This document shows positions 1 through 64,000 of a DNA stretch of 64,000 nt, piece after piece; the first letter of the stretch is position 1; each line of letters starts with the position of its first letter. The translations under genes and the position numbers were made by a program. The notes below the pieces were generated by a model that made no database searches, was not told where the DNA came from, and saw nothing but the letters and a program-made list of their open reading frames with translations. This DNA is from Pirellulaceae bacterium (GTDB lineage: Bacteria > Planctomycetota > Planctomycetia > Pirellulales > Pirellulaceae). The DNA is taken from assembly GCA_026004775.1 (NCBI GenBank), contig BPJU01000017.1, forward strand, positions 1 to 64,000. Direction: 5' to 3'.

Positions 1-400
1 GGGAGTGGGAAATTTTCTTTCCGCAAGCGGGGGAGCGTGGGCAGGTTTTTTGCAAGCAAGGGGAGAGTGGGTAGGCTTTGTTTTCCGCAAGTGGGAGGAG
101 AGTGGGCAAAGGTCTTCCCCAGCGCAACGAGCGCGTTGGAAAAGTTTATTCCGCACTTTAGGGGGAAGGAGTCGCGTGAGCGGGTTAGCTATTTCCTGCC
201 CCCCTCACCCTACCCTCTCCCCCCGCAAGCGGGGGGAGAGGGAGTGGGAAATTTTCTTTCCGCAAGCGGGGGAGCGGGGGCAGGTTTTTTCCACAAGTGT
301 GGGGAGAGGGAGTGGGAAATTTTCTTTCCGCAAGCGGGGGAGCGTAGGCAGTTTTTTTTGCAAGCGGGGGAAATAGTGCGGATGGTTTGTCCCGCAAGCA
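1..400. repeat. GC-rich intergenic repeat cluster
   Basis: Repeated short blocks of the form 'gagtgggaaattttctttcc' followed by 'gcaagcggggga' run through this stretch. At 213-242 there is a perfect inverted repeat with 14-bp arms (ccctctccccccgc / gcggggggagaggg) and a 2-base loop. The block 118-242 is a member of the same family found at 37.9 kb and 39.4-40.0 kb. All apparent reading frames here are just translations of the repeats. It lies downstream of the minus-strand YyaL gene. Confidence 0.8.
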
Positions 401-433
401 GAGCAAACGGCATTTTCGTTATCGTATTTCAAA

Positions 434-2544
434 TCATGGCTCATCGTGCAAGTAGCAAGCTGCGGCGGCGGCAGCCAGAGCGGGCACGGCGGCCGGAGCC
501 TGATCCAGCCAATACGAGCCGGCGGCCAGCAGTTTTTCGGCTCGCTTTTTATATGCGCCGTCGCCCGTAACACGCGACAATCTCAGCAGATTGCTTGCCG
601 CCATCGCATTTCCGGACGGAGTGACATTGTCGAACCATATTTTCGTCCGCCCCAGGAGCTGGGCATGTTCATCACTTACAAAAAAATATCCTCCATTCCT
701 TTCGTCCCAGAACAAGGTATCCTGCTTGGCTTGGAGCTGTTTGGCAAAATCCAACCATTTTTGCTCGCCGCTGGCATCGGCCAGGGCCAATAATCCGTCT
801 ATCAGAAAGGCATAATCGTCCAGGAACCCCGGCAGTCGCGCTTCATCCTGAGTGTAGCTGCGGCGGAGCGAGCCGTCGGCGGCAACCAGGCGTGTGCACG
901 CAAAGTCGGCTGTTTTCCGAGCCTCTTCCAGCCACCGCGGTTCTTCAAGATAGACGGCTGCGTCCACAAACGCTCGAATCGCCATCCCGTTCCAGGCGGC
1001 CAGAATTTTCGTATCGGTCTGCGGGCGTTCGCGCTGCTGCCGCCGGCGGCGGAGCAGTTCACGAGCCTCCTTCACCTGCCGGTTGAATGCCGATGACTCT
1101 ATCTCCTTTTTCGCGTGCTACGTCGTCCCACTTTTTCTCCAAATAGACTACGCAGTGCTGATCGTCCGGAGGTGGCAGCGGAGCCAGTCGATAGGTTGCC
1201 AGAAACAGTTCGGCCAGGGCGGGCGGCAGAACATTATTTAATTCATCGCGTTGCCACACATAGTAGCGCCCCTCGTTCGCCTTCCGAGTCGGCATCCAGG
1301 GCGGCGTAAAAACCACCTTCCGGTGCGCGCATTTCGCTGCACAAGAAACGCAGCAGTTTCTTCTGCCACTTCTCGATAAAGAGCTGTCTTCAAAGAGTGC
1401 CGATGCCCGCGAGTAGACCGACAGCAGTTGAGCATTGTCATAGAGCATTTTTTCGAAATGCGGAACCCGCCAAAACCGATCCACACTGTAGCGATGAAAG
1501 CCGCCGGCCAGATGGTCACGGATACCGCCAAGCGCCATTTGCGTGAGCGTCGTACGCAGGAGTTGGCGGGTGCGATCGCGGGCCTCCTTTTCGCTCGAGG
1601 GCAATCGGTTCAATCTGTCGAGCAGATAAAAGAGATTCGGGGGCTCTGGGAATTTCGGCCGATTGGGGGTGGTTCCATCAAATCCAAACCCGCCGTATTG
1701 CGGATCGAATTGTTCGGCTAAGGCGTCTTCCACACCGTTCCACAGTTTTTGCCAGGCTGCGCGATCCTGCGGCAGCCGGCTGTCCAGGATGATCGGTTGG
1801 TTTTCCAGCTCGACGCGCGTGACCCGCGCGATGGTGCGTGCATTTTGCCGCAGTTGCTCCTCTTGACTCCGCCACACTTCGTCCACCCGTTTGAGGATCG
1901 TCAGCAGTCCCGGTGGCAAATCCTCGCTGGCCGTCCCGAGGCGGGAAATAGGTTCCGCCGAAAAACGGTTCGCCCTCCGGCGTCAAGAACATCGTCAGCG
2001 GCCAACCCGTCCCCCCACCGGCGCCGGAGAGTCTTTGGAAGACGCTGAGCGCCGTCATATACATGTGATCGATTTCCGGCCTTTCCTCGCGATCCACTTT
2101 GATACACACAAATCGATCATTGAGCAGCCGGGCGATCTCTTCGTCTTCGAACGATTCTCGCTCCATCACATGGCACCAGTGGCACGTACTGTATCCGATC
2201 GAAAGGAAAATCACCTTGTTTTCGCGTTTGGCTTTGGCCAATGCTTCTTCTCCCCACGGGTACCAGTCAATCGGGTTATCCGCGTGGGCTCGCAAATACG
2301 GGCTCGTTTCCCGCGCCAGTCGATTCGTGCGATGCGGAGCGGCACTCTCCTGGCTCCACGCCGGGAATGCGATTGCCACCAGAGGCAGCACCCACCATGC
2401 CATCGGGCAAGCCGGAGTGCGCCGGAGACCAGGTATGTGATGCACGTGGCAGATCGTCTTTGTACTTACCATTTGCTCGCCGGCCAAAAGGAGTCGGCGC
2501 GTAGACGCCGGAAACTGCCCGATAATTCCAATCGCCGTTTTCAT
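434..2544 (-). pseudogene. DUF255/YyaL-type thioredoxin-domain protein, frameshifted
   Basis: This is a spermatogenesis-associated-protein-20/YyaL family gene: an N-terminal thioredoxin-fold DUF255 domain followed by an alpha/alpha-barrel resembling N-acylglucosamine epimerases. The N-terminal part shows the hallmark [18 protein letters not shown] and the CHWCHVM redox motif; later parts show [22 protein letters not shown] and TKILAAWNGM. A Sec-like signal peptide follows a Met near 2403, a more likely start than 2544. The reading frame must change at about 1920, 1385, 1350, 1277 and 1109 to give the family's normal product of roughly 700 residues. Either the gene is decaying or the consensus has several one-base indels; the last shift lies at a run of five identical bases. 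Family assignment is firm; functional status is not. Confidence 0.85.
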
Positions 2545-2669
2545 TACTCAATCTCCCGCTTGGTGGTACGCAGGTCGGCGGCCCTGTTCGCGCCGCGACT
2601 TTTTCAGGCGTATTATTTCGCCGGCACCACGCATACTTAGACCTGCCGCTTAACTCCCACTCAACCGTT

Positions 2670-4238
2670 TCATGGTAGCACACGGACCGGATGCTGGTCC
2701 AATAACTGCAACAATTCCTGGACCACCTGCGGGCGTTCTTCTGCCAGGTTCCGCGTTTCCTCGGGATCTTCGCTGTAGTCGTACAATTCGTATTCTATTT
2801 CAGAAGAACGAGCGTCATTTCGTATGGGGCTCCAAACCACAAGCCGGTACCTGGCTGTTCTAACGGCTCGTCCCAGTTTCGCTTTTGGGTAGCAATGGTA
2901 GGCGTGATCGCGAACCGGACTGTTACCATCCCGTAATAGCGGCACAAGACTCTTGCCATCGATTGGCTGCGGGCCTTGGGGTGGCGGCAATCCCGCCAGT
3001 TCCGCCAACGTCGGAAATATGTCAACCGATTCCACCAATTGTTCGCAGTGGGTACCGGCCCGAACTGAATCCGGACAGGCGAATATCAAGGGAACACGCG
3101 TTGCCTCTTCATAGTTGGTATGCTTGGTCCAAAAACCGTGGTCACCCAGGTGAAATCCGTGGTCACCCCACAGAACAACGATGGTCTGGTCGGTGATGGA
3201 CAGTCGGTCGAGAGCATCCAGGAGTTTTCCGATTTGCGCGTCGGTGTAGCTTATAGAGGCGTAATAGCCGTGGATGAGTTTTCGCGCAAGTAAGGGCTCA
3301 ATCTTTCCATCCGGGGGGACCGGTTCATAATTGGTAATCTCGCCGCCGCGCTTGATCGCCACCGCCGGTGCACCTTGGGGTGGTCCAACGGAACGAGGCA
3401 GCGGCAATTTGTCAGGATCGTACAGCTCCCAATACTTGCGCGGCACACAAAACGGAAGGTGAGGCCGGACGAAACCGACGGCCAGAAAGAACGGTTGGCC
3501 ACTGTTCCTCCGTCGTTCGGCTGCCTGTTGTAGCCGTTGGATCGCCAACTGCGCGATTCGGCCATCGGCATAAGCCTCATCGGGAAGATCCAGAGCCTCA
3601 AAGGCCATACCTCGCGGCAGCGACGCAATCCGATCCAAAAATTGGTTGGTAAAGTAGGCTTCCTCACGAGTAAGCTGCCCCGCGTGGCGACTTAACGGAT
3701 CACGATACTCGATCACTTTATCCTCGAACGGCGGCAGCGAAAACGACTGCGGATCACCGGGGTTTCCGTGCCCCACATGGAATACCTTACCCAGCGATTC
3801 GGCATGATATCCGTGTCGGATGAAGTGTTGGGGCAAGGTGACGGCATCGGGCAACAGCCGCCGCAGGCGACTTCCCAGATGGTACAGACCCGTGGAGGTA
3901 GGATGGCTGGCCAACATCAGGGCGAATCGCGAAGGGGCACAGACAGCCTGGCTACAGTAGGCCCTGTCGAAGCGCATGCCACGGGCGGCCAGTCGGTCGA
4001 TCGATGGCGTCACAGCCACCGGATCGCCATAGCAGCCGAGCGCCGGTTTCAAGTCATCGACCAGGATCAACAACACATTCGGCCGGCCGTCGGCCGGGCC
4101 ACCAGCGGACTGCCCCCACGACGGCCGGCAAACGGTCGCTGCAAGCCAGATCCCCAGCGCCAACCAAATCCACTTCCCGGCTCGCTGGAGATCGACACGA
4201 GGCTTATGGTTCCAAGGTGAAATCCGGCAGGTGTACAA
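2670..4238 (-). CDS. sulfatase, iduronate-2-sulfatase-like
   Basis: A secreted type I sulfatase, expected to hydrolyse sulfate esters of polysaccharides in the periplasm. After a hydrophobic N-terminal segment (signal peptide or anchor) it has the metal-binding LILVDD motif and the formylglycine motif C-A-P-S-R at about residues 100-104, whose Cys would be modified by a formylglycine-generating enzyme. WGDHGFHLGDHG is the second metal-binding segment. It is about 520 residues, normal for the family. The chosen start is TTG at 4238, about 6 nt after a GGAGG ribosome site; GTG at 4244 overlaps that site. The start lies inside the 3' end of the upstream oxidoreductase gene, so the two are probably translationally coupled. 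Confidence 0.9.
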   Translation of the reverse strand: MYTCRISPWNHKPRVDLQRAGKWIWLALGIWLAATVCRPSWGQSAGGPADGRPNVLLILVDDLKPALGCYGDPVAVTPSIDRLAARGMRFDRAYCSQAVCAPSRFALMLASHPTSTGLYHLGSRLRRLLPDAVTLPQHFIRHGYHAESLGKVFHVGHGNPGDPQSFSLPPFEDKVIEYRDPLSRHAGQLTREEAYFTNQFLDRIASLPRGMAFEALDLPDEAYADGRIAQLAIQRLQQAAERRRNSGQPFFLAVGFVRPHLPFCVPRKYWELYDPDKLPLPRSVGPPQGAPAVAIKRGGEITNYEPVPPDGKIEPLLARKLIHGYYASISYTDAQIGKLLDALDRLSITDQTIVVLWGDHGFHLGDHGFWTKHTNYEEATRVPLIFACPDSVRAGTHCEQLVESVDIFPTLAELAGLPPPQGPQPIDGKSLVPLLRDGNSPVRDHAYHCYPKAKLGRAVRTARYRLVVWSPIRNDARSSEIEYELYDYSEDPEETRNLAEERPQVVQELLQLLDQHPVRVLP

Positions 4239-5322
4239 TTTCACCTCCCTTCACGGCCGACTGGTGAGCGCACAGCCCGACGCAAGTCCAGTTGGCGGAA
4301 ATCACCGCATTGGGCCACGGATCGCGGTCTTCGATCAAAGCCGATACGAACTGGTGCACCAGGTGTGGGTGCGAGCCGCCGTGGCCGCCACCCTGGATGA
4401 ACGACAAGTGCTGCGGATCTTGGATGGTACGTGTGAATTTCCGGATCGGTTCGGGCAGCAGGTGTGCATAATCGGGCACTTCCACACGCTCGGGAATCTC
4501 CGGTTCCGGTTTCTTGGCCGTATGGATCACATGCGGCTCACCTTCGATCAGTGCCCACTCGAACGATTTCTTCGTTCCATACACATCAAAACTCTCACGG
4601 TATTGGCGAGCCACATCATACAGGAACCGCCAGATATGTGCAGAAATATCGCTGTTGAGAATTTTGATATGGCAGCTTTCCACCGCGAATTTGTTACCGC
4701 TTTTCTTCTGAATATCTTCGCGGACGGTACCCGACCCGAAACAGCTCACGTATTCGGCCCTGCCGTTGACCAGGCCCAACACCGGGCTTACCACGTGGGT
4801 GGCATAGTGCATCGGGATCATTTTTTCCCAGTACGAAGGCCAACCGTCCATGTCTTGCGGGTGGCTGGCCTGCATATACTGGATTTTGCCCAATTCACCT
4901 TTTTCGTACATCTCTTTGATGAACAAGAATTCGCGGCTGTACACCACCGTTTCGGCCATCATGTATTTAAGTCCGGTTTGTTTGACTTTTTCCACGATCT
5001 GCCGGCATTCTTCGATGGTGGTGGCCATCGGTACGGTGCACATCACGTGCTTGCCGGCATCCAGTGCCTTCAACGTCATCCAGGCATGATCCGGAATGGG
5101 GGAGTTGATATGGACAAAATCTACGTCCGGATCGGCCAGCACCTCTTCGAATTTCGTGTAGCGTTTGGGAATACCGAAGTGGTCGGCCACCTTGTTCAAT
5201 TCGGCTTCATTGCGGCGGCATACGGCGACAATTTCGGCATTCGGATGCGCTTGGTAGATCGGAATGAATTCGGCACCAAAACCCAACCCGATGATTGCTG
5301 CGTTCACTTTGTCCTTTTTCAT
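4204..5322 (-). CDS. Gfo/Idh/MocA family oxidoreductase
   Basis: A 372-residue NAD(P)-dependent oxidoreductase. The N-terminal Rossmann fold carries the dinucleotide motif IIGLGFGAEF (residues 9-18), and the usual DAGKHVMCTVPMA segment follows at about residue 90; the C-terminal alpha/beta domain has a Gly/His-rich segment GGGHGGSHPHLVHQF as in other planctomycete members. The substrate, probably a sugar or polyol, cannot be read from the sequence. The ATG at 5322 follows an AGGAG site. The 3' end overlaps the sulfatase start, and this pairing suggests both act on the same sulfated carbohydrate. Unlike many planctomycete relatives it has no evident TAT signal, so it is probably cytoplasmic. 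Confidence 0.9.
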   Translation of the reverse strand: MKKDKVNAAIIGLGFGAEFIPIYQAHPNAEIVAVCRRNEAELNKVADHFGIPKRYTKFEEVLADPDVDFVHINSPIPDHAWMTLKALDAGKHVMCTVPMATTIEECRQIVEKVKQTGLKYMMAETVVYSREFLFIKEMYEKGELGKIQYMQASHPQDMDGWPSYWEKMIPMHYATHVVSPVLGLVNGRAEYVSCFGSGTVREDIQKKSGNKFAVESCHIKILNSDISAHIWRFLYDVARQYRESFDVYGTKKSFEWALIEGEPHVIHTAKKPEPEIPERVEVPDYAHLLPEPIRKFTRTIQDPQHLSFIQGGGHGGSHPHLVHQFVSALIEDRDPWPNAVISANWTCVGLCAHQSAVKGGEIVHLPDFTLEP

Positions 5323-5652
5323 GGCGACACTCCTGTGGTTGGCAATGAGTCATTCAGGACAGCCATTCGACCTAATCAGTTCCCCGGCACGCATCACCGC
5401 GGGGCGTTGACAGCCACGCGGCGATTCGCCCGGATGCAGATCTCCTGGGACCAGGTGACCGGGATTGCCCTGATTGTGGTCCAACAGCGCTGCCGGTGGC
5501 AAGTACCAACCGCCGTGCCATTGCACACTCCCCCTTTTCAGTGTTCCGACCGGTACGGTATCACAAGCAGAAGAGGTACGAGGCGAAAATGTGGGAGGCG
5601 GTGCGGGGAGGTACCCTGTGCCGTTCGCTGCCGCGAATGGTGGGACTTATCG
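5323..5652. other. divergent intergenic region
   Basis: About 330 bp between the minus-strand oxidoreductase and the plus-strand DUF2760 operon. It must hold the promoters of both transcription units. I see no convincing ORF, repeat or RNA in it and no strong -10/-35 pair. Confidence 0.4.
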
Positions 5653-6192
5653 ATGCGTATCGGTCTTGCACTGCGACTGTTTTGGGCGGTGTTATGGGAT
5701 CGACAACTGGCGGGCCGGCTCCAGGAGGTGTTGCGGGACGAGCGGCAAGCGGAGGCAATCGCGCTGGAAACCGCTCGCAAGCCACAACCGCCGGCTGAAG
5801 CGCGTCCCACCCGAAACGAAGCGCTGACGCTGCTGGCGGCTCTTCAGCGCGAAGCCCGTTTTGTCGACCTTGTCCAGGAGCCGCTCCATCAGTACAGCGA
5901 CGCTCAGGTGGGGGCCGCAGCTCGCGATGTGTTGGAGCGTTGCCGTACGGTGCTCGATCGGTTCTTCGGCATCCAGCCGTTGGCCGCTGAAGAAGGAACG
6001 ACCATCGAAGTTCCCACCGGGTACGACCCGTACCAGTATCGGCTGGTGGGAAGCGTTACCGGAAGCGGTCCATATCGGGGCAAGGTAACGCATCCCGGTT
6101 GGCGGGCCACCCGCTGCCAGCTTCCCGAATGGTCCGGGTCGGCCACTGCCGCCTGGATCATCGCCCCGACCGAAGTCCAAGTCGAATCATGA
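5653..6192 (+). CDS. DUF2760 domain protein
   Basis: A 179-residue protein recognised as DUF2760 by its N-terminus (MRIGLALRLFWAVLW), a central variable region with RNEALTLLAALQREARFVD and LVQEPLHQYSDAQVGAAARD, and a C-terminus rich in Val/Gly with TGYDPYQYRLVG and WIIAPTEV. Its biochemical role is unknown. The family is typically encoded with two divergent Hsp70 proteins, as here. The ATG at 5653 is preceded by a GTGGGA site; a longer open frame upstream is only the complement of the oxidoreductase gene. It is the first gene of a plus-strand operon with the two Hsp70 genes. Confidence 0.85.
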   Translation: MRIGLALRLFWAVLWDRQLAGRLQEVLRDERQAEAIALETARKPQPPAEARPTRNEALTLLAALQREARFVDLVQEPLHQYSDAQVGAAARDVLERCRTVLDRFFGIQPLAAEEGTTIEVPTGYDPYQYRLVGSVTGSGPYRGKVTHPGWRATRCQLPEWSGSATAAWIIAPTEVQVES

Positions 6193-6271
6193 TGCAGGAA
6201 AACAGAATGGATACAGGGGGCATCGTCATTCGGTGACGCCTTCTGAGTTGCTTGTCGAGGAGAAGTTGGGC

Positions 6272-8062
6272 ATGGCACGCCGCTTCGTGGTGGGAATCGA
6301 TTTGGGTACAACCAATTCGGTGCTTGCTTACACGCCACTGGATATCGAGAAACCGCAGGTCGAGGTGTTCGAGATCCCTCAGTTCGTGGCACCCGGTAGT
6401 CTGGAACGGTTATCGGTGCTCCCTTCGTTTGCATTCCTGCCCCCGGAAGAACCCTCCGGCAGTGAAGCCTTTCGTTTGCCTTGGCCGACTCGTTCGCGGG
6501 CCATCATCGGCGAATTCGCTCGACTTCAGTCGGCCGAGTTCCCGGAGCGCACCGTGGTGGCGGCCAAGAGTTGGCTGTGTTATCGCCGCGCGGACCGCCA
6601 CCAGCCGATCCTGCCGTGGAATGCCCCGGAAGACGTGCCGAAGATTTCGCCCGTGACCGCCAGCCAGCGTTTCTTGGAGCATTTGGCCGGTGCTTGGGAT
6701 GCTGCTTTTCCGGATGCACCGATTCGCGAGCAGTTGGTGGTGTTGACCGTACCGGCGTCGTTCGACGCGGTGGCACGAGAGTTGACGAGGGAGGCGGCCC
6801 TGGCGGCGGGACTCCCCGACGAACTGGTACTGCTGGAAGAGCCTCAAGCCGCTTTTTACGCCTGGCTGGCTAGTGTCGGCGATTCGTGGCGCAAGCGGCT
6901 GAAGTTGCACGACCGGCTGCTGGTCTGTGATGTGGGCGGCGGCACGACCGATTTGACCCTTATCGAAGTGGCTGAAGAAGCGGGCGAGCTGGTGCTCCAG
7001 CGTGTCGCCGTGGGCAAACACCTGCTCGTCGGCGGTGACAACATGGATCTGGCTTTGGCGCACTGGGTGGCCGAACGATTCCGCGAAAAAGGCATCGACC
7101 TGGATCCGTGGCAATCGATCGCCCTGTGGCATAGCTGCCGGGCAGCTAAAGAAAAGCTGTTGGGCGACGATGCTCCGGAGCGTACGCCCGTGACCATTCT
7201 GGGGCGAGGCCGCCGGTTGGTCGGCGGCACCCAGCGTGTTGACGTGGAAAGAGAGCACGTGCTTCAGTTCCTCACTGAGGGGTTCTTCCCGGCATGCGAT
7301 CTGGCCGACCGGCCTCGGCGACAAGCACGCGTGGGCTTTCAGGAGCTGGGGTTGCCCTACGAACCGGACACGGCGATCACCCGCCATGTAGCCGCCTTCT
7401 TGACCGATCACGGAGCCGACGCACCGGCTCGGCCGACCCACGTCTTGTTCAATGGTGGCGTGTTCAAAGCGCCGGCATTCCGCCGGCGTGTGCTGGAAGT
7501 GCTGCAACGCTGGTTTCCGGACCATGTCGCGCAATCGCTGCTGGACACGCCGTTCGATTTCGACCACGCAGTGGCTCGAGGCGCCGCCTACTATGGATGG
7601 GCCAAGAAGCACGGCGGCGTGCGCATCCGGGGCGGTACTGCCCGCTCGTACTACATCGGCATCGAATCGGCCGGCCTGGCGATCCCCGGAGCCCCGCGAC
7701 CGTTGCGGGCGTTGTGTGTGGTGCCGTTTGGGATGGAAGAGGGAACTGAGTGCGACGTCCCGTCGAGTGAGATTGGGTTGGTACACGGCGAGCCGGCCCA
7801 GTTTCGCTTTTTTAGCTCGGCCGTCCGCAAACAGGATCGCCCCGGGGATATTCTCACCCGCTGGTCCGAAGAGGAACTGGTGGAGACCACTTCGCTGGAA
7901 ACCACTCTGCCGGCTGACGAAGCGATCGACGAACCTTACGTGCCGGTCAAGTTCCGCTCGCGGATCACCGAAGTGGGCATGCTGGAATTGTGGTGTGTCA
8001 GCACGCGGACGCCGGGCCGGTGGAAACTGGAATTCAGTGTTCGGGATGAACCGGAGTCCTGA
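6272..8062 (+). CDS. Hsp70 family protein (short form)
   Basis: A 596-residue divergent Hsp70/actin-fold ATPase. The phosphate-1 loop GIDLGTTNS is at residues 8-16, phosphate-2 CDVGGGTTDLT at about 219-229, and an adenosine-loop-like NGGVFKAPAFRR lies near residue 395. A short beta-rich C-terminus follows, and the canonical DnaK lid and EEVD tail are absent. The ATG at 6272 follows GAGGAG at good spacing; a GTG at 6233 would add 13 residues. It is followed after 2 nt by a second Hsp70. No dnaJ or grpE lies nearby, so it is probably not the housekeeping chaperone. Role unknown; it may act as a pair with the next gene. Confidence 0.9.
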   Translation: MARRFVVGIDLGTTNSVLAYTPLDIEKPQVEVFEIPQFVAPGSLERLSVLPSFAFLPPEEPSGSEAFRLPWPTRSRAIIGEFARLQSAEFPERTVVAAKSWLCYRRADRHQPILPWNAPEDVPKISPVTASQRFLEHLAGAWDAAFPDAPIREQLVVLTVPASFDAVARELTREAALAAGLPDELVLLEEPQAAFYAWLASVGDSWRKRLKLHDRLLVCDVGGGTTDLTLIEVAEEAGELVLQRVAVGKHLLVGGDNMDLALAHWVAERFREKGIDLDPWQSIALWHSCRAAKEKLLGDDAPERTPVTILGRGRRLVGGTQRVDVEREHVLQFLTEGFFPACDLADRPRRQARVGFQELGLPYEPDTAITRHVAAFLTDHGADAPARPTHVLFNGGVFKAPAFRRRVLEVLQRWFPDHVAQSLLDTPFDFDHAVARGAAYYGWAKKHGGVRIRGGTARSYYIGIESAGLAIPGAPRPLRALCVVPFGMEEGTECDVPSSEIGLVHGEPAQFRFFSSAVRKQDRPGDILTRWSEEELVETTSLETTLPADEAIDEPYVPVKFRSRITEVGMLELWCVSTRTPGRWKLEFSVRDEPES

Positions 8063-8064
8063 CG

Positions 8065-10907
8065 GTGCGGGTTGCGGAATCCCCCAACAACCTCTCGGCT
8101 GACGAGGCACTCCCCAGCCGCTACGTGGTGGGGATCGACCTGGGCACGACCAACTCAGCCGTGGCCTATGTCGATACGTCCGAAGCGCGCTGGCGCATCC
8201 GCACTTTCCCGATCGTGCAACTGACGGCTCCCGGCATGTGTGAAGCGCTGGAGGTGCTGCCGTCATTTCATTATGAAGCGTTGCCCGAAGAGCAACGAGG
8301 AGGGGCTCTGCGATTGCCCTGGAGCGAAGAAGAAGCTCCCCGGTTCGCGGTCGGGGCATGGGCGCGGGACGAAGGCGGACGAGTTCCCGGAAGGTTGATC
8401 GCTTCCGCTAAAAGCTGGCTATGCCATTCCGGTATCGATCGAAAAGCCGACATACTGCCATGGCATGCCGCGGCCGATGTAGAACGGCTTTCTCCGGTGG
8501 AAGTAAGCGCCCGGTTCTTGCGGCATATCCGGCAAGCGTGGAACCATGCGCATCGGGATGATCCGCTGGAACAACAGGACGTGGTGCTGACCTTGCCGGC
8601 TTCGTTCGACGAGGTGGCTCGGGAATTGACCGTGGAAGCAGCTCGTCGAGCCGGGCTGCCCCGCGTGGTACTGATCGAAGAACCTCAGGCCGCCTTCTAC
8701 GCCTGGGTCTATAAGCACCGAGACCAATGGCAGCGGTTGGTGCGTCCGGGACAATCGATCCTGGTGTGTGATGTCGGTGGTGGTACAACCGATTTGACGT
8801 TGATACGCGTACGCAGTGCCGAACCGTCGGATGGCGAGACGCTGCAGTTTCATCGGGTGGCTGTGGGCGAACATTTGTTGCTGGGCGGGGACAACCTGGA
8901 TGTCTATTTGGCGCGGTGGATCGAGGAGCAACGCGTGTCTGGCGGGCAGCTTGACCCGGCACGCTGGGATGCGCTGTTGCGCCAGTCACGGCGCGCCAAA
9001 GAAATATTGCTCTCCGACGGCGCTCCCGATACATGGACCGTGCACATAGCCACTCCTGGAAGCCGATTGGTTGCCGGGGCAATACAGATCGAACTGCGAC
9101 GAGACGAAGTGCGGCAGCTTTTGGTGGAAGGGTTCCTGCCGGCCGTCTCGTTTGACGAACGCCCTCAGCGCCGCCGCTCGGGGTTCCAGGAATTTGGGCT
9201 GCCGTATGCTCCCGATCCGGCGATCACCAGGTATGTCGCTGAATTTCTTCACAGCCATCGCCATGCCGGCCGTGACGAGCCGGTACACGACGATCTGTTG
9301 GCGGCTCGTCCCGACTTGATACTTCTCAACGGTGGCTTTTTCAACGCTTCGTGTTTACAGCGACGTTTTGTGGAAGTCCTGGCATCCTGGTTCGCACCTT
9401 GTGAACGCAATTGGCGGCCGGTGCTTCTTGCGCACGACAAATTGCATTTGGCTGTCGCCAACGGGGCGGCCTACTACGGGATGGTGCGCCGCGGTGAAGG
9501 TGTTCGCATCGCCGCGGCTCTTGCACGCAGTTACTACGTCGGTGTGGCAGCAGACCGTCCGGTGGCCATGTGTCTGGTACCTGGCAACGCCCAGCCGGGA
9601 TCGCACTACGATCTGAAGGATGTCACATTACAGGCCACCATCGGGCAGCCGGTCGAGTTTCCGCTATTTGTTTCCAGCACACGACTGGTCGATGCCCCGG
9701 GTATGCTCGTCGATATCCAAGAAGAACAACTCACACGCCTGCCGTCGATACGGACGGTGCTCCAGGCGAGCCGGCGTTCCGAAAGCGGGTCGGTACCGGT
9801 GACGCTATCTGCCACTATCACCGAAATCGGCACTCTGGAACTCTTTTGCCGCCAGACGGATCGGGATCGCAGTTGGCGGCTGGAGTTCGACGCTCGAGCT
9901 GCCGTGCAGACCGACGCGGCGCGAGAAAGAAACCTACGGCGAATTGCAGGGTGTAGAAGAAGAAACGGTGGCCGAAGCGTGTTGCCAGGCAATTGGCGAC
10001 GTATTTGCCGACGAGGGCGCGGCCAAGCCAGCCGACCTCGTGGGCGCTTTGGCTCGCATCATTGGCCGGCCGCGGGACCAGTGGCCGGCTACGCTGCTGA
10101 GACGGTTGTGGGAGGCGTTGATGGAACATGAGTCGGGGCGGCGCAAGAGTCCCGCCCATGAAGCCCGATGGCTCAACCTGGTAGGATTCGCTCTTCGCCC
10201 GGGCTACGGCCTGGCTGTGGATGATTGGCGAGTCAGCCAAACTTGGCGCACCGTGTACGGGCGACTGGCGTTCGAAGGAGCGTCGCGCAATGAGGCACTG
10301 ATTCTGTGGCGGCGCATTGCCGGGGGACTAACCGCCGGCCAGCAACGAGCCCTGCTCGAAGGGCTGCTGCCTTCGCTGCGCAAAACGTATCGCAAAGGAG
10401 CGGCGTGCCGCTCGCCGTTCCGAAGGTCTTGACCCCGTGCAAATATGGTACACCGCCGGGGCTCTGGAATGGATCCACCCGCAGTTGAAGTGGGAGCTGG
10501 CCGAACGACTCATCCGGTTGCTGGAAACGCGGCCCCCGGAGGCCCTGTTGGCGGCCTGGATCTGGGCGATGGGCCGGCTCATCCAGAGAGTGCCTTCGTA
10601 CGGCCCGCTCAACACGCTGCTTGAACCCGAACAGGTGGCTGCCTGCCTGACGGCATTGATGAGGCTTGACGGCACACAACGCATTGTTCAAATGGCAGTT
10701 ACCCTGGGAGCTCGACGCACGCATGATCGCTATCGCGATATTGCCGAATCGTTGCGCCAGGAAGTGATCCGGTGGTTGCAAACATATCGGGCGGCTGACC
10801 ATCTGGTGGCTTTGGTGCGCGAGGGGGGTGAGCTAGACGTACACGAAGAACAGGAGGTCTTCGGCGAATCGTTGCCCCTGGGTCTGCGACTTAGCCTGAC
10901 TCCTTGA
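8065..10907 (+). pseudogene. Hsp70 family protein with DUF3731-like C-terminus, two frameshifts
   Basis: The GTG start at 8065 follows the first Hsp70 stop by 2 nt. The first ~615 residues form an Hsp70-like ATPase homologous to the preceding gene, with GIDLGTTNS near residue 23, CDVGGGTTDLT near 235 and NGGFFNASCLQRR near 425. The frame then shifts at about 9915-9925 into a helical region beginning ETYGELQGVEEET, and again at about 10395-10425 into the final part with GLDPVQIWYTAGALEW. Joined, it gives about 945 residues, matching Hsp70-DUF3731 proteins that accompany DUF2760. Both shifts are one-base changes and could be sequencing errors; if real, the C-terminal domain is lost. Confidence 0.8.
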
Positions 10908-10975
10908 AGTAATGACTAGCCTGGAAAATACCTACTGGTTTCCATATTGTCTTGTGTCCCGATGAGGTGCCAGCC

Positions 10976-11639
10976 GTGCACACACGTGACCGTTTTCGGG
11001 GATGTCTGTTGGGACTGGCCGCCGGCGATGCCGTAGGAGCGGCATGGAAACCCATTTGCTGGTTCGCTCGCTTCTTCACCCGCCAGCAATGGATCGATCA
11101 TGCGATTGGCACCCGTCCCGATGTTTTATTTTCCCGACTTGGATGCTTCCGAGTATTATGCTGCTCAAAGTTCCAGGACGACTCACGGGGCACCCGAATG
11201 TGTGGATGCCTGCCGGCTGCTGGCGCGTATCATCTGCCGGGCCTTGGCAGGGATGTCAAAACAAGAAGTGGCGCTTCAGGACGCCCATGAATTCGAAGGA
11301 CAACCCTCCATTCAAACCATTGCCAATGGTGACTATTTGCAAAAGTCGGAAGACCAGATCAGGGGCTCGGGATATGTCGCCAAAAGCCTTGAAGCAGCGC
11401 TTTGGTGCTTCATGAAGACCAGCAGCTTCCGGGATGCGATTCTCCAAGCCGCCAATCTGGGTGACGACGCCGATACGACGGCTGCTGTCTGCGGGCAGAT
11501 AGCCGGAGCCTACTACGGAGTGTCGGGAATTCCCAGCCACTGGCTGGAGCGATTGGCGATGTGCCACGAAATCACCAAACTGGCAGATCAGCTTTTCGAG
11601 CGTCCGCGTTCTATATCGACTTTGGCCAAAGACGGCTAG
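10976..11639 (+). pseudogene. ADP-ribosylglycohydrolase (DraG-like), internally deleted
   Basis: The N-terminus RFRGCLLGLAAGDAVGAAWK matches the start of the ADP-ribosylglycohydrolase family, and the C-terminal part (second frame, from about 11100) carries the metal-binding motif LGDDADTTAAVCGQIAGAYY. The central stretch that normally contains the first metal motif (T-D-D-T) is missing and the two parts are in different frames. About 220 codons remain of the usual ~300. This looks like a real internal deletion rather than a one-base error. The intact family removes ADP-ribose from modified targets using two Mg ions; this copy should be inactive. Confidence 0.75.
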
Positions 11640-11742
11640 TGTTTCGTATCTGTGATGATTGGGGATGAACGGAGTTGGATTGGACTGGCTGCCGTCGGCC
11701 TAGCGTTTTATCTGTCGAAGTGTTTCGCCAGGCAGGGCAGCC

Positions 11743-11925
11743 GTGCGGAAGAAATATATCGTTCGCTTGATGGAAGATGAACGTCCGCAGTGTCAGCAAC
11801 TGATCTGGAAACTTAGAAGGCCAAACCGGAAGGTGCGGCCAGCTCTGACTCTGTTGAAGGCGGACGCAATCGGTGGGAGTGGGATAGGCCGACAAATCGC
11901 GGAGGCCTTTGACTGCCATCGCTAA
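11743..11925 (+). pseudogene. IS630-family transposase, N-terminal relic
   Basis: A 60-codon frame starting at GTG, with KKYIVRLMEDERPQCQQLIW, then ALTLLKADAIGG and GRQIAEAF. This is the helix-turn-helix N-terminus of IS630-type transposases (typical pattern KKYIVRLT-EER-QL ... R-LLKAD ... IA-AL). The DDE catalytic domain is absent and no terminal repeats were found, so it is a dead fragment. Confidence 0.65.
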
Positions 11926-12880
11926 ATAGCTACACAGTATTCCGCATCGGTCGCACGTTCAGTTGGAGATGACATTGAGCGCGTGTGGCGTCACTGGCAT
12001 AACAGTGTGACACCTAACCAATCATGCCGCACCATGGATGAAATAGTAGGTAACGTGTTTCGATATCTCGAGGACCGATACTTGCGCGGATACCATGGGT
12101 TAGCTTGAATCGTCGCTTAAACGGGGACACGATGCTAAATCTTGCAAAGCTATTTAGTAGTGACCGATATGCCGTTGAGTCGGGCGCGCGGGGCATTTTC
12201 GGCATTGGTTATAGTAAGCACAGCCTGACACGGTGGGGCGCTTGCCGGAGGTGGTCACGGTGGCACATGGGGCCAGACGATCGAAGCAGCTCAAGGATCG
12301 GCGTGGGTCAAGTGGAGCCCGGAGTTCTTGAGGCGGCACGGGTGATAAATGTATGCTTGGCATATACGGGTACGAGCAGGTGACTTTATGGGGCGGCTCC
12401 GCCACTCGAAATTCGGCGTGTTCCAACACCATGCCGTCAACCCGCCAACTAATCAAGAATGGTGCCAGCGTAGGTTTAGACTTCTTCGTTGTGGGCCGGC
12501 ATTATTCGCGCTGGCGGCACATGATCCTATGTGACCAAACCCGTGAATCACCATCCGGCCCCGAAGCCACCCATTCTTAAGATCTGAGTCCGAACTCCTA
12601 ATCAAGAAACCTCTCTGTGCCCTCTGTGTCCTCTGTGGCTAATACGAATACCTGTATCCTCTGTGGCTAACGCCAATACCAGGGCCGCTGCCGGCACCGG
12701 ACAAGACGGCACTGCTTGGTTGATCGGTAGCTGCAGCAAAAAAAATCGGCCACTTGGTGTCCGGATTCGCCGGGGCTCTGATAAACTTCTAAGGTTGGTT
12801 GGGCAAACTCCTATCCGGCCGGCCGGTGCGGGCGCATAGCGCGCCGCAGGGGGCAAGGACTGCGCGCAAGACAAGGAGTG
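11926..12880. other. gene-poor region
   Basis: About 950 bp with no ORF I can support. It has low coding character and lies between an IS630 relic and the RAYT-like gene, so it is probably remnant mobile DNA. The only recognisable feature is a short CTCTGTG-type repeat at 12610-12680. Confidence 0.4.
12610..12680. repeat. CCTCTGTGGCTAA-type short repeat
   Basis: The motif 'ctctgtg' recurs in tandem from 12611 and the longer unit 'cctctgtggctaa' occurs twice (near 12630 and 12658). This matches an intergenic repeat type seen in many environmental bacteria. Its function is unknown. Confidence 0.6.
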
Positions 12881-12887
12881 CGGTTGG

Positions 12888-14525
12888 ATGGGACGAGTAA
12901 ATCGAGGTGAGGTTCTGCCGGAAGGCGAACCTCTGCGGCTGGCGTGCATCTCGGAGTGTTCTCGCCAGGAAGCCCTGTTGGGCAAGAACCAGTTGCGAGG
13001 AAAGGATTTTGCCCACAGGCGCAAAACGATTCTCGACACTTGTAACCACTACCTTCCGTCCTTTTCGTTGGAGCTTTATTCGACGGCTGTGCTGCCCAAC
13101 GCCTGGGTAAGCTATCTGCACGTGCATCCGGAGTGGGCAAAGAGTTGGTCGGCTGAGGAGATACTGCTTCGCGTAAAGCGTGCTTTTCCCAGGCCGGTTG
13201 CCAAAAGGTGCAGAAAGCACCGCATCCGCTGGAGGCGTAATGCACCGCCACCGGAAGTGCTTTGCCAGGACGTGGAGTTTATTGAGTATTGGCGGGGGCA
13301 ATTGGCGTCGCTGCCCTTCTTCGAACAAGTGGTCAAGCAGCGCGTGGCGATCCTCTTCAACCAGGAGGACCAGGTAAGCGGCCACTTTTGGTCCGACCGA
13401 TATGGCTCGGTGCCGGTCAATGCCGAGTCGCATTCGATCCTGGTGGCATTGATTCAAGAAATTGAGCTGGTCTCGACTGGTGTGGTCCCGATATCGGAGG
13501 TGTGTCACAGCGGGTCGCTGTGGGACCGATATGTGGGTTTGATGCGTGAGAAAGGCCTGGAAGACGACGACAGCTTGCTCCAGGTGGTAACGGACCTCAA
13601 TGAATTGGTGATCACGGGACTGCGGACTCCGGACGGTGGCCGGATCCAGGTGGCGGGTGTGAGGCGGGAATCCGGGATAGTAGTAGCGGGCGGGCTACAC
13701 GTGCCGGATGGTGCACAGAATTCATCACAGCAAAACCCGTCGCGGCAAAGTCCGTCAAGGCGAAATGCATCAAGGCAACATACGTCCCGGCAAGGCCGGC
13801 AGGCAAATGGGGCGGCGAGTGCCGGCGCTGTTGAGCCAATACAAATTGATGGCTATGTGGAAGAAATACGCGAATTGCTGCCATTGGGTCCGGTGGATTG
13901 CCGGAGGGAGGGCTGGCCGGCAGCCGACGTCGACCAGTGGCACGGGATATCGGGATTCGGGCCGGTCGACCCGGTCGAATGGGTAGCGCTTTCGCGGTGG
14001 TTGGGTGCCACATGGCGCATTTGGCGGCTGATGAAGCCCAGCGCCGATGTGGAAGAGGAGCGGATACGCCGCCCGGGTCGCCATTGGAAAATCACGGACG
14101 AATTGCTCCAGGTAAAGCCGCTGGATGAGAATCTGCGAGACCGAGTGCGCCGGAACTTGGCCCATTGGCTTCAGGTGTGGGGGCAAGCCTGTCAACTGTC
14201 CGGCTTGAGCACGGAGGAAGAGGTTCAACAATGGGTCGAGCGGTTATTGGCGGTAAGGGAGAATCCGGACGAGTTGGCGGGGGTGGTTGCGCTTCTGATG
14301 GGCTATGGCGAGGCGGAGTTGGAGAGGCTGCGCGGGGTGTTGGAGCGGGTGCGGTTGCGGGTAGCTGATGTGATACGGACGGGCGAGGCGTGGGTGCGCA
14401 ATCCGCGGAGGACCGCCAAGGAGTTGTTGGGGTTTAACGATTGGGTGAGGCGGCGGCGGGCAGTGTTGCGTAGGCAGCGCGAGGAGCGGGCAGGCTCGGA
14501 CGAGAATCGGTTGGACTCGAGTTAG
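12888..14525 (+). CDS. RAYT/IS200-like transposase derivative with degenerate HUH motif
   Basis: A 545-residue protein whose first ~230 residues align by pattern with planctomycete REP-associated tyrosine (Y1/IS200-like) transposases: LPNAWVSYLHVHPEWAKSW at residues 69-87 where the family has NHxH, then a segment like RxxNxxDxxxGxFWxxRY (GHFWSDRY, 165-172). The HUH histidines appear replaced (N-A-W-V), so catalysis is doubtful. Residues 280-304 are five tandem 5-residue units (SRQxx type) encoded by 15-bp repeats. The C-terminal ~120 residues are helical and charged. The ATG has a strong AAGGAG site 9 nt upstream. The last 117 codons lie within the duplicated segment and recur at 22946-23299. 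Family inferred from motif pattern only. Confidence 0.65.
   Translation: MGRVNRGEVLPEGEPLRLACISECSRQEALLGKNQLRGKDFAHRRKTILDTCNHYLPSFSLELYSTAVLPNAWVSYLHVHPEWAKSWSAEEILLRVKRAFPRPVAKRCRKHRIRWRRNAPPPEVLCQDVEFIEYWRGQLASLPFFEQVVKQRVAILFNQEDQVSGHFWSDRYGSVPVNAESHSILVALIQEIELVSTGVVPISEVCHSGSLWDRYVGLMREKGLEDDDSLLQVVTDLNELVITGLRTPDGGRIQVAGVRRESGIVVAGGLHVPDGAQNSSQQNPSRQSPSRRNASRQHTSRQGRQANGAASAGAVEPIQIDGYVEEIRELLPLGPVDCRREGWPAADVDQWHGISGFGPVDPVEWVALSRWLGATWRIWRLMKPSADVEEERIRRPGRHWKITDELLQVKPLDENLRDRVRRNLAHWLQVWGQACQLSGLSTEEEVQQWVERLLAVRENPDELAGVVALLMGYGEAELERLRGVLERVRLRVADVIRTGEAWVRNPRRTAKELLGFNDWVRRRRAVLRRQREERAGSDENRLDSS
13725..13799 (+). repeat. 15-bp minisatellite inside the RAYT-like gene
   Basis: Five consecutive 15-bp units encode the pentapeptides SQQNP, SRQSP, SRRNA, SRQHT and SRQGR. 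The reading frame is kept. It forms a probably disordered, basic linker between the N-terminal transposase-like domain and the C-terminal helical part. Confidence 0.75.
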
Positions 14526-14777
14526 TGTCGTGTGGTGGATGAAAATTCACTTTTTCGGAAGCTTTTTTAGCAGCCCGGAAGGGGTTGCGGGGTGAGAGTC
14601 TTGTCTGAGGTGGCTCGTAGGAACCAGTAATTGGTCTTTTGGGCTTCTCCTTGAGGCTTTTCTGAGCGGTGTAGTGGCTGTCGGGGCGAACACGCGCCCG
14701 GGAAGTACCGATATTGTCTAATGGCTCAATCCGCAATTAGGGTGGTATCGGTTCGCGGCCCCGCCGGCAAAACCGCA

Positions 14778-14888
14778 GTGCCTGGCACCAGGCTTTTGGC
14801 GGTAACGGTAGTGCCTGGCACCACCTTTTCTGGTTGGCGCAGTGCCTGGCACCTCGTTTTTCGGCCCGCGGACTGGAGTGTCTGGCAC
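14778..14888. repeat. array of four GTGCCTGGCAC palindromes, copy A
   Basis: The near-perfect palindrome GTGCCTGGCAC occurs at 14778-14788, 14811-14821 and 14842-14852, with a GTGTCTGGCAC variant at 14878-14888. Spacing is 31-36 bp. It lies about 250 bp after the RAYT-like gene, the arrangement expected for REP-type sequences mobilised by such transposases. Each unit can form a small hairpin. Confidence 0.8.
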
Positions 14889-15302
14889 CCCTGTTTCGTC
14901 GTGGCTCGGTCGTCGGCGTGCCCAGGACAAACTCCACACGCCGTCGCCCGCTTCTTCTGCGAAACCAGACCCGGGAATTCCCTTCATCCGTTCCGGCGAC
15001 CACGGCCCTGGCCAGCTCTCGCTTCGTCCCAGAATCCAGACTCCGAACCTCCGCGTTAACACAAAGTCAACAATTGGTCCTTTGATCTGAACGACCACGG
15101 CACGGTGTCGACTGGCAAATGACCACGTCGCACGTCCACGGCACACTGAAATCCTTGTAACCGGAAACCGTGCTGTGACGAAGCACCAGGCCCAGCGGCA
15201 ATCCTACTATGTCTCGCGAAGCGGCCATCGCACGGCAACCGACCTCGGGCGCTGAAAATCGTTTTCCGATTGCTGGTCCATCGCCCACCTTCCGGACGAC
15301 CG

Positions 15303-16289
15303 TCAGCGCCGCTGGGAATAGCCGATACCCACGAAAAAATCATCGGCGGACTTGTTCAAGCCTAAACCGGCCCGAATATCCCATTGAGTATCATCGTTAA
15401 CCAGTAAGTAAAACCTCCGTCCAGAAAATGGTCGGAGCGATCTTGCTGATCGCCGTCGGTGTGCAACACGAAATACTCGAAGAAACCACCCACACGTTCG
15501 GTAAAGGCCCAGCCCGTCGTCACGGACTGATGGAAAACAATCTGTTGGTCCCGAAACGAAAACTCTCCCAGTGGCAACGAAACCAGCACCAACTCGCTGC
15601 CGGTTTGAGCCCCGCTGGAACCGGCGATTGACCATCTTTCGGTGATATCCCACCCGTAAAGCCAGTTTACTCCCGATTCCAGATGGCGATGTGAGAAAGC
15701 GCGCGCCCCGGTGGGAACTCCCAATTGCAGGATCACCGCCGACTCGGGCCACCAACGTTGCTGCTGGCTGAGTGCCAGCTTGACTCCTACCACCATATCC
15801 TCCGCACCGTCGATCGGTTCGCTCACTCCCCGTGGATTTCGTATTCTGCCAAAGATAAGTCCACGCCAGCCGGAATTCGATGTCGTCCGAAAAACCGTAG
15901 CGCACCAGAAGTTCCGGGGCCGTGTGTGCTCGGTGAATCACGCCGTCCTCCACGTCATACGTGAACGTATAACCGGTCTCGAACTGCACGCGACCTCGTG
16001 GCACTGTGGAACTGGCTTCCGTAAAGTCAGGCCTGTCCGTGGCGATCGGTTCGCCCTGGGCTAGATCTTGCCCGCGTACAATCCGATTCAGGGTGTCCAG
16101 GCCGTCCGGGTGAGAATTCCCCATCTCCCCCGAATACCACACGGCGCGTTCCTCGGACACTACCCGTTCGCACAACGCCTGTGCAAAGATCCTCCCTTCC
16201 CATTCTCCCCACAACGACATCGGCGCCAAAACCACCGTGATGGCTCGAAGGATGAGCTTCCCTCCTGTCGGACAGGTATGAGCGTACAT
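15303..16289 (-). pseudogene. outer-membrane transporter-like protein (PF13557 type), copy A, frameshifted
   Basis: The product resembles the Phenol_MetA_deg/'transporter' outer-membrane family: after a signal peptide (start ATG at 16289) it has ATDRPDFTEASSTVPRGRV, then QFETGYTFTYD and LLVRYGFSDDIEFRLAW, and ends with a beta-rich barrel and DDFFVGIGYSQRR. Near 15833 copy A has one base too many for the frame, so the middle is read wrongly; near 15405 a one-base loss restores the last ~35 codons. Copy B is broken differently at the first site. The intact gene would encode about 330 residues. Probable location: outer membrane; substrate unknown. Confidence 0.7.
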
Positions 16290-16599
16290 CGGTGAATACC
16301 CGGTATATCGAAACTTTTTTCTGCAAAAAGCACGGGGCGCGAACACCACAACTCCGCGACAGGAATTTGCCCTGCTGAATTGGATCGACAAAAATAGCAT
16401 TTTTGTATGACAAAAATCGGCACGTTTGCTTTGGTTTTCGAGCTAAGATGGCAACGACTCAGCGACAAGTCGGCCAAAGGCGCTGGCTCATATAGGCAAG
16501 CCCATCCGACTTGCCACTCTTCTTGCCGCCGGTTGGGAGGCTCTGGAAGATACTTGCAGGTGCCAAGAGAACTGGGCCAGGCGGAAGCTGGTCGTATCG

Positions 16600-17316
16600 C
16601 TATTCTATTGGGCCAACCATTTTGCGGTGAAATTCTTCGGGAAACGCTCCGGTTTGCAAAAAGGCGGATGTGGCGCGAGCCGCTTGCCGGCTGACGAGCA
16701 ACCCGGAATGGATGGTACGAATAACGATCATTTGAACGGGGCGATTCAACCGCAGCGAGTCGGGGGGGACCAGCAGGTCGAATTCGGCGGCAATAATACC
16801 CACCTCGATAGGTGGGGGAACATCAGCCAGGCGGCGAACCCAACTACCGGGCTCATCAGACAACTGCCCAATCGGTGGAAGCCATTTTTCCACGAACCGG
16901 CGCACGTGCCGCGCCACGTGTGAGCCTTGGTTGGGGGGAGCGAGCATGACAAAGCGCTGAAATTTTTCTGTGGGCAGTTGGGTCAGCGCGTAGCGAATCA
17001 GCAGGTTTCCCATACTGTGCCCAACCAAATGGATACGAGGCACATCGTCACGGTCGGCCAGCGTTTTTAGATAATCGCGTAGTTGGTCGGCTGACTGGTG
17101 AATTGGCTGCCAGAGACTTTTGTATCCCCAGGTAACGGCACGGAATCCGGCGCGCCTTAGATGGCGAGCCAGGGGCGCAAGGAGCACACGATGGGAGGCC
17201 AACCCGTGGACGAGCAGTACCCATTCGGGGCGCGATTGCGGGCCGGTCGACGAAGGCGTCAACTCCCATGAAGGAGTATTTCGGCTGCCCGGCTGATGCT
17301 GGTCCCGATGTGGCAT
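16600..17316 (-). CDS. alpha/beta hydrolase (lipase-like), copy A
   Basis: A 238-residue hydrolase. VLLVHGLAS (about residues 33-41) forms the oxyanion-hole region, GHSMG (99-103) is the nucleophile elbow with Ser101, EFDLLVP carries the likely acid Asp, and TIHSGLLVS the catalytic His, completing a Ser-Asp-His triad. No clear signal peptide, so it is probably cytoplasmic. The start ATG at 17316 lies 4 nt after the stop of the lactate permease, so the two form an operon. The substrate is unknown; the fold also covers esterases and thioesterases. Confidence 0.85.
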   Translation of the reverse strand: MPHRDQHQPGSRNTPSWELTPSSTGPQSRPEWVLLVHGLASHRVLLAPLARHLRRAGFRAVTWGYKSLWQPIHQSADQLRDYLKTLADRDDVPRIHLVGHSMGNLLIRYALTQLPTEKFQRFVMLAPPNQGSHVARHVRRFVEKWLPPIGQLSDEPGSWVRRLADVPPPIEVGIIAAEFDLLVPPDSLRLNRPVQMIVIRTIHSGLLVSRQAARATSAFLQTGAFPEEFHRKMVGPIE

Positions 17317-17320
17317 TCCG

Positions 17321-19141
17321 CTATCCCTCCGGTTGCGAAACGGGCTGGTATGCCGGGCGTTTGCGGGCCGAAACGGCCAGCACGATCAGCCAGAGGCCGA
17401 TTACCAGCGCCAGCGGGATGCTGGCGAGAAGCCCATGTGTCGGGTACCACACGATGGCAAATCCGATCGCTCCGGGCACCGATGCGTAATAAGCAAACGG
17501 AAGCAGTGTCTTGCGGATGACTTGTCCTTCTTTGCCCAGCAATCCAACGACGGCCGAGGCAGCCACCACGTTGTGCACGCAGATCATGTTACCGGCGGCT
17601 CCGCCCACGGCCTGCAGCGCCACTATCCAGCCCGGATCCACTCCCAACCGCATGCCCATACCGAACTGGAAAAGAGCGAACATCATATTGCTGACCGTAT
17701 TGCTACCGGCCACGAAGGCTCCCAAGCCTCCCACCAGAGGTGCCAGAAGCGGCCATGCCGGCCCCACCAATTCGGCCATTCCGTTGGCCAGAGCAATCGG
17801 CATCTTGGGATAACCACTCGTGCCATCGCTATGGATGAATACTTGGACCATCGGTACGGTGAACAGGAGCGCTGTCGAGGCAGCCAGCGTGGTGCGAGCC
17901 GCTTTCGTAAAACAGTTCTGGATCTGCTGCCAGGAAAAGCCCGATGCAAGAGCGGTCAACAACGACACGACGACGAACACGGTTCCGGGCGAGTAGGCCC
18001 ACTCGAATCGGGCATCGATTCCCGAGCCAAACAAATTCGGAAGTTGCCATGTCCATTGCCGCAGCCACGCCTGGAGACTGTCTTGGGGAGAGCCGGTAAG
18101 TGACACGCGGTTCCAGCGAGTCAGCACCAGCAGCAATCCGACTGCCAAGTACGGTCCCCAGGCTCGTAAGGGGTGCATCGAAGGTCGAACCGAAGATCGT
18201 TCGGCGGGTTGCCAAAGCCCGATCCATTCGGCGGGCCATCTGCCCGGCGGTTCGAACTCCCAGGGTGCCCCTCGCGGCAAGAGCCAACCTTGGCGGCATG
18301 CCCAGCTGACAACGGCAAGTCCGATCAAGCCTCCGAACAAGGAGGGGAACTCCGGTCCCAGCACCAAGGCGACCAACAGATAGGGGAGGGTCATCGCCAC
18401 CGCGGCAAACAGGGCAAACGGCCATACTTCCAGACCGTCGCGTATCGAGCGCCGGGGGCCGAAAAAGCGAGTCATCGTGGCGACCAACACCAGCGGTACG
18501 AGGGTGCCGGTGACCGCGTGCAGGATTGCCACTCGTCCGCCCAACAAGCTCAGCAGCGGATAATCGTTATCCGTGGGCAGTTGAAATGCCCGCGCATATT
18601 CGACGACTTCAGGAGCGTTCCGTAGACCCTCGCGCACACCGAGCAGAATCGGTGTTCCCACAGCACCGAACGATACCGGGGTGCTCTGGATGATCATACC
18701 GGCCACCACGGCGGCCATCGGCGGAAAGCCCAGCCCCACCATCAGCGGCACGGCTACAGCCGCCGGAGTCCCGAACCCCGATGCACCCTCCATGAACGCG
18801 CCGAACAGCCAAGCAATGAGGATCACTTGGATACGGCGGTCGGGAGTTACGTGACCTAACCGGTGGCGTATCGTGGCCAGAGCGCCACTCTCTTCCAGCG
18901 TATTCAAGAGCAGGATGGCACCGAAGATGATATACAGCAGTGACAGGGCCACAATCAAACCATTGACCGTGGCGGCGGCGATGCGCTGAGGGGCGACCTG
19001 CCAGATCGCCCAGGCCAACAGCAGAACCACCAAGTACGAACACGGCATGGCTCGACTGGCCGGCCAGCGCAAACCGACCAGCAGCAGTGCTACGACTGCA
19101 ATCGGTCCAAGCGCCAGCAAAGCCAGCAGTCCATCCGACAA
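17321..19141 (-). CDS. lctP: L-lactate permease (LctP family), copy A
   Basis: A polytopic inner-membrane carrier of about 606 residues with 12 or more hydrophobic segments. Family hallmarks are the [13 protein letters not shown] region, the [20 protein letters not shown] segment, [14 protein letters not shown], and near the C-terminus [19 protein letters not shown] and [12 protein letters not shown]. LctP proteins import lactate or glycolate with protons. The preferred start is TTG at 19141, 9 nt after a CGGGAG site; a TTG at 19174 would add 11 residues. The product feeds lactate toward pyruvate, which the PFOR at 58-62 kb could oxidise, although no lactate dehydrogenase is seen here. Nucleotide sequence appears identical in copy B. 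Confidence 0.93.
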
Positions 19142-19378
19142 TGCTCGAACCTCCCGGCACCCCACTCTTACCAACGGCCGTCATTATACCGGTTTGTCAA
19201 AGCTCGATAACCGCTCACTTCGTTCAACAGCCACACGTCAAAGTCGTTCTTATTCGTCCCGGCAACAAACCGGCTCGGGAACCTACGACAAGCGCGCATC
19301 TGGACCGGCACTGCGGCATCGAGTAGGCTGACAACAGTAACCGATAGAGATCGCCGCAGTTTGACGAGGGATGTGCAG

Positions 19379-20278
19379 ATGAGAAGTTACCGGGTGTGGG
19401 TGTTGCTAACCATGTTGGCCGCAGTGTTGGCTTGGCAGCGGGAGCTGTACGGGCAGCCGCCGCTTAAGGCACTGATCGTCGACGGGCAGAATAATCACGG
19501 CGTCTGGCCCAAGACTTCCCAAATGATGAAGGCCTACTTGGAAAAGACCGGCTTGTTCTCTGTAGACATTGCCCGTACCAAACCTCAAGGTGTCGACCCG
19601 GATTTCCAGCCCAGGTTCTCCGATTACCACGTCGTCGTTTCCAATTACAACGGAGCCCCTTGGCCGGAAAAGACTCGGCAGGCTTTTGTCGAATATGTGC
19701 GCAACGGAGGCGGCTTTGTGGTTGTCCATGCCGCCAACAACGCCTTTCCGGATTGGCCCGAATACAACCAGATCATTGGGCTGGGCGGATGGGGTGGACG
19801 CAATGAAAAATCCGGGCCCTATGTGTATGTGGATGAGCAAGGTGGCATCGTGCGGGATACTCGACCCGGGCCCGGCGGTCACCACGGCTCACAGCACCCG
19901 TTCTTGATCGTGGTCCGCGACCAGCAACATCCTATCACGCAAGGTATGCCCGCAGCATGGATGCATGCTCAGGATGAGTTATACGATTTTCTTCGAGGTC
20001 CGGCCGAGAACATGCACGTACTGGCTACCGCCTACGCCGACCCGAAGTACGGTGGCTCGGGGCGTCATGAGCCGATGTTGATGGTTATTCATTATGGTAA
20101 AGGCCGCGTTTTTCACACCCCTATGGGCCACGGCGATTATTCCCAGGAGTGTGTCGGGTTCATCGTTAGTTTTCAGCGGGGAGCCGAGTGGGCAGCGACC
20201 GGCAAGGTAACGCAGCCGCTTCCCGATGATTTCCCCACCGCAGACAAGGTGGTACAAAGAAAATTTGCTGAGCGATAG
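19379..20278 (+). CDS. ThuA-domain secreted protein, copy A
   Basis: A 299-residue protein with a Sec signal peptide ([20 protein letters not shown]) and a ThuA/glutamine-amidotransferase-like fold: [17 protein letters not shown], then [20 protein letters not shown], and [15 protein letters not shown] near the end, all typical of planctomycete ThuA proteins. ThuA is linked to trehalose and disaccharide use in rhizobia, but the planctomycete members are uncharacterised. The ATG at 19379 is preceded by GAGGG; an upstream start at 19361 is less likely because it would precede the signal peptide awkwardly. Divergent from the lactate permease. Confidence 0.88.
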
Positions 20279-20371
20279 CGGACAGTGCGCGCTGCCTGTT
20301 TCCGGTATGTGGCCGGATCGACAGCCGCTGAAACGCCACACGCTATTCGCGGAGAAATAGGGACCTGGGCC

Positions 20372-21184
20372 ATGACGCACGTCACGACACGCCGCAGTTT
20401 TTTCGATGGATCACGGCGCGGACCATGGTTATGCCTGATCGTTGCGGCCGGCACGCTTTGCGCTACCGTTCCCACCATGGGCCAGGAACTTCAGCGAGAA
20501 GCATTCCATCTGGAAGGTAAACTCCAACGCTTGGCCCCCGGGCTACTTCAAGTAGCCGATGAGCAGGGTAATGTTTGGTTGGTGAAAATCGAAGCGAACC
20601 CGCGGGACGTATCGTTTTCCGCCACAGCCGCGCCTGAGTGGCTGGGGCCGGGAATGTGGGTGCGTTTTTCGGCCGTGCTCGACCAGCGATTGCAGGCACA
20701 AGAGCCCGTCAAGGAACTGACGGTTTTCACTCCTCTTGACCCATCCCAACTGGGTATCATCCCTCAAGTCTCGTTAGGCAAAGAGATCTTCGCGCCGCCG
20801 GAACCGCAAAGCGATCAGACGAACAAACCGCAGTTGTGCCTGGTGGCCGGACGGCTGGTGGGAATGGCCCGAGGGAAAACGACGCGCGTGTCAGTGTTGG
20901 CTGGTACCAATACCCTAACGGTAAACTTGGCCGAGCCAGCCAAAATTATTGTGGAAGTCTCGGATCTATCATGGGCCAAGCCGGGTGACAAAGTGGTTCT
21001 GGACGGATGGTACTATCCGATGATTCCTGGACGAGCCATAGCGAACCGCATTTCGGTGAGCGCATCGGCAGAACTGGCCCCGGCTCGCACTCGTCCCGCC
21101 AGGCGCCCCAGAGCTTCCGAGTCCCCGCGGGTGCCGCAACAACCCGAATCATCGGACCCGAATGCGGCGCCACCCCCAGGCTAA
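20372..21184 (+). CDS. secreted protein of unknown function, copy A
   Basis: A 270-residue protein starting at ATG 20372 with a Sec signal peptide (WLCLIVAAGTLCATVPTMGQ). The mature part is beta-rich with no family I recognise; it contains two similar-looking modules (HLEGKLQRLAPGLLQVADEQ and LVAGRLVGMARGKTTRVSVL) that suggest an OB- or S1-like repeat, and a Pro/Arg/Ser-rich tail. It follows the ThuA gene by about 95 bp on the same strand. Present in both duplicated copies with the same protein sequence from this start. Confidence 0.7.
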   Translation: MTHVTTRRSFFDGSRRGPWLCLIVAAGTLCATVPTMGQELQREAFHLEGKLQRLAPGLLQVADEQGNVWLVKIEANPRDVSFSATAAPEWLGPGMWVRFSAVLDQRLQAQEPVKELTVFTPLDPSQLGIIPQVSLGKEIFAPPEPQSDQTNKPQLCLVAGRLVGMARGKTTRVSVLAGTNTLTVNLAEPAKIIVEVSDLSWAKPGDKVVLDGWYYPMIPGRAIANRISVSASAELAPARTRPARRPRASESPRVPQQPESSDPNAAPPPG

Positions 21185-21258
21185 CGGCCGTATTTCCGCC
21201 CCAACATCAAATCCAGATCTTCACGGTCTGTCCACGTGAAGGCCGTTTTTGCAAGTAG

Positions 21259-21287
21259 TTGTCGAAGGGGGCGGTCAAGCTTATAAT
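21259..21287 (+). promoter_or_regulatory. sigma70-like promoter of GAPDH, copy A
   Basis: TTGTCG at 21259-21264 and TATAAT at 21282-21287 are separated by 17 bp. The GAPDH start lies about 125 bp downstream, leaving a long leader. Confidence 0.6.
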
Positions 21288-21322
21288 CGGGCGAACGCGA
21301 ATGGATTTCCCATTGTGTTTGA

Positions 21323-22450
<1,128 letters not shown>

Positions 22451-22684
22451 GATTGCCAGGGCCACAGCAACAGCCGCCCAATTCTGAAGCCATTCGATGC
22501 GCAGCGGCACGTCCGGGTCTCGGGGAAATTACTGCGTCCCGAGGCTGGCAAATTGATCTGGACCGGCCCGGAAGAGTTGGTAGACTTCGCGACCGGCGCA
22601 TTCTCGGGATGCCGGATCTACCACAGGCGGTCGCCGGCCGGTAACAGGCCGCCCCGCGTTCGTCCGGACAAGGAGATTCGGAAC

Positions 22685-23299
22685 GTGCCACGTGCTGAGC
22701 TTCTAACCAATTGCCGCGGCGCCGGCCGTTTTTGGCTTTACCTCATGGTGTTCGCCTTCTCGTCCACGCTGACCGGATGGCAACCAGCCGCAAAGTCACT
22801 CAGGGCACAACCGGCACCACAAACTGCCGGCGGCGACGGAGCCATCGATCGGTGGCTGCGATCTGTGCCACAACACCACGTCGCACCAGCTTCTTTCCTG
22901 GACATCACCCCAGGCCGTACCCGCCGCGATGAACTGCAAGCCTGGCAGGTGTGGGGGCAAGCCTGTCAACTGTCCGGCTTGAGCACGCAGGAAGAGGTTC
23001 AACAATGGGTCGAGCGGTTATTGGCGGTAAGGGAGAATCCGGACGAGTTGGCGGGGGTGGTTGCGCTTCTGATGGGCTATGGCGAGGCGGAGTTGGAGAG
23101 GCTGCGCGGGGTGTTGGAGCGGGTGCGGTTGCGGGTAGCTGATGTGATACGGACGGGCGAGGCGTGGGTGCGCAATCCGCGGAGGACCGCCAAGGAGTTG
23201 TTGGGGTTTAATGATTGGGTGAGGCGGCGGCGGGCAGTGTTGCGTAGGCAGCGCGAGGAGCGGGCAGGTTCGGACGAGAATCGGTTTGACTCGAGTTAG
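22685..23299 (+). CDS. chimeric gene at duplication junction: TPR-protein N-terminus fused to RAYT-like C-terminus
   Basis: A 204-codon frame created by the tandem duplication. Residues 1-87 equal the start of the TPR protein gene of copy B (31453 onward), including its AAGGAG ribosome site, GTG start and signal-peptide-like segment LYLMVFAFSSTLTGWQ. Residues 88-204 equal residues 429-545 of the RAYT-like protein with one Glu-to-Gln change visible. The fusion point falls exactly between codons at 22945/22946. It is driven by the GAPDH operon context, so it could be expressed and exported. Function unknown; it may be an accident. Confidence 0.9.
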   Translation: MPRAELLTNCRGAGRFWLYLMVFAFSSTLTGWQPAAKSLRAQPAPQTAGGDGAIDRWLRSVPQHHVAPASFLDITPGRTRRDELQAWQVWGQACQLSGLSTQEEVQQWVERLLAVRENPDELAGVVALLMGYGEAELERLRGVLERVRLRVADVIRTGEAWVRNPRRTAKELLGFNDWVRRRRAVLRRQREERAGSDENRFDSS

Positions 23300-23551
23300 T
23301 ATCGTGTGGTGGATGAAAATTCACTTTTTCGGAAGCTTTTTTAGCAGCCCGGAAGGGGTTGCTGGGTGAGAGTCTTGTCTGAGGTGGCTCGTAGGAACCA
23401 GTAATTGGTCTTTTGGGCTTCTCCTTGAGGCTTTTCTGAGCGGTGTAGTGGCTTTCGGGGCGAACACGCGCCCGGGAACTACCGATATTGTCTAATGGCA
23501 CAATCCGCAATTAGGGTGGTATCGGTTCGCGGCCCCGCCGGCAAAACCGCA

Positions 23552-23659
23552 GTGCCTGGCACCAGGCTTTTGGCGGTAACGGTAGTGCCTGGCACCACTT
23601 TTTCTGGTTGGCGCAGTGCCTGGCACCACGTTTGGCCCGCGGACTGGAGTGTCTGGCAC
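23552..23659. repeat. array of four GTGCCTGGCAC palindromes, copy B
   Basis: The same four units as in copy A, at 23552, 23585, 23616 and 23649 (the last GTGTCTGGCAC). The palindromes are conserved while the spacer before the last one has lost 3 bp relative to copy A. Confidence 0.8.
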
Positions 23660-24073
23660 CCCTGTTTCGTCGTGGCTCGGTCGTCGGCGTGCCCAGGACA
23701 AACTCCACACGCCGTCGCCCGCTTCTTCTGCGAAACCAGACCCGGGAATTCCCTTCATCCGTTCCGGCGACCACGGCCCTGGCCAGCTCTCGCTTCGTCC
23801 CAGAATCCAGACTCCGAACCTCCGCGTTAACACAAAGTCAACAATTGGTCCTTTGATCTGAACGACCACGGCACGGTGTCGACTGGCAAATGACCACGTC
23901 GCACGTCCACGGCACACTAAAATCCTTGTAACCGGAAACTGTGCTGTGACGAAGCATCAGGCCCAGCGGCAATCCTACTATGTCTCGCGAAGCGGCCATC
24001 GCACGGCAACCGGCCTCGGGCGCTGAAAATCGTTTTCCGATTGCTGGTCCATCGCCCACCTTCCGGACGACCG

Positions 24074-25059
24074 TCAGCGCCGCTGGGAATAGCCGATACC
24101 CACGAAAAAATCATCGGCGGACTTGTTCAAGCCTAAACCGGCCCGAATATCCCATTGAGTATCATCGTTAACCAGTGAAGTAAAACCTCCGTCCAGAAAA
24201 TGGTCGGAGCGATCTTGCTGATCGCCGTCGGTGTGCAACACGAAATACTCGAAGAAACCACCCACACGTTCGGTAAAGGCCCAGCCCGTCGTCACGGACT
24301 GATGGAAAACAATCTGTTGGTCCCGAAACGAAAACTCTCCCAGCGGCAACGAAACCAGCACCAACTCGCTGCCGGTTTGAGCCCCGCTGGAACCGGCGAT
24401 TGACCATCTTTCGGTGATATCCCACCCGTAAAGCCAGTTTACTCCCGATTCCAGATGGCGATGTGAGAAAGCGCGCGCCCCGGTGGGAACTCCCAATTGC
24501 AGGATCACCGCCGACTCGGGCCACCAACGTTGCTGCTGGCTGAGTGCCAGCTTGACTCCTACCACCATATCCTCCGCACCGTCGATCGGTTCGCTCACTC
24601 CCCGGATTTCGTATTCTGCCAAAGATAAGTCCACGCCAGCCGGAATTCGATGTCGTCCGAAAAACCGTAGCGCACCAGAAGTTCCGGGGCCGTGTGTGCT
24701 CGGTGAATCACGCCGTCCTCCACGTCATACGTGAACGTATAACCGGTCTCGAACTGCACGCGACCTCGTGGCACTGTGGAACTGGCTTCCGTAAAGTCAG
24801 GCCTGTCCGTGGCGATCGGTTCGCCCTGGGCTAGATCTTGCCCGCGTACAATCCGATTCAGGGTGTCCAGGCCGTCCGGGTGAGAATTCCCCATCTCCCC
24901 CGAATACCACACGGCGCGTTCCTCGGACACTACCCGTTCGCACAACGCCTGTGCAAAGATCCTCCCTTCCCATTCTCCCCACAACGACATCGGCGCCAAA
25001 ACCACCGTGATGGCTCGAAGGATGAGCTTCCCTCCTGTCGGACAGGTATGAGCGTACAT
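24074..25059 (-). pseudogene. outer-membrane transporter-like protein (PF13557 type), copy B, frameshifted
   Basis: Duplicate of 15303-16289. Here the frame after WTYLWQNTKS meets a stop because the junction near 24604 is one base short, whereas copy A is one base long. The rest (from VSEPIDGAEDMVVG to the end at 24074) is uninterrupted, including the site near 24176 where copy A lost a base. An in-frame ancestor would have had six bases between these parts, where A has seven and B five. Confidence 0.7.
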
Positions 25060-25369
25060 CGGTGAATACCCGGTATATCGAAACTTTTTTCTGCAAAAAG
25101 CACGGGGCGCGAACACCACAACTCCGCGACAGGAATTTGCCCTGCTGAATTGGATCGACAAAAATAGCATTTTTGTATGACAAAAATCGGCACGTTTGCT
25201 TTGGTTTTCGAGCTAAGATGGCAACGACTCAGCGACAAGTCGGCCAAAGGCGCTGGCTCATATAGGCAAGCCCATCCGACTTGCCACTCTTCTTGCCGCC
25301 GGTTGGGAGGCTCTGGAAGATACTTGCAGGTGCCAAGAGAACTGGGCCAGGCGGAAGCTGGTCGTATCG

Positions 25370-26086
25370 CTATTCTATTGGGCCAACCATTTTGCGGTGA
25401 AATTCTTCGGGAAACGCTCCGGTTTGCAAAAAGGCGGATGTGGCGCGAGCCGCTTGCCGGCTGACGAGCAACCCGGAATGGATGGTACGAATAACGATCA
25501 TTTGAACGGGGCGATTCAACCGCAGCGAGTCGGGGGGGACCAGCAGGTCGAATTCGGCGGCAATAATACCCACCTCGATAGGTGGGGGAACATCAGCCAG
25601 GCGGCGAACCCAACTACCGGGCTCATCAGACAACTGCCCAATCGGTGGAAGCCATTTTTCCACGAACCGGCGCACGTGCCGCGCCACGTGTGAGCCTTGG
25701 TTGGGGGGAGCGAGCATGACAAAGCGCTGAAATTTTTCTGTGGGCAGTTGGGTCAGCGCGTAGCGAATCAGCAGGTTTCCCATACTGTGCCCAACCAAAT
25801 GGATACGAGGCACATCGTCACGGTCGGCCAGCGTTTTTAGATAATCGCGTAGTTGGTCGGCTGACTGGTGAATTGGCTGCCAGAGACTTTTGTATCCCCA
25901 GGTAACGGCACGGAATCCGGCGCGCCTTAGATGGCGAGCCAGGGGCGCAAGGAGCACACGATGGGAGGCCAACCCGTGGACGAGCAGTACCCATTCGGGG
26001 CGCGATTGCGGGCCGGTCGACGAAGGCGTCAACTCCCATGAAGGAGTATTTCGGCTGCCCGGCTGATGCTGGTCCCGATGTGGCAT
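25370..26086 (-). CDS. alpha/beta hydrolase (lipase-like), copy B
   Basis: Identical in protein sequence to the hydrolase at 16600-17316, with the GHSMG nucleophile elbow. It starts 4 nt after the stop of the second lactate permease copy and shares its transcript. Confidence 0.85.
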   Translation of the reverse strand: MPHRDQHQPGSRNTPSWELTPSSTGPQSRPEWVLLVHGLASHRVLLAPLARHLRRAGFRAVTWGYKSLWQPIHQSADQLRDYLKTLADRDDVPRIHLVGHSMGNLLIRYALTQLPTEKFQRFVMLAPPNQGSHVARHVRRFVEKWLPPIGQLSDEPGSWVRRLADVPPPIEVGIIAAEFDLLVPPDSLRLNRPVQMIVIRTIHSGLLVSRQAARATSAFLQTGAFPEEFHRKMVGPIE

Positions 26087-26090
26087 TCCG

Positions 26091-27911
26091 CTATCCCTCC
26101 GGTTGCGAAACGGGCTGGTATGCCGGGCGTTTGCGGGCCGAAACGGCCAGCACGATCAGCCAGAGGCCGATTACCAGCGCCAGCGGGATGCTGGCGAGAA
26201 GCCCATGTGTCGGGTACCACACGATGGCAAATCCGATCGCTCCGGGCACCGATGCGTAATAAGCAAACGGAAGCAGTGTCTTGCGGATGACTTGTCCTTC
26301 TTTGCCCAGCAATCCAACGACGGCCGAGGCAGCCACCACGTTGTGCACGCAGATCATGTTACCGGCGGCTCCGCCCACGGCCTGCAGCGCCACTATCCAG
26401 CCCGGATCCACTCCCAACCGCATGCCCATACCGAACTGGAAAAGAGCGAACATCATATTGCTGACCGTATTGCTACCGGCCACGAAGGCTCCCAAGCCTC
26501 CCACCAGAGGTGCCAGAAGCGGCCATGCCGGCCCCACCAATTCGGCCATTCCGTTGGCCAGAGCAATCGGCATCTTGGGATAACCACTCGTGCCATCGCT
26601 ATGGATGAATACTTGGACCATCGGTACGGTGAACAGGAGCGCTGTCGAGGCAGCCAGCGTGGTGCGAGCCGCTTTCGTAAAACAGTTCTGGATCTGCTGC
26701 CAGGAAAAGCCCGATGCAAGAGCGGTCAACAACGACACGACGACGAACACGGTTCCGGGCGAGTAGGCCCACTCGAATCGGGCATCGATTCCCGAGCCAA
26801 ACAAATTCGGAAGTTGCCATGTCCATTGCCGCAGCCACGCCTGGAGACTGTCTTGGGGAGAGCCGGTAAGTGACACGCGGTTCCAGCGAGTCAGCACCAG
26901 CAGCAATCCGACTGCCAAGTACGGTCCCCAGGCTCGTAAGGGGTGCATCGAAGGTCGAACCGAAGATCGTTCGGCGGGTTGCCAAAGCCCGATCCATTCG
27001 GCGGGCCATCTGCCCGGCGGTTCGAACTCCCAGGGTGCCCCTCGCGGCAAGAGCCAACCTTGGCGGCATGCCCAGCTGACAACGGCAAGTCCGATCAAGC
27101 CTCCGAACAAGGAGGGGAACTCCGGTCCCAGCACCAAGGCGACCAACAGATAGGGGAGGGTCATCGCCACCGCGGCAAACAGGGCAAACGGCCATACTTC
27201 CAGACCGTCGCGTATCGAGCGCCGGGGGCCGAAAAAGCGAGTCATCGTGGCGACCAACACCAGCGGTACGAGGGTGCCGGTGACCGCGTGCAGGATTGCC
27301 ACTCGTCCGCCCAACAAGCTCAGCAGCGGATAATCGTTATCCGTGGGCAGTTGAAATGCCCGCGCATATTCGACGACTTCAGGAGCGTTCCGTAGACCCT
27401 CGCGCACACCGAGCAGAATCGGTGTTCCCACAGCACCGAACGATACCGGGGTGCTCTGGATGATCATACCGGCCACCACGGCGGCCATCGGCGGAAAGCC
27501 CAGCCCCACCATCAGCGGCACGGCTACAGCCGCCGGAGTCCCGAACCCCGATGCACCCTCCATGAACGCGCCGAACAGCCAAGCAATGAGGATCACTTGG
27601 ATACGGCGGTCGGGAGTTACGTGACCTAACCGGTGGCGTATCGTGGCCAGAGCGCCACTCTCTTCCAGCGTATTCAAGAGCAGGATGGCACCGAAGATGA
27701 TATACAGCAGTGACAGGGCCACAATCAAACCATTGACCGTGGCGGCGGCGATGCGCTGAGGGGCGACCTGCCAGATCGCCCAGGCCAACAGCAGAACCAC
27801 CAAGTACGAACACGGCATGGCTCGACTGGCCGGCCAGCGCAAACCGACCAGCAGCAGTGCTACGACTGCAATCGGTCCAAGCGCCAGCAAAGCCAGCAGT
27901 CCATCCGACAA
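26091..27911 (-). CDS. lctP: L-lactate permease (LctP family), copy B
   Basis: Identical in protein sequence to the permease at 17321-19141; the same TTG start with CGGGAG site is present. The second copy doubles the gene dose of lactate uptake, a possible selective reason for keeping the duplication. Confidence 0.93.
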
Positions 27912-28148
27912 TGCTCGAACCTCCCGGCACCCCACTCTTACCAACGGCCGTCATTATACCGGTTTGTCAAAGCTCGATAACCGCTCACTTCGTTCAACAG
28001 CCACACGTCAAAGTCGTTCTTATTCGTCCCGGCAACAAACCGGCTCGGGAACCTACGACAAGCGCGCATCTGGACCGGCACTGCGGCATCGAGTAGGCTG
28101 ACAACAGTAACCGATAGAGATCGCCGCAGTTTGACGAGGGATGTGCAG

Positions 28149-29048
28149 ATGAGAAGTTACCGGGTGTGGGTGTTGCTAACCATGTTGGCCGCAGTGTTGG
28201 CTTGGCAGCGGGAGCTGTACGGGCAGCCGCCGCTTAAGGCACTGATCGTCGACGGGCAGAATAATCACGGCGTCTGGCCCAAGACTTCCCAAATGATGAA
28301 GGCCTACTTGGAAAAGACCGGCTTGTTCTCTGTAGACATTGCCCGTACCAAACCTCAAGGTGTCGACCCGGATTTCCAGCCCAGGTTCTCCGATTACCAC
28401 GTCGTCGTTTCCAATTACAACGGAGCCCCTTGGCCGGAAAAGACTCGGCAGGCTTTTGTCGAATATGTGCGCAACGGAGGCGGCTTTGTGGTTGTCCATG
28501 CCGCCAACAACGCCTTTCCGGATTGGCCCGAATACAACCAGATCATTGGGCTGGGCGGATGGGGTGGACGCAATGAAAAATCCGGGCCCTATGTGTATGT
28601 GGATGAGCAAGGTGGCATCGTGCGGGATACTCGACCCGGGCCCGGCGGTCACCACGGCTCACAGCACCCGTTCTTGATCGTGGTCCGCGACCAGCAACAT
28701 CCTATCACGCAAGGTATGCCCGCAGCATGGATGCATGCTCAGGATGAGTTATACGATTTTCTTCGAGGTCCGGCCGAGAACATGCACGTACTGGCTACCG
28801 CCTACGCCGACCCGAAGTACGGTGGCTCGGGGCGTCATGAGCCGATGTTGATGGTTATTCATTATGGTAAAGGCCGCGTTTTTCACACCCCTATGGGCCA
28901 CGGCGATTATTCCCAGGAGTGTGTCGGGTTCATCGTTAGTTTTCAGCGGGGAGCCGAGTGGGCAGCGACCGGCAAGGTAACGCAGCCGCTTCCCGATGAT
29001 TTCCCCACCGCAGACAAGGTGGTACAAAGAAAATTCGCTGAGCGATAG
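28149..29048 (+). CDS. ThuA-domain secreted protein, copy B
   Basis: Identical in protein sequence to copy A at 19379-20278, with a silent change in the last codons (ttt/ttc, Phe). The intergenic region just after its stop is one of the few places where the copies clearly differ. Confidence 0.88.
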
Positions 29049-29139
29049 CGGCGGGCGCGCTGCCTGCTTCCGGTACGTGGCCGGATCGACAGCCGCTGAA
29101 ACGCCACACGCTATTCGCGGAGAAATAGGGACCTGGGCC

Positions 29140-29952
29140 ATGACGCACGTCACGACACGCCGCAGTTTTTTCGATGGATCACGGCGCGGACCATGGTTAT
29201 GCCTGATCGTTGCGGCCGGCACGCTTTGCGCTACCGTTCCCACCATGGGCCAGGAACTTCAGCGAGAAGCATTCCATCTGGAAGGTAAACTCCAACGCTT
29301 GGCCCCCGGGCTACTTCAAGTAGCCGATGAGCAGGGTAATGTTTGGTTGGTGAAAATCGAAGCGAACCCGCGGGACGTATCGTTTTCCGCCACAGCCGCG
29401 CCTGAGTGGCTGGGGCCGGGAATGTGGGTGCGTTTTTCGGCCGTGCTCGACCAGCGATTGCAGGCACAAGAGCCCGTCAAGGAACTGACGGTTTTCACTC
29501 CTCTTGACCCATCCCAACTGGGTATCATCCCTCAAGTCTCGTTAGGCAAAGAGATCTTCGCGCCGCCGGAACCGCAAAGCGATCAGACGAACAAACCGCA
29601 GTTGTGCCTGGTGGCCGGACGGCTGGTGGGAATGGCCCGAGGGAAAACGACGCGCGTGTCAGTGTTGGCTGGTACCAATACCCTAACGGTAAACTTGGCC
29701 GAGCCAGCCAAAATTATTGTGGAAGTCTCGGATCTATCATGGGCCAAGCCGGGTGACAAAGTGGTTCTGGACGGATGGTACTATCCGATGATTCCTGGAC
29801 GAGCCATAGCGAACCGCATTTCGGTGAGCGCATCGGCAGAACTGGCCCCGGCTCGCACTCGTCCCGCCAGGCGCCCCAGAGCTTCCGAGTCCCCGCGGGT
29901 GCCGCAACAACCCGAATCATCGGACCCGAATGCGGCGCCACCCCCAGGCTAA
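29140..29952 (+). CDS. secreted protein of unknown function, copy B
   Basis: Same 270-residue product as copy A (20372-21184). The differing upstream sequence opens a longer in-frame extension in this copy (to 28996), but the shared ATG directly before the signal peptide is the better start. Confidence 0.7.
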   Translation: MTHVTTRRSFFDGSRRGPWLCLIVAAGTLCATVPTMGQELQREAFHLEGKLQRLAPGLLQVADEQGNVWLVKIEANPRDVSFSATAAPEWLGPGMWVRFSAVLDQRLQAQEPVKELTVFTPLDPSQLGIIPQVSLGKEIFAPPEPQSDQTNKPQLCLVAGRLVGMARGKTTRVSVLAGTNTLTVNLAEPAKIIVEVSDLSWAKPGDKVVLDGWYYPMIPGRAIANRISVSASAELAPARTRPARRPRASESPRVPQQPESSDPNAAPPPG

Positions 29953-30026
29953 CGGCCGTATTTCCGCCCCAACATCAAATCCAGATCTTCACGGTCTGTC
30001 CACGTGAAGGCCGTTTTTGCAAGTAG

Positions 30027-30055
30027 TTGTCGAAGGGGGCGGTCAAGCTTATAAT
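30027..30055 (+). promoter_or_regulatory. sigma70-like promoter of GAPDH, copy B
   Basis: TTGTCG at 30027-30032, 17-bp spacer, TATAAT at 30050-30055; identical to copy A. Confidence 0.6.
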
Positions 30056-30090
30056 CGGGCGAACGCGAATGGATTTCCCATTGTGTTTGA

Positions 30091-31218
<1,128 letters not shown>

Positions 31219-31452
31219 GATTGCCAGGGCCACAGCAACAGCCGCCCAATTCTGAAGCCATTCGATGCGCAGCGGCACGTCCGGGTCTCGGGGAAATTAC
31301 TGCGTCCCGAGGCTGGCAAATTGATCTGGACCGGCCCGGAAGAGTTGGTAGACTTCGCGACCGGCGCATTCTCGGGATGCCGGATCTACCACAGGCGGTC
31401 GCCGGCCGGTAACAGGCCGCCCCGCGTTCGTCCGGACAAGGAGATTCGGAAC

Positions 31453-33337
31453 GTGCCACGTGCTGAGCTTCTAACCAATTGCCGCGGCGCCGGCCGTTTT
31501 TGGCTTTACCTCATGGTGTTCGCCTTCTCGTCCACGCTGACCGGATGGCAACCAGCCGCAAAGTCACTCAGGGCACAACCGGCACCACAAACTGCCGGCG
31601 GCGACGGAGCCATCGATCGGTGGCTGCGATCTGTGCCACAACACCACGTCGCACCAGCTTCTTTCCTGGACATCACCCCAGGCCGTACCCGCCGCGATGA
31701 ACTGCAAGCCTGGCTGGCGAAAACCTCCGGAGAAAAACCCGATCTGAATGCGGATCAATGGAAAGTGACCGTCGCCCCGTTCAAGAGTGTGGAAATCGTA
31801 TTCCGGCAACGGCATTGTCTCACAGGTGTCGGTGGAATTTCCGGAAGCAAAACCTTTTGAAGAAGTGCGCGATGAGCTTCGTCTTGCACGCTTCGTGTTG
31901 GTGGCCAATGACAGCCAACCCGGAACGGCTTCGTGGTTGGTGCCCGAGCGCGGAATGCGCCTGCGGTTGGAAGGAGAAACAGAACCGCTGCTGGTTCGAG
32001 GCATCGACCTGTACGAACCGCGCGCCGAAGATTTCGTGCTGCGTGCCTGGCGGAATGAAACGTTGCGGATAGCCGAAGCTCTGGCCGATCTGGAATACGC
32101 TTTACAGCAAGATCCCGCGGACAAATGGGCCTTGTTGGGATTGGCTCGAAGATGGGAACTGGTGGGCTATCCGGAACAGGCTGCGGCACGGCTGGCCGCC
32201 AGCGGCAGTCCTTCCCAATTGGTTCGTTTCGAGCAGGCACGGCTCCTGGCGATCAGTGGGTACGACTCCCAAGCGACGGCTCTGTTAGATCAAGCTTCAG
32301 TATCCGAGGATACGGCTCCGCTCTTGAAGTCGCTCTACGCTTTGGCCAAAGCCGAGGCTCTTGCGCGGACTCCCGCGAACGCCGCTCAGCAGGCCGCCTT
32401 GGCCGAATATGCGGCGGCTGTCGAGTGGTCACAAAAAGCGCTAGCCGGTAGTCGATTGTTGGAACGCTACTTGCTGCGCGACATACTGCTGGCAGCCTAT
32501 ACCGGGGCCGCTCGCGTCATTGCCGCGGGGCCTTTTCGTAACCGCGCCGAATCGGTCACTCGGTGGTTGCAACCAGCCGACCAGATGCTTGCCCACACGC
32601 AACACGCCGGAGACGCTTGGCTCACGGGGCGCGGTCGCCTGTGGGAGGCGCGTCTGGGGTGCTTCAGCGCGCTGAAGGATCCGGCGGTCGAGATTCCTTC
32701 CGAAATCCAAATCCAACAGTGGGTCGATCTTTTGCTTGCCCAGGGCGAGGATGCTTTCGGGGAACGCTCAGCCAAAACGTGGGGCGGACGAATCTGGCTG
32801 CGGGCGGCCGAGGCGGCTCTGGCCAACGGCGACATCGAACGTGCCAGCCGCGCCGCCCAACAAGCCGCGCTCCTGCTGGCCGACACCACGCAAAAACAGC
32901 CTCCCTATCCCCACGGTGAAACGTGGCTCGGGCAAACATACTACTTGCTGGGTGCCATCGAAGCCATCGGCCGGCGCAATCATGCAGCAGCCCTGAGATG
33001 GTACGACCGGGCTTTGCCTCTGCTGGAGGAACCGGCCGTCAGGATAGTGGGAATCCGATTGGTGGCTAATCAATGGGTGAGTATCGGCATCTCGTATTGG
33101 GAAACGGGCGACCAGCCGGCGGGCTTGCGCTACACCCAAAAAGGTTGGCAAATGCTGGAGGCTGCCATCCGGGACGGAAAATGCCCCGCCGAAGCTGCTC
33201 GCGTCGCCTGCCAAAACCTGGCCTACATGTACAAGACACTCGGTGATGCGGATAACGCCCAGCGGATGGCTGAACTGGCTCGCACCCTCGCTTCAGGCTC
33301 GACGCCCGCCCCCATGCCTGCCACCCCAATGCGGTGA
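31453..33337 (+). pseudogene. secreted TPR-like protein, one frameshift
   Basis: The GTG at 31453 has an AAGGAG site 9 nt upstream and begins a signal-peptide-bearing protein. The frame is lost at about 31797-31803, where one base appears to be missing: the ends KSVEIV and YSGNGIVSQVSVEF join well. The second part runs to 33337 and contains helical repeats with TPR character (ALADLEYALQQDPADKWALL, KTLGDADNAQRMAELA). The joined product is about 628 residues. It follows GAPDH on the same strand. Function unknown, probably a periplasmic or secreted scaffold. The single indel may be a sequencing error. Confidence 0.7.
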
Positions 33338-33490
33338 ATGTGGAACCATCGACATTCCTGGCGGGCCGTTCACGCACCGCCGATAGGTAATCTGCAATAA
33401 ATACCTGCTTTCGACGAATATTCCAGGGGGATAAACTGCGTGCTGGGAGGGGCAGGTGCCGCTTTGGAGGTGGGGAGGTGCCTTTTTGCC

Positions 33491-34096
33491 ATGACGACTA
33501 CACTGATCATTCTCGTGGTTGCTATTCCGCTGGTCGTGACGTTGTTGTTGGTGGTGTACGTCATCGCTGTGTACAACAACCTGGTGACGTTGCGTAACCG
33601 GTACAAGAACGCCTTTTCTCAGATCGATGTGCAGTTGAAACGCCGTTACGACCTGATTCCGAATCTGGTGGAGACGGCCAAGGGCTACATGAAACACGAG
33701 CGGGAGACGCTGGAGGCGGTCATCGCTGCTCGCAATGCGGCTTTGCAGGCCGTACAGGCCGTCGCCGGCCACGTTGGGGAACCTTCGGCGATGCGGGCCT
33801 TGGCGGCTGCGGAGGGTACTTTGGGGGGAGCGCTAGGTCGGTTGCTGGCCGTGATGGAGGCCTACCCGGACCTGAAAGCCAATCAGAACATGATGGCGTT
33901 GCAGGAGGAATTGACATCGACCGAGAACAAAGTGGCCTTTGCGCGGCAAGGTTACAACGATGCCGTCACGACGTACAATACGGCGCGCGAGCAGTTTCCG
34001 GCGGTGATCTTCGCCAACATGTTCGGCTTTCAAGAAGCTTCGCTGTGGGAGATCGAATCGCAGGCGGAGCGCCAGGCACCTCAGGTGAAGTTTTAG
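33491..34096 (+). CDS. lemA: LemA family protein
   Basis: A 201-residue LemA-type protein: one N-terminal transmembrane segment (TLIILVVAIPLVVTLLLVVY), then the hallmark NNLVTLRNRYKNAFSQIDVQ and LKRRYDLIPNLVETAKGY, followed by a coiled-coil helical bundle and the final FPAVIFANMFGF. The ATG at 33491 places the membrane segment at the very N-terminus. LemA proteins are commonly encoded next to HtpX-like proteases, as here, and may regulate membrane protein turnover, but their exact role is not established. Confidence 0.93.
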   Translation: MTTTLIILVVAIPLVVTLLLVVYVIAVYNNLVTLRNRYKNAFSQIDVQLKRRYDLIPNLVETAKGYMKHERETLEAVIAARNAALQAVQAVAGHVGEPSAMRALAAAEGTLGGALGRLLAVMEAYPDLKANQNMMALQEELTSTENKVAFARQGYNDAVTTYNTAREQFPAVIFANMFGFQEASLWEIESQAERQAPQVKF

Positions 34097-34097
34097 A

Positions 34098-34160
34098 GCC
34101 TATCCGAAAACCGATTCGCACACTGTTTATAACAGGACCAACGGCGGTTTTCGGATAGGC
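34098..34160. repeat. MITE-like inverted repeat (or hairpin) 1
   Basis: A 16-bp perfect inverted repeat: gcctatccgaaaaccg at 34098-34113 and its complement at 34145-34160, enclosing a smaller hairpin (ctgtt-tat-aacag). There is no T-run after it, so a terminator role is weak. A related, more degenerate element of the same size lies at 52863-52928. Confidence 0.65.
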
Positions 34161-34235
34161 AGTTAACGGCAGCCAGAAACGGTTCTCGACGTACGGCTGC
34201 GGCGGCTGATTGCTGAAGGTCGGTGGAGGCCGCGT

Positions 34236-36157
34236 ATGGACTTTTTCGCCAGCCAGGATCAGGCTCGCCGAAACACGCGTTGGTTGGTTTTCCTGTTTGT
34301 TTTGGCCATTGCCGGCATAATCCTGGTACTGTGGGCGGCGGCTTGCGCGGTTTTGGCCGATACCCGGAGCCCTTCCGTCCCTTCATGGCGTCCGGATATC
34401 CTGGCCGTGGTGACGGTATTCACGTTGTCCGTTGTTTTCGCCGGCAGTGCTTACAAGATATGGGAACTTCGCGCTGGCGGCCAGCAGATCGCCCGCTATC
34501 TGGGTGGCCGGCCGGTATTGCCGAACACTACCGACCTGGCCGAGCGGCGGTTGTTGAACGTGGTGGAAGAAATGGCCCTGGCGGCCGGGCTATCGCCGCC
34601 TCCGGTATTTGTACTGGACGAGGAAGAGAGCATCAATGCGTTTGCCGCCGGCTATTCGCCCGACGATGCGGTGATCGGGGTCAATCGCGGAACGTTGTTG
34701 TATTTGACGCGTGACGAACTTCAAGGTGTCATCGCCCACGAATTCAGTCATATCCTCAACGGCGATATGCGATTGAATCTGCGTCTGGTGGGGCTGCTGC
34801 ACGGCATACTGGTGCTCTCATTGATCGGCCGCCAATTGCTGATGGCTTCCCGCCGGGGCCGGCGCCGCGCCGACGCGGTTCTTTTCGTCGGGATCGTGTT
34901 GTTCATCGTCGGCTTGATCGGGCTTTTTTTGCGAGGTTGATCAAGGCGGCCATTTCGCGGGAACGCGAGTATCTGGCAGATGCGGCGGCGGTCCAGTTTA
35001 CTCGTTTTCCGGACGGCATCGCCGGCGCCCTGAAGAAAATCGGTGGCCTGTTGATCGGATCGCAAATGATGCACCCGGCGGCGGAGGAAGCGAGTCACAT
35101 GTATTTCAGCATGGGCTTCCGCACGCACGTGGCCGGCCTGTTCGCCACGCACCCGCCGCTTGTCAAGCGTATCCGCCGTATCGATCCCAGCTTTAAAGGT
35201 GTGTTCCCGAAGGTCAAACTGCTGCCCGAATTTGCCGAACAGGCGCCTTCGCTGCGCCAGAAGCCGCCTGAGCGTCACGTCCCCTCATTTGCCGATGAGC
35301 AGCGAGATCGGCTCCGCCTCAGCGCGTCCGTTGCTTTGGCCGCCGTCGGAAATGTTTCTCAACAAGCCGCCGTGTATATCAACCAAATTATCGAACAAAT
35401 GCCTGCTCGATTGCGGCAAGCGGCTCGCGAACCGTGGGAGGCACGGTGTGTTTTGTTCGCACTGCTCTGGGACCAGGACGCGCGCGTGGCCAGCCGGCAA
35501 GAACAGATTTTGTTGCGACGCGAGGATGAAGCGACGCTCCGGCTAACCAACGAGTTGCGAGGAGAAGTGCAGCGGTTGCCGGACGCCGCACGTCTGCCGC
35601 TCGTACAGCTCGTGCAGGCCACTTTGCGGCATATTTCCAAAGAACAGTACGCGCAGTTTCGCGGTACGGTCAAAGAATTGGTAGCCGCCGATGAACGCAT
35701 AACGCTCCGCGAGTTCGTCCTGCAGCACCTGGTGTTGACTCACTTGGACCGGCACTTTTTCAAGGCGGCGCCCGAGCCGGTACAGTACCATTCGGTACAG
35801 GCCTTGCAGTCCGAAATTGCTTTACTGTTATCGTTCATAACTCACATCGGCAAACCGGCTCCGGCAGCAGCCCAGCAGGCGTTTCAGATGGGCCTTGTGG
35901 CGTCGGGGATCAACAAGTCGCTGGAATTGGTGCCGTGGCGGGAGTGCCGTTTGCGCAAGCTGGAGGAGGCTCTGGCAAAGCTGCGGGCGGCCGCGCCGGC
36001 CGTGAAAAAGCGTATTTTGAACGGCATGTTCACCGTAGCCGGCTGCGATCAGGTAATCAGCACTGACGAGGCAGAGCTATTGCGAGCGATTGCGGAAGCC
36101 ATCGATTGTCCCATGCCGCCCCTGGTTGCCAGCCACGTAGCCGCTGAACACGCGTGA
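34236..36157 (+). CDS. HtpX-like M48 membrane metalloprotease, frame break at T7
   Basis: An M48-family zinc protease with two transmembrane segments near the N-terminus and another pair after the active site. The zinc motif HEFSH is at about residues 167-171, but the third ligand Glu, in REREYLADAAA, lies in another frame: the first frame ends at 34940 and the second continues from about 34931. The switch coincides with C-TTT-TTT-TG at 34923-34931; a -1 slip at T-TTT-TTG gives the expected FARLIKAAISREREYLADA sequence. The joined protein is about 640 residues, with a long C-terminal helical region after the protease domain. Either programmed frameshifting, mutation or a homopolymer sequencing error. 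It forms an operon with LemA. Confidence 0.85.
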
Positions 36158-36355
36158 AGACCTGGTTCTCGCTCTTCCCAGACCTCGACACGGTTGTCAC
36201 TCGTACCGCAAACACAATTCTCAACCCCAAGCGAAGTTCCGGTCAGGTTCAGCTAGCTTCTTTTCCCTCCCGATCGCGTGGCGTTGGAGCCGTCCCACCT
36301 CCGTCAGCTTGGCTTGGGCGCATCGCCCGATGTCGGCCGGCTGGCCAGTTTTTTC

Positions 36356-36383
36356 TTGCATTGCATCCTCAATAGGGTATAAA
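36356..36383 (+). promoter_or_regulatory. putative promoter upstream of hemerythrin-like gene
   Basis: TTGCAT at 36356-36361, 16-bp spacer, TATAAA at 36378-36383. It lies in the otherwise featureless 36158-36519 gap, about 137 bp before the hemerythrin-like start. Confidence 0.45.
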
Positions 36384-36519
36384 GGCGGGTAGAGAGTGCC
36401 ATTGGTCCAGGGCTACTCGAGAAGCGTCATGATAACGTAAGTTTTCGTTCGTCGACGATTGGGCGGCACGGAAACGCAAAAGGGGCGAGAGCCGGAACCT
36501 CGAACAGAGGAGCCCAACC

Positions 36520-37002
36520 ATGGCCGTCGCGACACGCACTGGGACCGTAACGGTCAATCCTGCTTTCTTGCGGGAAGTCAAGGAGATTCACGAAGAGCTG
36601 TGGCAGAAGCTGCGCGAGTGTCGTTGCCGCGCGGCCGAGCCGGTCGAGAACGCGGAGGAGGCCGCTCAATTCCGCCAGTTGCTGGACGAACTGCTCGAAA
36701 GGCTGGCTCGGCACTTCACGGTGGAAGAGACGTGCGGCTATTTTGAGAACCCGTTGGAAGTGGCGCCGCATTTGGCGACGCGGTGCGACCAACTGCGGCG
36801 CGAACACGCGTCGCTTTATCTGGAGCTGCTGGCGATCGTGGACCATGCCGACGTGTTGTTAGACTCCGGGGAAGCACCACGATTGTGGGTAGCCGTACAG
36901 TCGGCATTCATCGCCTTCGACGACCGGTTGAAGGCTCACGAGGAGGCGGAAGCCGAACTGATCCAGGCGGCATTTACTCAAGATTTTGGCGGCGAAGGCT
37001 AA
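36520..37002 (+). CDS. hemerythrin-like domain protein
   Basis: A 160-residue all-helical protein with spaced His/Glu residues typical of hemerythrin-like domains: RLARHFTVEE, LRREHASLYLEL and LKAHEEAEAELI. These would bind a di-iron centre that senses or binds O2, NO or peroxide. ATG at 36520 has a GAGGAG site at good spacing. Likely cytoplasmic. The first helix His of the classic set is not obvious, so metal binding should be regarded as probable, not certain. Confidence 0.7.
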   Translation: MAVATRTGTVTVNPAFLREVKEIHEELWQKLRECRCRAAEPVENAEEAAQFRQLLDELLERLARHFTVEETCGYFENPLEVAPHLATRCDQLRREHASLYLELLAIVDHADVLLDSGEAPRLWVAVQSAFIAFDDRLKAHEEAEAELIQAAFTQDFGGEG

Positions 37003-37031
37003 GCGGCGTTTGTTTTTCGGGTTCCGTTCGT

Positions 37032-37241
37032 CTACGGGTGTCGATCCGGGGCGAGGATGGTTGCCGGGAGGTGATCGGTACCTTCGCGCAGCCAGTCGCG
37101 TGCGTCACCGGCTCGGAATTCGACGGCAAGCCGGGGCGGCGCTAAAGGCTGCGGCTCAGGTGTGGCCTTTTTCTGGGCGCGCCACCGGCTCAGCAACAAC
37201 ACGGCCAGGGCTGCTAATGCCAGCCAACCGATTCGCTTCAC
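37032..37241 (-). CDS. small membrane-anchored protein
   Basis: A 69-residue frame with a GTG start at 37241 preceded by GAGGAG at good spacing. The first ~20 residues are a membrane segment (KRIGWLALAALAVLLLSRW), followed by a Pro-rich linker and a charged tail with RAGDARDWLREG. No family recognised. Converges with the hemerythrin-like gene. Confidence 0.5.
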   Translation of the reverse strand: MKRIGWLALAALAVLLLSRWRAQKKATPEPQPLAPPRLAVEFRAGDARDWLREGTDHLPATILAPDRHP

Positions 37242-37937
37242 GGCACAGTCTCCTCTGCCAGACGGAGCGATTCTTATCGAGATCCGTCCCGCCGGAGGCA
37301 GTCCGTTTGTTAGCCGGTATCGTCCGCCGGCAGGCGATGATTCGAGAAGACTTTGCCGAGTTTACCCGATCGTCATAATCGGCATGAGTGGAACATCACC
37401 CTCCTGGCCAAAGCGCCCGTTTATACCCCTCGGCAGTGATCCTGCTATTTCCCTTGGTGCTTTACCCCATACTATTCCGGTCTTCTGCCGTCTCGCCGGA
37501 TCGTTCGCGCAGTATAAGGCACGTGGTAACCGTTCAGGGTTGGTTGGCCGGCAATCGCGGCAGGCCGACCGGTGTACATCGCTATCGACTCCATGTGCGT
37601 GAACTCTTTCTGGTTGTTCAATGCCCATGGGAATGGCGAAAAGATAAAAGGGGTCAGAATAATAGACCATTTCTTCAACAATCAATCTTTTGGCGAGTGC
37701 CAAGACTATCCACAGCCGAAAAGGCTCCGGGCGTTCGCCCAACCGGTTCCTCACCGTCTGGGAGAAATAGTTGAATGCCCTTGCTGGTGGCAAGTGGAAA
37801 ACCCTACTGTCTCTCCCCCCTTTAGGACGTACAAACGCCACTCCCTCTCCCCCTTTAGGGGGAGAGGGCCGGGGTGAGGGGGTTATCTATTCTCTGCCCC
37901 CCTCACCCTACCCTCTCCCCCCGCAGGCGGGGGGAGA
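37242..37937. other. intergenic region ending in GC-rich repeat
   Basis: About 700 bp with no supported gene. From about 37810 it becomes the C/G-rich repeat family (ccctctccccc... / ...ggggggagag), with the palindrome centred near 37922. The repeat is interrupted at about 37938 by the IS110 element. Confidence 0.5.
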
Positions 37938-38038
37938 GAAGCTATGAAGACTTCGGAAACGTCGTTCCGGCGGTTAGGATATGGCGAGCGTTTCGGTGTT
38001 TTTTGACGGCGTTAACCAATTCGAGCAGGAGGTTGGCG

Positions 38039-39082
38039 ATGTATTACTGTGGTATCGACCTGGGCGGTGAGTCGAGCTATGTGTTCGTTACGGATGCCAA
38101 GGGAACCAAGCTGTGGGCCGGAACGATCAAGACGACGGCGACGGCATTCCAGGAATTGGTGAAGAAGTTTTCCAAGGAAGGGTTGGCAATTGCTATTGAG
38201 GCAGGTAACCAGACAAACTGGGTCTATCGAACACTGGTGGAAGCCGGTGCGAAGGTGACCGTGGTTAATCCGAAGAAGGTAAAGCTAATTGCGGAAAGTC
38301 GTCGTAAGACGGACAAGGTGGATGCCAAGATTCTGTGTGAACTGTTACGGCTGGATGGTCTGCCGGAACCGGTGCACATGCCCAGCCCGCAAACGCTTAA
38401 GGTCCGTCGGCTGTTGTCGGCACGCCGGCAATTGGTAAGGCAAAGAACGAAGTTGTGCAACTTTGTGCGTTCGGCGCTGCGGCAGGCAGGCATTCGCCTT
38501 CCGGCGCGTGCCCTGTGTTACATGGTGGGTTGGGAAAGGCTGCTTCAAGGAGGTGTGCAGGACCCAGAATTGTTGACGATCGTGTCCAATTATTACGCGG
38601 TATTTGTGCAGTTAACCCAATCGATTCGCGAGCTGGACCGCCAGTTGGCGGAACTGCTGAACGATGCTCGCGTCAAACGGCTGAAGACGATGCCGAAGGT
38701 GGGCCCAATTGCGGCTCTGACATTTGTGGCGGCGGTGGATGATGTGAAGCGTTTTTCCTCGTCGCGGAAACTGATTTCGTATGCGGGTTTGGCGCCGACG
38801 GTGCGGCAAAGCAGTGAACGAACCCAATACGGTCCGATAACCCGGGAGGGCAGGCGGGAATTGCGGGCCGTCTGGGTGCAGATAGCCCACCTGGTGGTCA
38901 ATGACACGACGCCAGCCACGCGACCGTTGCGTGCATGGTTCGATCGTGTGGCGAGAAGACGGGGCAGGAAAACGGCAATTGTGGGTCTGGCGAGGCGATT
39001 GTTGGTGATTGCCTACCAGTTAGTCAAAAATGACGTGGATTACCAAGTAGAGCGGCTAAAAAGAAAACGCCGCGTTGCTTGA
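38039..39082 (+). CDS. IS110-family transposase
   Basis: A 347-residue DEDD transposase. The N-terminal RuvC-like domain has YYCGIDLGGE (first Asp), AIAIEAGNQTNW (Glu) and SRRKTDKVDAKILCELLRLD (last Asp pair). The C-terminal part has the Transposase_20 features TMPKVGPIAALTFVAAVDD and KLISYAGLAPTVRQSSERTQ with the expected Ser. Full length and uninterrupted, so it may be active. ATG at 38039 follows AGGAGG; longer upstream starts fall in the repeat. Such enzymes act with an element-encoded bridge RNA that specifies target and donor DNA. Confidence 0.95.
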   Translation: MYYCGIDLGGESSYVFVTDAKGTKLWAGTIKTTATAFQELVKKFSKEGLAIAIEAGNQTNWVYRTLVEAGAKVTVVNPKKVKLIAESRRKTDKVDAKILCELLRLDGLPEPVHMPSPQTLKVRRLLSARRQLVRQRTKLCNFVRSALRQAGIRLPARALCYMVGWERLLQGGVQDPELLTIVSNYYAVFVQLTQSIRELDRQLAELLNDARVKRLKTMPKVGPIAALTFVAAVDDVKRFSSSRKLISYAGLAPTVRQSSERTQYGPITREGRRELRAVWVQIAHLVVNDTTPATRPLRAWFDRVARRRGRKTAIVGLARRLLVIAYQLVKNDVDYQVERLKRKRRVA

Positions 39083-39091
39083 CGAGGGTAC

Positions 39092-39127
39092 TGGGGCAGG
39101 GACCGACAGTCCCCAGGTCCCTCCCCA
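39092..39127 (+). ncRNA. strong hairpin after IS110 transposase; possible bridge-RNA part
   Basis: tgggg(39092-39096)-c-agggac(39098-39103) pairs with gtccct-cccca (39117-39127), an 11-bp stem with a single bulge; an alternative pairing ctgggg/ccccag is also possible. It lies in the long right non-coding end of the IS. Related IS1111-type elements encode the bridge RNA in an end region, so this hairpin may belong to it; a terminator is less likely as no T-run follows. Confidence 0.35.
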
Positions 39128-39440
39128 GACACCCACCCCCTTCCCTAATTCTGTGTTGCTGGGAATTGCTGGGAAGCGGGACGGCCGTGGACGGATGGGG
39201 ACACACCTAACCTCCGATCAGACCGAGTACCAAGGTTCTCAAAGCAAATGACGTGGAGCTTTGAGGAAGACAGCCCGCCCCGACAGCCCTGGCCCTTATG
39301 AGGCCCGTGGGAGAGAATGGGCGTCTTCTACTTGACAGGACCAGCTTAGTGTGCGGCGTCATAGCGCTAGCGCGAATGGGAGGTTGGTCAAGTTCCACGC
39401 TCACAAGGCTTTGGAACGCGTACTTGACAATCTTCATGGG

Positions 39441-40230
39441 AGGGCGTGGGAAGTTTTTCCGCAAGCGGGGGGAGAGGGCAGTGGGTAATTTTTTCCCGCA
39501 AGCAGCGCAACGAGCGTGCCGAAAGGGTTTATCCTGCACTTTAGGGGGGCGTGGTGAGGGCGTTAGTTACTCTTCTGCCCCCCTCACCCTACCCTCTCCC
39601 CCCGCAAGCGGGGGGAGAGGGAGTGGGAAGTTTTTTTCCGCAAGCGGGGGGGAGAGGGCAGTGGGTAATTTTTTCCCGCAAGCAGCGCAACGAGCGTGCC
39701 GAAAGGGTTTATCCTGCACTTTAGGGGGGGCGTGGTGAGGGCGTTAGTTACTCTTCTGCCCCCCTCACCCTACCCTCTCCCCCCGCAAGCGGGGGGAGAG
39801 GGCGTGGGAAGTTTTTTCCGCAAGCGGGGGGAGAGGGCGTGGGCGAAGTCCTGCCCACTCTCCCCGGAAGCGGGGGGGAGAGGGAGTGGGTAATTATTTT
39901 CCGCAAGCAGCGGACCGAGCGCGCCAGAAGGGTTTTTGGGGCCTTTAGGGGGGTGGGTCGTGGTGAGGGGGTTAGGTACCCTTCTGCCCCCCTCACCCTA
40001 CCCTCTCCCCCCGCAGGCGGGGGGAGAGGGCGTGGGAAGTTTTTCCCCAGGCGGGAAAAGAGGGCGTGGGAAGTTTTTCCGCAAGCGGGAGGAAATGGAG
40101 TAGGAAGTTTTTTCCGGAAGCGGGCGAAGAGGGAGTAAGAAGTTTTTCCGCAGGCGGGGGAAGAGCGAGTAGAAAGTTTTCTTCGTAGGCGGGGAGGGAG
40201 GGGGTGGGTAACGTTTTTTTCCGCAATCAG
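39441..40230. repeat. GC-rich repeat array
   Basis: A tandem array of the repeat family. Two units of about 180 bp are nearly identical (39481 and 39661 onward); a more divergent third unit starts near 39900. Each contains 'caacgagcg', 'gcactttaggggg', 'cccccctcaccctaccctct' and the long palindrome built on ccctctccccc. After 40030 only short degenerate blocks (gggcgtgggaagtttttccg) remain. Apparent ORFs here are repeat translations. Confidence 0.85.
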
Positions 40231-40410
40231 CAAGCAGGGCGACGAGCGTATCGTTATTGACGCGCCACCAGCAGCCTAATAAGTCGCGTTTCGTTGAGCC
40301 CAGACCACCGGCCTGGGTGGGACAAACCGTACGTTCGATTCCCTTATGGTGCGTGTGGCCCGGCGGCAAGTTCATACGTTTCCGTTCACTCTCGGACCGT
40401 GAACGGTTAC

Positions 40411-40530
40411 CCAGAATTGAAGCTGACCCCGAATTGCGGTGGGGCGAATGGGAAAAGACTCATCAATTTCGCGAGCCACGACTCCTCCGCCAAACATCGG
40501 CGTAATTAGGTTTATGGTGTAAGTCCGTTT
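40411..40530 (-). pseudogene. fragment resembling Cmr1 (type III CRISPR RAMP protein)
   Basis: On the minus strand a 40-codon stretch reads KRTYTINLITPMFGGG, then VVAREIDESFPIRPTAIRGQ and LQFW. The pattern Y-T-hydrophobic-TP-x-F-GGG followed by IRP-x-x-IRG-x-L-x-x-W is the N-terminal signature of Cmr1-type RAMP proteins. After the Trp the similarity stops (the next expected residues WRA are absent) and the frame ends at 40372. No other cas gene or CRISPR repeat is nearby, so it is an isolated remnant. Confidence 0.55.
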
Positions 40531-40600
40531 ATTCGGGGCCGGTACGCGAGGAATCCCTGGACAACGCGGAACATACTTTCCTGGCGGCATTGCTCACCTC

Positions 40601-40753
40601 GTGAACGATAATCGGTTTGTCCTACCTGAGTTGGGCGAACTTCATGCAGCTCTATTCTTCTTACGGCGGACGTTACAAATCCATGACAGCGGATTTGCCG
40701 AGAACTCCTTTTGTCCTCAAGAAGTTTGGTCAAACCAGTGGGAGGACCCCTAA
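40601..40753 (+). CDS. small hypothetical ORF
   Basis: A 50-residue frame from GTG 40601, beginning NDNRFVLPELGELHAALFFL and ending WSNQWEDP. Composition looks protein-like rather than random, but there is no clear ribosome site and no recognised family. It may be another remnant next to the Cmr1-like fragment. The rest of 40754-41062 shows nothing I can support. Confidence 0.25.
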   Translation: MNDNRFVLPELGELHAALFFLRRTLQIHDSGFAENSFCPQEVWSNQWEDP

Positions 40754-41062
40754 GTCACAGGCCCAATGTGTTGCCAATTAAAGAGTTACGCAAAAAGACT
40801 GCGGAGCGTGGCGACGCTTTTCCGGCTGACCATTGCGAAATCCCTGCCCTGCCGTTGTTGAGCTCAGTCACTACGCTAACTAGTGCAACGTCAGCTTCAC
40901 CATGGTCGGTACTAGGGATTGCTGAGGCATATAGGCACATGAATTCATTTCGTTCACCCGCCCAGCCGTCGCTCGACCAGACAGCACTCGAATCCAGGCC
41001 TTTCAAGTGGCCGAAGTGGAATCTTCGGACCGCAGAAAAACCCAATCGTCACGCCGATGCAG

Positions 41063-42265
41063 CTAGCGGCGTTCCAGTTCGTAGATAAAACCGAAGGTGT
41101 CCGTCAGATAGACCTCGCCCTGGCGGTCCACCCCAAACGAGATGATCGGCATGCCCGTATCCTGAAGCGGATGGTTGGCCACCACACGCTTCTCGTCGTA
41201 ATCGTAACGCAGCGCCCACAACTTGCCCGTGATATAGTCGGCATACAAGTAACAGCCCACCAACTCCGGAAACCGCTTGCCGCGATACACTACGCCTCCG
41301 GTAATCGACTTGCCCACACTGTGATGGTACTCCCAGATCGGATCTATCAAATCCGGCCGGGCTTCGGACCCCTGCCGCCCGAAACGATGTTTGCCCTCGC
41401 GCAGGTTCCACCCATAGTTCCCGCCTTTGGTAATGAGATTGATCTCTTCCCACAAATCCTGCCCCACATCGGCCGCCCACAGGGCTCCGGTCGCCGGATC
41501 GAACGACAAGCCCCAAACATTGCGCAGCCCGTACGCATAGATCTCCGGACATGCTCCCGGCCGCCCCACGAAAGGATTGTCTTTGGGAATCGCATAGTTC
41601 TTACCGGGATCCTGCCGGTCCACATCGATCCGCAGTATCGAACCGAAAAGCGTCCCCAGATTCTGCCCGTTTCCAAACGGATCGTTGGCGGCCCCTCCAT
41701 CGCCCAGCGAGATATACAGGTAGCCGTCCGGACCAAACACCAGATTACCTCCGTTGTGGTTCCAGAACGGCTGGCGGATGCGTAATAGTTCCAGCTCGCT
41801 GTCCGGATCACCCTGCCGCGGATCATCGCGCTTCAGCGAAAAGCGCGCAATCACCGACGTATGAGGCTCCTGCCGCGTTGTATAGTAGACGAAGAAATAA
41901 CCGTTTTCCCGGAAACGAGGATGAAAGGCCAACCCCAGAAACCCCTCCTCGTTCTCGTAGTCCTTATACGTGACCCGCTCCTCGATATCCATAAAGACGG
42001 GCGCATTGTCGATCGTCCGATCCGAACCCAGTTGGTAAATGACACCGTACTGGGAGGCAACGAAGATCCGGTCCATATCTTCGTTTGCGGTTGTAAAGAC
42101 GATCGGGCGCCGCAAGCGGAGATTTGCATACGCCTTCCGTATCCCGATTCGTAGCGGCGTCTGGTCGACGGCCATATCAGCTTGGCCGCACACCACATCC
42201 CCATACCCGACGCACGCCCCGATTGCCAACAGGATGGACGCCGCCCACTGACGTGCCACACGCAT
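41063..42265 (-). CDS. PQQ-dependent sugar dehydrogenase (glucose/sorbosone dehydrogenase family)
   Basis: A 400-residue secreted beta-propeller enzyme. After the signal peptide (start ATG 42265, AGGAG upstream) it has the family landmarks EEGFLGLAFHPRFRENGYFF, WNHNGGNLVFGPDGYLYISL, GDGGAANDPFGNGQN and GLRNVWGLSFDPATGALWAA followed by DVGQDLWEE. The family oxidises aldose sugars with PQQ and passes electrons to the respiratory chain in the periplasm; many members remain unassigned. His and Arg residues in the first two segments likely contact PQQ and substrate. The next gene on the same strand upstream is an FKBP isomerase. Confidence 0.92.
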   Translation of the reverse strand: MRVARQWAASILLAIGACVGYGDVVCGQADMAVDQTPLRIGIRKAYANLRLRRPIVFTTANEDMDRIFVASQYGVIYQLGSDRTIDNAPVFMDIEERVTYKDYENEEGFLGLAFHPRFRENGYFFVYYTTRQEPHTSVIARFSLKRDDPRQGDPDSELELLRIRQPFWNHNGGNLVFGPDGYLYISLGDGGAANDPFGNGQNLGTLFGSILRIDVDRQDPGKNYAIPKDNPFVGRPGACPEIYAYGLRNVWGLSFDPATGALWAADVGQDLWEEINLITKGGNYGWNLREGKHRFGRQGSEARPDLIDPIWEYHHSVGKSITGGVVYRGKRFPELVGCYLYADYITGKLWALRYDYDEKRVVANHPLQDTGMPIISFGVDRQGEVYLTDTFGFIYELERR

Positions 42266-42380
42266 GCAGCTACTCCTGCGTTGCTTAGAAAAGCCTGGAC
42301 CTGCCCGACCTCGGAAGCCCGCCGCTTCTCCCAGTCCGCCTAGGAGACAGGCGCGACACACCATAGGTCTTTGGGCGCAA

Positions 42381-43076
42381 TCATTCGATCCCCAACAGTT
42401 CCACCTCGAAAATCAACACACTGTTCGGGGCGATATCCGGAGGTGCTCCCTGGACGCCGTACGCCAGATTCGGCGGGATGAAGAGCCGCCACTTGTCACC
42501 AACCCGCATCAATTGGAGAGCTTCCGTCCAACCAGGAATGACTTCGTTGACCGCGAACGTCACCGGCTCACCCGCCTCGACAGAACTGTCGAACACCGTT
42601 CCGTCGATGAGCGTCCCGTGATAATGTGTTTTGACGCGATCGGTCAGTTTCGGACGAGGCCCATCGCCTTGCTTGAGTACCTGGTATTGCAAACCACTGG
42701 GTAGCTGAACCACACCAGGCTTTTGGGCGTTGGCTTTCAGAAATGCATCGCCTTTTTCTTTGTTCTCGTGGGCCAGACGTGTCAGAGAATCGCGCTGGTG
42801 GGTGCCGATCGCTTCGATCATATCACGTTGCGGCAGCGCCGTGGGCTTTCCGGCCAAGGCATCTTGTAGGCCGCGCAAAAAAGCCGGAATGGTGACCAGC
42901 ATTCCATTGCCCCGCAATTGCCTCCCGATCTGATAGCCGATCCCGTAACTGGCTTTATCTTGCACGGTCGGCAGATTTTCCGACTGCTTCTCCGCTTGTG
43001 CCGGCTCATCCGCTCTCACCTGTACCACGCCCATCAACCCGACAACCGCAACCAACGCCGGCACAACCAGTCGCAT
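42381..43076 (-). CDS. FKBP-type peptidyl-prolyl cis-trans isomerase, secreted
   Basis: A 231-residue protein with a signal peptide (RLVVPALVAVVGLMGVVQVRA), an FKBP_N-type helical dimerisation region (KASYGIGYQIGRQLRGNG) and a C-terminal FKBP domain with YHGTLIDGTVFDSS, the PGWTEALQLMRVGDKWRLFI segment and LAYGVQGAPPDIAPNSVLIF. Overall organisation is that of FkpA/MIP periplasmic foldases. The ATG at 43076 follows AAGGAG; the upstream start at 43094 is less likely. Confidence 0.93.
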   Translation of the reverse strand: MRLVVPALVAVVGLMGVVQVRADEPAQAEKQSENLPTVQDKASYGIGYQIGRQLRGNGMLVTIPAFLRGLQDALAGKPTALPQRDMIEAIGTHQRDSLTRLAHENKEKGDAFLKANAQKPGVVQLPSGLQYQVLKQGDGPRPKLTDRVKTHYHGTLIDGTVFDSSVEAGEPVTFAVNEVIPGWTEALQLMRVGDKWRLFIPPNLAYGVQGAPPDIAPNSVLIFEVELLGIE

Positions 43077-43094
43077 AGGTTTCTCCTTGACCAA

Positions 43095-43636
43095 AATCGT
43101 TTCCCGCAGGATGTGTAGCTCGATCGGCTCGGCGAACCCACTCCGCAGCTTACCGAGACGGCTTTCGACCGCGTAATCTTTTTATTTTAGCACCATCCGC
43201 CCGGCTCTGCCATGCCGGCCGTCGCTAAAGTTTCGCTGATTGGCCCACGCGGACCTGAACCGAGTGTTTCCTGAAAAATTCAGCGAAATTTGCTTGCAAC
43301 CAGGTGGCTGACACCAGTAAATGTATAGTCGTGCGGCAGCCATGGAGGCTCAGGCCGACAGCAGGCGAAACGCAGGCCGCCGCCACCCGCACTCTGTTGC
43401 GGTATCCGCACTCGGAAAGAGTCGCGGGTGGTCGTTTGGGTGGGCCAGTACGGCGAGCTTCGCGACTGCCGCCTGGCGGACATTCCCGAGACGTTGTCCT
43501 TGCTATGAAGGGAGGGGCCACCGTGCTGGATCCACCGACGGGCCAAGAGCGGGGATCGGCGGTGTGTCGATCCCCAGGCTGAAGGTTGCGTGTCAAGGAA
43601 CTTGCCGGAGACACTCGATAGCGTTCCGGCGAAAAA
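43095..43636. other. intergenic region with structured plus-strand sequence
   Basis: About 540 bp without a supported ORF. The right part contains hairpins: ggggatcg/cgatcccc (43551-43575) and gccgga/tccggc (43604-43630), followed directly by a terminator. Together they suggest a plus-strand non-coding RNA, although I could not match it to a known class (tmRNA, SRP RNA and RNase P signatures were not found). Confidence 0.4.
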
Positions 43637-43673
43637 GCGGCCGCGGCGGTGTATCGTCGCGGTCGTTTTTTTT
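43637..43673 (+). terminator. intrinsic terminator, plus strand
   Basis: A 12-bp stem (43637-43648 with 43655-43666), loop gtgtat, followed by eight T (43666-43673). Three pairs are G-U in the plus-strand RNA; on the minus strand they would be C-A mismatches, so it is adapted to terminate a plus-strand transcript. The minus strand does have a T5 after the stem, so it may weakly terminate thymidine phosphorylase mRNA as well. Confidence 0.7.
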
Positions 43674-43790
43674 CGATGCCGGTCACCTCACAGCCTCATC
43701 GCGGTGCGGAATTTTCGGCTCCACAAGCAACACGGTCAGCCACTGGTGAGAAACGGGCGATGCGAACTACCGATTACCCGGTGACGAAGA

Positions 43791-45032
43791 TTACTGGATA
43801 ACGATCGCCTGCTGGAGGCGCTGCGCTGCCCGCTGGAATCCTGCTTCATCGGCGGCATACACCAGTACCAAATCATCGCCTGCATGCACTTCCTCACCGG
43901 CAGTCGCCAGGAATTCCAATCCTACGCGATGGTCGACGGCGTCTTCTTGCCGCAGCCGGCCACCGCCGAGTTCGACGACCGCGTACCCGATGTGATGGGC
44001 ATCGATCGACAGAAGTATTCCGGAACGAGGTGCTTTCCAGGCATAAGCATGAGCTACGGCCAGCGGTGCTTCCGGGTCGCCGCCCTGGGCACGCACCATG
44101 GCACAAAACCGTTCCCAGGCCGCGCCGCTGCGAAGCGCCGTATCGAGCAACTGCTGTGCGTGGGGTTCGCCCTCCGCCACCCCCGCCAACTGCAATGCCT
44201 CACATCCTAATCGTCGTGTCACCGAGAGCAAATCCGGCACCGATTTTCCTCGGAGAACCTCAACGGCTTCCTGCACTTCCAAACTATTGCCGACTTTCCG
44301 GCCCAGAGGTTGATCCATCGGATGCAACACAGCTTTGGCGCGCAGTCCAAGCTCCGCGGCAATGGCTTCCAGCGAACGGGCGAGTTGTTCAGCCTGCTGG
44401 CGGTTTTTCATGAAAGCCCCTCGCCCGTACTTGACATCCAACACCAGTACGTCGAGCCCTTCGGCCAGCTTTTTGCTCAGGATACTGGCGGTGATCAGGG
44501 GTATGGAGGGAACAGTGGCGGTAACATCCCGCAGAGCGTAGAGCTTCTTATCAGCAGGGACAATTTCACGGGTGGCTCCGGATATCGCGCAGCCGACGTC
44601 CGCGACCACTTGAGCAAATTCGTCGATGCTCAAGTCGGTACGGAGACCCGGGATCGATTCCAGTTTATCGAGCGTACCGCCTGTGGGTCCGAGTGCTCGT
44701 CCGGAAATCATCGGCACGCGCACGCCGCAACAGGCAAGCCACGGTGCCAAGATCAACGAGACCTTATCGCCGACGCCCCCAGTGGAATGTTTATCGACGA
44801 GCGGGCGCAGGTGGTCAGGCCAACTGAGAATCCTCCCACTAGCGGCCATAGTCTGCGTCAAGGCCACGGTTTCCTCCCGCGTCATGCCTTGAAAGTAGAC
44901 GGCCATAGCCCAAGCGGCCGCCTGATAGTCGGGCACATGGCCGGCCGTGTAATTCTCGATAAACCAGCGGATTTCGTCGTCCCGCCAAGCGCCCCCGTCC
45001 CGTTTGCGTTCGATTAGTTCCACTACGTTCAT
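43791..45032 (-). CDS. deoA: thymidine phosphorylase (pyrimidine-nucleoside phosphorylase)
   Basis: A 413-residue enzyme that cleaves thymidine (and probably other pyrimidine nucleosides) with phosphate to base and deoxyribose-1-phosphate. The family signature is present: GRALGPTGGTLDKLESIPG, the phosphate-binding KHSTGGVGDKVSL, and LDVKYGRGAFM; EVQEAVEVLRG follows. The ATG at 45032 gives the expected N-terminus NVVELIERKRDGG; a longer frame to 45338 has no homology. Next gene upstream is a secreted protein on the same strand. Confidence 0.95.
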   Translation of the reverse strand: MNVVELIERKRDGGAWRDDEIRWFIENYTAGHVPDYQAAAWAMAVYFQGMTREETVALTQTMAASGRILSWPDHLRPLVDKHSTGGVGDKVSLILAPWLACCGVRVPMISGRALGPTGGTLDKLESIPGLRTDLSIDEFAQVVADVGCAISGATREIVPADKKLYALRDVTATVPSIPLITASILSKKLAEGLDVLVLDVKYGRGAFMKNRQQAEQLARSLEAIAAELGLRAKAVLHPMDQPLGRKVGNSLEVQEAVEVLRGKSVPDLLSVTRRLGCEALQLAGVAEGEPHAQQLLDTALRSGAAWERFCAMVRAQGGDPEAPLAVAHAYAWKAPRSGILLSIDAHHIGYAVVELGGGRLRQEDAVDHRVGLEFLATAGEEVHAGDDLVLVYAADEAGFQRAAQRLQQAIVIQ

Positions 45033-45204
45033 CCAGAACGCCCTACGTTGAGCAAGCAGTTTTCGGAAACGGCGCGTGATCGGATAACGTGCGTCGCGAC
45101 ACGTCAGAGCCGGCCCGAAAACGCGCACCCGGAACCTTACAGTAGGATGACACGTCCCCGAGACAGCATCACGGGCTGGCCGTCGGTATTTCCCAGTTAC
45201 GTCC

Positions 45205-46068
45205 TTACCGGGCGGCTTGTTCGGGAAAGTCGCGTCGAAACCGGTCCCACAGCTTGTCAATGTCCGCCGGGACGACGTAGATTTTTCCGCGGATCTGCTT
45301 CGTTTGGCCCGGTTCCAGGCCGCCGATGCGAAAATCACAATGCAGGCAAGCGATGACTCCCTGGAAGATTTCCTGATACGGTTCCCAAGCCATCGCCAGA
45401 ATCATTTTTTCATCCGATGAATAACATCCGGTCAAACTACAGGACGGCACTAGTGGACTCAACGGCCGGGGATTGAGATCATTACGGTCCACACCCGGCG
45501 CTCCGTAGACCTGGCCGTACACGTATCGCGCCTGGTCGGCCCAGGGTGTGGTGGGCAGTCGAGTCAGGCGGCCATCGATGTAAAGGAAGCACTTGCGCAC
45601 ATACGTTGGAAGACGCTCGCGGGCATCGTCACGCCCACATCCAGTAAAGCGATCAACCCGAACACATGGCTGCGCCCAATGCGCCTGGGATGGCTGATCC
45701 GTCGGATTATGAGCGACCACGCGAAAAGTCACTTCATCCACACCGGCTTGGATTTCGTGACGCACGACCACCCCGTCAGCCAATAGATCGCGAAGCACCA
45801 AATACTTGCCGTCATCGGAACGTTCCAGCAGGTGGCTTTGGTGCGGGATAACGGTGTGCGACCAGTCGCGGTCGGTGGAACCTGGGCGGCAGTACGCTTC
45901 CAGGTAATGGATCGTCACATCACCGGGTAACGCGGGACCTCGGATGGTCAGCATCCGGTTCTGCCAATCCACCACGAGCCCCTCGGATGGCTCATCGGCC
46001 ATCACCGCAATTGGCGCGGCAGCGGCTATCAGGCAAAGCACGACGGAGCGTGGCATGGCGTACCTCAT
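45205..46068 (-). CDS. secreted protein of unknown function
   Basis: A 287-residue protein with a signal peptide (RYAMPRSVVLCLIAAAAPIA). It is rich in Cys and aromatic residues; WAQPCVRVDRFTGC, LHCDFRIGGLEPGQTKQIRG and KIYVVPADIDKLWDRFRRDF are notable and give it the look of planctomycete secreted beta-sandwich proteins. No family recognised. It lies between thymidine phosphorylase and IF-3 on the same strand. Confidence 0.7.
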   Translation of the reverse strand: MRYAMPRSVVLCLIAAAAPIAVMADEPSEGLVVDWQNRMLTIRGPALPGDVTIHYLEAYCRPGSTDRDWSHTVIPHQSHLLERSDDGKYLVLRDLLADGVVVRHEIQAGVDEVTFRVVAHNPTDQPSQAHWAQPCVRVDRFTGCGRDDARERLPTYVRKCFLYIDGRLTRLPTTPWADQARYVYGQVYGAPGVDRNDLNPRPLSPLVPSCSLTGCYSSDEKMILAMAWEPYQEIFQGVIACLHCDFRIGGLEPGQTKQIRGKIYVVPADIDKLWDRFRRDFPEQAAR

Positions 46069-46108
46069 GCGTCTGAGTTCCTGGTGGGGCCGCCGTCAAC
46101 CGGCGCGG

Positions 46109-46612
46109 CTACTTCGGACCGATGGTGCAAGTCAATTTATACGGTCCAGCCCGCTGGATGGGGGATTCCACTTTGCCATACGGAGCCAGCTCTTCCACGA
46201 ATTTCTCCAGTATGCGCTGGCCTTCCTCGATGTGAGCGATTTCGCGGCCTTTGAACATGACGCTGACAATCACTTTGTCTTTATGCTGGAGAAAGCCGAT
46301 GGCTTGTTTCAGTTTGAATTGAACGTCGTGTTCGCCGGTTTTGGGCCGCAAACGGATTTCTTTGGTCTTGATGTGGTGGGTATGCTGGTGGGTCTTTTTC
46401 TTTTTCTCGTACTTGAATTTGCCGAAATCCATGATTCGGCACACCGGCGGGCGCTCGTTCGGCGCCACTTCCACCAGATCCAGCTCCGCCTCGCGCGCCT
46501 TCTTCAACGCCTCGTCGCGCGACATAATGCCCAACTGCTTGCCGTCCACGTCAATGACCCGCACCGGGGAAACCCGGATCTGCTCATTGACCCGCGTCTG
46601 AATTCGGTCGAT
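46109..46612 (-). CDS. infC: translation initiation factor IF-3
   Basis: IF-3 prevents premature joining of ribosomal subunits and checks the start codon. The protein has the N-domain sequence RVNEQIRVSPVRVIDVDGK with QLGIMSRDEALKKARE, the linker, and the C-domain with GEHDVQFKLKQAIGFL and KVIVSVMFKGREIAH. A GTG at 46564 would cut off part of the conserved N-domain; upstream in frame there is no ATG, GTG or TTG. The likely start is ATC at 46612 (AAGGG 8 nt upstream) or ATT at 46603, fitting the known rare start codons of infC that allow autoregulation. The usual rpmI-rplT partners are not adjacent. Confidence 0.92.
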   Translation of the reverse strand: MDRIQTRVNEQIRVSPVRVIDVDGKQLGIMSRDEALKKAREAELDLVEVAPNERPPVCRIMDFGKFKYEKKKKTHQHTHHIKTKEIRLRPKTGEHDVQFKLKQAIGFLQHKDKVIVSVMFKGREIAHIEEGQRILEKFVEELAPYGKVESPIQRAGPYKLTCTIGPK

Positions 46613-46815
46613 AGTTCCTACCCTTTCGTGAAAAAGGAAACGTACCCTGCGATATTCTAAACGGTAACCGTCCGTTGGCCTGCTCCCCGCACGTGCCGAG
46701 AGAGGCGCTCATTGGCTAAAAAATTAGCTTACATAGTGAATCCGCGTCAATCTTTCTGGCTGTTTTCGGCGGGGCAAAGCTGTCGCTACGTGTATGCGTG
46801 TACAGACAAACTCTT

Positions 46816-47919
46816 TCAGAACATCAAATCCTGTTCGATCGTCACGGTGCAGTCGGGGCGGGCCTGGCGGAATTGTTCGACGGCGGAGTTATCACCTCGC
46901 AGTTGCATCTGATGCACCGTCAAGTCGTTGAGTGTTTTGAGCGGAATCAACTTCGGCACAGCGGCTCCAGGAATTGTCGATTCACTGATGTCCAACCGTT
47001 CCAGCTTCGGGAAGCCGGCCAGTTTCTCCAGAGCCGCCTCGGTCAATTTTTCACAATTACGCAACGACAACACACGCAGATTCGGCAATTCGGCCAGCTG
47101 GGCCAACTGCTCGTCGGTGATCGGAGAGCTTGAAAGGTCGAGTTCTTCGAGAGTCGGCATCTGAGTCAATTCGGACAGAACTTGTTCATCGAGTATCCGC
47201 CCGTCGAAGAAGAGGCGTTTCAAATGAGGTACCTGCCGCACCAGGGAGGTCCAACCGTTACCACTGCGGCAGATCCGAACGTCCAGCTCTTCCAGAGTCG
47301 GATGACCGGCAATACCCGTGAGGTCGCTGATTTCGATTCCCGACGAACCTACCCGCAGCACTTTCAGGGTGGGGATGGCCGAAAGCACCGCGGCTGCCTC
47401 CGGCGCCAACTCGCGCTCCATGATTTCCAGCTCTTCCAGCGGCAGGTTGCTCAACGCGGCCGCGGTTTCTCCTTCCAAACCGCAATTGATCAGCTGCAAG
47501 CTGCGCAACTGCGCAAGCTTGCCAATTCCCTCAAGGGCCTTTTCGGGCAACGGGGAATTGAGCACGGCCAGTCGCCGCAATTGCGGGAAATCCGCCAGCG
47601 AGGCAAACGTGTCGGCCGTCAGCCCTTGACACTCCTGGAAAACGACCTCTTGTACGGTAGGCCGCGAAGGCAAGTCGCTGAGTCTATCCGCCACGCGGCC
47701 GTGATACGCCAAGAGTTTCACCACTTGCCCGTCGGGATCACGATACTCGGTCCACTTGGCCACCGGGATCTCATCGGAAGATGCTTGCGGCAAGCCGGCG
47801 TCGTTGGAGGCCGACGGCTGGAAAGCCGCTGGTCGGCCGCAACCTGCAACGACGAGCAATGTCACGGCAAGCCCCAACCCAAGGGCACACGTCTCGCTCA
47901 ATAATTGCGCTTTTGTCAT
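46816..47919 (-). CDS. leucine-rich-repeat lipoprotein
   Basis: A 367-residue protein with a lipobox near residue 25 (LLVVAGCG), so the mature N-terminal Cys is probably lipidated. The body consists of leucine-rich repeats of about 24 residues, such as LRRLAVLNSPLPEKALEGIG, LRSLQLINCGLEGETAAALS and LEELDLSSSPITDEQLAQLA. Such repeats usually bind other proteins. ATG at 47919 has GAGGGG upstream. Divergent from the EamA transporter gene. Confidence 0.85.
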   Translation of the reverse strand: MTKAQLLSETCALGLGLAVTLLVVAGCGRPAAFQPSASNDAGLPQASSDEIPVAKWTEYRDPDGQVVKLLAYHGRVADRLSDLPSRPTVQEVVFQECQGLTADTFASLADFPQLRRLAVLNSPLPEKALEGIGKLAQLRSLQLINCGLEGETAAALSNLPLEELEIMERELAPEAAAVLSAIPTLKVLRVGSSGIEISDLTGIAGHPTLEELDVRICRSGNGWTSLVRQVPHLKRLFFDGRILDEQVLSELTQMPTLEELDLSSSPITDEQLAQLAELPNLRVLSLRNCEKLTEAALEKLAGFPKLERLDISESTIPGAAVPKLIPLKTLNDLTVHQMQLRGDNSAVEQFRQARPDCTVTIEQDLMF

Positions 47920-48055
47920 ATTGCACGTCCCCTCGAAAAACAGGAATGACTCGTTGTTACTGATATTAACCATCGCCGGGCGAGAAAGTCACCTTCCCAA
48001 TCCGGAATAATTGTTGGATAATTTTTCTTTTTACCCACCCTCGCGAACGACGACC

Positions 48056-49072
48056 ATGAACTCTCAGCGCTCAGCTTACGTGTGGATGTTGGCCGGGGCG
48101 GCGGCCTTTGCGGTGATGGCGGTATTGACTTCCGAGCTGCGGTCGGTGTTCGGCTGGCAGTGGATTGCCGCCGCCCGCAGCGGCCTGGCTTTGTTGTTTG
48201 CGGCTGTTTTGGTTGTAGCCGCCCGGCAAAGATTTCTGGTATTCAAGCCTGCCGGATTGTGGTGGCGGAGTCTTGCGGGCAGCGCGAGCCTGCTGTGCGG
48301 CTTTTTTGCCATGACTCACTACGACGTAGCCGTGGTGTTGACGCTCACCAACATGTACCCGTTGTGGGTTGCGGTACTTTCTTGGCCCATGCTCGGAAGG
48401 CGGCCCAGCCTCGACACATGGGTGGCCGCCGCGGTGGGCGTTACGGGCGTAGCTGTGCTGATGGGAGCCGACCTGCATTACCCGGCGGTGGCTCAATGGG
48501 CTGCCCGCCAAACGACCTCTCTGGTGCCGGCTCGCACGGCAGGCGGGGTGACGGCGGCCCTGGCCATAGGAGCCTCTTTGGTCAGTGCGTTTACCAGCGC
48601 TTTGGCACTCATCTCATTGCACCGCCTCCGCACGCTGGACCATCGAGCGGTGGTCGTGCACTTTTCCGGCACCGCTTTCCTGTTTTGCCTGGCCGCCGCT
48701 TGGCTCCTGCCATGCGAGCCTGTTCGGCCGGACGTTCCGCTGCAAAGCTGGCTGATGCTTCTGGCCGTCGGAGCCACCGCCACGGTTGGCCAACTGTTTT
48801 TGACGAAAGCCTTCGCCTACGGCGATCCGGGACGCGTTTCGGTGGTGGGTTTAAGCCAGATCTGTTTTGCCATGTTGCTTGAATCGTTCTGGAACGGACA
48901 GCATTATACGATGCGGACATTGGCGGGCATGGCGCTGGTGATGTTGCCGACGGCTTGGGTAATGTGGCGCAGCTACGCGGCCAGCAATCGTAGTGCCCCA
49001 AGGACCCAACGGCGTCAGCCCGAAGCCGGCGTACCCGCCAGTCGACCCGAACGGTACCCTATTGAGTGTTGA
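48056..49072 (+). CDS. EamA-family (DMT) transporter
   Basis: A 338-residue inner-membrane protein with about ten transmembrane segments in two EamA repeats (AGAAAFAVMAVLTSELRSVF in the first; LFLTKAFAYGDPGRVSVVGL in the second). These carriers move small metabolites or drugs; the substrate cannot be read. Start ATG 48056; a frame to 48011 lacks support. Its stop overlaps the start of the following SLC13-type gene (GTG 49066), so they are coupled. Confidence 0.88.
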   Translation: MNSQRSAYVWMLAGAAAFAVMAVLTSELRSVFGWQWIAAARSGLALLFAAVLVVAARQRFLVFKPAGLWWRSLAGSASLLCGFFAMTHYDVAVVLTLTNMYPLWVAVLSWPMLGRRPSLDTWVAAAVGVTGVAVLMGADLHYPAVAQWAARQTTSLVPARTAGGVTAALAIGASLVSAFTSALALISLHRLRTLDHRAVVVHFSGTAFLFCLAAAWLLPCEPVRPDVPLQSWLMLLAVGATATVGQLFLTKAFAYGDPGRVSVVGLSQICFAMLLESFWNGQHYTMRTLAGMALVMLPTAWVMWRSYAASNRSAPRTQRRQPEAGVPASRPERYPIEC

Positions 49073-50610
49073 CATCTACACGTGCCGGAACGGGAGCCTC
49101 TGCCTTGGATCGTCCGCCTGCCGATGCTGCCCTTGTTCGGCTCCGCTGGTGGGCTGTGTGTCTGGGACCCGGTGGCGCCGTAGTGGTCTATGCTCTGGCC
49201 GGTTACGATAGCTCGATGCCGGAAGCCGCACGAGCCACGGCGGCCGTGGCCCTGTGGATGGCTCTGTGGTGGATCACCGAAGCTCTTCCCTTACCGGTCA
49301 CCTCTTTGTTGCCCTTGGTCACCCTGCCGCTTGCCGGAGTGGCTTCGGTAAGTGCCGTTGCCGCTCCGTACGCCGACAAGAACATTTTTTTGTTCATGGG
49401 CGGCTTTCTTTTGGCGTTGGCCATGCAGCGCTGGCAGTTGCACCGGCGCTTGGCGCTATGGACGGTGGCCCAAGTGGGCACCAGCCCGGCTCGGCTGGTA
49501 GCCGGGGTGATGGCCGTAACCGCGGCACTCAGCATGTGGATCAGCAATACGGCGACGGCGGCCATGATGTTGCCGATTGGAATGAGTCTGGTGCAGTTGG
49601 CGGATGTCACATCGCCAAGCAATGTCGGTTCCCCATCCGCACCCGCCCGTGCAGCGGCGCTGGGCAAATGCTTGATGCTGGGCATCGCCTATGCCGCGAG
49701 CTTGGGAGGCACCGGCACCCTGGTCGGCACTCCGACCAATCTGCTTCTGGCCGGTTTTGCCGAACGCCAAGGACTTCAACTCGGCTTTGCTCGCTGGATG
49801 CTGTTCGCCGCGCCGTTGATGGTGATCTATTTGACATTGGCCTGGTGGCTGCTGGTATGGCGGCTGTTTCGGACCGAAGCCACCGCCGTCGCCGCCGGGC
49901 GTCACTGGGTCCGCCAGCAACTTCGCGACCTCGGCCCCATGCGCGGCGGTGAACGAGTCGCCTTTGGGGTGTTTCTGGTCGTAGCCGTGGCGTGGTTGGT
50001 GCGCGAGCCGTTGAGCCGTTGGGACTGGCTGTGCCAACAACTGCCGCCGGTGCGCCGCCTGGACGATAGCATGATCGCTGTCGCCGGGGCCATCGCGTTG
50101 TTCTTGATCCCGGTCGACCGCTCCGGAAGACCAGCACTGACCTGGCACGACGCGCTCCAATTGCCTTGGGGCATACTATTACTATTCGGAGGCGGATTTA
50201 GTCTGGCGATGGCGATCCAGACCAGCCAACTCGACGCCTGGCTCAGTCATCGGCTGGCGATGCTGGAAGGTTATCCGACCTGGTTGGTGATGGTAGTGGT
50301 GACCGGCGTGGTGCTGGCGGCGACCGAGTTGACCAGCAATACACCGACACTGGCCGCATTCCTGCCGGTCGTCGCCGGGCTGGCCGACGCCCTGAAGAGC
50401 CCTCCCTTGGTGCTGTTGATCCCGGCGACGCTGGCAGCCAGTTGCGCCTTTATGCTGCCGGTGGCCACTCCGCCGAATGCGATCGTTTTCGGCAGCGGAT
50501 ACCTTTCGATGCGCGATATGATCCGAAGTGGCTGGCGGCTGAACTTGATTGGACTGGTGTTGATCCCTTTTTACGCAAGTTGGCTCGTTCCATGGGTATT
50601 CCGGCAGTAA
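49066..50610 (+). CDS. SLC13/DASS-type sodium-coupled anion symporter
   Basis: A 514-residue carrier with about 12 membrane segments. Family features are WWITEALPLPVTSLLPLV, the first SNT motif in SMWISNTATAAMMLPIG, GGTGTLVGTPTNLLLAGF, and the second TSNTPTLAAFLP motif, with LPVATPPNAIVFGSGYL near the end. Members import sulfate or dicarboxylates (succinate, malate) with Na. The GTG start overlaps the EamA stop. Substrate choice is undecided. Confidence 0.92.
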   Translation: MLTSTRAGTGASALDRPPADAALVRLRWWAVCLGPGGAVVVYALAGYDSSMPEAARATAAVALWMALWWITEALPLPVTSLLPLVTLPLAGVASVSAVAAPYADKNIFLFMGGFLLALAMQRWQLHRRLALWTVAQVGTSPARLVAGVMAVTAALSMWISNTATAAMMLPIGMSLVQLADVTSPSNVGSPSAPARAAALGKCLMLGIAYAASLGGTGTLVGTPTNLLLAGFAERQGLQLGFARWMLFAAPLMVIYLTLAWWLLVWRLFRTEATAVAAGRHWVRQQLRDLGPMRGGERVAFGVFLVVAVAWLVREPLSRWDWLCQQLPPVRRLDDSMIAVAGAIALFLIPVDRSGRPALTWHDALQLPWGILLLFGGGFSLAMAIQTSQLDAWLSHRLAMLEGYPTWLVMVVVTGVVLAATELTSNTPTLAAFLPVVAGLADALKSPPLVLLIPATLAASCAFMLPVATPPNAIVFGSGYLSMRDMIRSGWRLNLIGLVLIPFYASWLVPWVFRQ

Positions 50611-51341
50611 CGCCACCGGCCGCGCCTGCGGCGGAATCGTTGGGGCCGGCCGCTGCGTCATTCGACCGCGGAAGGCAGCGCTTGTGGTGGCGCATTTGCC
50701 GGAGGCTTCCGGTCGTTCGAAAACCGATCGGCGTCGGGCCATGGACGTTCGACATCGCCTGTGTCCCGGATGAAGATTGGGCATGCGCGCGGCTCGAACA
50801 AGCGGCTCGCACCGGCCAGGCCGACGAGCCGCGATGGCAGCCGTACTGGATCATCCCCTGGGAAAGCTCGCAAGCCCTGGCAGCTCACTTGCTGCGACAG
50901 CCCCTGGACCACATGTGGGTGCTGGACCTGGGATGCGGCGTGGGATTGGCCGGCACGGTGGCCGCCGCATGCGGAGCCAGGGTGTTGTTGGTCGATGCCG
51001 TGCCGGAGGCGATCCTGCTCGCCCGCTGGAACAGTTGGCCCTGGAAGTCCCGTGCCGTTTGCCGGTGTCTGGATTGGCGCAACGGCCGACTGACACGGCG
51101 GTTCGACTGGATCATAGGTGCCGATATCCTTTACGATGCCAAGGATTGGCCTTATTTGCACGACTTTTGGTTGTGGCATCTTGCACCGGAAGGCAAAGTG
51201 CTGTTGAGCGAGCCGACGCGGCCGGTAGCCGACACGTTTGCCCAATGGGCGGCCGCCAACGGATGGGGGGTGCACGAGCCGCCGGCTGTGGTGATCGCCA
51301 ATCGGCACATTCGATTCTTTCAATTGGAGCGTCGCCGTTGA
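50592..51341 (+). CDS. SAM-dependent methyltransferase
   Basis: A 249-residue class I methyltransferase. The SAM-binding motif I is VLDLGCGVGLAGTVAAACGA, with acidic VDAVPEA after strand 2, and FDWIIGADILYDAKDW as motif IV, which resembles the methyltransferase-16/ETFKMT lysine-methyltransferase group. A Pro/Ala-rich N-terminus precedes the domain. It overlaps the symporter's 3' end by 19 nt. Target unknown. Confidence 0.85.
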   Translation: MGIPAVTPPAAPAAESLGPAAASFDRGRQRLWWRICRRLPVVRKPIGVGPWTFDIACVPDEDWACARLEQAARTGQADEPRWQPYWIIPWESSQALAAHLLRQPLDHMWVLDLGCGVGLAGTVAAACGARVLLVDAVPEAILLARWNSWPWKSRAVCRCLDWRNGRLTRRFDWIIGADILYDAKDWPYLHDFWLWHLAPEGKVLLSEPTRPVADTFAQWAAANGWGVHEPPAVVIANRHIRFFQLERRR

Positions 51342-51462
51342 CGGGCGGCGTCACTTCCGCCCGGCTGATCAGGAAAAGCCGGCTTGGGGCAACGGCTCGA
51401 GCCTGAAGAATGTTGGCCATCGGCCCTACCCGGACCGTTGTCCGGCGACTTATTATGGAAAT

Positions 51463-52860
51463 ATGCGAATCCCACAGGTAGTCATCGTCGGCCGGCCGAA
51501 TGTCGGCAAATCGAGCTTGTTCAATTGGCTGTGCGGTCGTCGCATCGCCATCGTGGATGACATGGCGGGCGTGACCCGGGATCGCATTACGCACCTGGTC
51601 TCCTACGAAAATCGATATTTTGAACTGGTGGACACCGGAGGCATGGGGATCCAGGATGCGGACAACTTGACGGCCGAAGTCGAGCAGCAGATCGAGGCGG
51701 CTCTGGACGGCGCCGACGTCATCCTTTTCGTGGTCGACACGCGAACCGGATTGTTGCCGCTCGATGAAGAGGTAGCTCGGCGCCTGCGCTATCTGGACAA
51801 ACCCGTCATTCTTGTCGCCAACAAGACCGATGCTCCCACCTTGGAACCCCAAGCCGACGAGTTCTACAAGCTGGGACGCGGCAAGCTGGTGAAGGTGAGC
51901 GTGCATCAGAACCGGAATCGCGAGGAGTTGCTGGAGCTGATTCTGGAGCGGTTGCCGCCGGCCGACAGCGAGCCGCCTCGTGAGCCGGAGATGAAAGTCG
52001 CGATCGTCGGCCGCCGCAACACCGGCAAGAGCACGTTCATCAATACCCTGTACCGCGGCGAACGGATGATCGTCAGCGAAGTGCCCGGGACGACTCGTGA
52101 CAGCGTTGACGTGCGCTTCGAATTGGACGGAAAAGCTTTTATCGCCATCGACACGCCCGGCGTCCGCCGCGCAAAAAGCGTCCGCACCGATATCGACTAT
52201 TACGGCATCCATCGAGCCCAGCGCAGCATACGGCGAGCCGATGTGGTGTTGCTGTTCCTGGATTGCACCGAACGTATCAGCAAAGTCGACAAGCAACTGT
52301 GCCAATATATCAACGAACAGTTCAAGCCGTGTATCTTCGTGGTCAACAAGTGGGATCTGCTCTACGGCAAAATGCCTACCGAGCGGTGGGTGCGCTACAT
52401 CCGTGATTGTTTTCCCACCATGTGGCACGCACCCATCGCGTTCATCACCGGCAAAACTGGCAAGAACGTCAAGGCACTGCTCAACCACGCACAGATGCTC
52501 TTCAAACAGTCCCGGCAACGCGTCTCCACCGGAGAACTCAACCGACTGGTACGCACGGCCCTCCAGCAGCACCCCCCACCACTTTATCAAAACAGAATGC
52601 CTAAAATTTACTATGCGGCTCAGATCGGCATCCAGCCGCCCACCATCGTTTTGGTGTGCAATGAGCCGAAGGCGTTTTCGGCCGATTACCGGCGCTATCT
52701 GATAAGCGCCTTGAGGGACCATCTGCCGTTCAGCGAGGTTCCGATTCGGCTGTATCTGCATCGCCGGTCGCGGGCGGCTCCCGGGGCCGCTCCACCGGAC
52801 GAGGAATGGATCGAGCCGGACGAGAAAGAGCCTAACCAGCAGGAAGCATGGTCTGACTAA
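51463..52860 (+). CDS. der: ribosome-associated GTPase Der (EngA)
   Basis: A 465-residue protein with two tandem GTPase domains: GRPNVGKSSLFNW (residues ~10-22), DTGG, NKTD in domain 1; GRRNTGKSTFINTLY (~182), DTPGVRR and NKWD in domain 2, followed by the KH-like C-terminal domain (YAAQIGIQPPTIVLVCNEPK). Der helps assemble the 50S ribosomal subunit. A charged tail ends the protein. No lesion seen. Confidence 0.97.
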   Translation: MRIPQVVIVGRPNVGKSSLFNWLCGRRIAIVDDMAGVTRDRITHLVSYENRYFELVDTGGMGIQDADNLTAEVEQQIEAALDGADVILFVVDTRTGLLPLDEEVARRLRYLDKPVILVANKTDAPTLEPQADEFYKLGRGKLVKVSVHQNRNREELLELILERLPPADSEPPREPEMKVAIVGRRNTGKSTFINTLYRGERMIVSEVPGTTRDSVDVRFELDGKAFIAIDTPGVRRAKSVRTDIDYYGIHRAQRSIRRADVVLLFLDCTERISKVDKQLCQYINEQFKPCIFVVNKWDLLYGKMPTERWVRYIRDCFPTMWHAPIAFITGKTGKNVKALLNHAQMLFKQSRQRVSTGELNRLVRTALQQHPPPLYQNRMPKIYYAAQIGIQPPTIVLVCNEPKAFSADYRRYLISALRDHLPFSEVPIRLYLHRRSRAAPGAAPPDEEWIEPDEKEPNQQEAWSD

Positions 52861-52862
52861 CA

Positions 52863-52928
52863 AGCTATCCGAAAAAATCTTCGCAAATGATTGCCGGCAG
52901 TGCCCACATCGTTTCTCGGACAGGCTTT
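52863..52928. repeat. MITE-like inverted repeat 2 (degenerate)
   Basis: agctatccgaaa at 52863 and the imperfect complement tttctcggacaggct ending at 52928 form an inverted repeat of 66 bp. It is related to the element at 34098-34160 in its left end (ctatccgaaaa...ttcgca). It directly follows the Der stop codon. Confidence 0.5.
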
Positions 52929-53241
52929 AAGTGGGCGGCGAAAAAACGCACCGGCGGGTGGATTCCAGCCGTGCATCGTCCGATTGCCGGACAGGCTCTT
53001 CCACCGGGTGGGACTCGCTCGAGCAACCCACCGGCCAGCCTGATGCTCGCGCTTGTATTAGCGAGCTTACAAGAGTACCTTAACAGAAGTGGACCTCAAG
53101 CGGAAATAACGACCCACCTTGCTTGCCGCGGTTGCCGGCGTGCGGCGCGGCAAATCACCTGCCTGTGAGCTTCATCTTGCGGGGCCGTTTGATAGAAAAC
53201 CGGACCTCTTGGCAAAAGAAGAGCCGAAGGAGTTGGGCATC

Positions 53242-56200
53242 ATGACCAACGGGAGTCGAGCGTGCCTGGCCAGGGGACTGAGCCGGATGCGGTGGCTCTG
53301 TCTTCTGGCGGCGGTGAGTTTCATGGCGGGGCGGCTAGTCGGCCAGCAACCACAGCCTCAGGACCCGATCCGTTTTAATCGCGATATCCGCCCGATTTTG
53401 GCGGACAAGTGCTTTGCTTGCCACGGTCCGGACGCCAATCGCCGCGAAGCGGATTTGCGTTTTGATCGCGAGGAGGGCGTTTTCGCCAGGCCCGGGCCGC
53501 CGGTCATTCAGCGGGGCGATCCGGCGGGCAGTGAGCTGGTACGGCGCATCCGATCGGAAGACCCGGACGAAAGGATGCCGCCGCCGTCCAGCGGCAAGTC
53601 GCTCACTGCCCGTGAAATCGCTCTGCTGGAACGGTGGATCGCTCAAGGTGCGGCTTGGGAAGACCACTGGTCGCTGATTCCCCCGGTACGCCCGCCGGTG
53701 CCGCAGGTAGATCACAGGGATTGGCCGGTCAATCCGATCGACTCGTTCGTGTTACACCGGTTGGAACAAGCCGGGATTTCTCCGTCGCCGGAAGCCGACC
53801 GCCGCACGTTGATCCGGCGGCTCTATTTCGATTTGCTCGGGTTGCCTCCGTCGTACGAGGAGGTTGAGGCATTTGTGAGGGATTCACGGCCGGAGGCCTA
53901 TGAAGAGCTGGTCGATCGATTGCTGGCTTCGGAGCATTACGGCGAGCGGATGGCGGTGTATTGGCTGGATCTGGTCCGCTATGCCGACACGGGCGGCTAT
54001 CACAGTGACAACCACCGCAATGTTTATCCGTATCGGGACTATGTAATCGACGCGTTCAACCGCAACAAACCGTTCGACCAGTTCACCATCGAGCAGATAG
54101 CCGGAGATCTTTTGCCGGGAGCGACCCGCGAGCAGCGTATCGCATCGGGTTACAACCGCCTGTTGCAGACGACCGAAGAGGGCGGGGCACAGGCCAAAGA
54201 GTACATGGCGAAGTATGCAGCCGATCGGGTCCGCAACACAAGCGTCATCTGGCTGGGCATCACGATGGGCTGCTGCGAGTGCCATGACCACAAATACGAT
54301 CCCTTTACGATGCGCGACTTCTACAGCATGGAAGCGTTTTTTGCGGACTTGCAGGAAAAAGCAGTGGGCCGGCAGGAAGAAACGCCGGTGCCGACGGCCG
54401 AGCAGGAGGCGTTGCTGGCGGAGTTGCAACAGAAGCTGGCTGCGGCGCGGGCTGAGCTGGATGCACCGGATCAGGAGCGTGACGCCCGGCAGCAGCAGTG
54501 GGAAGAGCGCCTGTGGGAGCAATGGACGGCGGCCGCCCAAAGCTGGACACCCGTGAGGCCGGCAACCTGGGAAGCCCGCCACGGAACGCAACTGGAGCTG
54601 CTGGACGATCTATCGCTGCGGGCCACAGGACCGAATCCGGACAAAGAGATTTACGAGATCATCTGGGAGCTGGAACAACCGCTGCGGTTAGCGGCCGTGC
54701 GGCTGGAGGCGCTTACTGACCCGACCTTTCCCAATAAGGGCCTGTCGCGCGCCAATGGGAATTTTGTACTGACCGAAGTCGAACTGGCTTATCGGCAGTC
54801 ATCCGGCGAGTGGCAAACGGTAGCCTGGTCTAGCGCGGCGGCCGATTACGAGCAGGCCGGGCATCCGGTCGCGCAGGCTATTGACGGTAAACCCGACACG
54901 GGTTGGGCGGTGAACGGTCACCAGCGGGCGGAGCCGTCGGTGGCCTGGTTTACGGTGCGCGAGGTGCCGGAGTTGCCGGCCGGGGCGCAGATACGCATAC
55001 GACTGCGTCATGAATCGCGTTTCGCCGGCCACAATCTGGGCAGGTTTCGCCTGGCGATTAGCTCACTGGACACCAAGGTGTTCGAAACGCTCACGGCGTT
55101 ACCGGTGGAGGTGATCCAGGCATTGAAAGTTGTTCCGGAAGAGCGATCGGGCCAGCAGCGCGATGTGCTTCGGACCTATTTCCGCGCAACGGCGGTCGAG
55201 TGGCAGGCGGAGCGGCAGCGGGTGGCGGAGTTGGAAAAGCAGATTGCCGACCTCGAAGCGTCCTTCCCCAGGACGCTGGTCAGTGTTTCCGGGCCGCCGC
55301 GCACGATTCGGATATTACCTCGAGGCAACTGGCTGGACGATTCGGGCGAAGTGGTAGAACCCAACGTTCCGGCACGGCTTCCTCGGCTGCCGGAAGTCGA
55401 AGGCCGGCCGACGCGGCTGGATTTTGCCCGCTGGTTGGTTTCGGCCGACAACCCGCTGACGGCTCGCGTCTTCGTCAACCGTCTTTGGATGCTCTGCTTC
55501 GGATACGGGCTGGTGCGCACGCCCGACGATTTGGGCACTCAGGGCGAATGGCCCACGCATCCGGAACTTCTGGACTGGTTGGCTGTCGAGTTTCGCGAAA
55601 GCGGCTGGAACGTAAAACACCTGCACAAGTTGATCGTGATGTCCCGAACCTACCGGCAATCCTCCGAGGCGGGCGAACAACTGATGGCTTTGGATCCTCA
55701 GAACCGGCTGCTTGCACGACAGAATCGTTTCCGCCTGGACGCCGAGTTCGTACGTGATACGGCTTTGAAGATCTCCGGGCTGTTGTCGCCTCGTGTCGGC
55801 GGGCGGAGCGTCAAGCCATATCAACCGGCCGGCTACTGGGCAAATCTGAATTTCCCGAAACGCGAGTGGGAAAACGACGTGGGTGAAAACCAGTACCGGC
55901 GGGGGCTGTATACGTACTGGTGCCGAACCTTCTTGCATCCTGCCATGTTAGCGCTGGATGCTCCGAGTCGCGAGGAGTGTACGGCGATGCGCCCGCGCTC
56001 AAATACGCCTTTGCAAGCTCTGGTGTTGCTGAACGATCCGGAGTTTGTCGAGGCGGCTCGGGTCTTTGCGGCGCGGATCGTCACCCATGGCGGTGCGACA
56101 GCTGGCGAGCGGCTGCGGTATGCCGTTCGATGTGCTCTCCAGCGCGAACCGCGCCCGGGTGAGCAGCAGGTGTTGCTGGAACTTTATGAAAAACACCGCC

Positions 56201-56352
56201 GCGAATATGCTGCGGAGCCGCAGGCCGCTCAGCAATTGCTTCAGGTAGGCCAAATGTCGGTTCCCCAGGGGATACCGGTCGAGGAGTTGGCGGCATGGAC
56301 GAGCGTGGCTCGCGTGCTGCTGAACCTGCATGAAACGATCACGCGCTATTGA
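53242..56352 (+). CDS. PSCyt1/DUF1549/DUF1553 secreted cytochrome-domain protein
   Basis: A 1036-residue planctomycete protein. The signal peptide is followed by a cytochrome-c-like (PSCyt1) domain with heme motif CFACH near residue 59, then DUF1549 (PVNPIDSFVLHRLEQAGISP, YGERMAVYWLDLVRYADTGG, YNRLLQTTEEGG, GCCECHDHKYDPF with a second CxxCH-type motif), a middle beta-sandwich and DUF1553 near the end (NPLTARVFVNRLWMLCFGYG, RSNTPLQALVLLNDPEFVEA). Such genes are multicopy in planctomycetes with a DUF1501 gene next door, as here, but their reaction is unknown; roles in polysaccharide-linked redox chemistry are suggested. ATG 53242 has AAGGAG upstream. Confidence 0.93.
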   Translation: MTNGSRACLARGLSRMRWLCLLAAVSFMAGRLVGQQPQPQDPIRFNRDIRPILADKCFACHGPDANRREADLRFDREEGVFARPGPPVIQRGDPAGSELVRRIRSEDPDERMPPPSSGKSLTAREIALLERWIAQGAAWEDHWSLIPPVRPPVPQVDHRDWPVNPIDSFVLHRLEQAGISPSPEADRRTLIRRLYFDLLGLPPSYEEVEAFVRDSRPEAYEELVDRLLASEHYGERMAVYWLDLVRYADTGGYHSDNHRNVYPYRDYVIDAFNRNKPFDQFTIEQIAGDLLPGATREQRIASGYNRLLQTTEEGGAQAKEYMAKYAADRVRNTSVIWLGITMGCCECHDHKYDPFTMRDFYSMEAFFADLQEKAVGRQEETPVPTAEQEALLAELQQKLAAARAELDAPDQERDARQQQWEERLWEQWTAAAQSWTPVRPATWEARHGTQLELLDDLSLRATGPNPDKEIYEIIWELEQPLRLAAVRLEALTDPTFPNKGLSRANGNFVLTEVELAYRQSSGEWQTVAWSSAAADYEQAGHPVAQAIDGKPDTGWAVNGHQRAEPSVAWFTVREVPELPAGAQIRIRLRHESRFAGHNLGRFRLAISSLDTKVFETLTALPVEVIQALKVVPEERSGQQRDVLRTYFRATAVEWQAERQRVAELEKQIADLEASFPRTLVSVSGPPRTIRILPRGNWLDDSGEVVEPNVPARLPRLPEVEGRPTRLDFARWLVSADNPLTARVFVNRLWMLCFGYGLVRTPDDLGTQGEWPTHPELLDWLAVEFRESGWNVKHLHKLIVMSRTYRQSSEAGEQLMALDPQNRLLARQNRFRLDAEFVRDTALKISGLLSPRVGGRSVKPYQPAGYWANLNFPKREWENDVGENQYRRGLYTYWCRTFLHPAMLALDAPSREECTAMRPRSNTPLQALVLLNDPEFVEAARVFAARIVTHGGATAGERLRYAVRCALQREPRPGEQQVLLELYEKHRREYAAEPQAAQQLLQVGQMSVPQGIPVEELAAWTSVARVLLNLHETITRY

Positions 56353-56431
56353 GCCAGCAGCCCGGAAAACAACCGGGCAGGCGACCGGGAACGAACCAGT
56401 CATGGTGTGCAGCAGAGAAAGGCCGTGAACG

Positions 56432-57856
<1,425 letters not shown>

Positions 57857-58173
57857 GGTGAATGATCCGGGATAGAACCTGGCCCGATTCCCCACCCTGA
57901 AGCCCATCGGGATACTCGCTTCTGGTGGCCCGACTGCGGTTCTTGCCTTGCTTCGGCGCGATTTTGCGGATAGGCTTACGTAGTGGCCCTGTGAGCAACG
58001 CGGTGCCGCGGGCAACTCTTGTACAAGGAGCGGAAAAAGGCTTGTCACGGACCGCCGTGGACTGCGGTTGCCCAGCGGCGTGCCACCGGCTTGCGCCGGC
58101 CGCAAGTCAGGGCGGGTAGCACACGGTCGCAACCCGAGAGGCTGGAACCTTATTGGAAGAACAGGTGAGTTCC
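57857..58173. other. intergenic region before PFOR genes
   Basis: About 317 bp. It contains a sequence like one end of the MITE-like elements (ttttgcggataggct near 57961-57975) and a small GC hairpin near 58085-58110 (ccggc-ttgc-gccgg). No ORF supported. Confidence 0.4.
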
Positions 58174-60180
58174 ATGAGTCAAGCTACGATCGACGTTGCT
58201 TCAAAGCAAGCGGTGGTGGAACCATTCGTACCGACACCCCAACCGGTCAAACCGGAACCGAAGTATGAGTATCCGGGCATACCGGTTACGTGTGACGGTG
58301 CGGAGGCCGTCGTGCACGTCGAGACGCACATTTCTCAGGGAAGTGGTGCTTATCCGATCACCAGTTCGACCACCATGGGAGGTGGTTTCAATCAGGCGGT
58401 CGCCAACGGCAAAACCAACTTGTGGGGCGATCCGCTGGTGTTTCTGGAGCCGGAAAGCGAACATTCATCGGCCTCTTTTTGTGAAGGTTTTGCCCTGGCC
58501 GGCGGACGGGTAACCAATTTTACGTCGGGCCAAGGCTTGATCTTGATGAAGGAAGTGCTGTACACGATTGCCGGCAAGCGGTTGCCGGTGGTGTTCAACA
58601 TTGGGGCTCGAGCTTTGACCAGCCATTCGCTGAACGTGCATGCCGGCCATGACGATGTGATGGCCGTGGCCGATTGCGGCTGGGGGATGCTCTTTGCCCG
58701 CAACGCCCAGGAGGCCGGAGATCTGTGCCTGATTGCCCGGCGGGCTGCCGAAGCGTCGTTTACACCGTTTCTGGCCATCCAGGACGGGTTTCTTACGACG
58801 CATACGGTCGAGACGGTGCGGCTGCCAGAACCGGAGTTCATGAAAGAATTCGTCGGGCCGCCGTCCGAAAAACTGATCAATCTGATGGACCCGGAAAATC
58901 CGGTGATGTCCGGCGTCGTGCAGAACCAAGACTCGTACATGAAGGGCAAGATCGCCCAGCGCTGGTATTACGACAAGGTGGCACCGGCGCTGGCCGAGGC
59001 TTTTGAGCTTTTCGCCCGCAAGACCGGCCGCCGCTACGACTTTGTGATGCCGTATCGCTGCGAGGATGCCGAGTTCATCCTGGTCGGCATGGGCAGCTAC
59101 ATGGAAACAGCTCAAGCCACCGTGGACTACCTGCGTGACAAGAAGGGGATCCCGGTCGGGTGTGTGACGATCTTCTGTTTCCGGCCTTTCCCGATGCACC
59201 AGATCGTCAAGGTGCTGCGTGATGCAACGGCGATCACGATCCTGGAGCGTATGGACGATCCGTTGTCGACGACAGGCAATCATTTGACGCGCGAGATCAA
59301 AGCTGCCTTTTGCGACGCCATCAATGGCCAGATGGGGCACGAGCGGATCGACCGCATTCCGAAGATCTATCATGGGGCGGCCGGGCTGGGGAGCCGTGAC
59401 GTAAGGCCGGGCGATTTGATCGCTGCCGTGGAAAACATGATGGAGGGCGGCCGCGATTTCTTCTGCCTGGGAATCCATCACGAACTGGCCTTGCCGCGCA
59501 AAGAAGATCCCGACCTGCGACCGCCGGGAGGCTTCTCGATGCGAGGGCACTCGGTGGGCGGCTTCGGCTCGGTTACCACCAACAAAGTCATCGCCACCAT
59601 CGCCGGTGAGGTGTTCGGCAAGGACGTGCAAGCCTACCCGAAGTACGGCTCCGAGAAAAAGGGTCTGCCCACCACGTATTACTTGACGATTGCCGACGAA
59701 CATATCCGCACGCACTGCGAATTGGAATACGTCGATCTGGTTATCCTGAACGACGTCAATGCCATCCTTGCCAATCCGTTGAAGGGCCTGGTGCCCGGAG
59801 GCGCGATCGTGATGCAGTCGCCGCTGGACGATCCGGCGGAAGTGTGGCGGCGAATCCCGGACCGCCACAAGAAGACAATTCGCGAGAAGCATCTGCGCAT
59901 TTATTACGTCGATATGGTCAAGATTGCTCGAGAAGTGGCGTCCGAGCCGGACCTCCAGATGCGCATGCAAGGCATCGTGACGCTGGGCGCGTTCCTGAAG
60001 CTGACGCCCTATGCCAAGGAAAGCGGTATGTCCGATGACCAGGTGATGGCGGGCGTTGAGAAAGCCTTGCGCAAATATTTCGGCAAGCGCGGCGAGCGGG
60101 TGGTCCAGGATAACCTCACGTGTGTTCGCCGCGGTTACACCGAATTGAAGGAGGTGCCCAGGTCGATTATCGAAGCATAA
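58174..60180 (+). CDS. pyruvate:ferredoxin (flavodoxin) oxidoreductase, alpha-gamma part
   Basis: A 668-residue protein carrying domains I-II and III of PFOR: a TPP-pyrimidine-binding domain (LTSHSLNVHAGHDDVMAVAD; SGQGLILMKEVLYTIAGKRL), the transketolase-like C-domain (CVTIFCFRPFPMHQIVKVLR), and the gamma domain from about residue 460 (RGHSVGGFGSVTTNKVIATI). The Fe-S and TPP-pyrophosphate domains are in the next gene, so this is a split PFOR. It oxidises pyruvate to acetyl-CoA with ferredoxin as acceptor. ATG at 58174; a TTG 21 nt upstream is possible. Confidence 0.9.
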   Translation: MSQATIDVASKQAVVEPFVPTPQPVKPEPKYEYPGIPVTCDGAEAVVHVETHISQGSGAYPITSSTTMGGGFNQAVANGKTNLWGDPLVFLEPESEHSSASFCEGFALAGGRVTNFTSGQGLILMKEVLYTIAGKRLPVVFNIGARALTSHSLNVHAGHDDVMAVADCGWGMLFARNAQEAGDLCLIARRAAEASFTPFLAIQDGFLTTHTVETVRLPEPEFMKEFVGPPSEKLINLMDPENPVMSGVVQNQDSYMKGKIAQRWYYDKVAPALAEAFELFARKTGRRYDFVMPYRCEDAEFILVGMGSYMETAQATVDYLRDKKGIPVGCVTIFCFRPFPMHQIVKVLRDATAITILERMDDPLSTTGNHLTREIKAAFCDAINGQMGHERIDRIPKIYHGAAGLGSRDVRPGDLIAAVENMMEGGRDFFCLGIHHELALPRKEDPDLRPPGGFSMRGHSVGGFGSVTTNKVIATIAGEVFGKDVQAYPKYGSEKKGLPTTYYLTIADEHIRTHCELEYVDLVILNDVNAILANPLKGLVPGGAIVMQSPLDDPAEVWRRIPDRHKKTIREKHLRIYYVDMVKIAREVASEPDLQMRMQGIVTLGAFLKLTPYAKESGMSDDQVMAGVEKALRKYFGKRGERVVQDNLTCVRRGYTELKEVPRSIIEA

Positions 60181-60257
60181 TACGGGCAGGGATATAGTTC
60201 GGCTCACAGAGTGTCCCGGAGAACCCAGGAAAACTACCCAATACAGGGAAACCAGCT

Positions 60258-62174
60258 ATGGCAACCGTAAGCGATCGGCCGTCGATGAACGAGGCCAACG
60301 AACGCGATCCGTTCAACAACAACTCGTACGGAACGCTTGTCGATTCCGGCTATCGGCTGGTGAAACTGCCGGTGCTGGACGTGGTGGATTTCAACGAGCG
60401 GATAATCCGCGCCTACGAGGAGGGAACGGCCGAAGAGGAGTTACCGGCGGATTTGTCGGTCGCCCGTTCGTTGATCCCGGCCGGCACCGCGACGTTGCGG
60501 GATTTCAGCTACGTAGCACCGGAAATCCCGGAGTACATCCCGGAAAACTGCACCGGGTGCATGGACTGCGTTACTCTCTGTCCGGACACGGCCATTCTGG
60601 GAAAGGTCAAAGGGGAAAAAGAGTGGGAGCAGTTCATCAACAGCATTCCCGACCCGCAAGACCGCGAGATGTTCCGCCGCCAGTGGTCAGAACCTCGCAA
60701 ATACTTCGAAGGCCCGAAAAAGAAGCTGGGCGAGGGCGGGAAGTTTTTGATTATCATCGACCCCAGCAAATGCAAGGGGTGTGCCGAATGCGTGACGGTA
60801 TGCGATGACAATGCGTTGCGGATGATCCCGAAGACGGATGAGGTGATGCGGTCGATCCGCAAATCGCATCGGCTCTTTAAAGAGGCGGGGCCATCGGATG
60901 AGCGGTTCATAAACGACAACCTGCTCATCGACATCATGCTCAAAGAGCAGTCGCACATCTACGTCGGTGGTGCCGGCAGTTGTGCCGGATGTGGCGAAGC
61001 CACGGCCTTGCGGATGTTGTGTGCGGCCGTGGGGGCCAAGTACGGCAACGACTGGGGGATCATCGCCGCCACCGGTTGCAACACCGTCTATACGTCGACC
61101 TATCCGTATAACCCCTATCTGGTGCCGTGGAGCAACTCGCTGTTCGAAAATGCTCCGGCCTTCGCCATGGGAGTACGGATGCGGTGGGATCAGATGGGCT
61201 GGGCCGACAAACCGCTCTGGTGCATCGGCGGCGACGGGGCGATGTTCGACATCGGTTTCCAGTCGCTTTCCCGCATGCTGGCTTCCGGTATGAACATCAA
61301 AGTGTTCGTGCTGGATACGCAAGTCTATTCGAACACCGGCGGCCAGGCCTCCACCAGCAGCTACATGGGTCAGAATACGAAGATGAGCGTGCACGGCAAG
61401 AAGGTGGGCGGCAAGCAGGAGCGTCGCAAGGAGATCGCTCAGATCTGCATGATGCACCCGCGCACCTATGTCGCCCAGACGACGTGCGCTCATACGAATC
61501 ACTTCTACCGCTGTGTGCTGGAGGCGATGGAGTTCGACGGTCCGGCCGTGATCTGCTGCTATACGACGTGCCAACCGGAGCACGGTGTGGCCGACAACAT
61601 GGCCACCGACCAGGCTCGTCTGGCCGTCGATACCCGTGCTTTCCCGCTGTTGATTTATGACCCGCGTAAAGGAGATACCATCAAGTCGCGGCTTTCTTTG
61701 CAGGGCAATCCGGCCGTCACCGAAGATTGGTGGCGCAATCCGAAGACGGGCCAGATCGTCGACTTCATCGATTTTTGCCGCAGCGAAGGGCGGTTTGCCA
61801 AGCATTTCGACAAGGACGGCAATCCCAGCCCCGTGCTGTTACGCGCTCGAGAAGAACGGCTGGAAAACTGGCGGCTGCTTCAGGAGCTGGCTGGGATTCG
61901 GCGAACCGAGTCTTCGGAGCCAGCCAAGGCTGAGTCCCGGAGGGCGGAACCGGCTGCCAAAGCAGCGCCGGCCGTCCACGGCAACGGGGGACCTCGGTTC
62001 CAACTCACCCCGGGTATGCGCATCGAGTACCGAGCATCGGGAGGGCCCATCGCCGGGACGGTAAAGATGCAGGGAGCCAAGGTGCTGCTGGACTTGGAAG
62101 ATGGAACGGAGATCGAGACGACGGCGGAGATTCTGCGTGAAGCGTTAGCTGCCGGACTGGTTAACCCTGCCTAA
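60258..62174 (+). CDS. pyruvate:ferredoxin oxidoreductase, Fe-S plus beta (TPP) part
   Basis: A 638-residue protein: two 4Fe-4S motifs (CTGCMDCVTLCP at about residue 98; CKGCAECVTVCD at about 173), an Fe-S-associated CAGCGE site, and the TPP domain with GGDGAMFDIGFQSLSR and the SNTGGQASTSS segment. This completes the PFOR complex with the preceding gene. Unusually, after residue ~555 a Pro/Ala/Glu-rich linker leads to an extra ~60-residue domain (FQLTPGMRIEYRASGGPIAG... IETTAEILREALAAGLVNPA) not part of normal PFOR. Confidence 0.92.
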   Translation: MATVSDRPSMNEANERDPFNNNSYGTLVDSGYRLVKLPVLDVVDFNERIIRAYEEGTAEEELPADLSVARSLIPAGTATLRDFSYVAPEIPEYIPENCTGCMDCVTLCPDTAILGKVKGEKEWEQFINSIPDPQDREMFRRQWSEPRKYFEGPKKKLGEGGKFLIIIDPSKCKGCAECVTVCDDNALRMIPKTDEVMRSIRKSHRLFKEAGPSDERFINDNLLIDIMLKEQSHIYVGGAGSCAGCGEATALRMLCAAVGAKYGNDWGIIAATGCNTVYTSTYPYNPYLVPWSNSLFENAPAFAMGVRMRWDQMGWADKPLWCIGGDGAMFDIGFQSLSRMLASGMNIKVFVLDTQVYSNTGGQASTSSYMGQNTKMSVHGKKVGGKQERRKEIAQICMMHPRTYVAQTTCAHTNHFYRCVLEAMEFDGPAVICCYTTCQPEHGVADNMATDQARLAVDTRAFPLLIYDPRKGDTIKSRLSLQGNPAVTEDWWRNPKTGQIVDFIDFCRSEGRFAKHFDKDGNPSPVLLRAREERLENWRLLQELAGIRRTESSEPAKAESRRAEPAAKAAPAVHGNGGPRFQLTPGMRIEYRASGGPIAGTVKMQGAKVLLDLEDGTEIETTAEILREALAAGLVNPA

Positions 62175-62182
62175 GTCGGTCG

Positions 62183-62506
62183 ATGCCCGAGACGCCACCG
62201 AAAGCCGTATTCGAGCACCAGCCGGGTGACCTGGAAGCGTCGCTCAATTTTCTGAAGCGGACGCACGCCGAATTGCGTACTTTGCGGCGGGTGCGGCTGT
62301 GGCAGAACCGCCTTCAGGTTTTCGACGTCAACGGCGACTATTTCGAACTGCGAGGTGTGGGGTATCCGGACGCCGAGATTGTACCGCTGTTGCGGATGGT
62401 CTACGCCGCTTTTGATCCGCAGACGATCCACGAGCCGACCAGCGATCCTTACAAAGAGCTGTTGACCGGCAGGCGGCATCCATGGGCTGAAGACCGCGTC
62501 ATGTAA
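62183..62506 (+). CDS. small protein of unknown function downstream of PFOR
   Basis: A 107-residue protein starting 8 nt after the PFOR beta stop, so co-transcribed. It is charged and predicted helical and beta mixed (LEASLNFLKRTHAELRTLRR, VFDVNGDYFELRGVGYPD, DPQTIHEPTSDPYKELLTGR). No signal peptide or family recognised. Operon position suggests a role with the PFOR. Confidence 0.65.
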   Translation: MPETPPKAVFEHQPGDLEASLNFLKRTHAELRTLRRVRLWQNRLQVFDVNGDYFELRGVGYPDAEIVPLLRMVYAAFDPQTIHEPTSDPYKELLTGRRHPWAEDRVM

Positions 62507-62526
62507 GCCGATCCAGCCGTGCCCGG

Positions 62527-63822
62527 CTACAACGCCCTGCGGTAACGGCGTTTTGTACGAGAGCTTCCTGGTGGAGGCGGCGGAGGGCCCTCCGGTACGG
62601 GTAGCGTCGAGGCCACGTAGTCCTCCAGCGTCTGGCGCTGGAGTTTCTGCCCGATCCGCTCCTCGATTTCCGCCAGAAGATGTCCTTCGAACGGCGTGAC
62701 AAACGTGTAAGCCACTCCGGATCGCCCCATACGTCCCGTGCGCCCCACTCGATGCACGTAGTCATCGCAGAACTCGGGGATATCGTAGTTGATGATGTGC
62801 GAAACTCCCGTCACATCGATTCCCCGCCCCACGATGTCCGTCGCCACCAGATAACGAATCTTGCCCTGTCGAAACCCCATCATCACCCGCTCGCGTTTGG
62901 CCTGCGGCATGTCTCCTTGAAGCATCCCCACTCCGGCGCTGTGCCGTTTCAGTTGGTGGTAAAGCACGTCGGCCCGCCTGCGGGTGCGGCAAAAGATGAT
63001 CGCTTGTCGAGGCTCTTCCCGGTCGAGCAGCCGTAGCAGCAATCCCAATTTCCGCTCGGCATCTACGATGAAATAATATTGTGCGATCGTCGAAACGGTC
63101 AGTTCGGGGGGTGAGCAGTCCAAGAACACCGGATCGCGCATGTAGGTGGCGGCTAGGCGGCGAATGTCGCCCGGAACTGTAGCACTCAGCAGGATCGTCT
63201 GCCGCTCTTTAGGACATTCTTCCAGAATGCGCTCGATATCGGGGCGAAATCCGATATCGAGCATCCGGTCGGCTTCGTCCAAAACCACCCACTGAACCTG
63301 GCCCAGCTTCAGCGTTCCTCGCCCCAAATGGTCCAGAATCCGTCCTGGGGTACCCACCGCAACGTGTGCTCCTCGGCGCAACGTATCGATCTGCCGGCCG
63401 ATCGGCTGTCCGCCATAAAGCAGGGCCACGCGCACGGCCAAACCGGCAGCCAGTTTTTTGATTTCGTCGGCTACCTGGCGAGCCAGTTCACGAGTCGGCA
63501 CGAGGATCAACGTCGATGGGCGTCCGAGGCGCGCCTGCTGCCGCAGGGCTTCTAGAATAGGAATGACGAAAGCAGCGGTTTTTCCTGTCCCCGTGGGAGC
63601 TTGTCCCAGGCAATCACGGCCCTGTAGGGCCACCGGAATAAGACTGGCCTGGATGGGGGTGGGATGAAGGTATCCGGCTTTTTCCAGCGCCGCCAACATT
63701 CCTTCGGATACGCCCAGTTCCGCAAAACCGCTGTCCGAGCGGCGGCTTGGTGTTGCTGGTTTGGCAGGTTTCTTGGGCGAATCCGAACCGCCCGAACGTG
63801 ATTTCTTCAAGGGAAGCTCCAT
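62527..63822 (-). CDS. DEAD-box RNA helicase
   Basis: A 431-residue helicase of the RhlE/DeaD type with all core motifs: PTPIQ (Q motif), GQAPTGTGKTAAFVIP (Walker A), PTRELARQ, GTPGRILDH, DEADRMLDIGF, SAT, the ATDIVGRGIDV and HRVGRTGRMGR segments. A charged N-terminal tail and a basic Pro-rich C-terminus flank the core. RNA unwinding in ribosome assembly or cold response is typical. Convergent with the PFOR operon. Confidence 0.95.
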   Translation of the reverse strand: MELPLKKSRSGGSDSPKKPAKPATPSRRSDSGFAELGVSEGMLAALEKAGYLHPTPIQASLIPVALQGRDCLGQAPTGTGKTAAFVIPILEALRQQARLGRPSTLILVPTRELARQVADEIKKLAAGLAVRVALLYGGQPIGRQIDTLRRGAHVAVGTPGRILDHLGRGTLKLGQVQWVVLDEADRMLDIGFRPDIERILEECPKERQTILLSATVPGDIRRLAATYMRDPVFLDCSPPELTVSTIAQYYFIVDAERKLGLLLRLLDREEPRQAIIFCRTRRRADVLYHQLKRHSAGVGMLQGDMPQAKRERVMMGFRQGKIRYLVATDIVGRGIDVTGVSHIINYDIPEFCDDYVHRVGRTGRMGRSGVAYTFVTPFEGHLLAEIEERIGQKLQRQTLEDYVASTLPVPEGPPPPPPGSSRTKRRYRRAL

Positions 63823-63934
63823 AGCTCAACGGACACAAGTCAGTCTTGAATCCACAAAAACGCAGGGGGCAGGCTGTTTGACTGAGGGTTTCATTCGGTT
63901 GCTGCCATCAGTGAAAAGCATAACCAACAAAATA

Positions 63935-63962
63935 GGCCGGGCAACTCGAGATGCCCGGCCTT
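63935..63962. terminator. intrinsic terminator-like hairpin
   Basis: A perfect 10-bp inverted repeat (aggccgggca / tgcccggcct, 63935-63944 and 63953-63962). It is flanked by ttctcg on the plus side and attttg on the minus side, so it may act in either direction; it lies upstream of the helicase and probably ends a transcript from beyond the window. Confidence 0.6.
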
Positions 63963-64000
63963 TCTCGTCGTGACCATCACTCCGCGGCCATCACGGAGCT

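Follow-up and report, generated by a model that had tools for sequence, protein, structure and literature searches.

A chimeric reading frame at the join of an 8.77-kb tandem duplication in a Pirellulaceae bacterium

When a reading frame runs across the join of a tandem duplication, has a gene been born, or is the frame simply carried along with the copied DNA? This question is raised by a chimeric frame in a Pirellulaceae bacterium (assembly GCA_026004775.1), located on contig BPJU01000017.1, the first 64,000 nucleotides of which constitute the window analysed here. A preliminary description, made from the letters of the window alone, had proposed that the frame joins the start of a secreted TPR protein to the end of a RAYT-like protein, and that it might be a newborn gene, exported and placed behind GAPDH. 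Our own reading, to which we assign a probability of roughly 0.8, is that the chimera is a real junction frame in the assembly and a hitch-hiking by-product of a short-junction tandem duplication, not a working gene.

The join and the duplication around it

The features on which the argument rests are the following.

12888-14525, + strand: RAYT-like open reading frame, first parent; 545 aa, intact; one of 22 near-full-length dispersed copies
14172-22945: first copy of the duplication, 8774 bp (self-BLAST, 99.65% to the second copy; difference map)
21413-22450, + strand: first GAPDH copy, protein identical to that of the second copy at 30181-31218
22670-22675, + strand: AAGGAG, a ribosome-binding-site-like sequence 9 nt before the GTG
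22685-23299, + strand: chimeric open reading frame; GTG start, 204 aa and then a TAG stop, frame open
22685-22945, + strand: 5' part of the chimera, from the TPR-like gene; 87 codons, identical to 31453-31713
22945/22946: join point, 1 nt of microhomology (C at 22946)
22946-23299, + strand: 3' part of the chimera, RAYT-like; 117 codons plus stop, matching 14172-14525 with 4 substitutions and matching paralogues in the same genome
22946-31714: second copy of the duplication, about 8769 bp (self-BLAST; difference map)
23551-23627, + strand: three REP-like palindromes AGTGCCTGGCACC downstream of the chimera, with their originals at 14777-14853
31453-33337, + strand: TPR-like gene, second parent; two overlapping frames, 31453-31860 and 31787-33337

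Self-BLAST finds one large direct repeat in the 12-34 kb part of the window (14172-22946 versus 22946-31714). Its two copies lie head to tail with the chimeric frame at their join, and are 99.65% identical over 8776 columns, with 23 mismatches and 5 gap openings. The fusion of 87 TPR-like residues to the last 117 residues of the RAYT-like protein is borne out by the sequence matches to both parents. Each parent is cut at a codon boundary, as had been claimed, with (22946-22685)/3 = 87 codons on one side and (14172-12888)/3 = 428 codons on the other, the boundary being uncertain by one base since the C at 22946 is compatible with either parent. It had also been pointed out that a random join has a one-in-three chance to be in frame, and this holds: the other two phases, in which one or two bases are skipped, yield frames of 98 or 151 aa. 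Agreement of the frames thus provides a likelihood ratio of three at most, and is not surprising by itself.

The homology of 1 nt at the join fits an illegitimate, short-junction duplication. A shared 9-mer, GCAAGCCTG, is found at 22936-22944, in the TPR-like gene just left of the join, and at 14184-14192, about 12 nt to the right in the RAYT-like gene. We do not consider it the cause of the join, since it does not coincide with the true junction and is no more than slightly out of the ordinary, such sharing occurring in 1.3% of random 60-nt pairs.

The differences between the copies are strongly clustered. Of 28 events, 19 fall within the first 1.66 kb (14172-15833), on the left of the duplication, where divergence is about 1%; the following 4.4 kb (15834-20265) contain none (P about 3e-9 under a uniform rate), and six are packed into the 43 bp of 20266-20308, a patch for which no donor was found elsewhere in the genome. 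This clustering suggests partial homogenisation of the copies by recombination, and a duplication older than its identical middle would imply. The GAPDH copies differ at three DNA positions and encode the same protein, a pattern consistent with constraint on whole genes. A gene resembling PF13557 (Phenol_MetA_deg) on the - strand (15303-16400 and 24074-25170) appears frame-disrupted in both copies, with indels that differ per copy.

Might the tandem copy, and with it the join, be false, created during assembly by strain variants or by a chimeric read? The patchiness of the differences between copies would suit this, and frameshifts in conserved genes of the window (DUF255, DUF3731 and the TPR-like gene) suggest that assembly indel errors occur here. 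Against it stand the differences between the copies, about 28 events in all, and the fused copy has substitutions that are present in 0 of 21 paralogues (1 of 21 at one site), so that it is not a simple echo. The join moreover sits well within a sequence of continuous letters, the contig being 151 kb long and the window free of N, and on its TPR-like side it is located in low-copy DNA, such that confusion of repeats alone would be insufficient. We consider an artefact unlikely.

Elsewhere in the window, a DUF255 (Thioredox_DsbH) gene on the - strand (434-2544) is apparently broken up into three frames, as is an Hsp70/DUF3731 gene (8065-10907) into adjacent frames, pointing to assembly indel errors or gene decay. 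The window also carries G-rich direct repeats (CCGCAAGCGGGGGGAGAGGG...) at 1-378 and 39459-40215, two clusters in which a 68-nt unit occurs ten times altogether.

The two parent genes

The RAYT-like parent belongs to a family whose 22 copies are about 91-96% identical over the gene, with an uninterrupted frame in 16 of them. Further diverged RAYT-like subfamilies have 6 and 5 copies (all RAYT-like loci together being L010-L031 and L161-L171). Over residues 1-214, the parent can be aligned to RAYT-like proteins from related genera, with BLASTP E-values as low as 9e-24, while a search of it for Pfam Y1_Tnp gave no match. The HUH motif is missing, with NAWV in place of the NHLH-type sequence of relatives, and is also absent from the two diverged subfamilies; the catalytic tyrosine of the YxxxNP type is missing as well, with LIQEIE where relatives have YVDLNP. 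Both positions are replaced in all copies examined from this genome, the two subfamilies included. Among the copies, dN/dS is about 0.05 over residues 121-240. By this measure, the family is under purifying selection even though the copies examined are without the catalytic residues.

The palindrome AGTGCCTGGCACC occurs at 66 sites in the genome and at none in a reversed control, mostly in arrays of 1-4 that lie about 250-385 bp after a RAYT-like stop codon. The family thus resembles RAYT / TnpA_REP (PMC2817692, PMC6006769) in its homology to RAYT-like proteins that contain the HUH motif and the tyrosine, and in the REP-like palindromes that follow its genes, and differs from them in that the HUH motif and the catalytic tyrosine are replaced. 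A Y1 transposase gene with an open frame of 157 aa is present on another contig.

The second parent, at 31453-33337, is the only complete TPR-like gene. The preliminary description called it a secreted TPR protein; the chimeric frame is indeed potentially secreted, whereas the TPR label falls short of the curated Pfam cut-off (TPR_19, E=0.01). Homologues in relatives are about 24-31% identical, the relatives compared being 30-40 genomes, all of other genera. Relative to them, the gene has a net 1-nt frameshift near 31803-31808, which reflects either decay or sequencing error, and is not rearranged.

Expression, product and constraint of the chimera

With respect to expression, the chimera's upstream DNA is that of the native TPR-like gene. 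The ribosome site AAGGAG and the GTG start are present as described, and the proposed signal peptide is putative, resting on a hydrophobic stretch (FWLYLMVFAFSSTLT, residues 16-30 of the chimera) that is compatible with one. Because the whole 5' region of the TPR-like gene has been copied, expression of the chimera is possible, and its transcription and translation probably reach much the same level as those of the native gene. The chimera does lie downstream of GAPDH, as had been noted, but its regulatory setting is not a new one: 235 bp separate GAPDH from the start of the native TPR-like gene, an arrangement that predates the duplication and was copied unchanged by it. No sigma-70-like promoter was found around the chimera, the promoter and terminator scans performing no better than shuffles; the single terminator-like match lies inside the chimeric frame and is below chance expectation. 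This gene order was not found in the GAPDH neighbourhoods of named genomes. In one relative (L044), GAPDH and a TPR-like homologue are close together, on opposite strands.

What the frame would encode is fragmentary on both sides. The TPR-like part stops at residue 87, within a region conserved in relatives (about residues 58-119), such that the putative signal peptide is kept, along with approximately the first half of the conserved N-terminal region. The RAYT-like part starts at residue 429 of 545, within a C-terminal region common to two other subfamilies. Hence, neither parental conserved region is whole, and the RAYT-like core is absent. In searches of the chimera against Pfam and NCBIfam, no family or domain was recognised; an NCBIfam match to DsbB (E=0.22) was dismissed as a chance similarity with the hydrophobic segment. 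AlphaFold predictions on single sequences were of low confidence (mean pLDDT 45 for the chimera and 37 for the RAYT-like protein), and no conclusion was drawn from them.

In the RAYT-derived coding part of the chimera there are 4 substitutions in 354 nucleotides, and in the adjacent noncoding DNA 12 in 776 nucleotides (Fisher P=0.79). Of the coding changes, two are synonymous and the other two replace an amino acid (E to Q, L to F), giving a dN/dS of about 0.33 against a paralogue average of 0.22 in the same region, an estimate that derives from four changes only. A random substitution in this part has a chance of about 4.5% of introducing a stop, and the frame is expected to be stop-free after four changes in 83% of cases. 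Where the intact copy and the fused one differ, the family copies in the same genome allow the changes to be polarised: at 7 of 9 substitution sites in 14214-14726, the state of the fused copy is rare or private, whereas the intact copy agrees with the family majority. At the remaining two, site 14214 is polymorphic in the family, and at 14726 it is the intact copy that is unusual. Since the divergence equals that of noncoding DNA, and since an open frame is expected anyway, the RAYT-derived half shows no trace of constraint; weak purifying selection is compatible with so few changes.

These results bear on the proposal that the chimera is a functional newborn gene, translated, exported and maintained by selection while its flanks diverged by about 1%. 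The proposal draws on an in-frame fusion with the entire 5' region of a gene whose protein is probably secreted, a ribosome-site-like sequence and a stop that has been kept, on a frame that is open despite about 1% divergence, and on the precedent that chimeric genes formed by duplication can act at once, as with the sigH fusions of Staphylococcus aureus (PMC3486894). Those fusions kept nearly all of SigH, whereas here the RAYT-like core is absent, both conserved regions are truncated with no domain recognised, and the RAYT-derived part diverges no slower than noncoding DNA. The newborn gene that was suggested at the outset is therefore not upheld, and we regard it as very improbable.

Origin and significance of the chimera

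We favour the by-product reading, under which an error of replication or repair would have joined a point in the TPR-like gene (31713/31714) to a point in the RAYT-like gene (14171/14172). Such a join, with about 1 nt of homology, would have produced the 8.77-kb head-to-tail duplication; its structure is directly visible, and its mechanism is what we infer. Any tandem duplication with its ends in two same-strand genes fuses the 5' part of the right-hand gene to the 3' part of the left-hand one, and here both genes are on the + strand. Their frames happened to agree, and the outcome is a chimera of 204 codons with the complete TPR-like 5' region, its ribosome site and a putative signal peptide. 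The product, a truncated piece of a conserved region with a tail, is most likely useless and drifting.

REP elements are sites of duplication in enteric bacteria. This, together with the 22 dispersed and highly similar copies as recombination sites, one of them 109 kb away on the same contig in direct orientation, would speak for a route in which two RAYT-like copies (e.g., 12888 and 122374) underwent homologous exchange and a deletion later reshaped the join. This route, however, needs its second step to have removed tens of kb and to have ended in that same gene, and the present join has 1 nt of homology, so that we give it very little credence.

A short-junction origin has bacterial precedents. 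In Acinetobacter baylyi, illegitimate duplications have been found whose joins show 0-5 bp of homology (PMC9997567), a minimal homology like the 1 nt seen here; those amplicons were experimentally selected and span 12-290 kb, and a chimeric frame was not described. Closer in outcome are the short-junction tandem duplications of S. aureus that gave the in-frame fusions nusG'-'sigH and rplK'-'sigH (PMC3486894). There as here, the copies are head to tail with short homology at the join, and the 5' end of a downstream gene, with promoter, ribosome site and start, is fused in frame to the 3' part of an upstream gene. The S. aureus units are 1.2-1.9 kb long with 7-8 bp direct repeats, compared to 8.77 kb and 1 nt in our case; SigH is nearly complete, whereas each parent here contributes a partial region, and the fusion protein was seen on a Western blot, whereas the product of the chimera is predicted. 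In Drosophila, chimeric genes are likewise a by-product class of tandem duplications with breakpoints inside genes (PMC4503668), though that system is eukaryotic and its evidence population-genetic.

This leaves the question of why the duplication is still there. In S. aureus the duplication was reversible (PMC3486894), while the copies here have partly diverged, by about 1%. In Pseudomonas aeruginosa, short duplications are lost with a half-life of about 770 generations (17.8 kb), and those of 2.6-3.3 kb with half-lives of several thousand generations (PMC12607827). Set against such rates of loss, the roughly 1% divergence near the join hints that the duplication has been retained, perhaps via the dosage of whole genes, for which GAPDH, a lactate permease and a ThuA-domain protein may be candidates. 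The chimera would then persist through the persistence of the duplication and not through selection of its own.

If both expression of the chimera and selection for it were demonstrated, this would be one of the rare cases in which a bacterial gene was born in nature, and not under selection in the laboratory, where two duplicated copies meet. For now, the chimera illustrates cleanly how frames of this type come about, and it cautions that an open, in-frame junction frame is weak evidence for a new gene. More curious than the chimera is the RAYT-like family itself, multi-copy and conserved without its catalytic residues, which may merit a study of its own.
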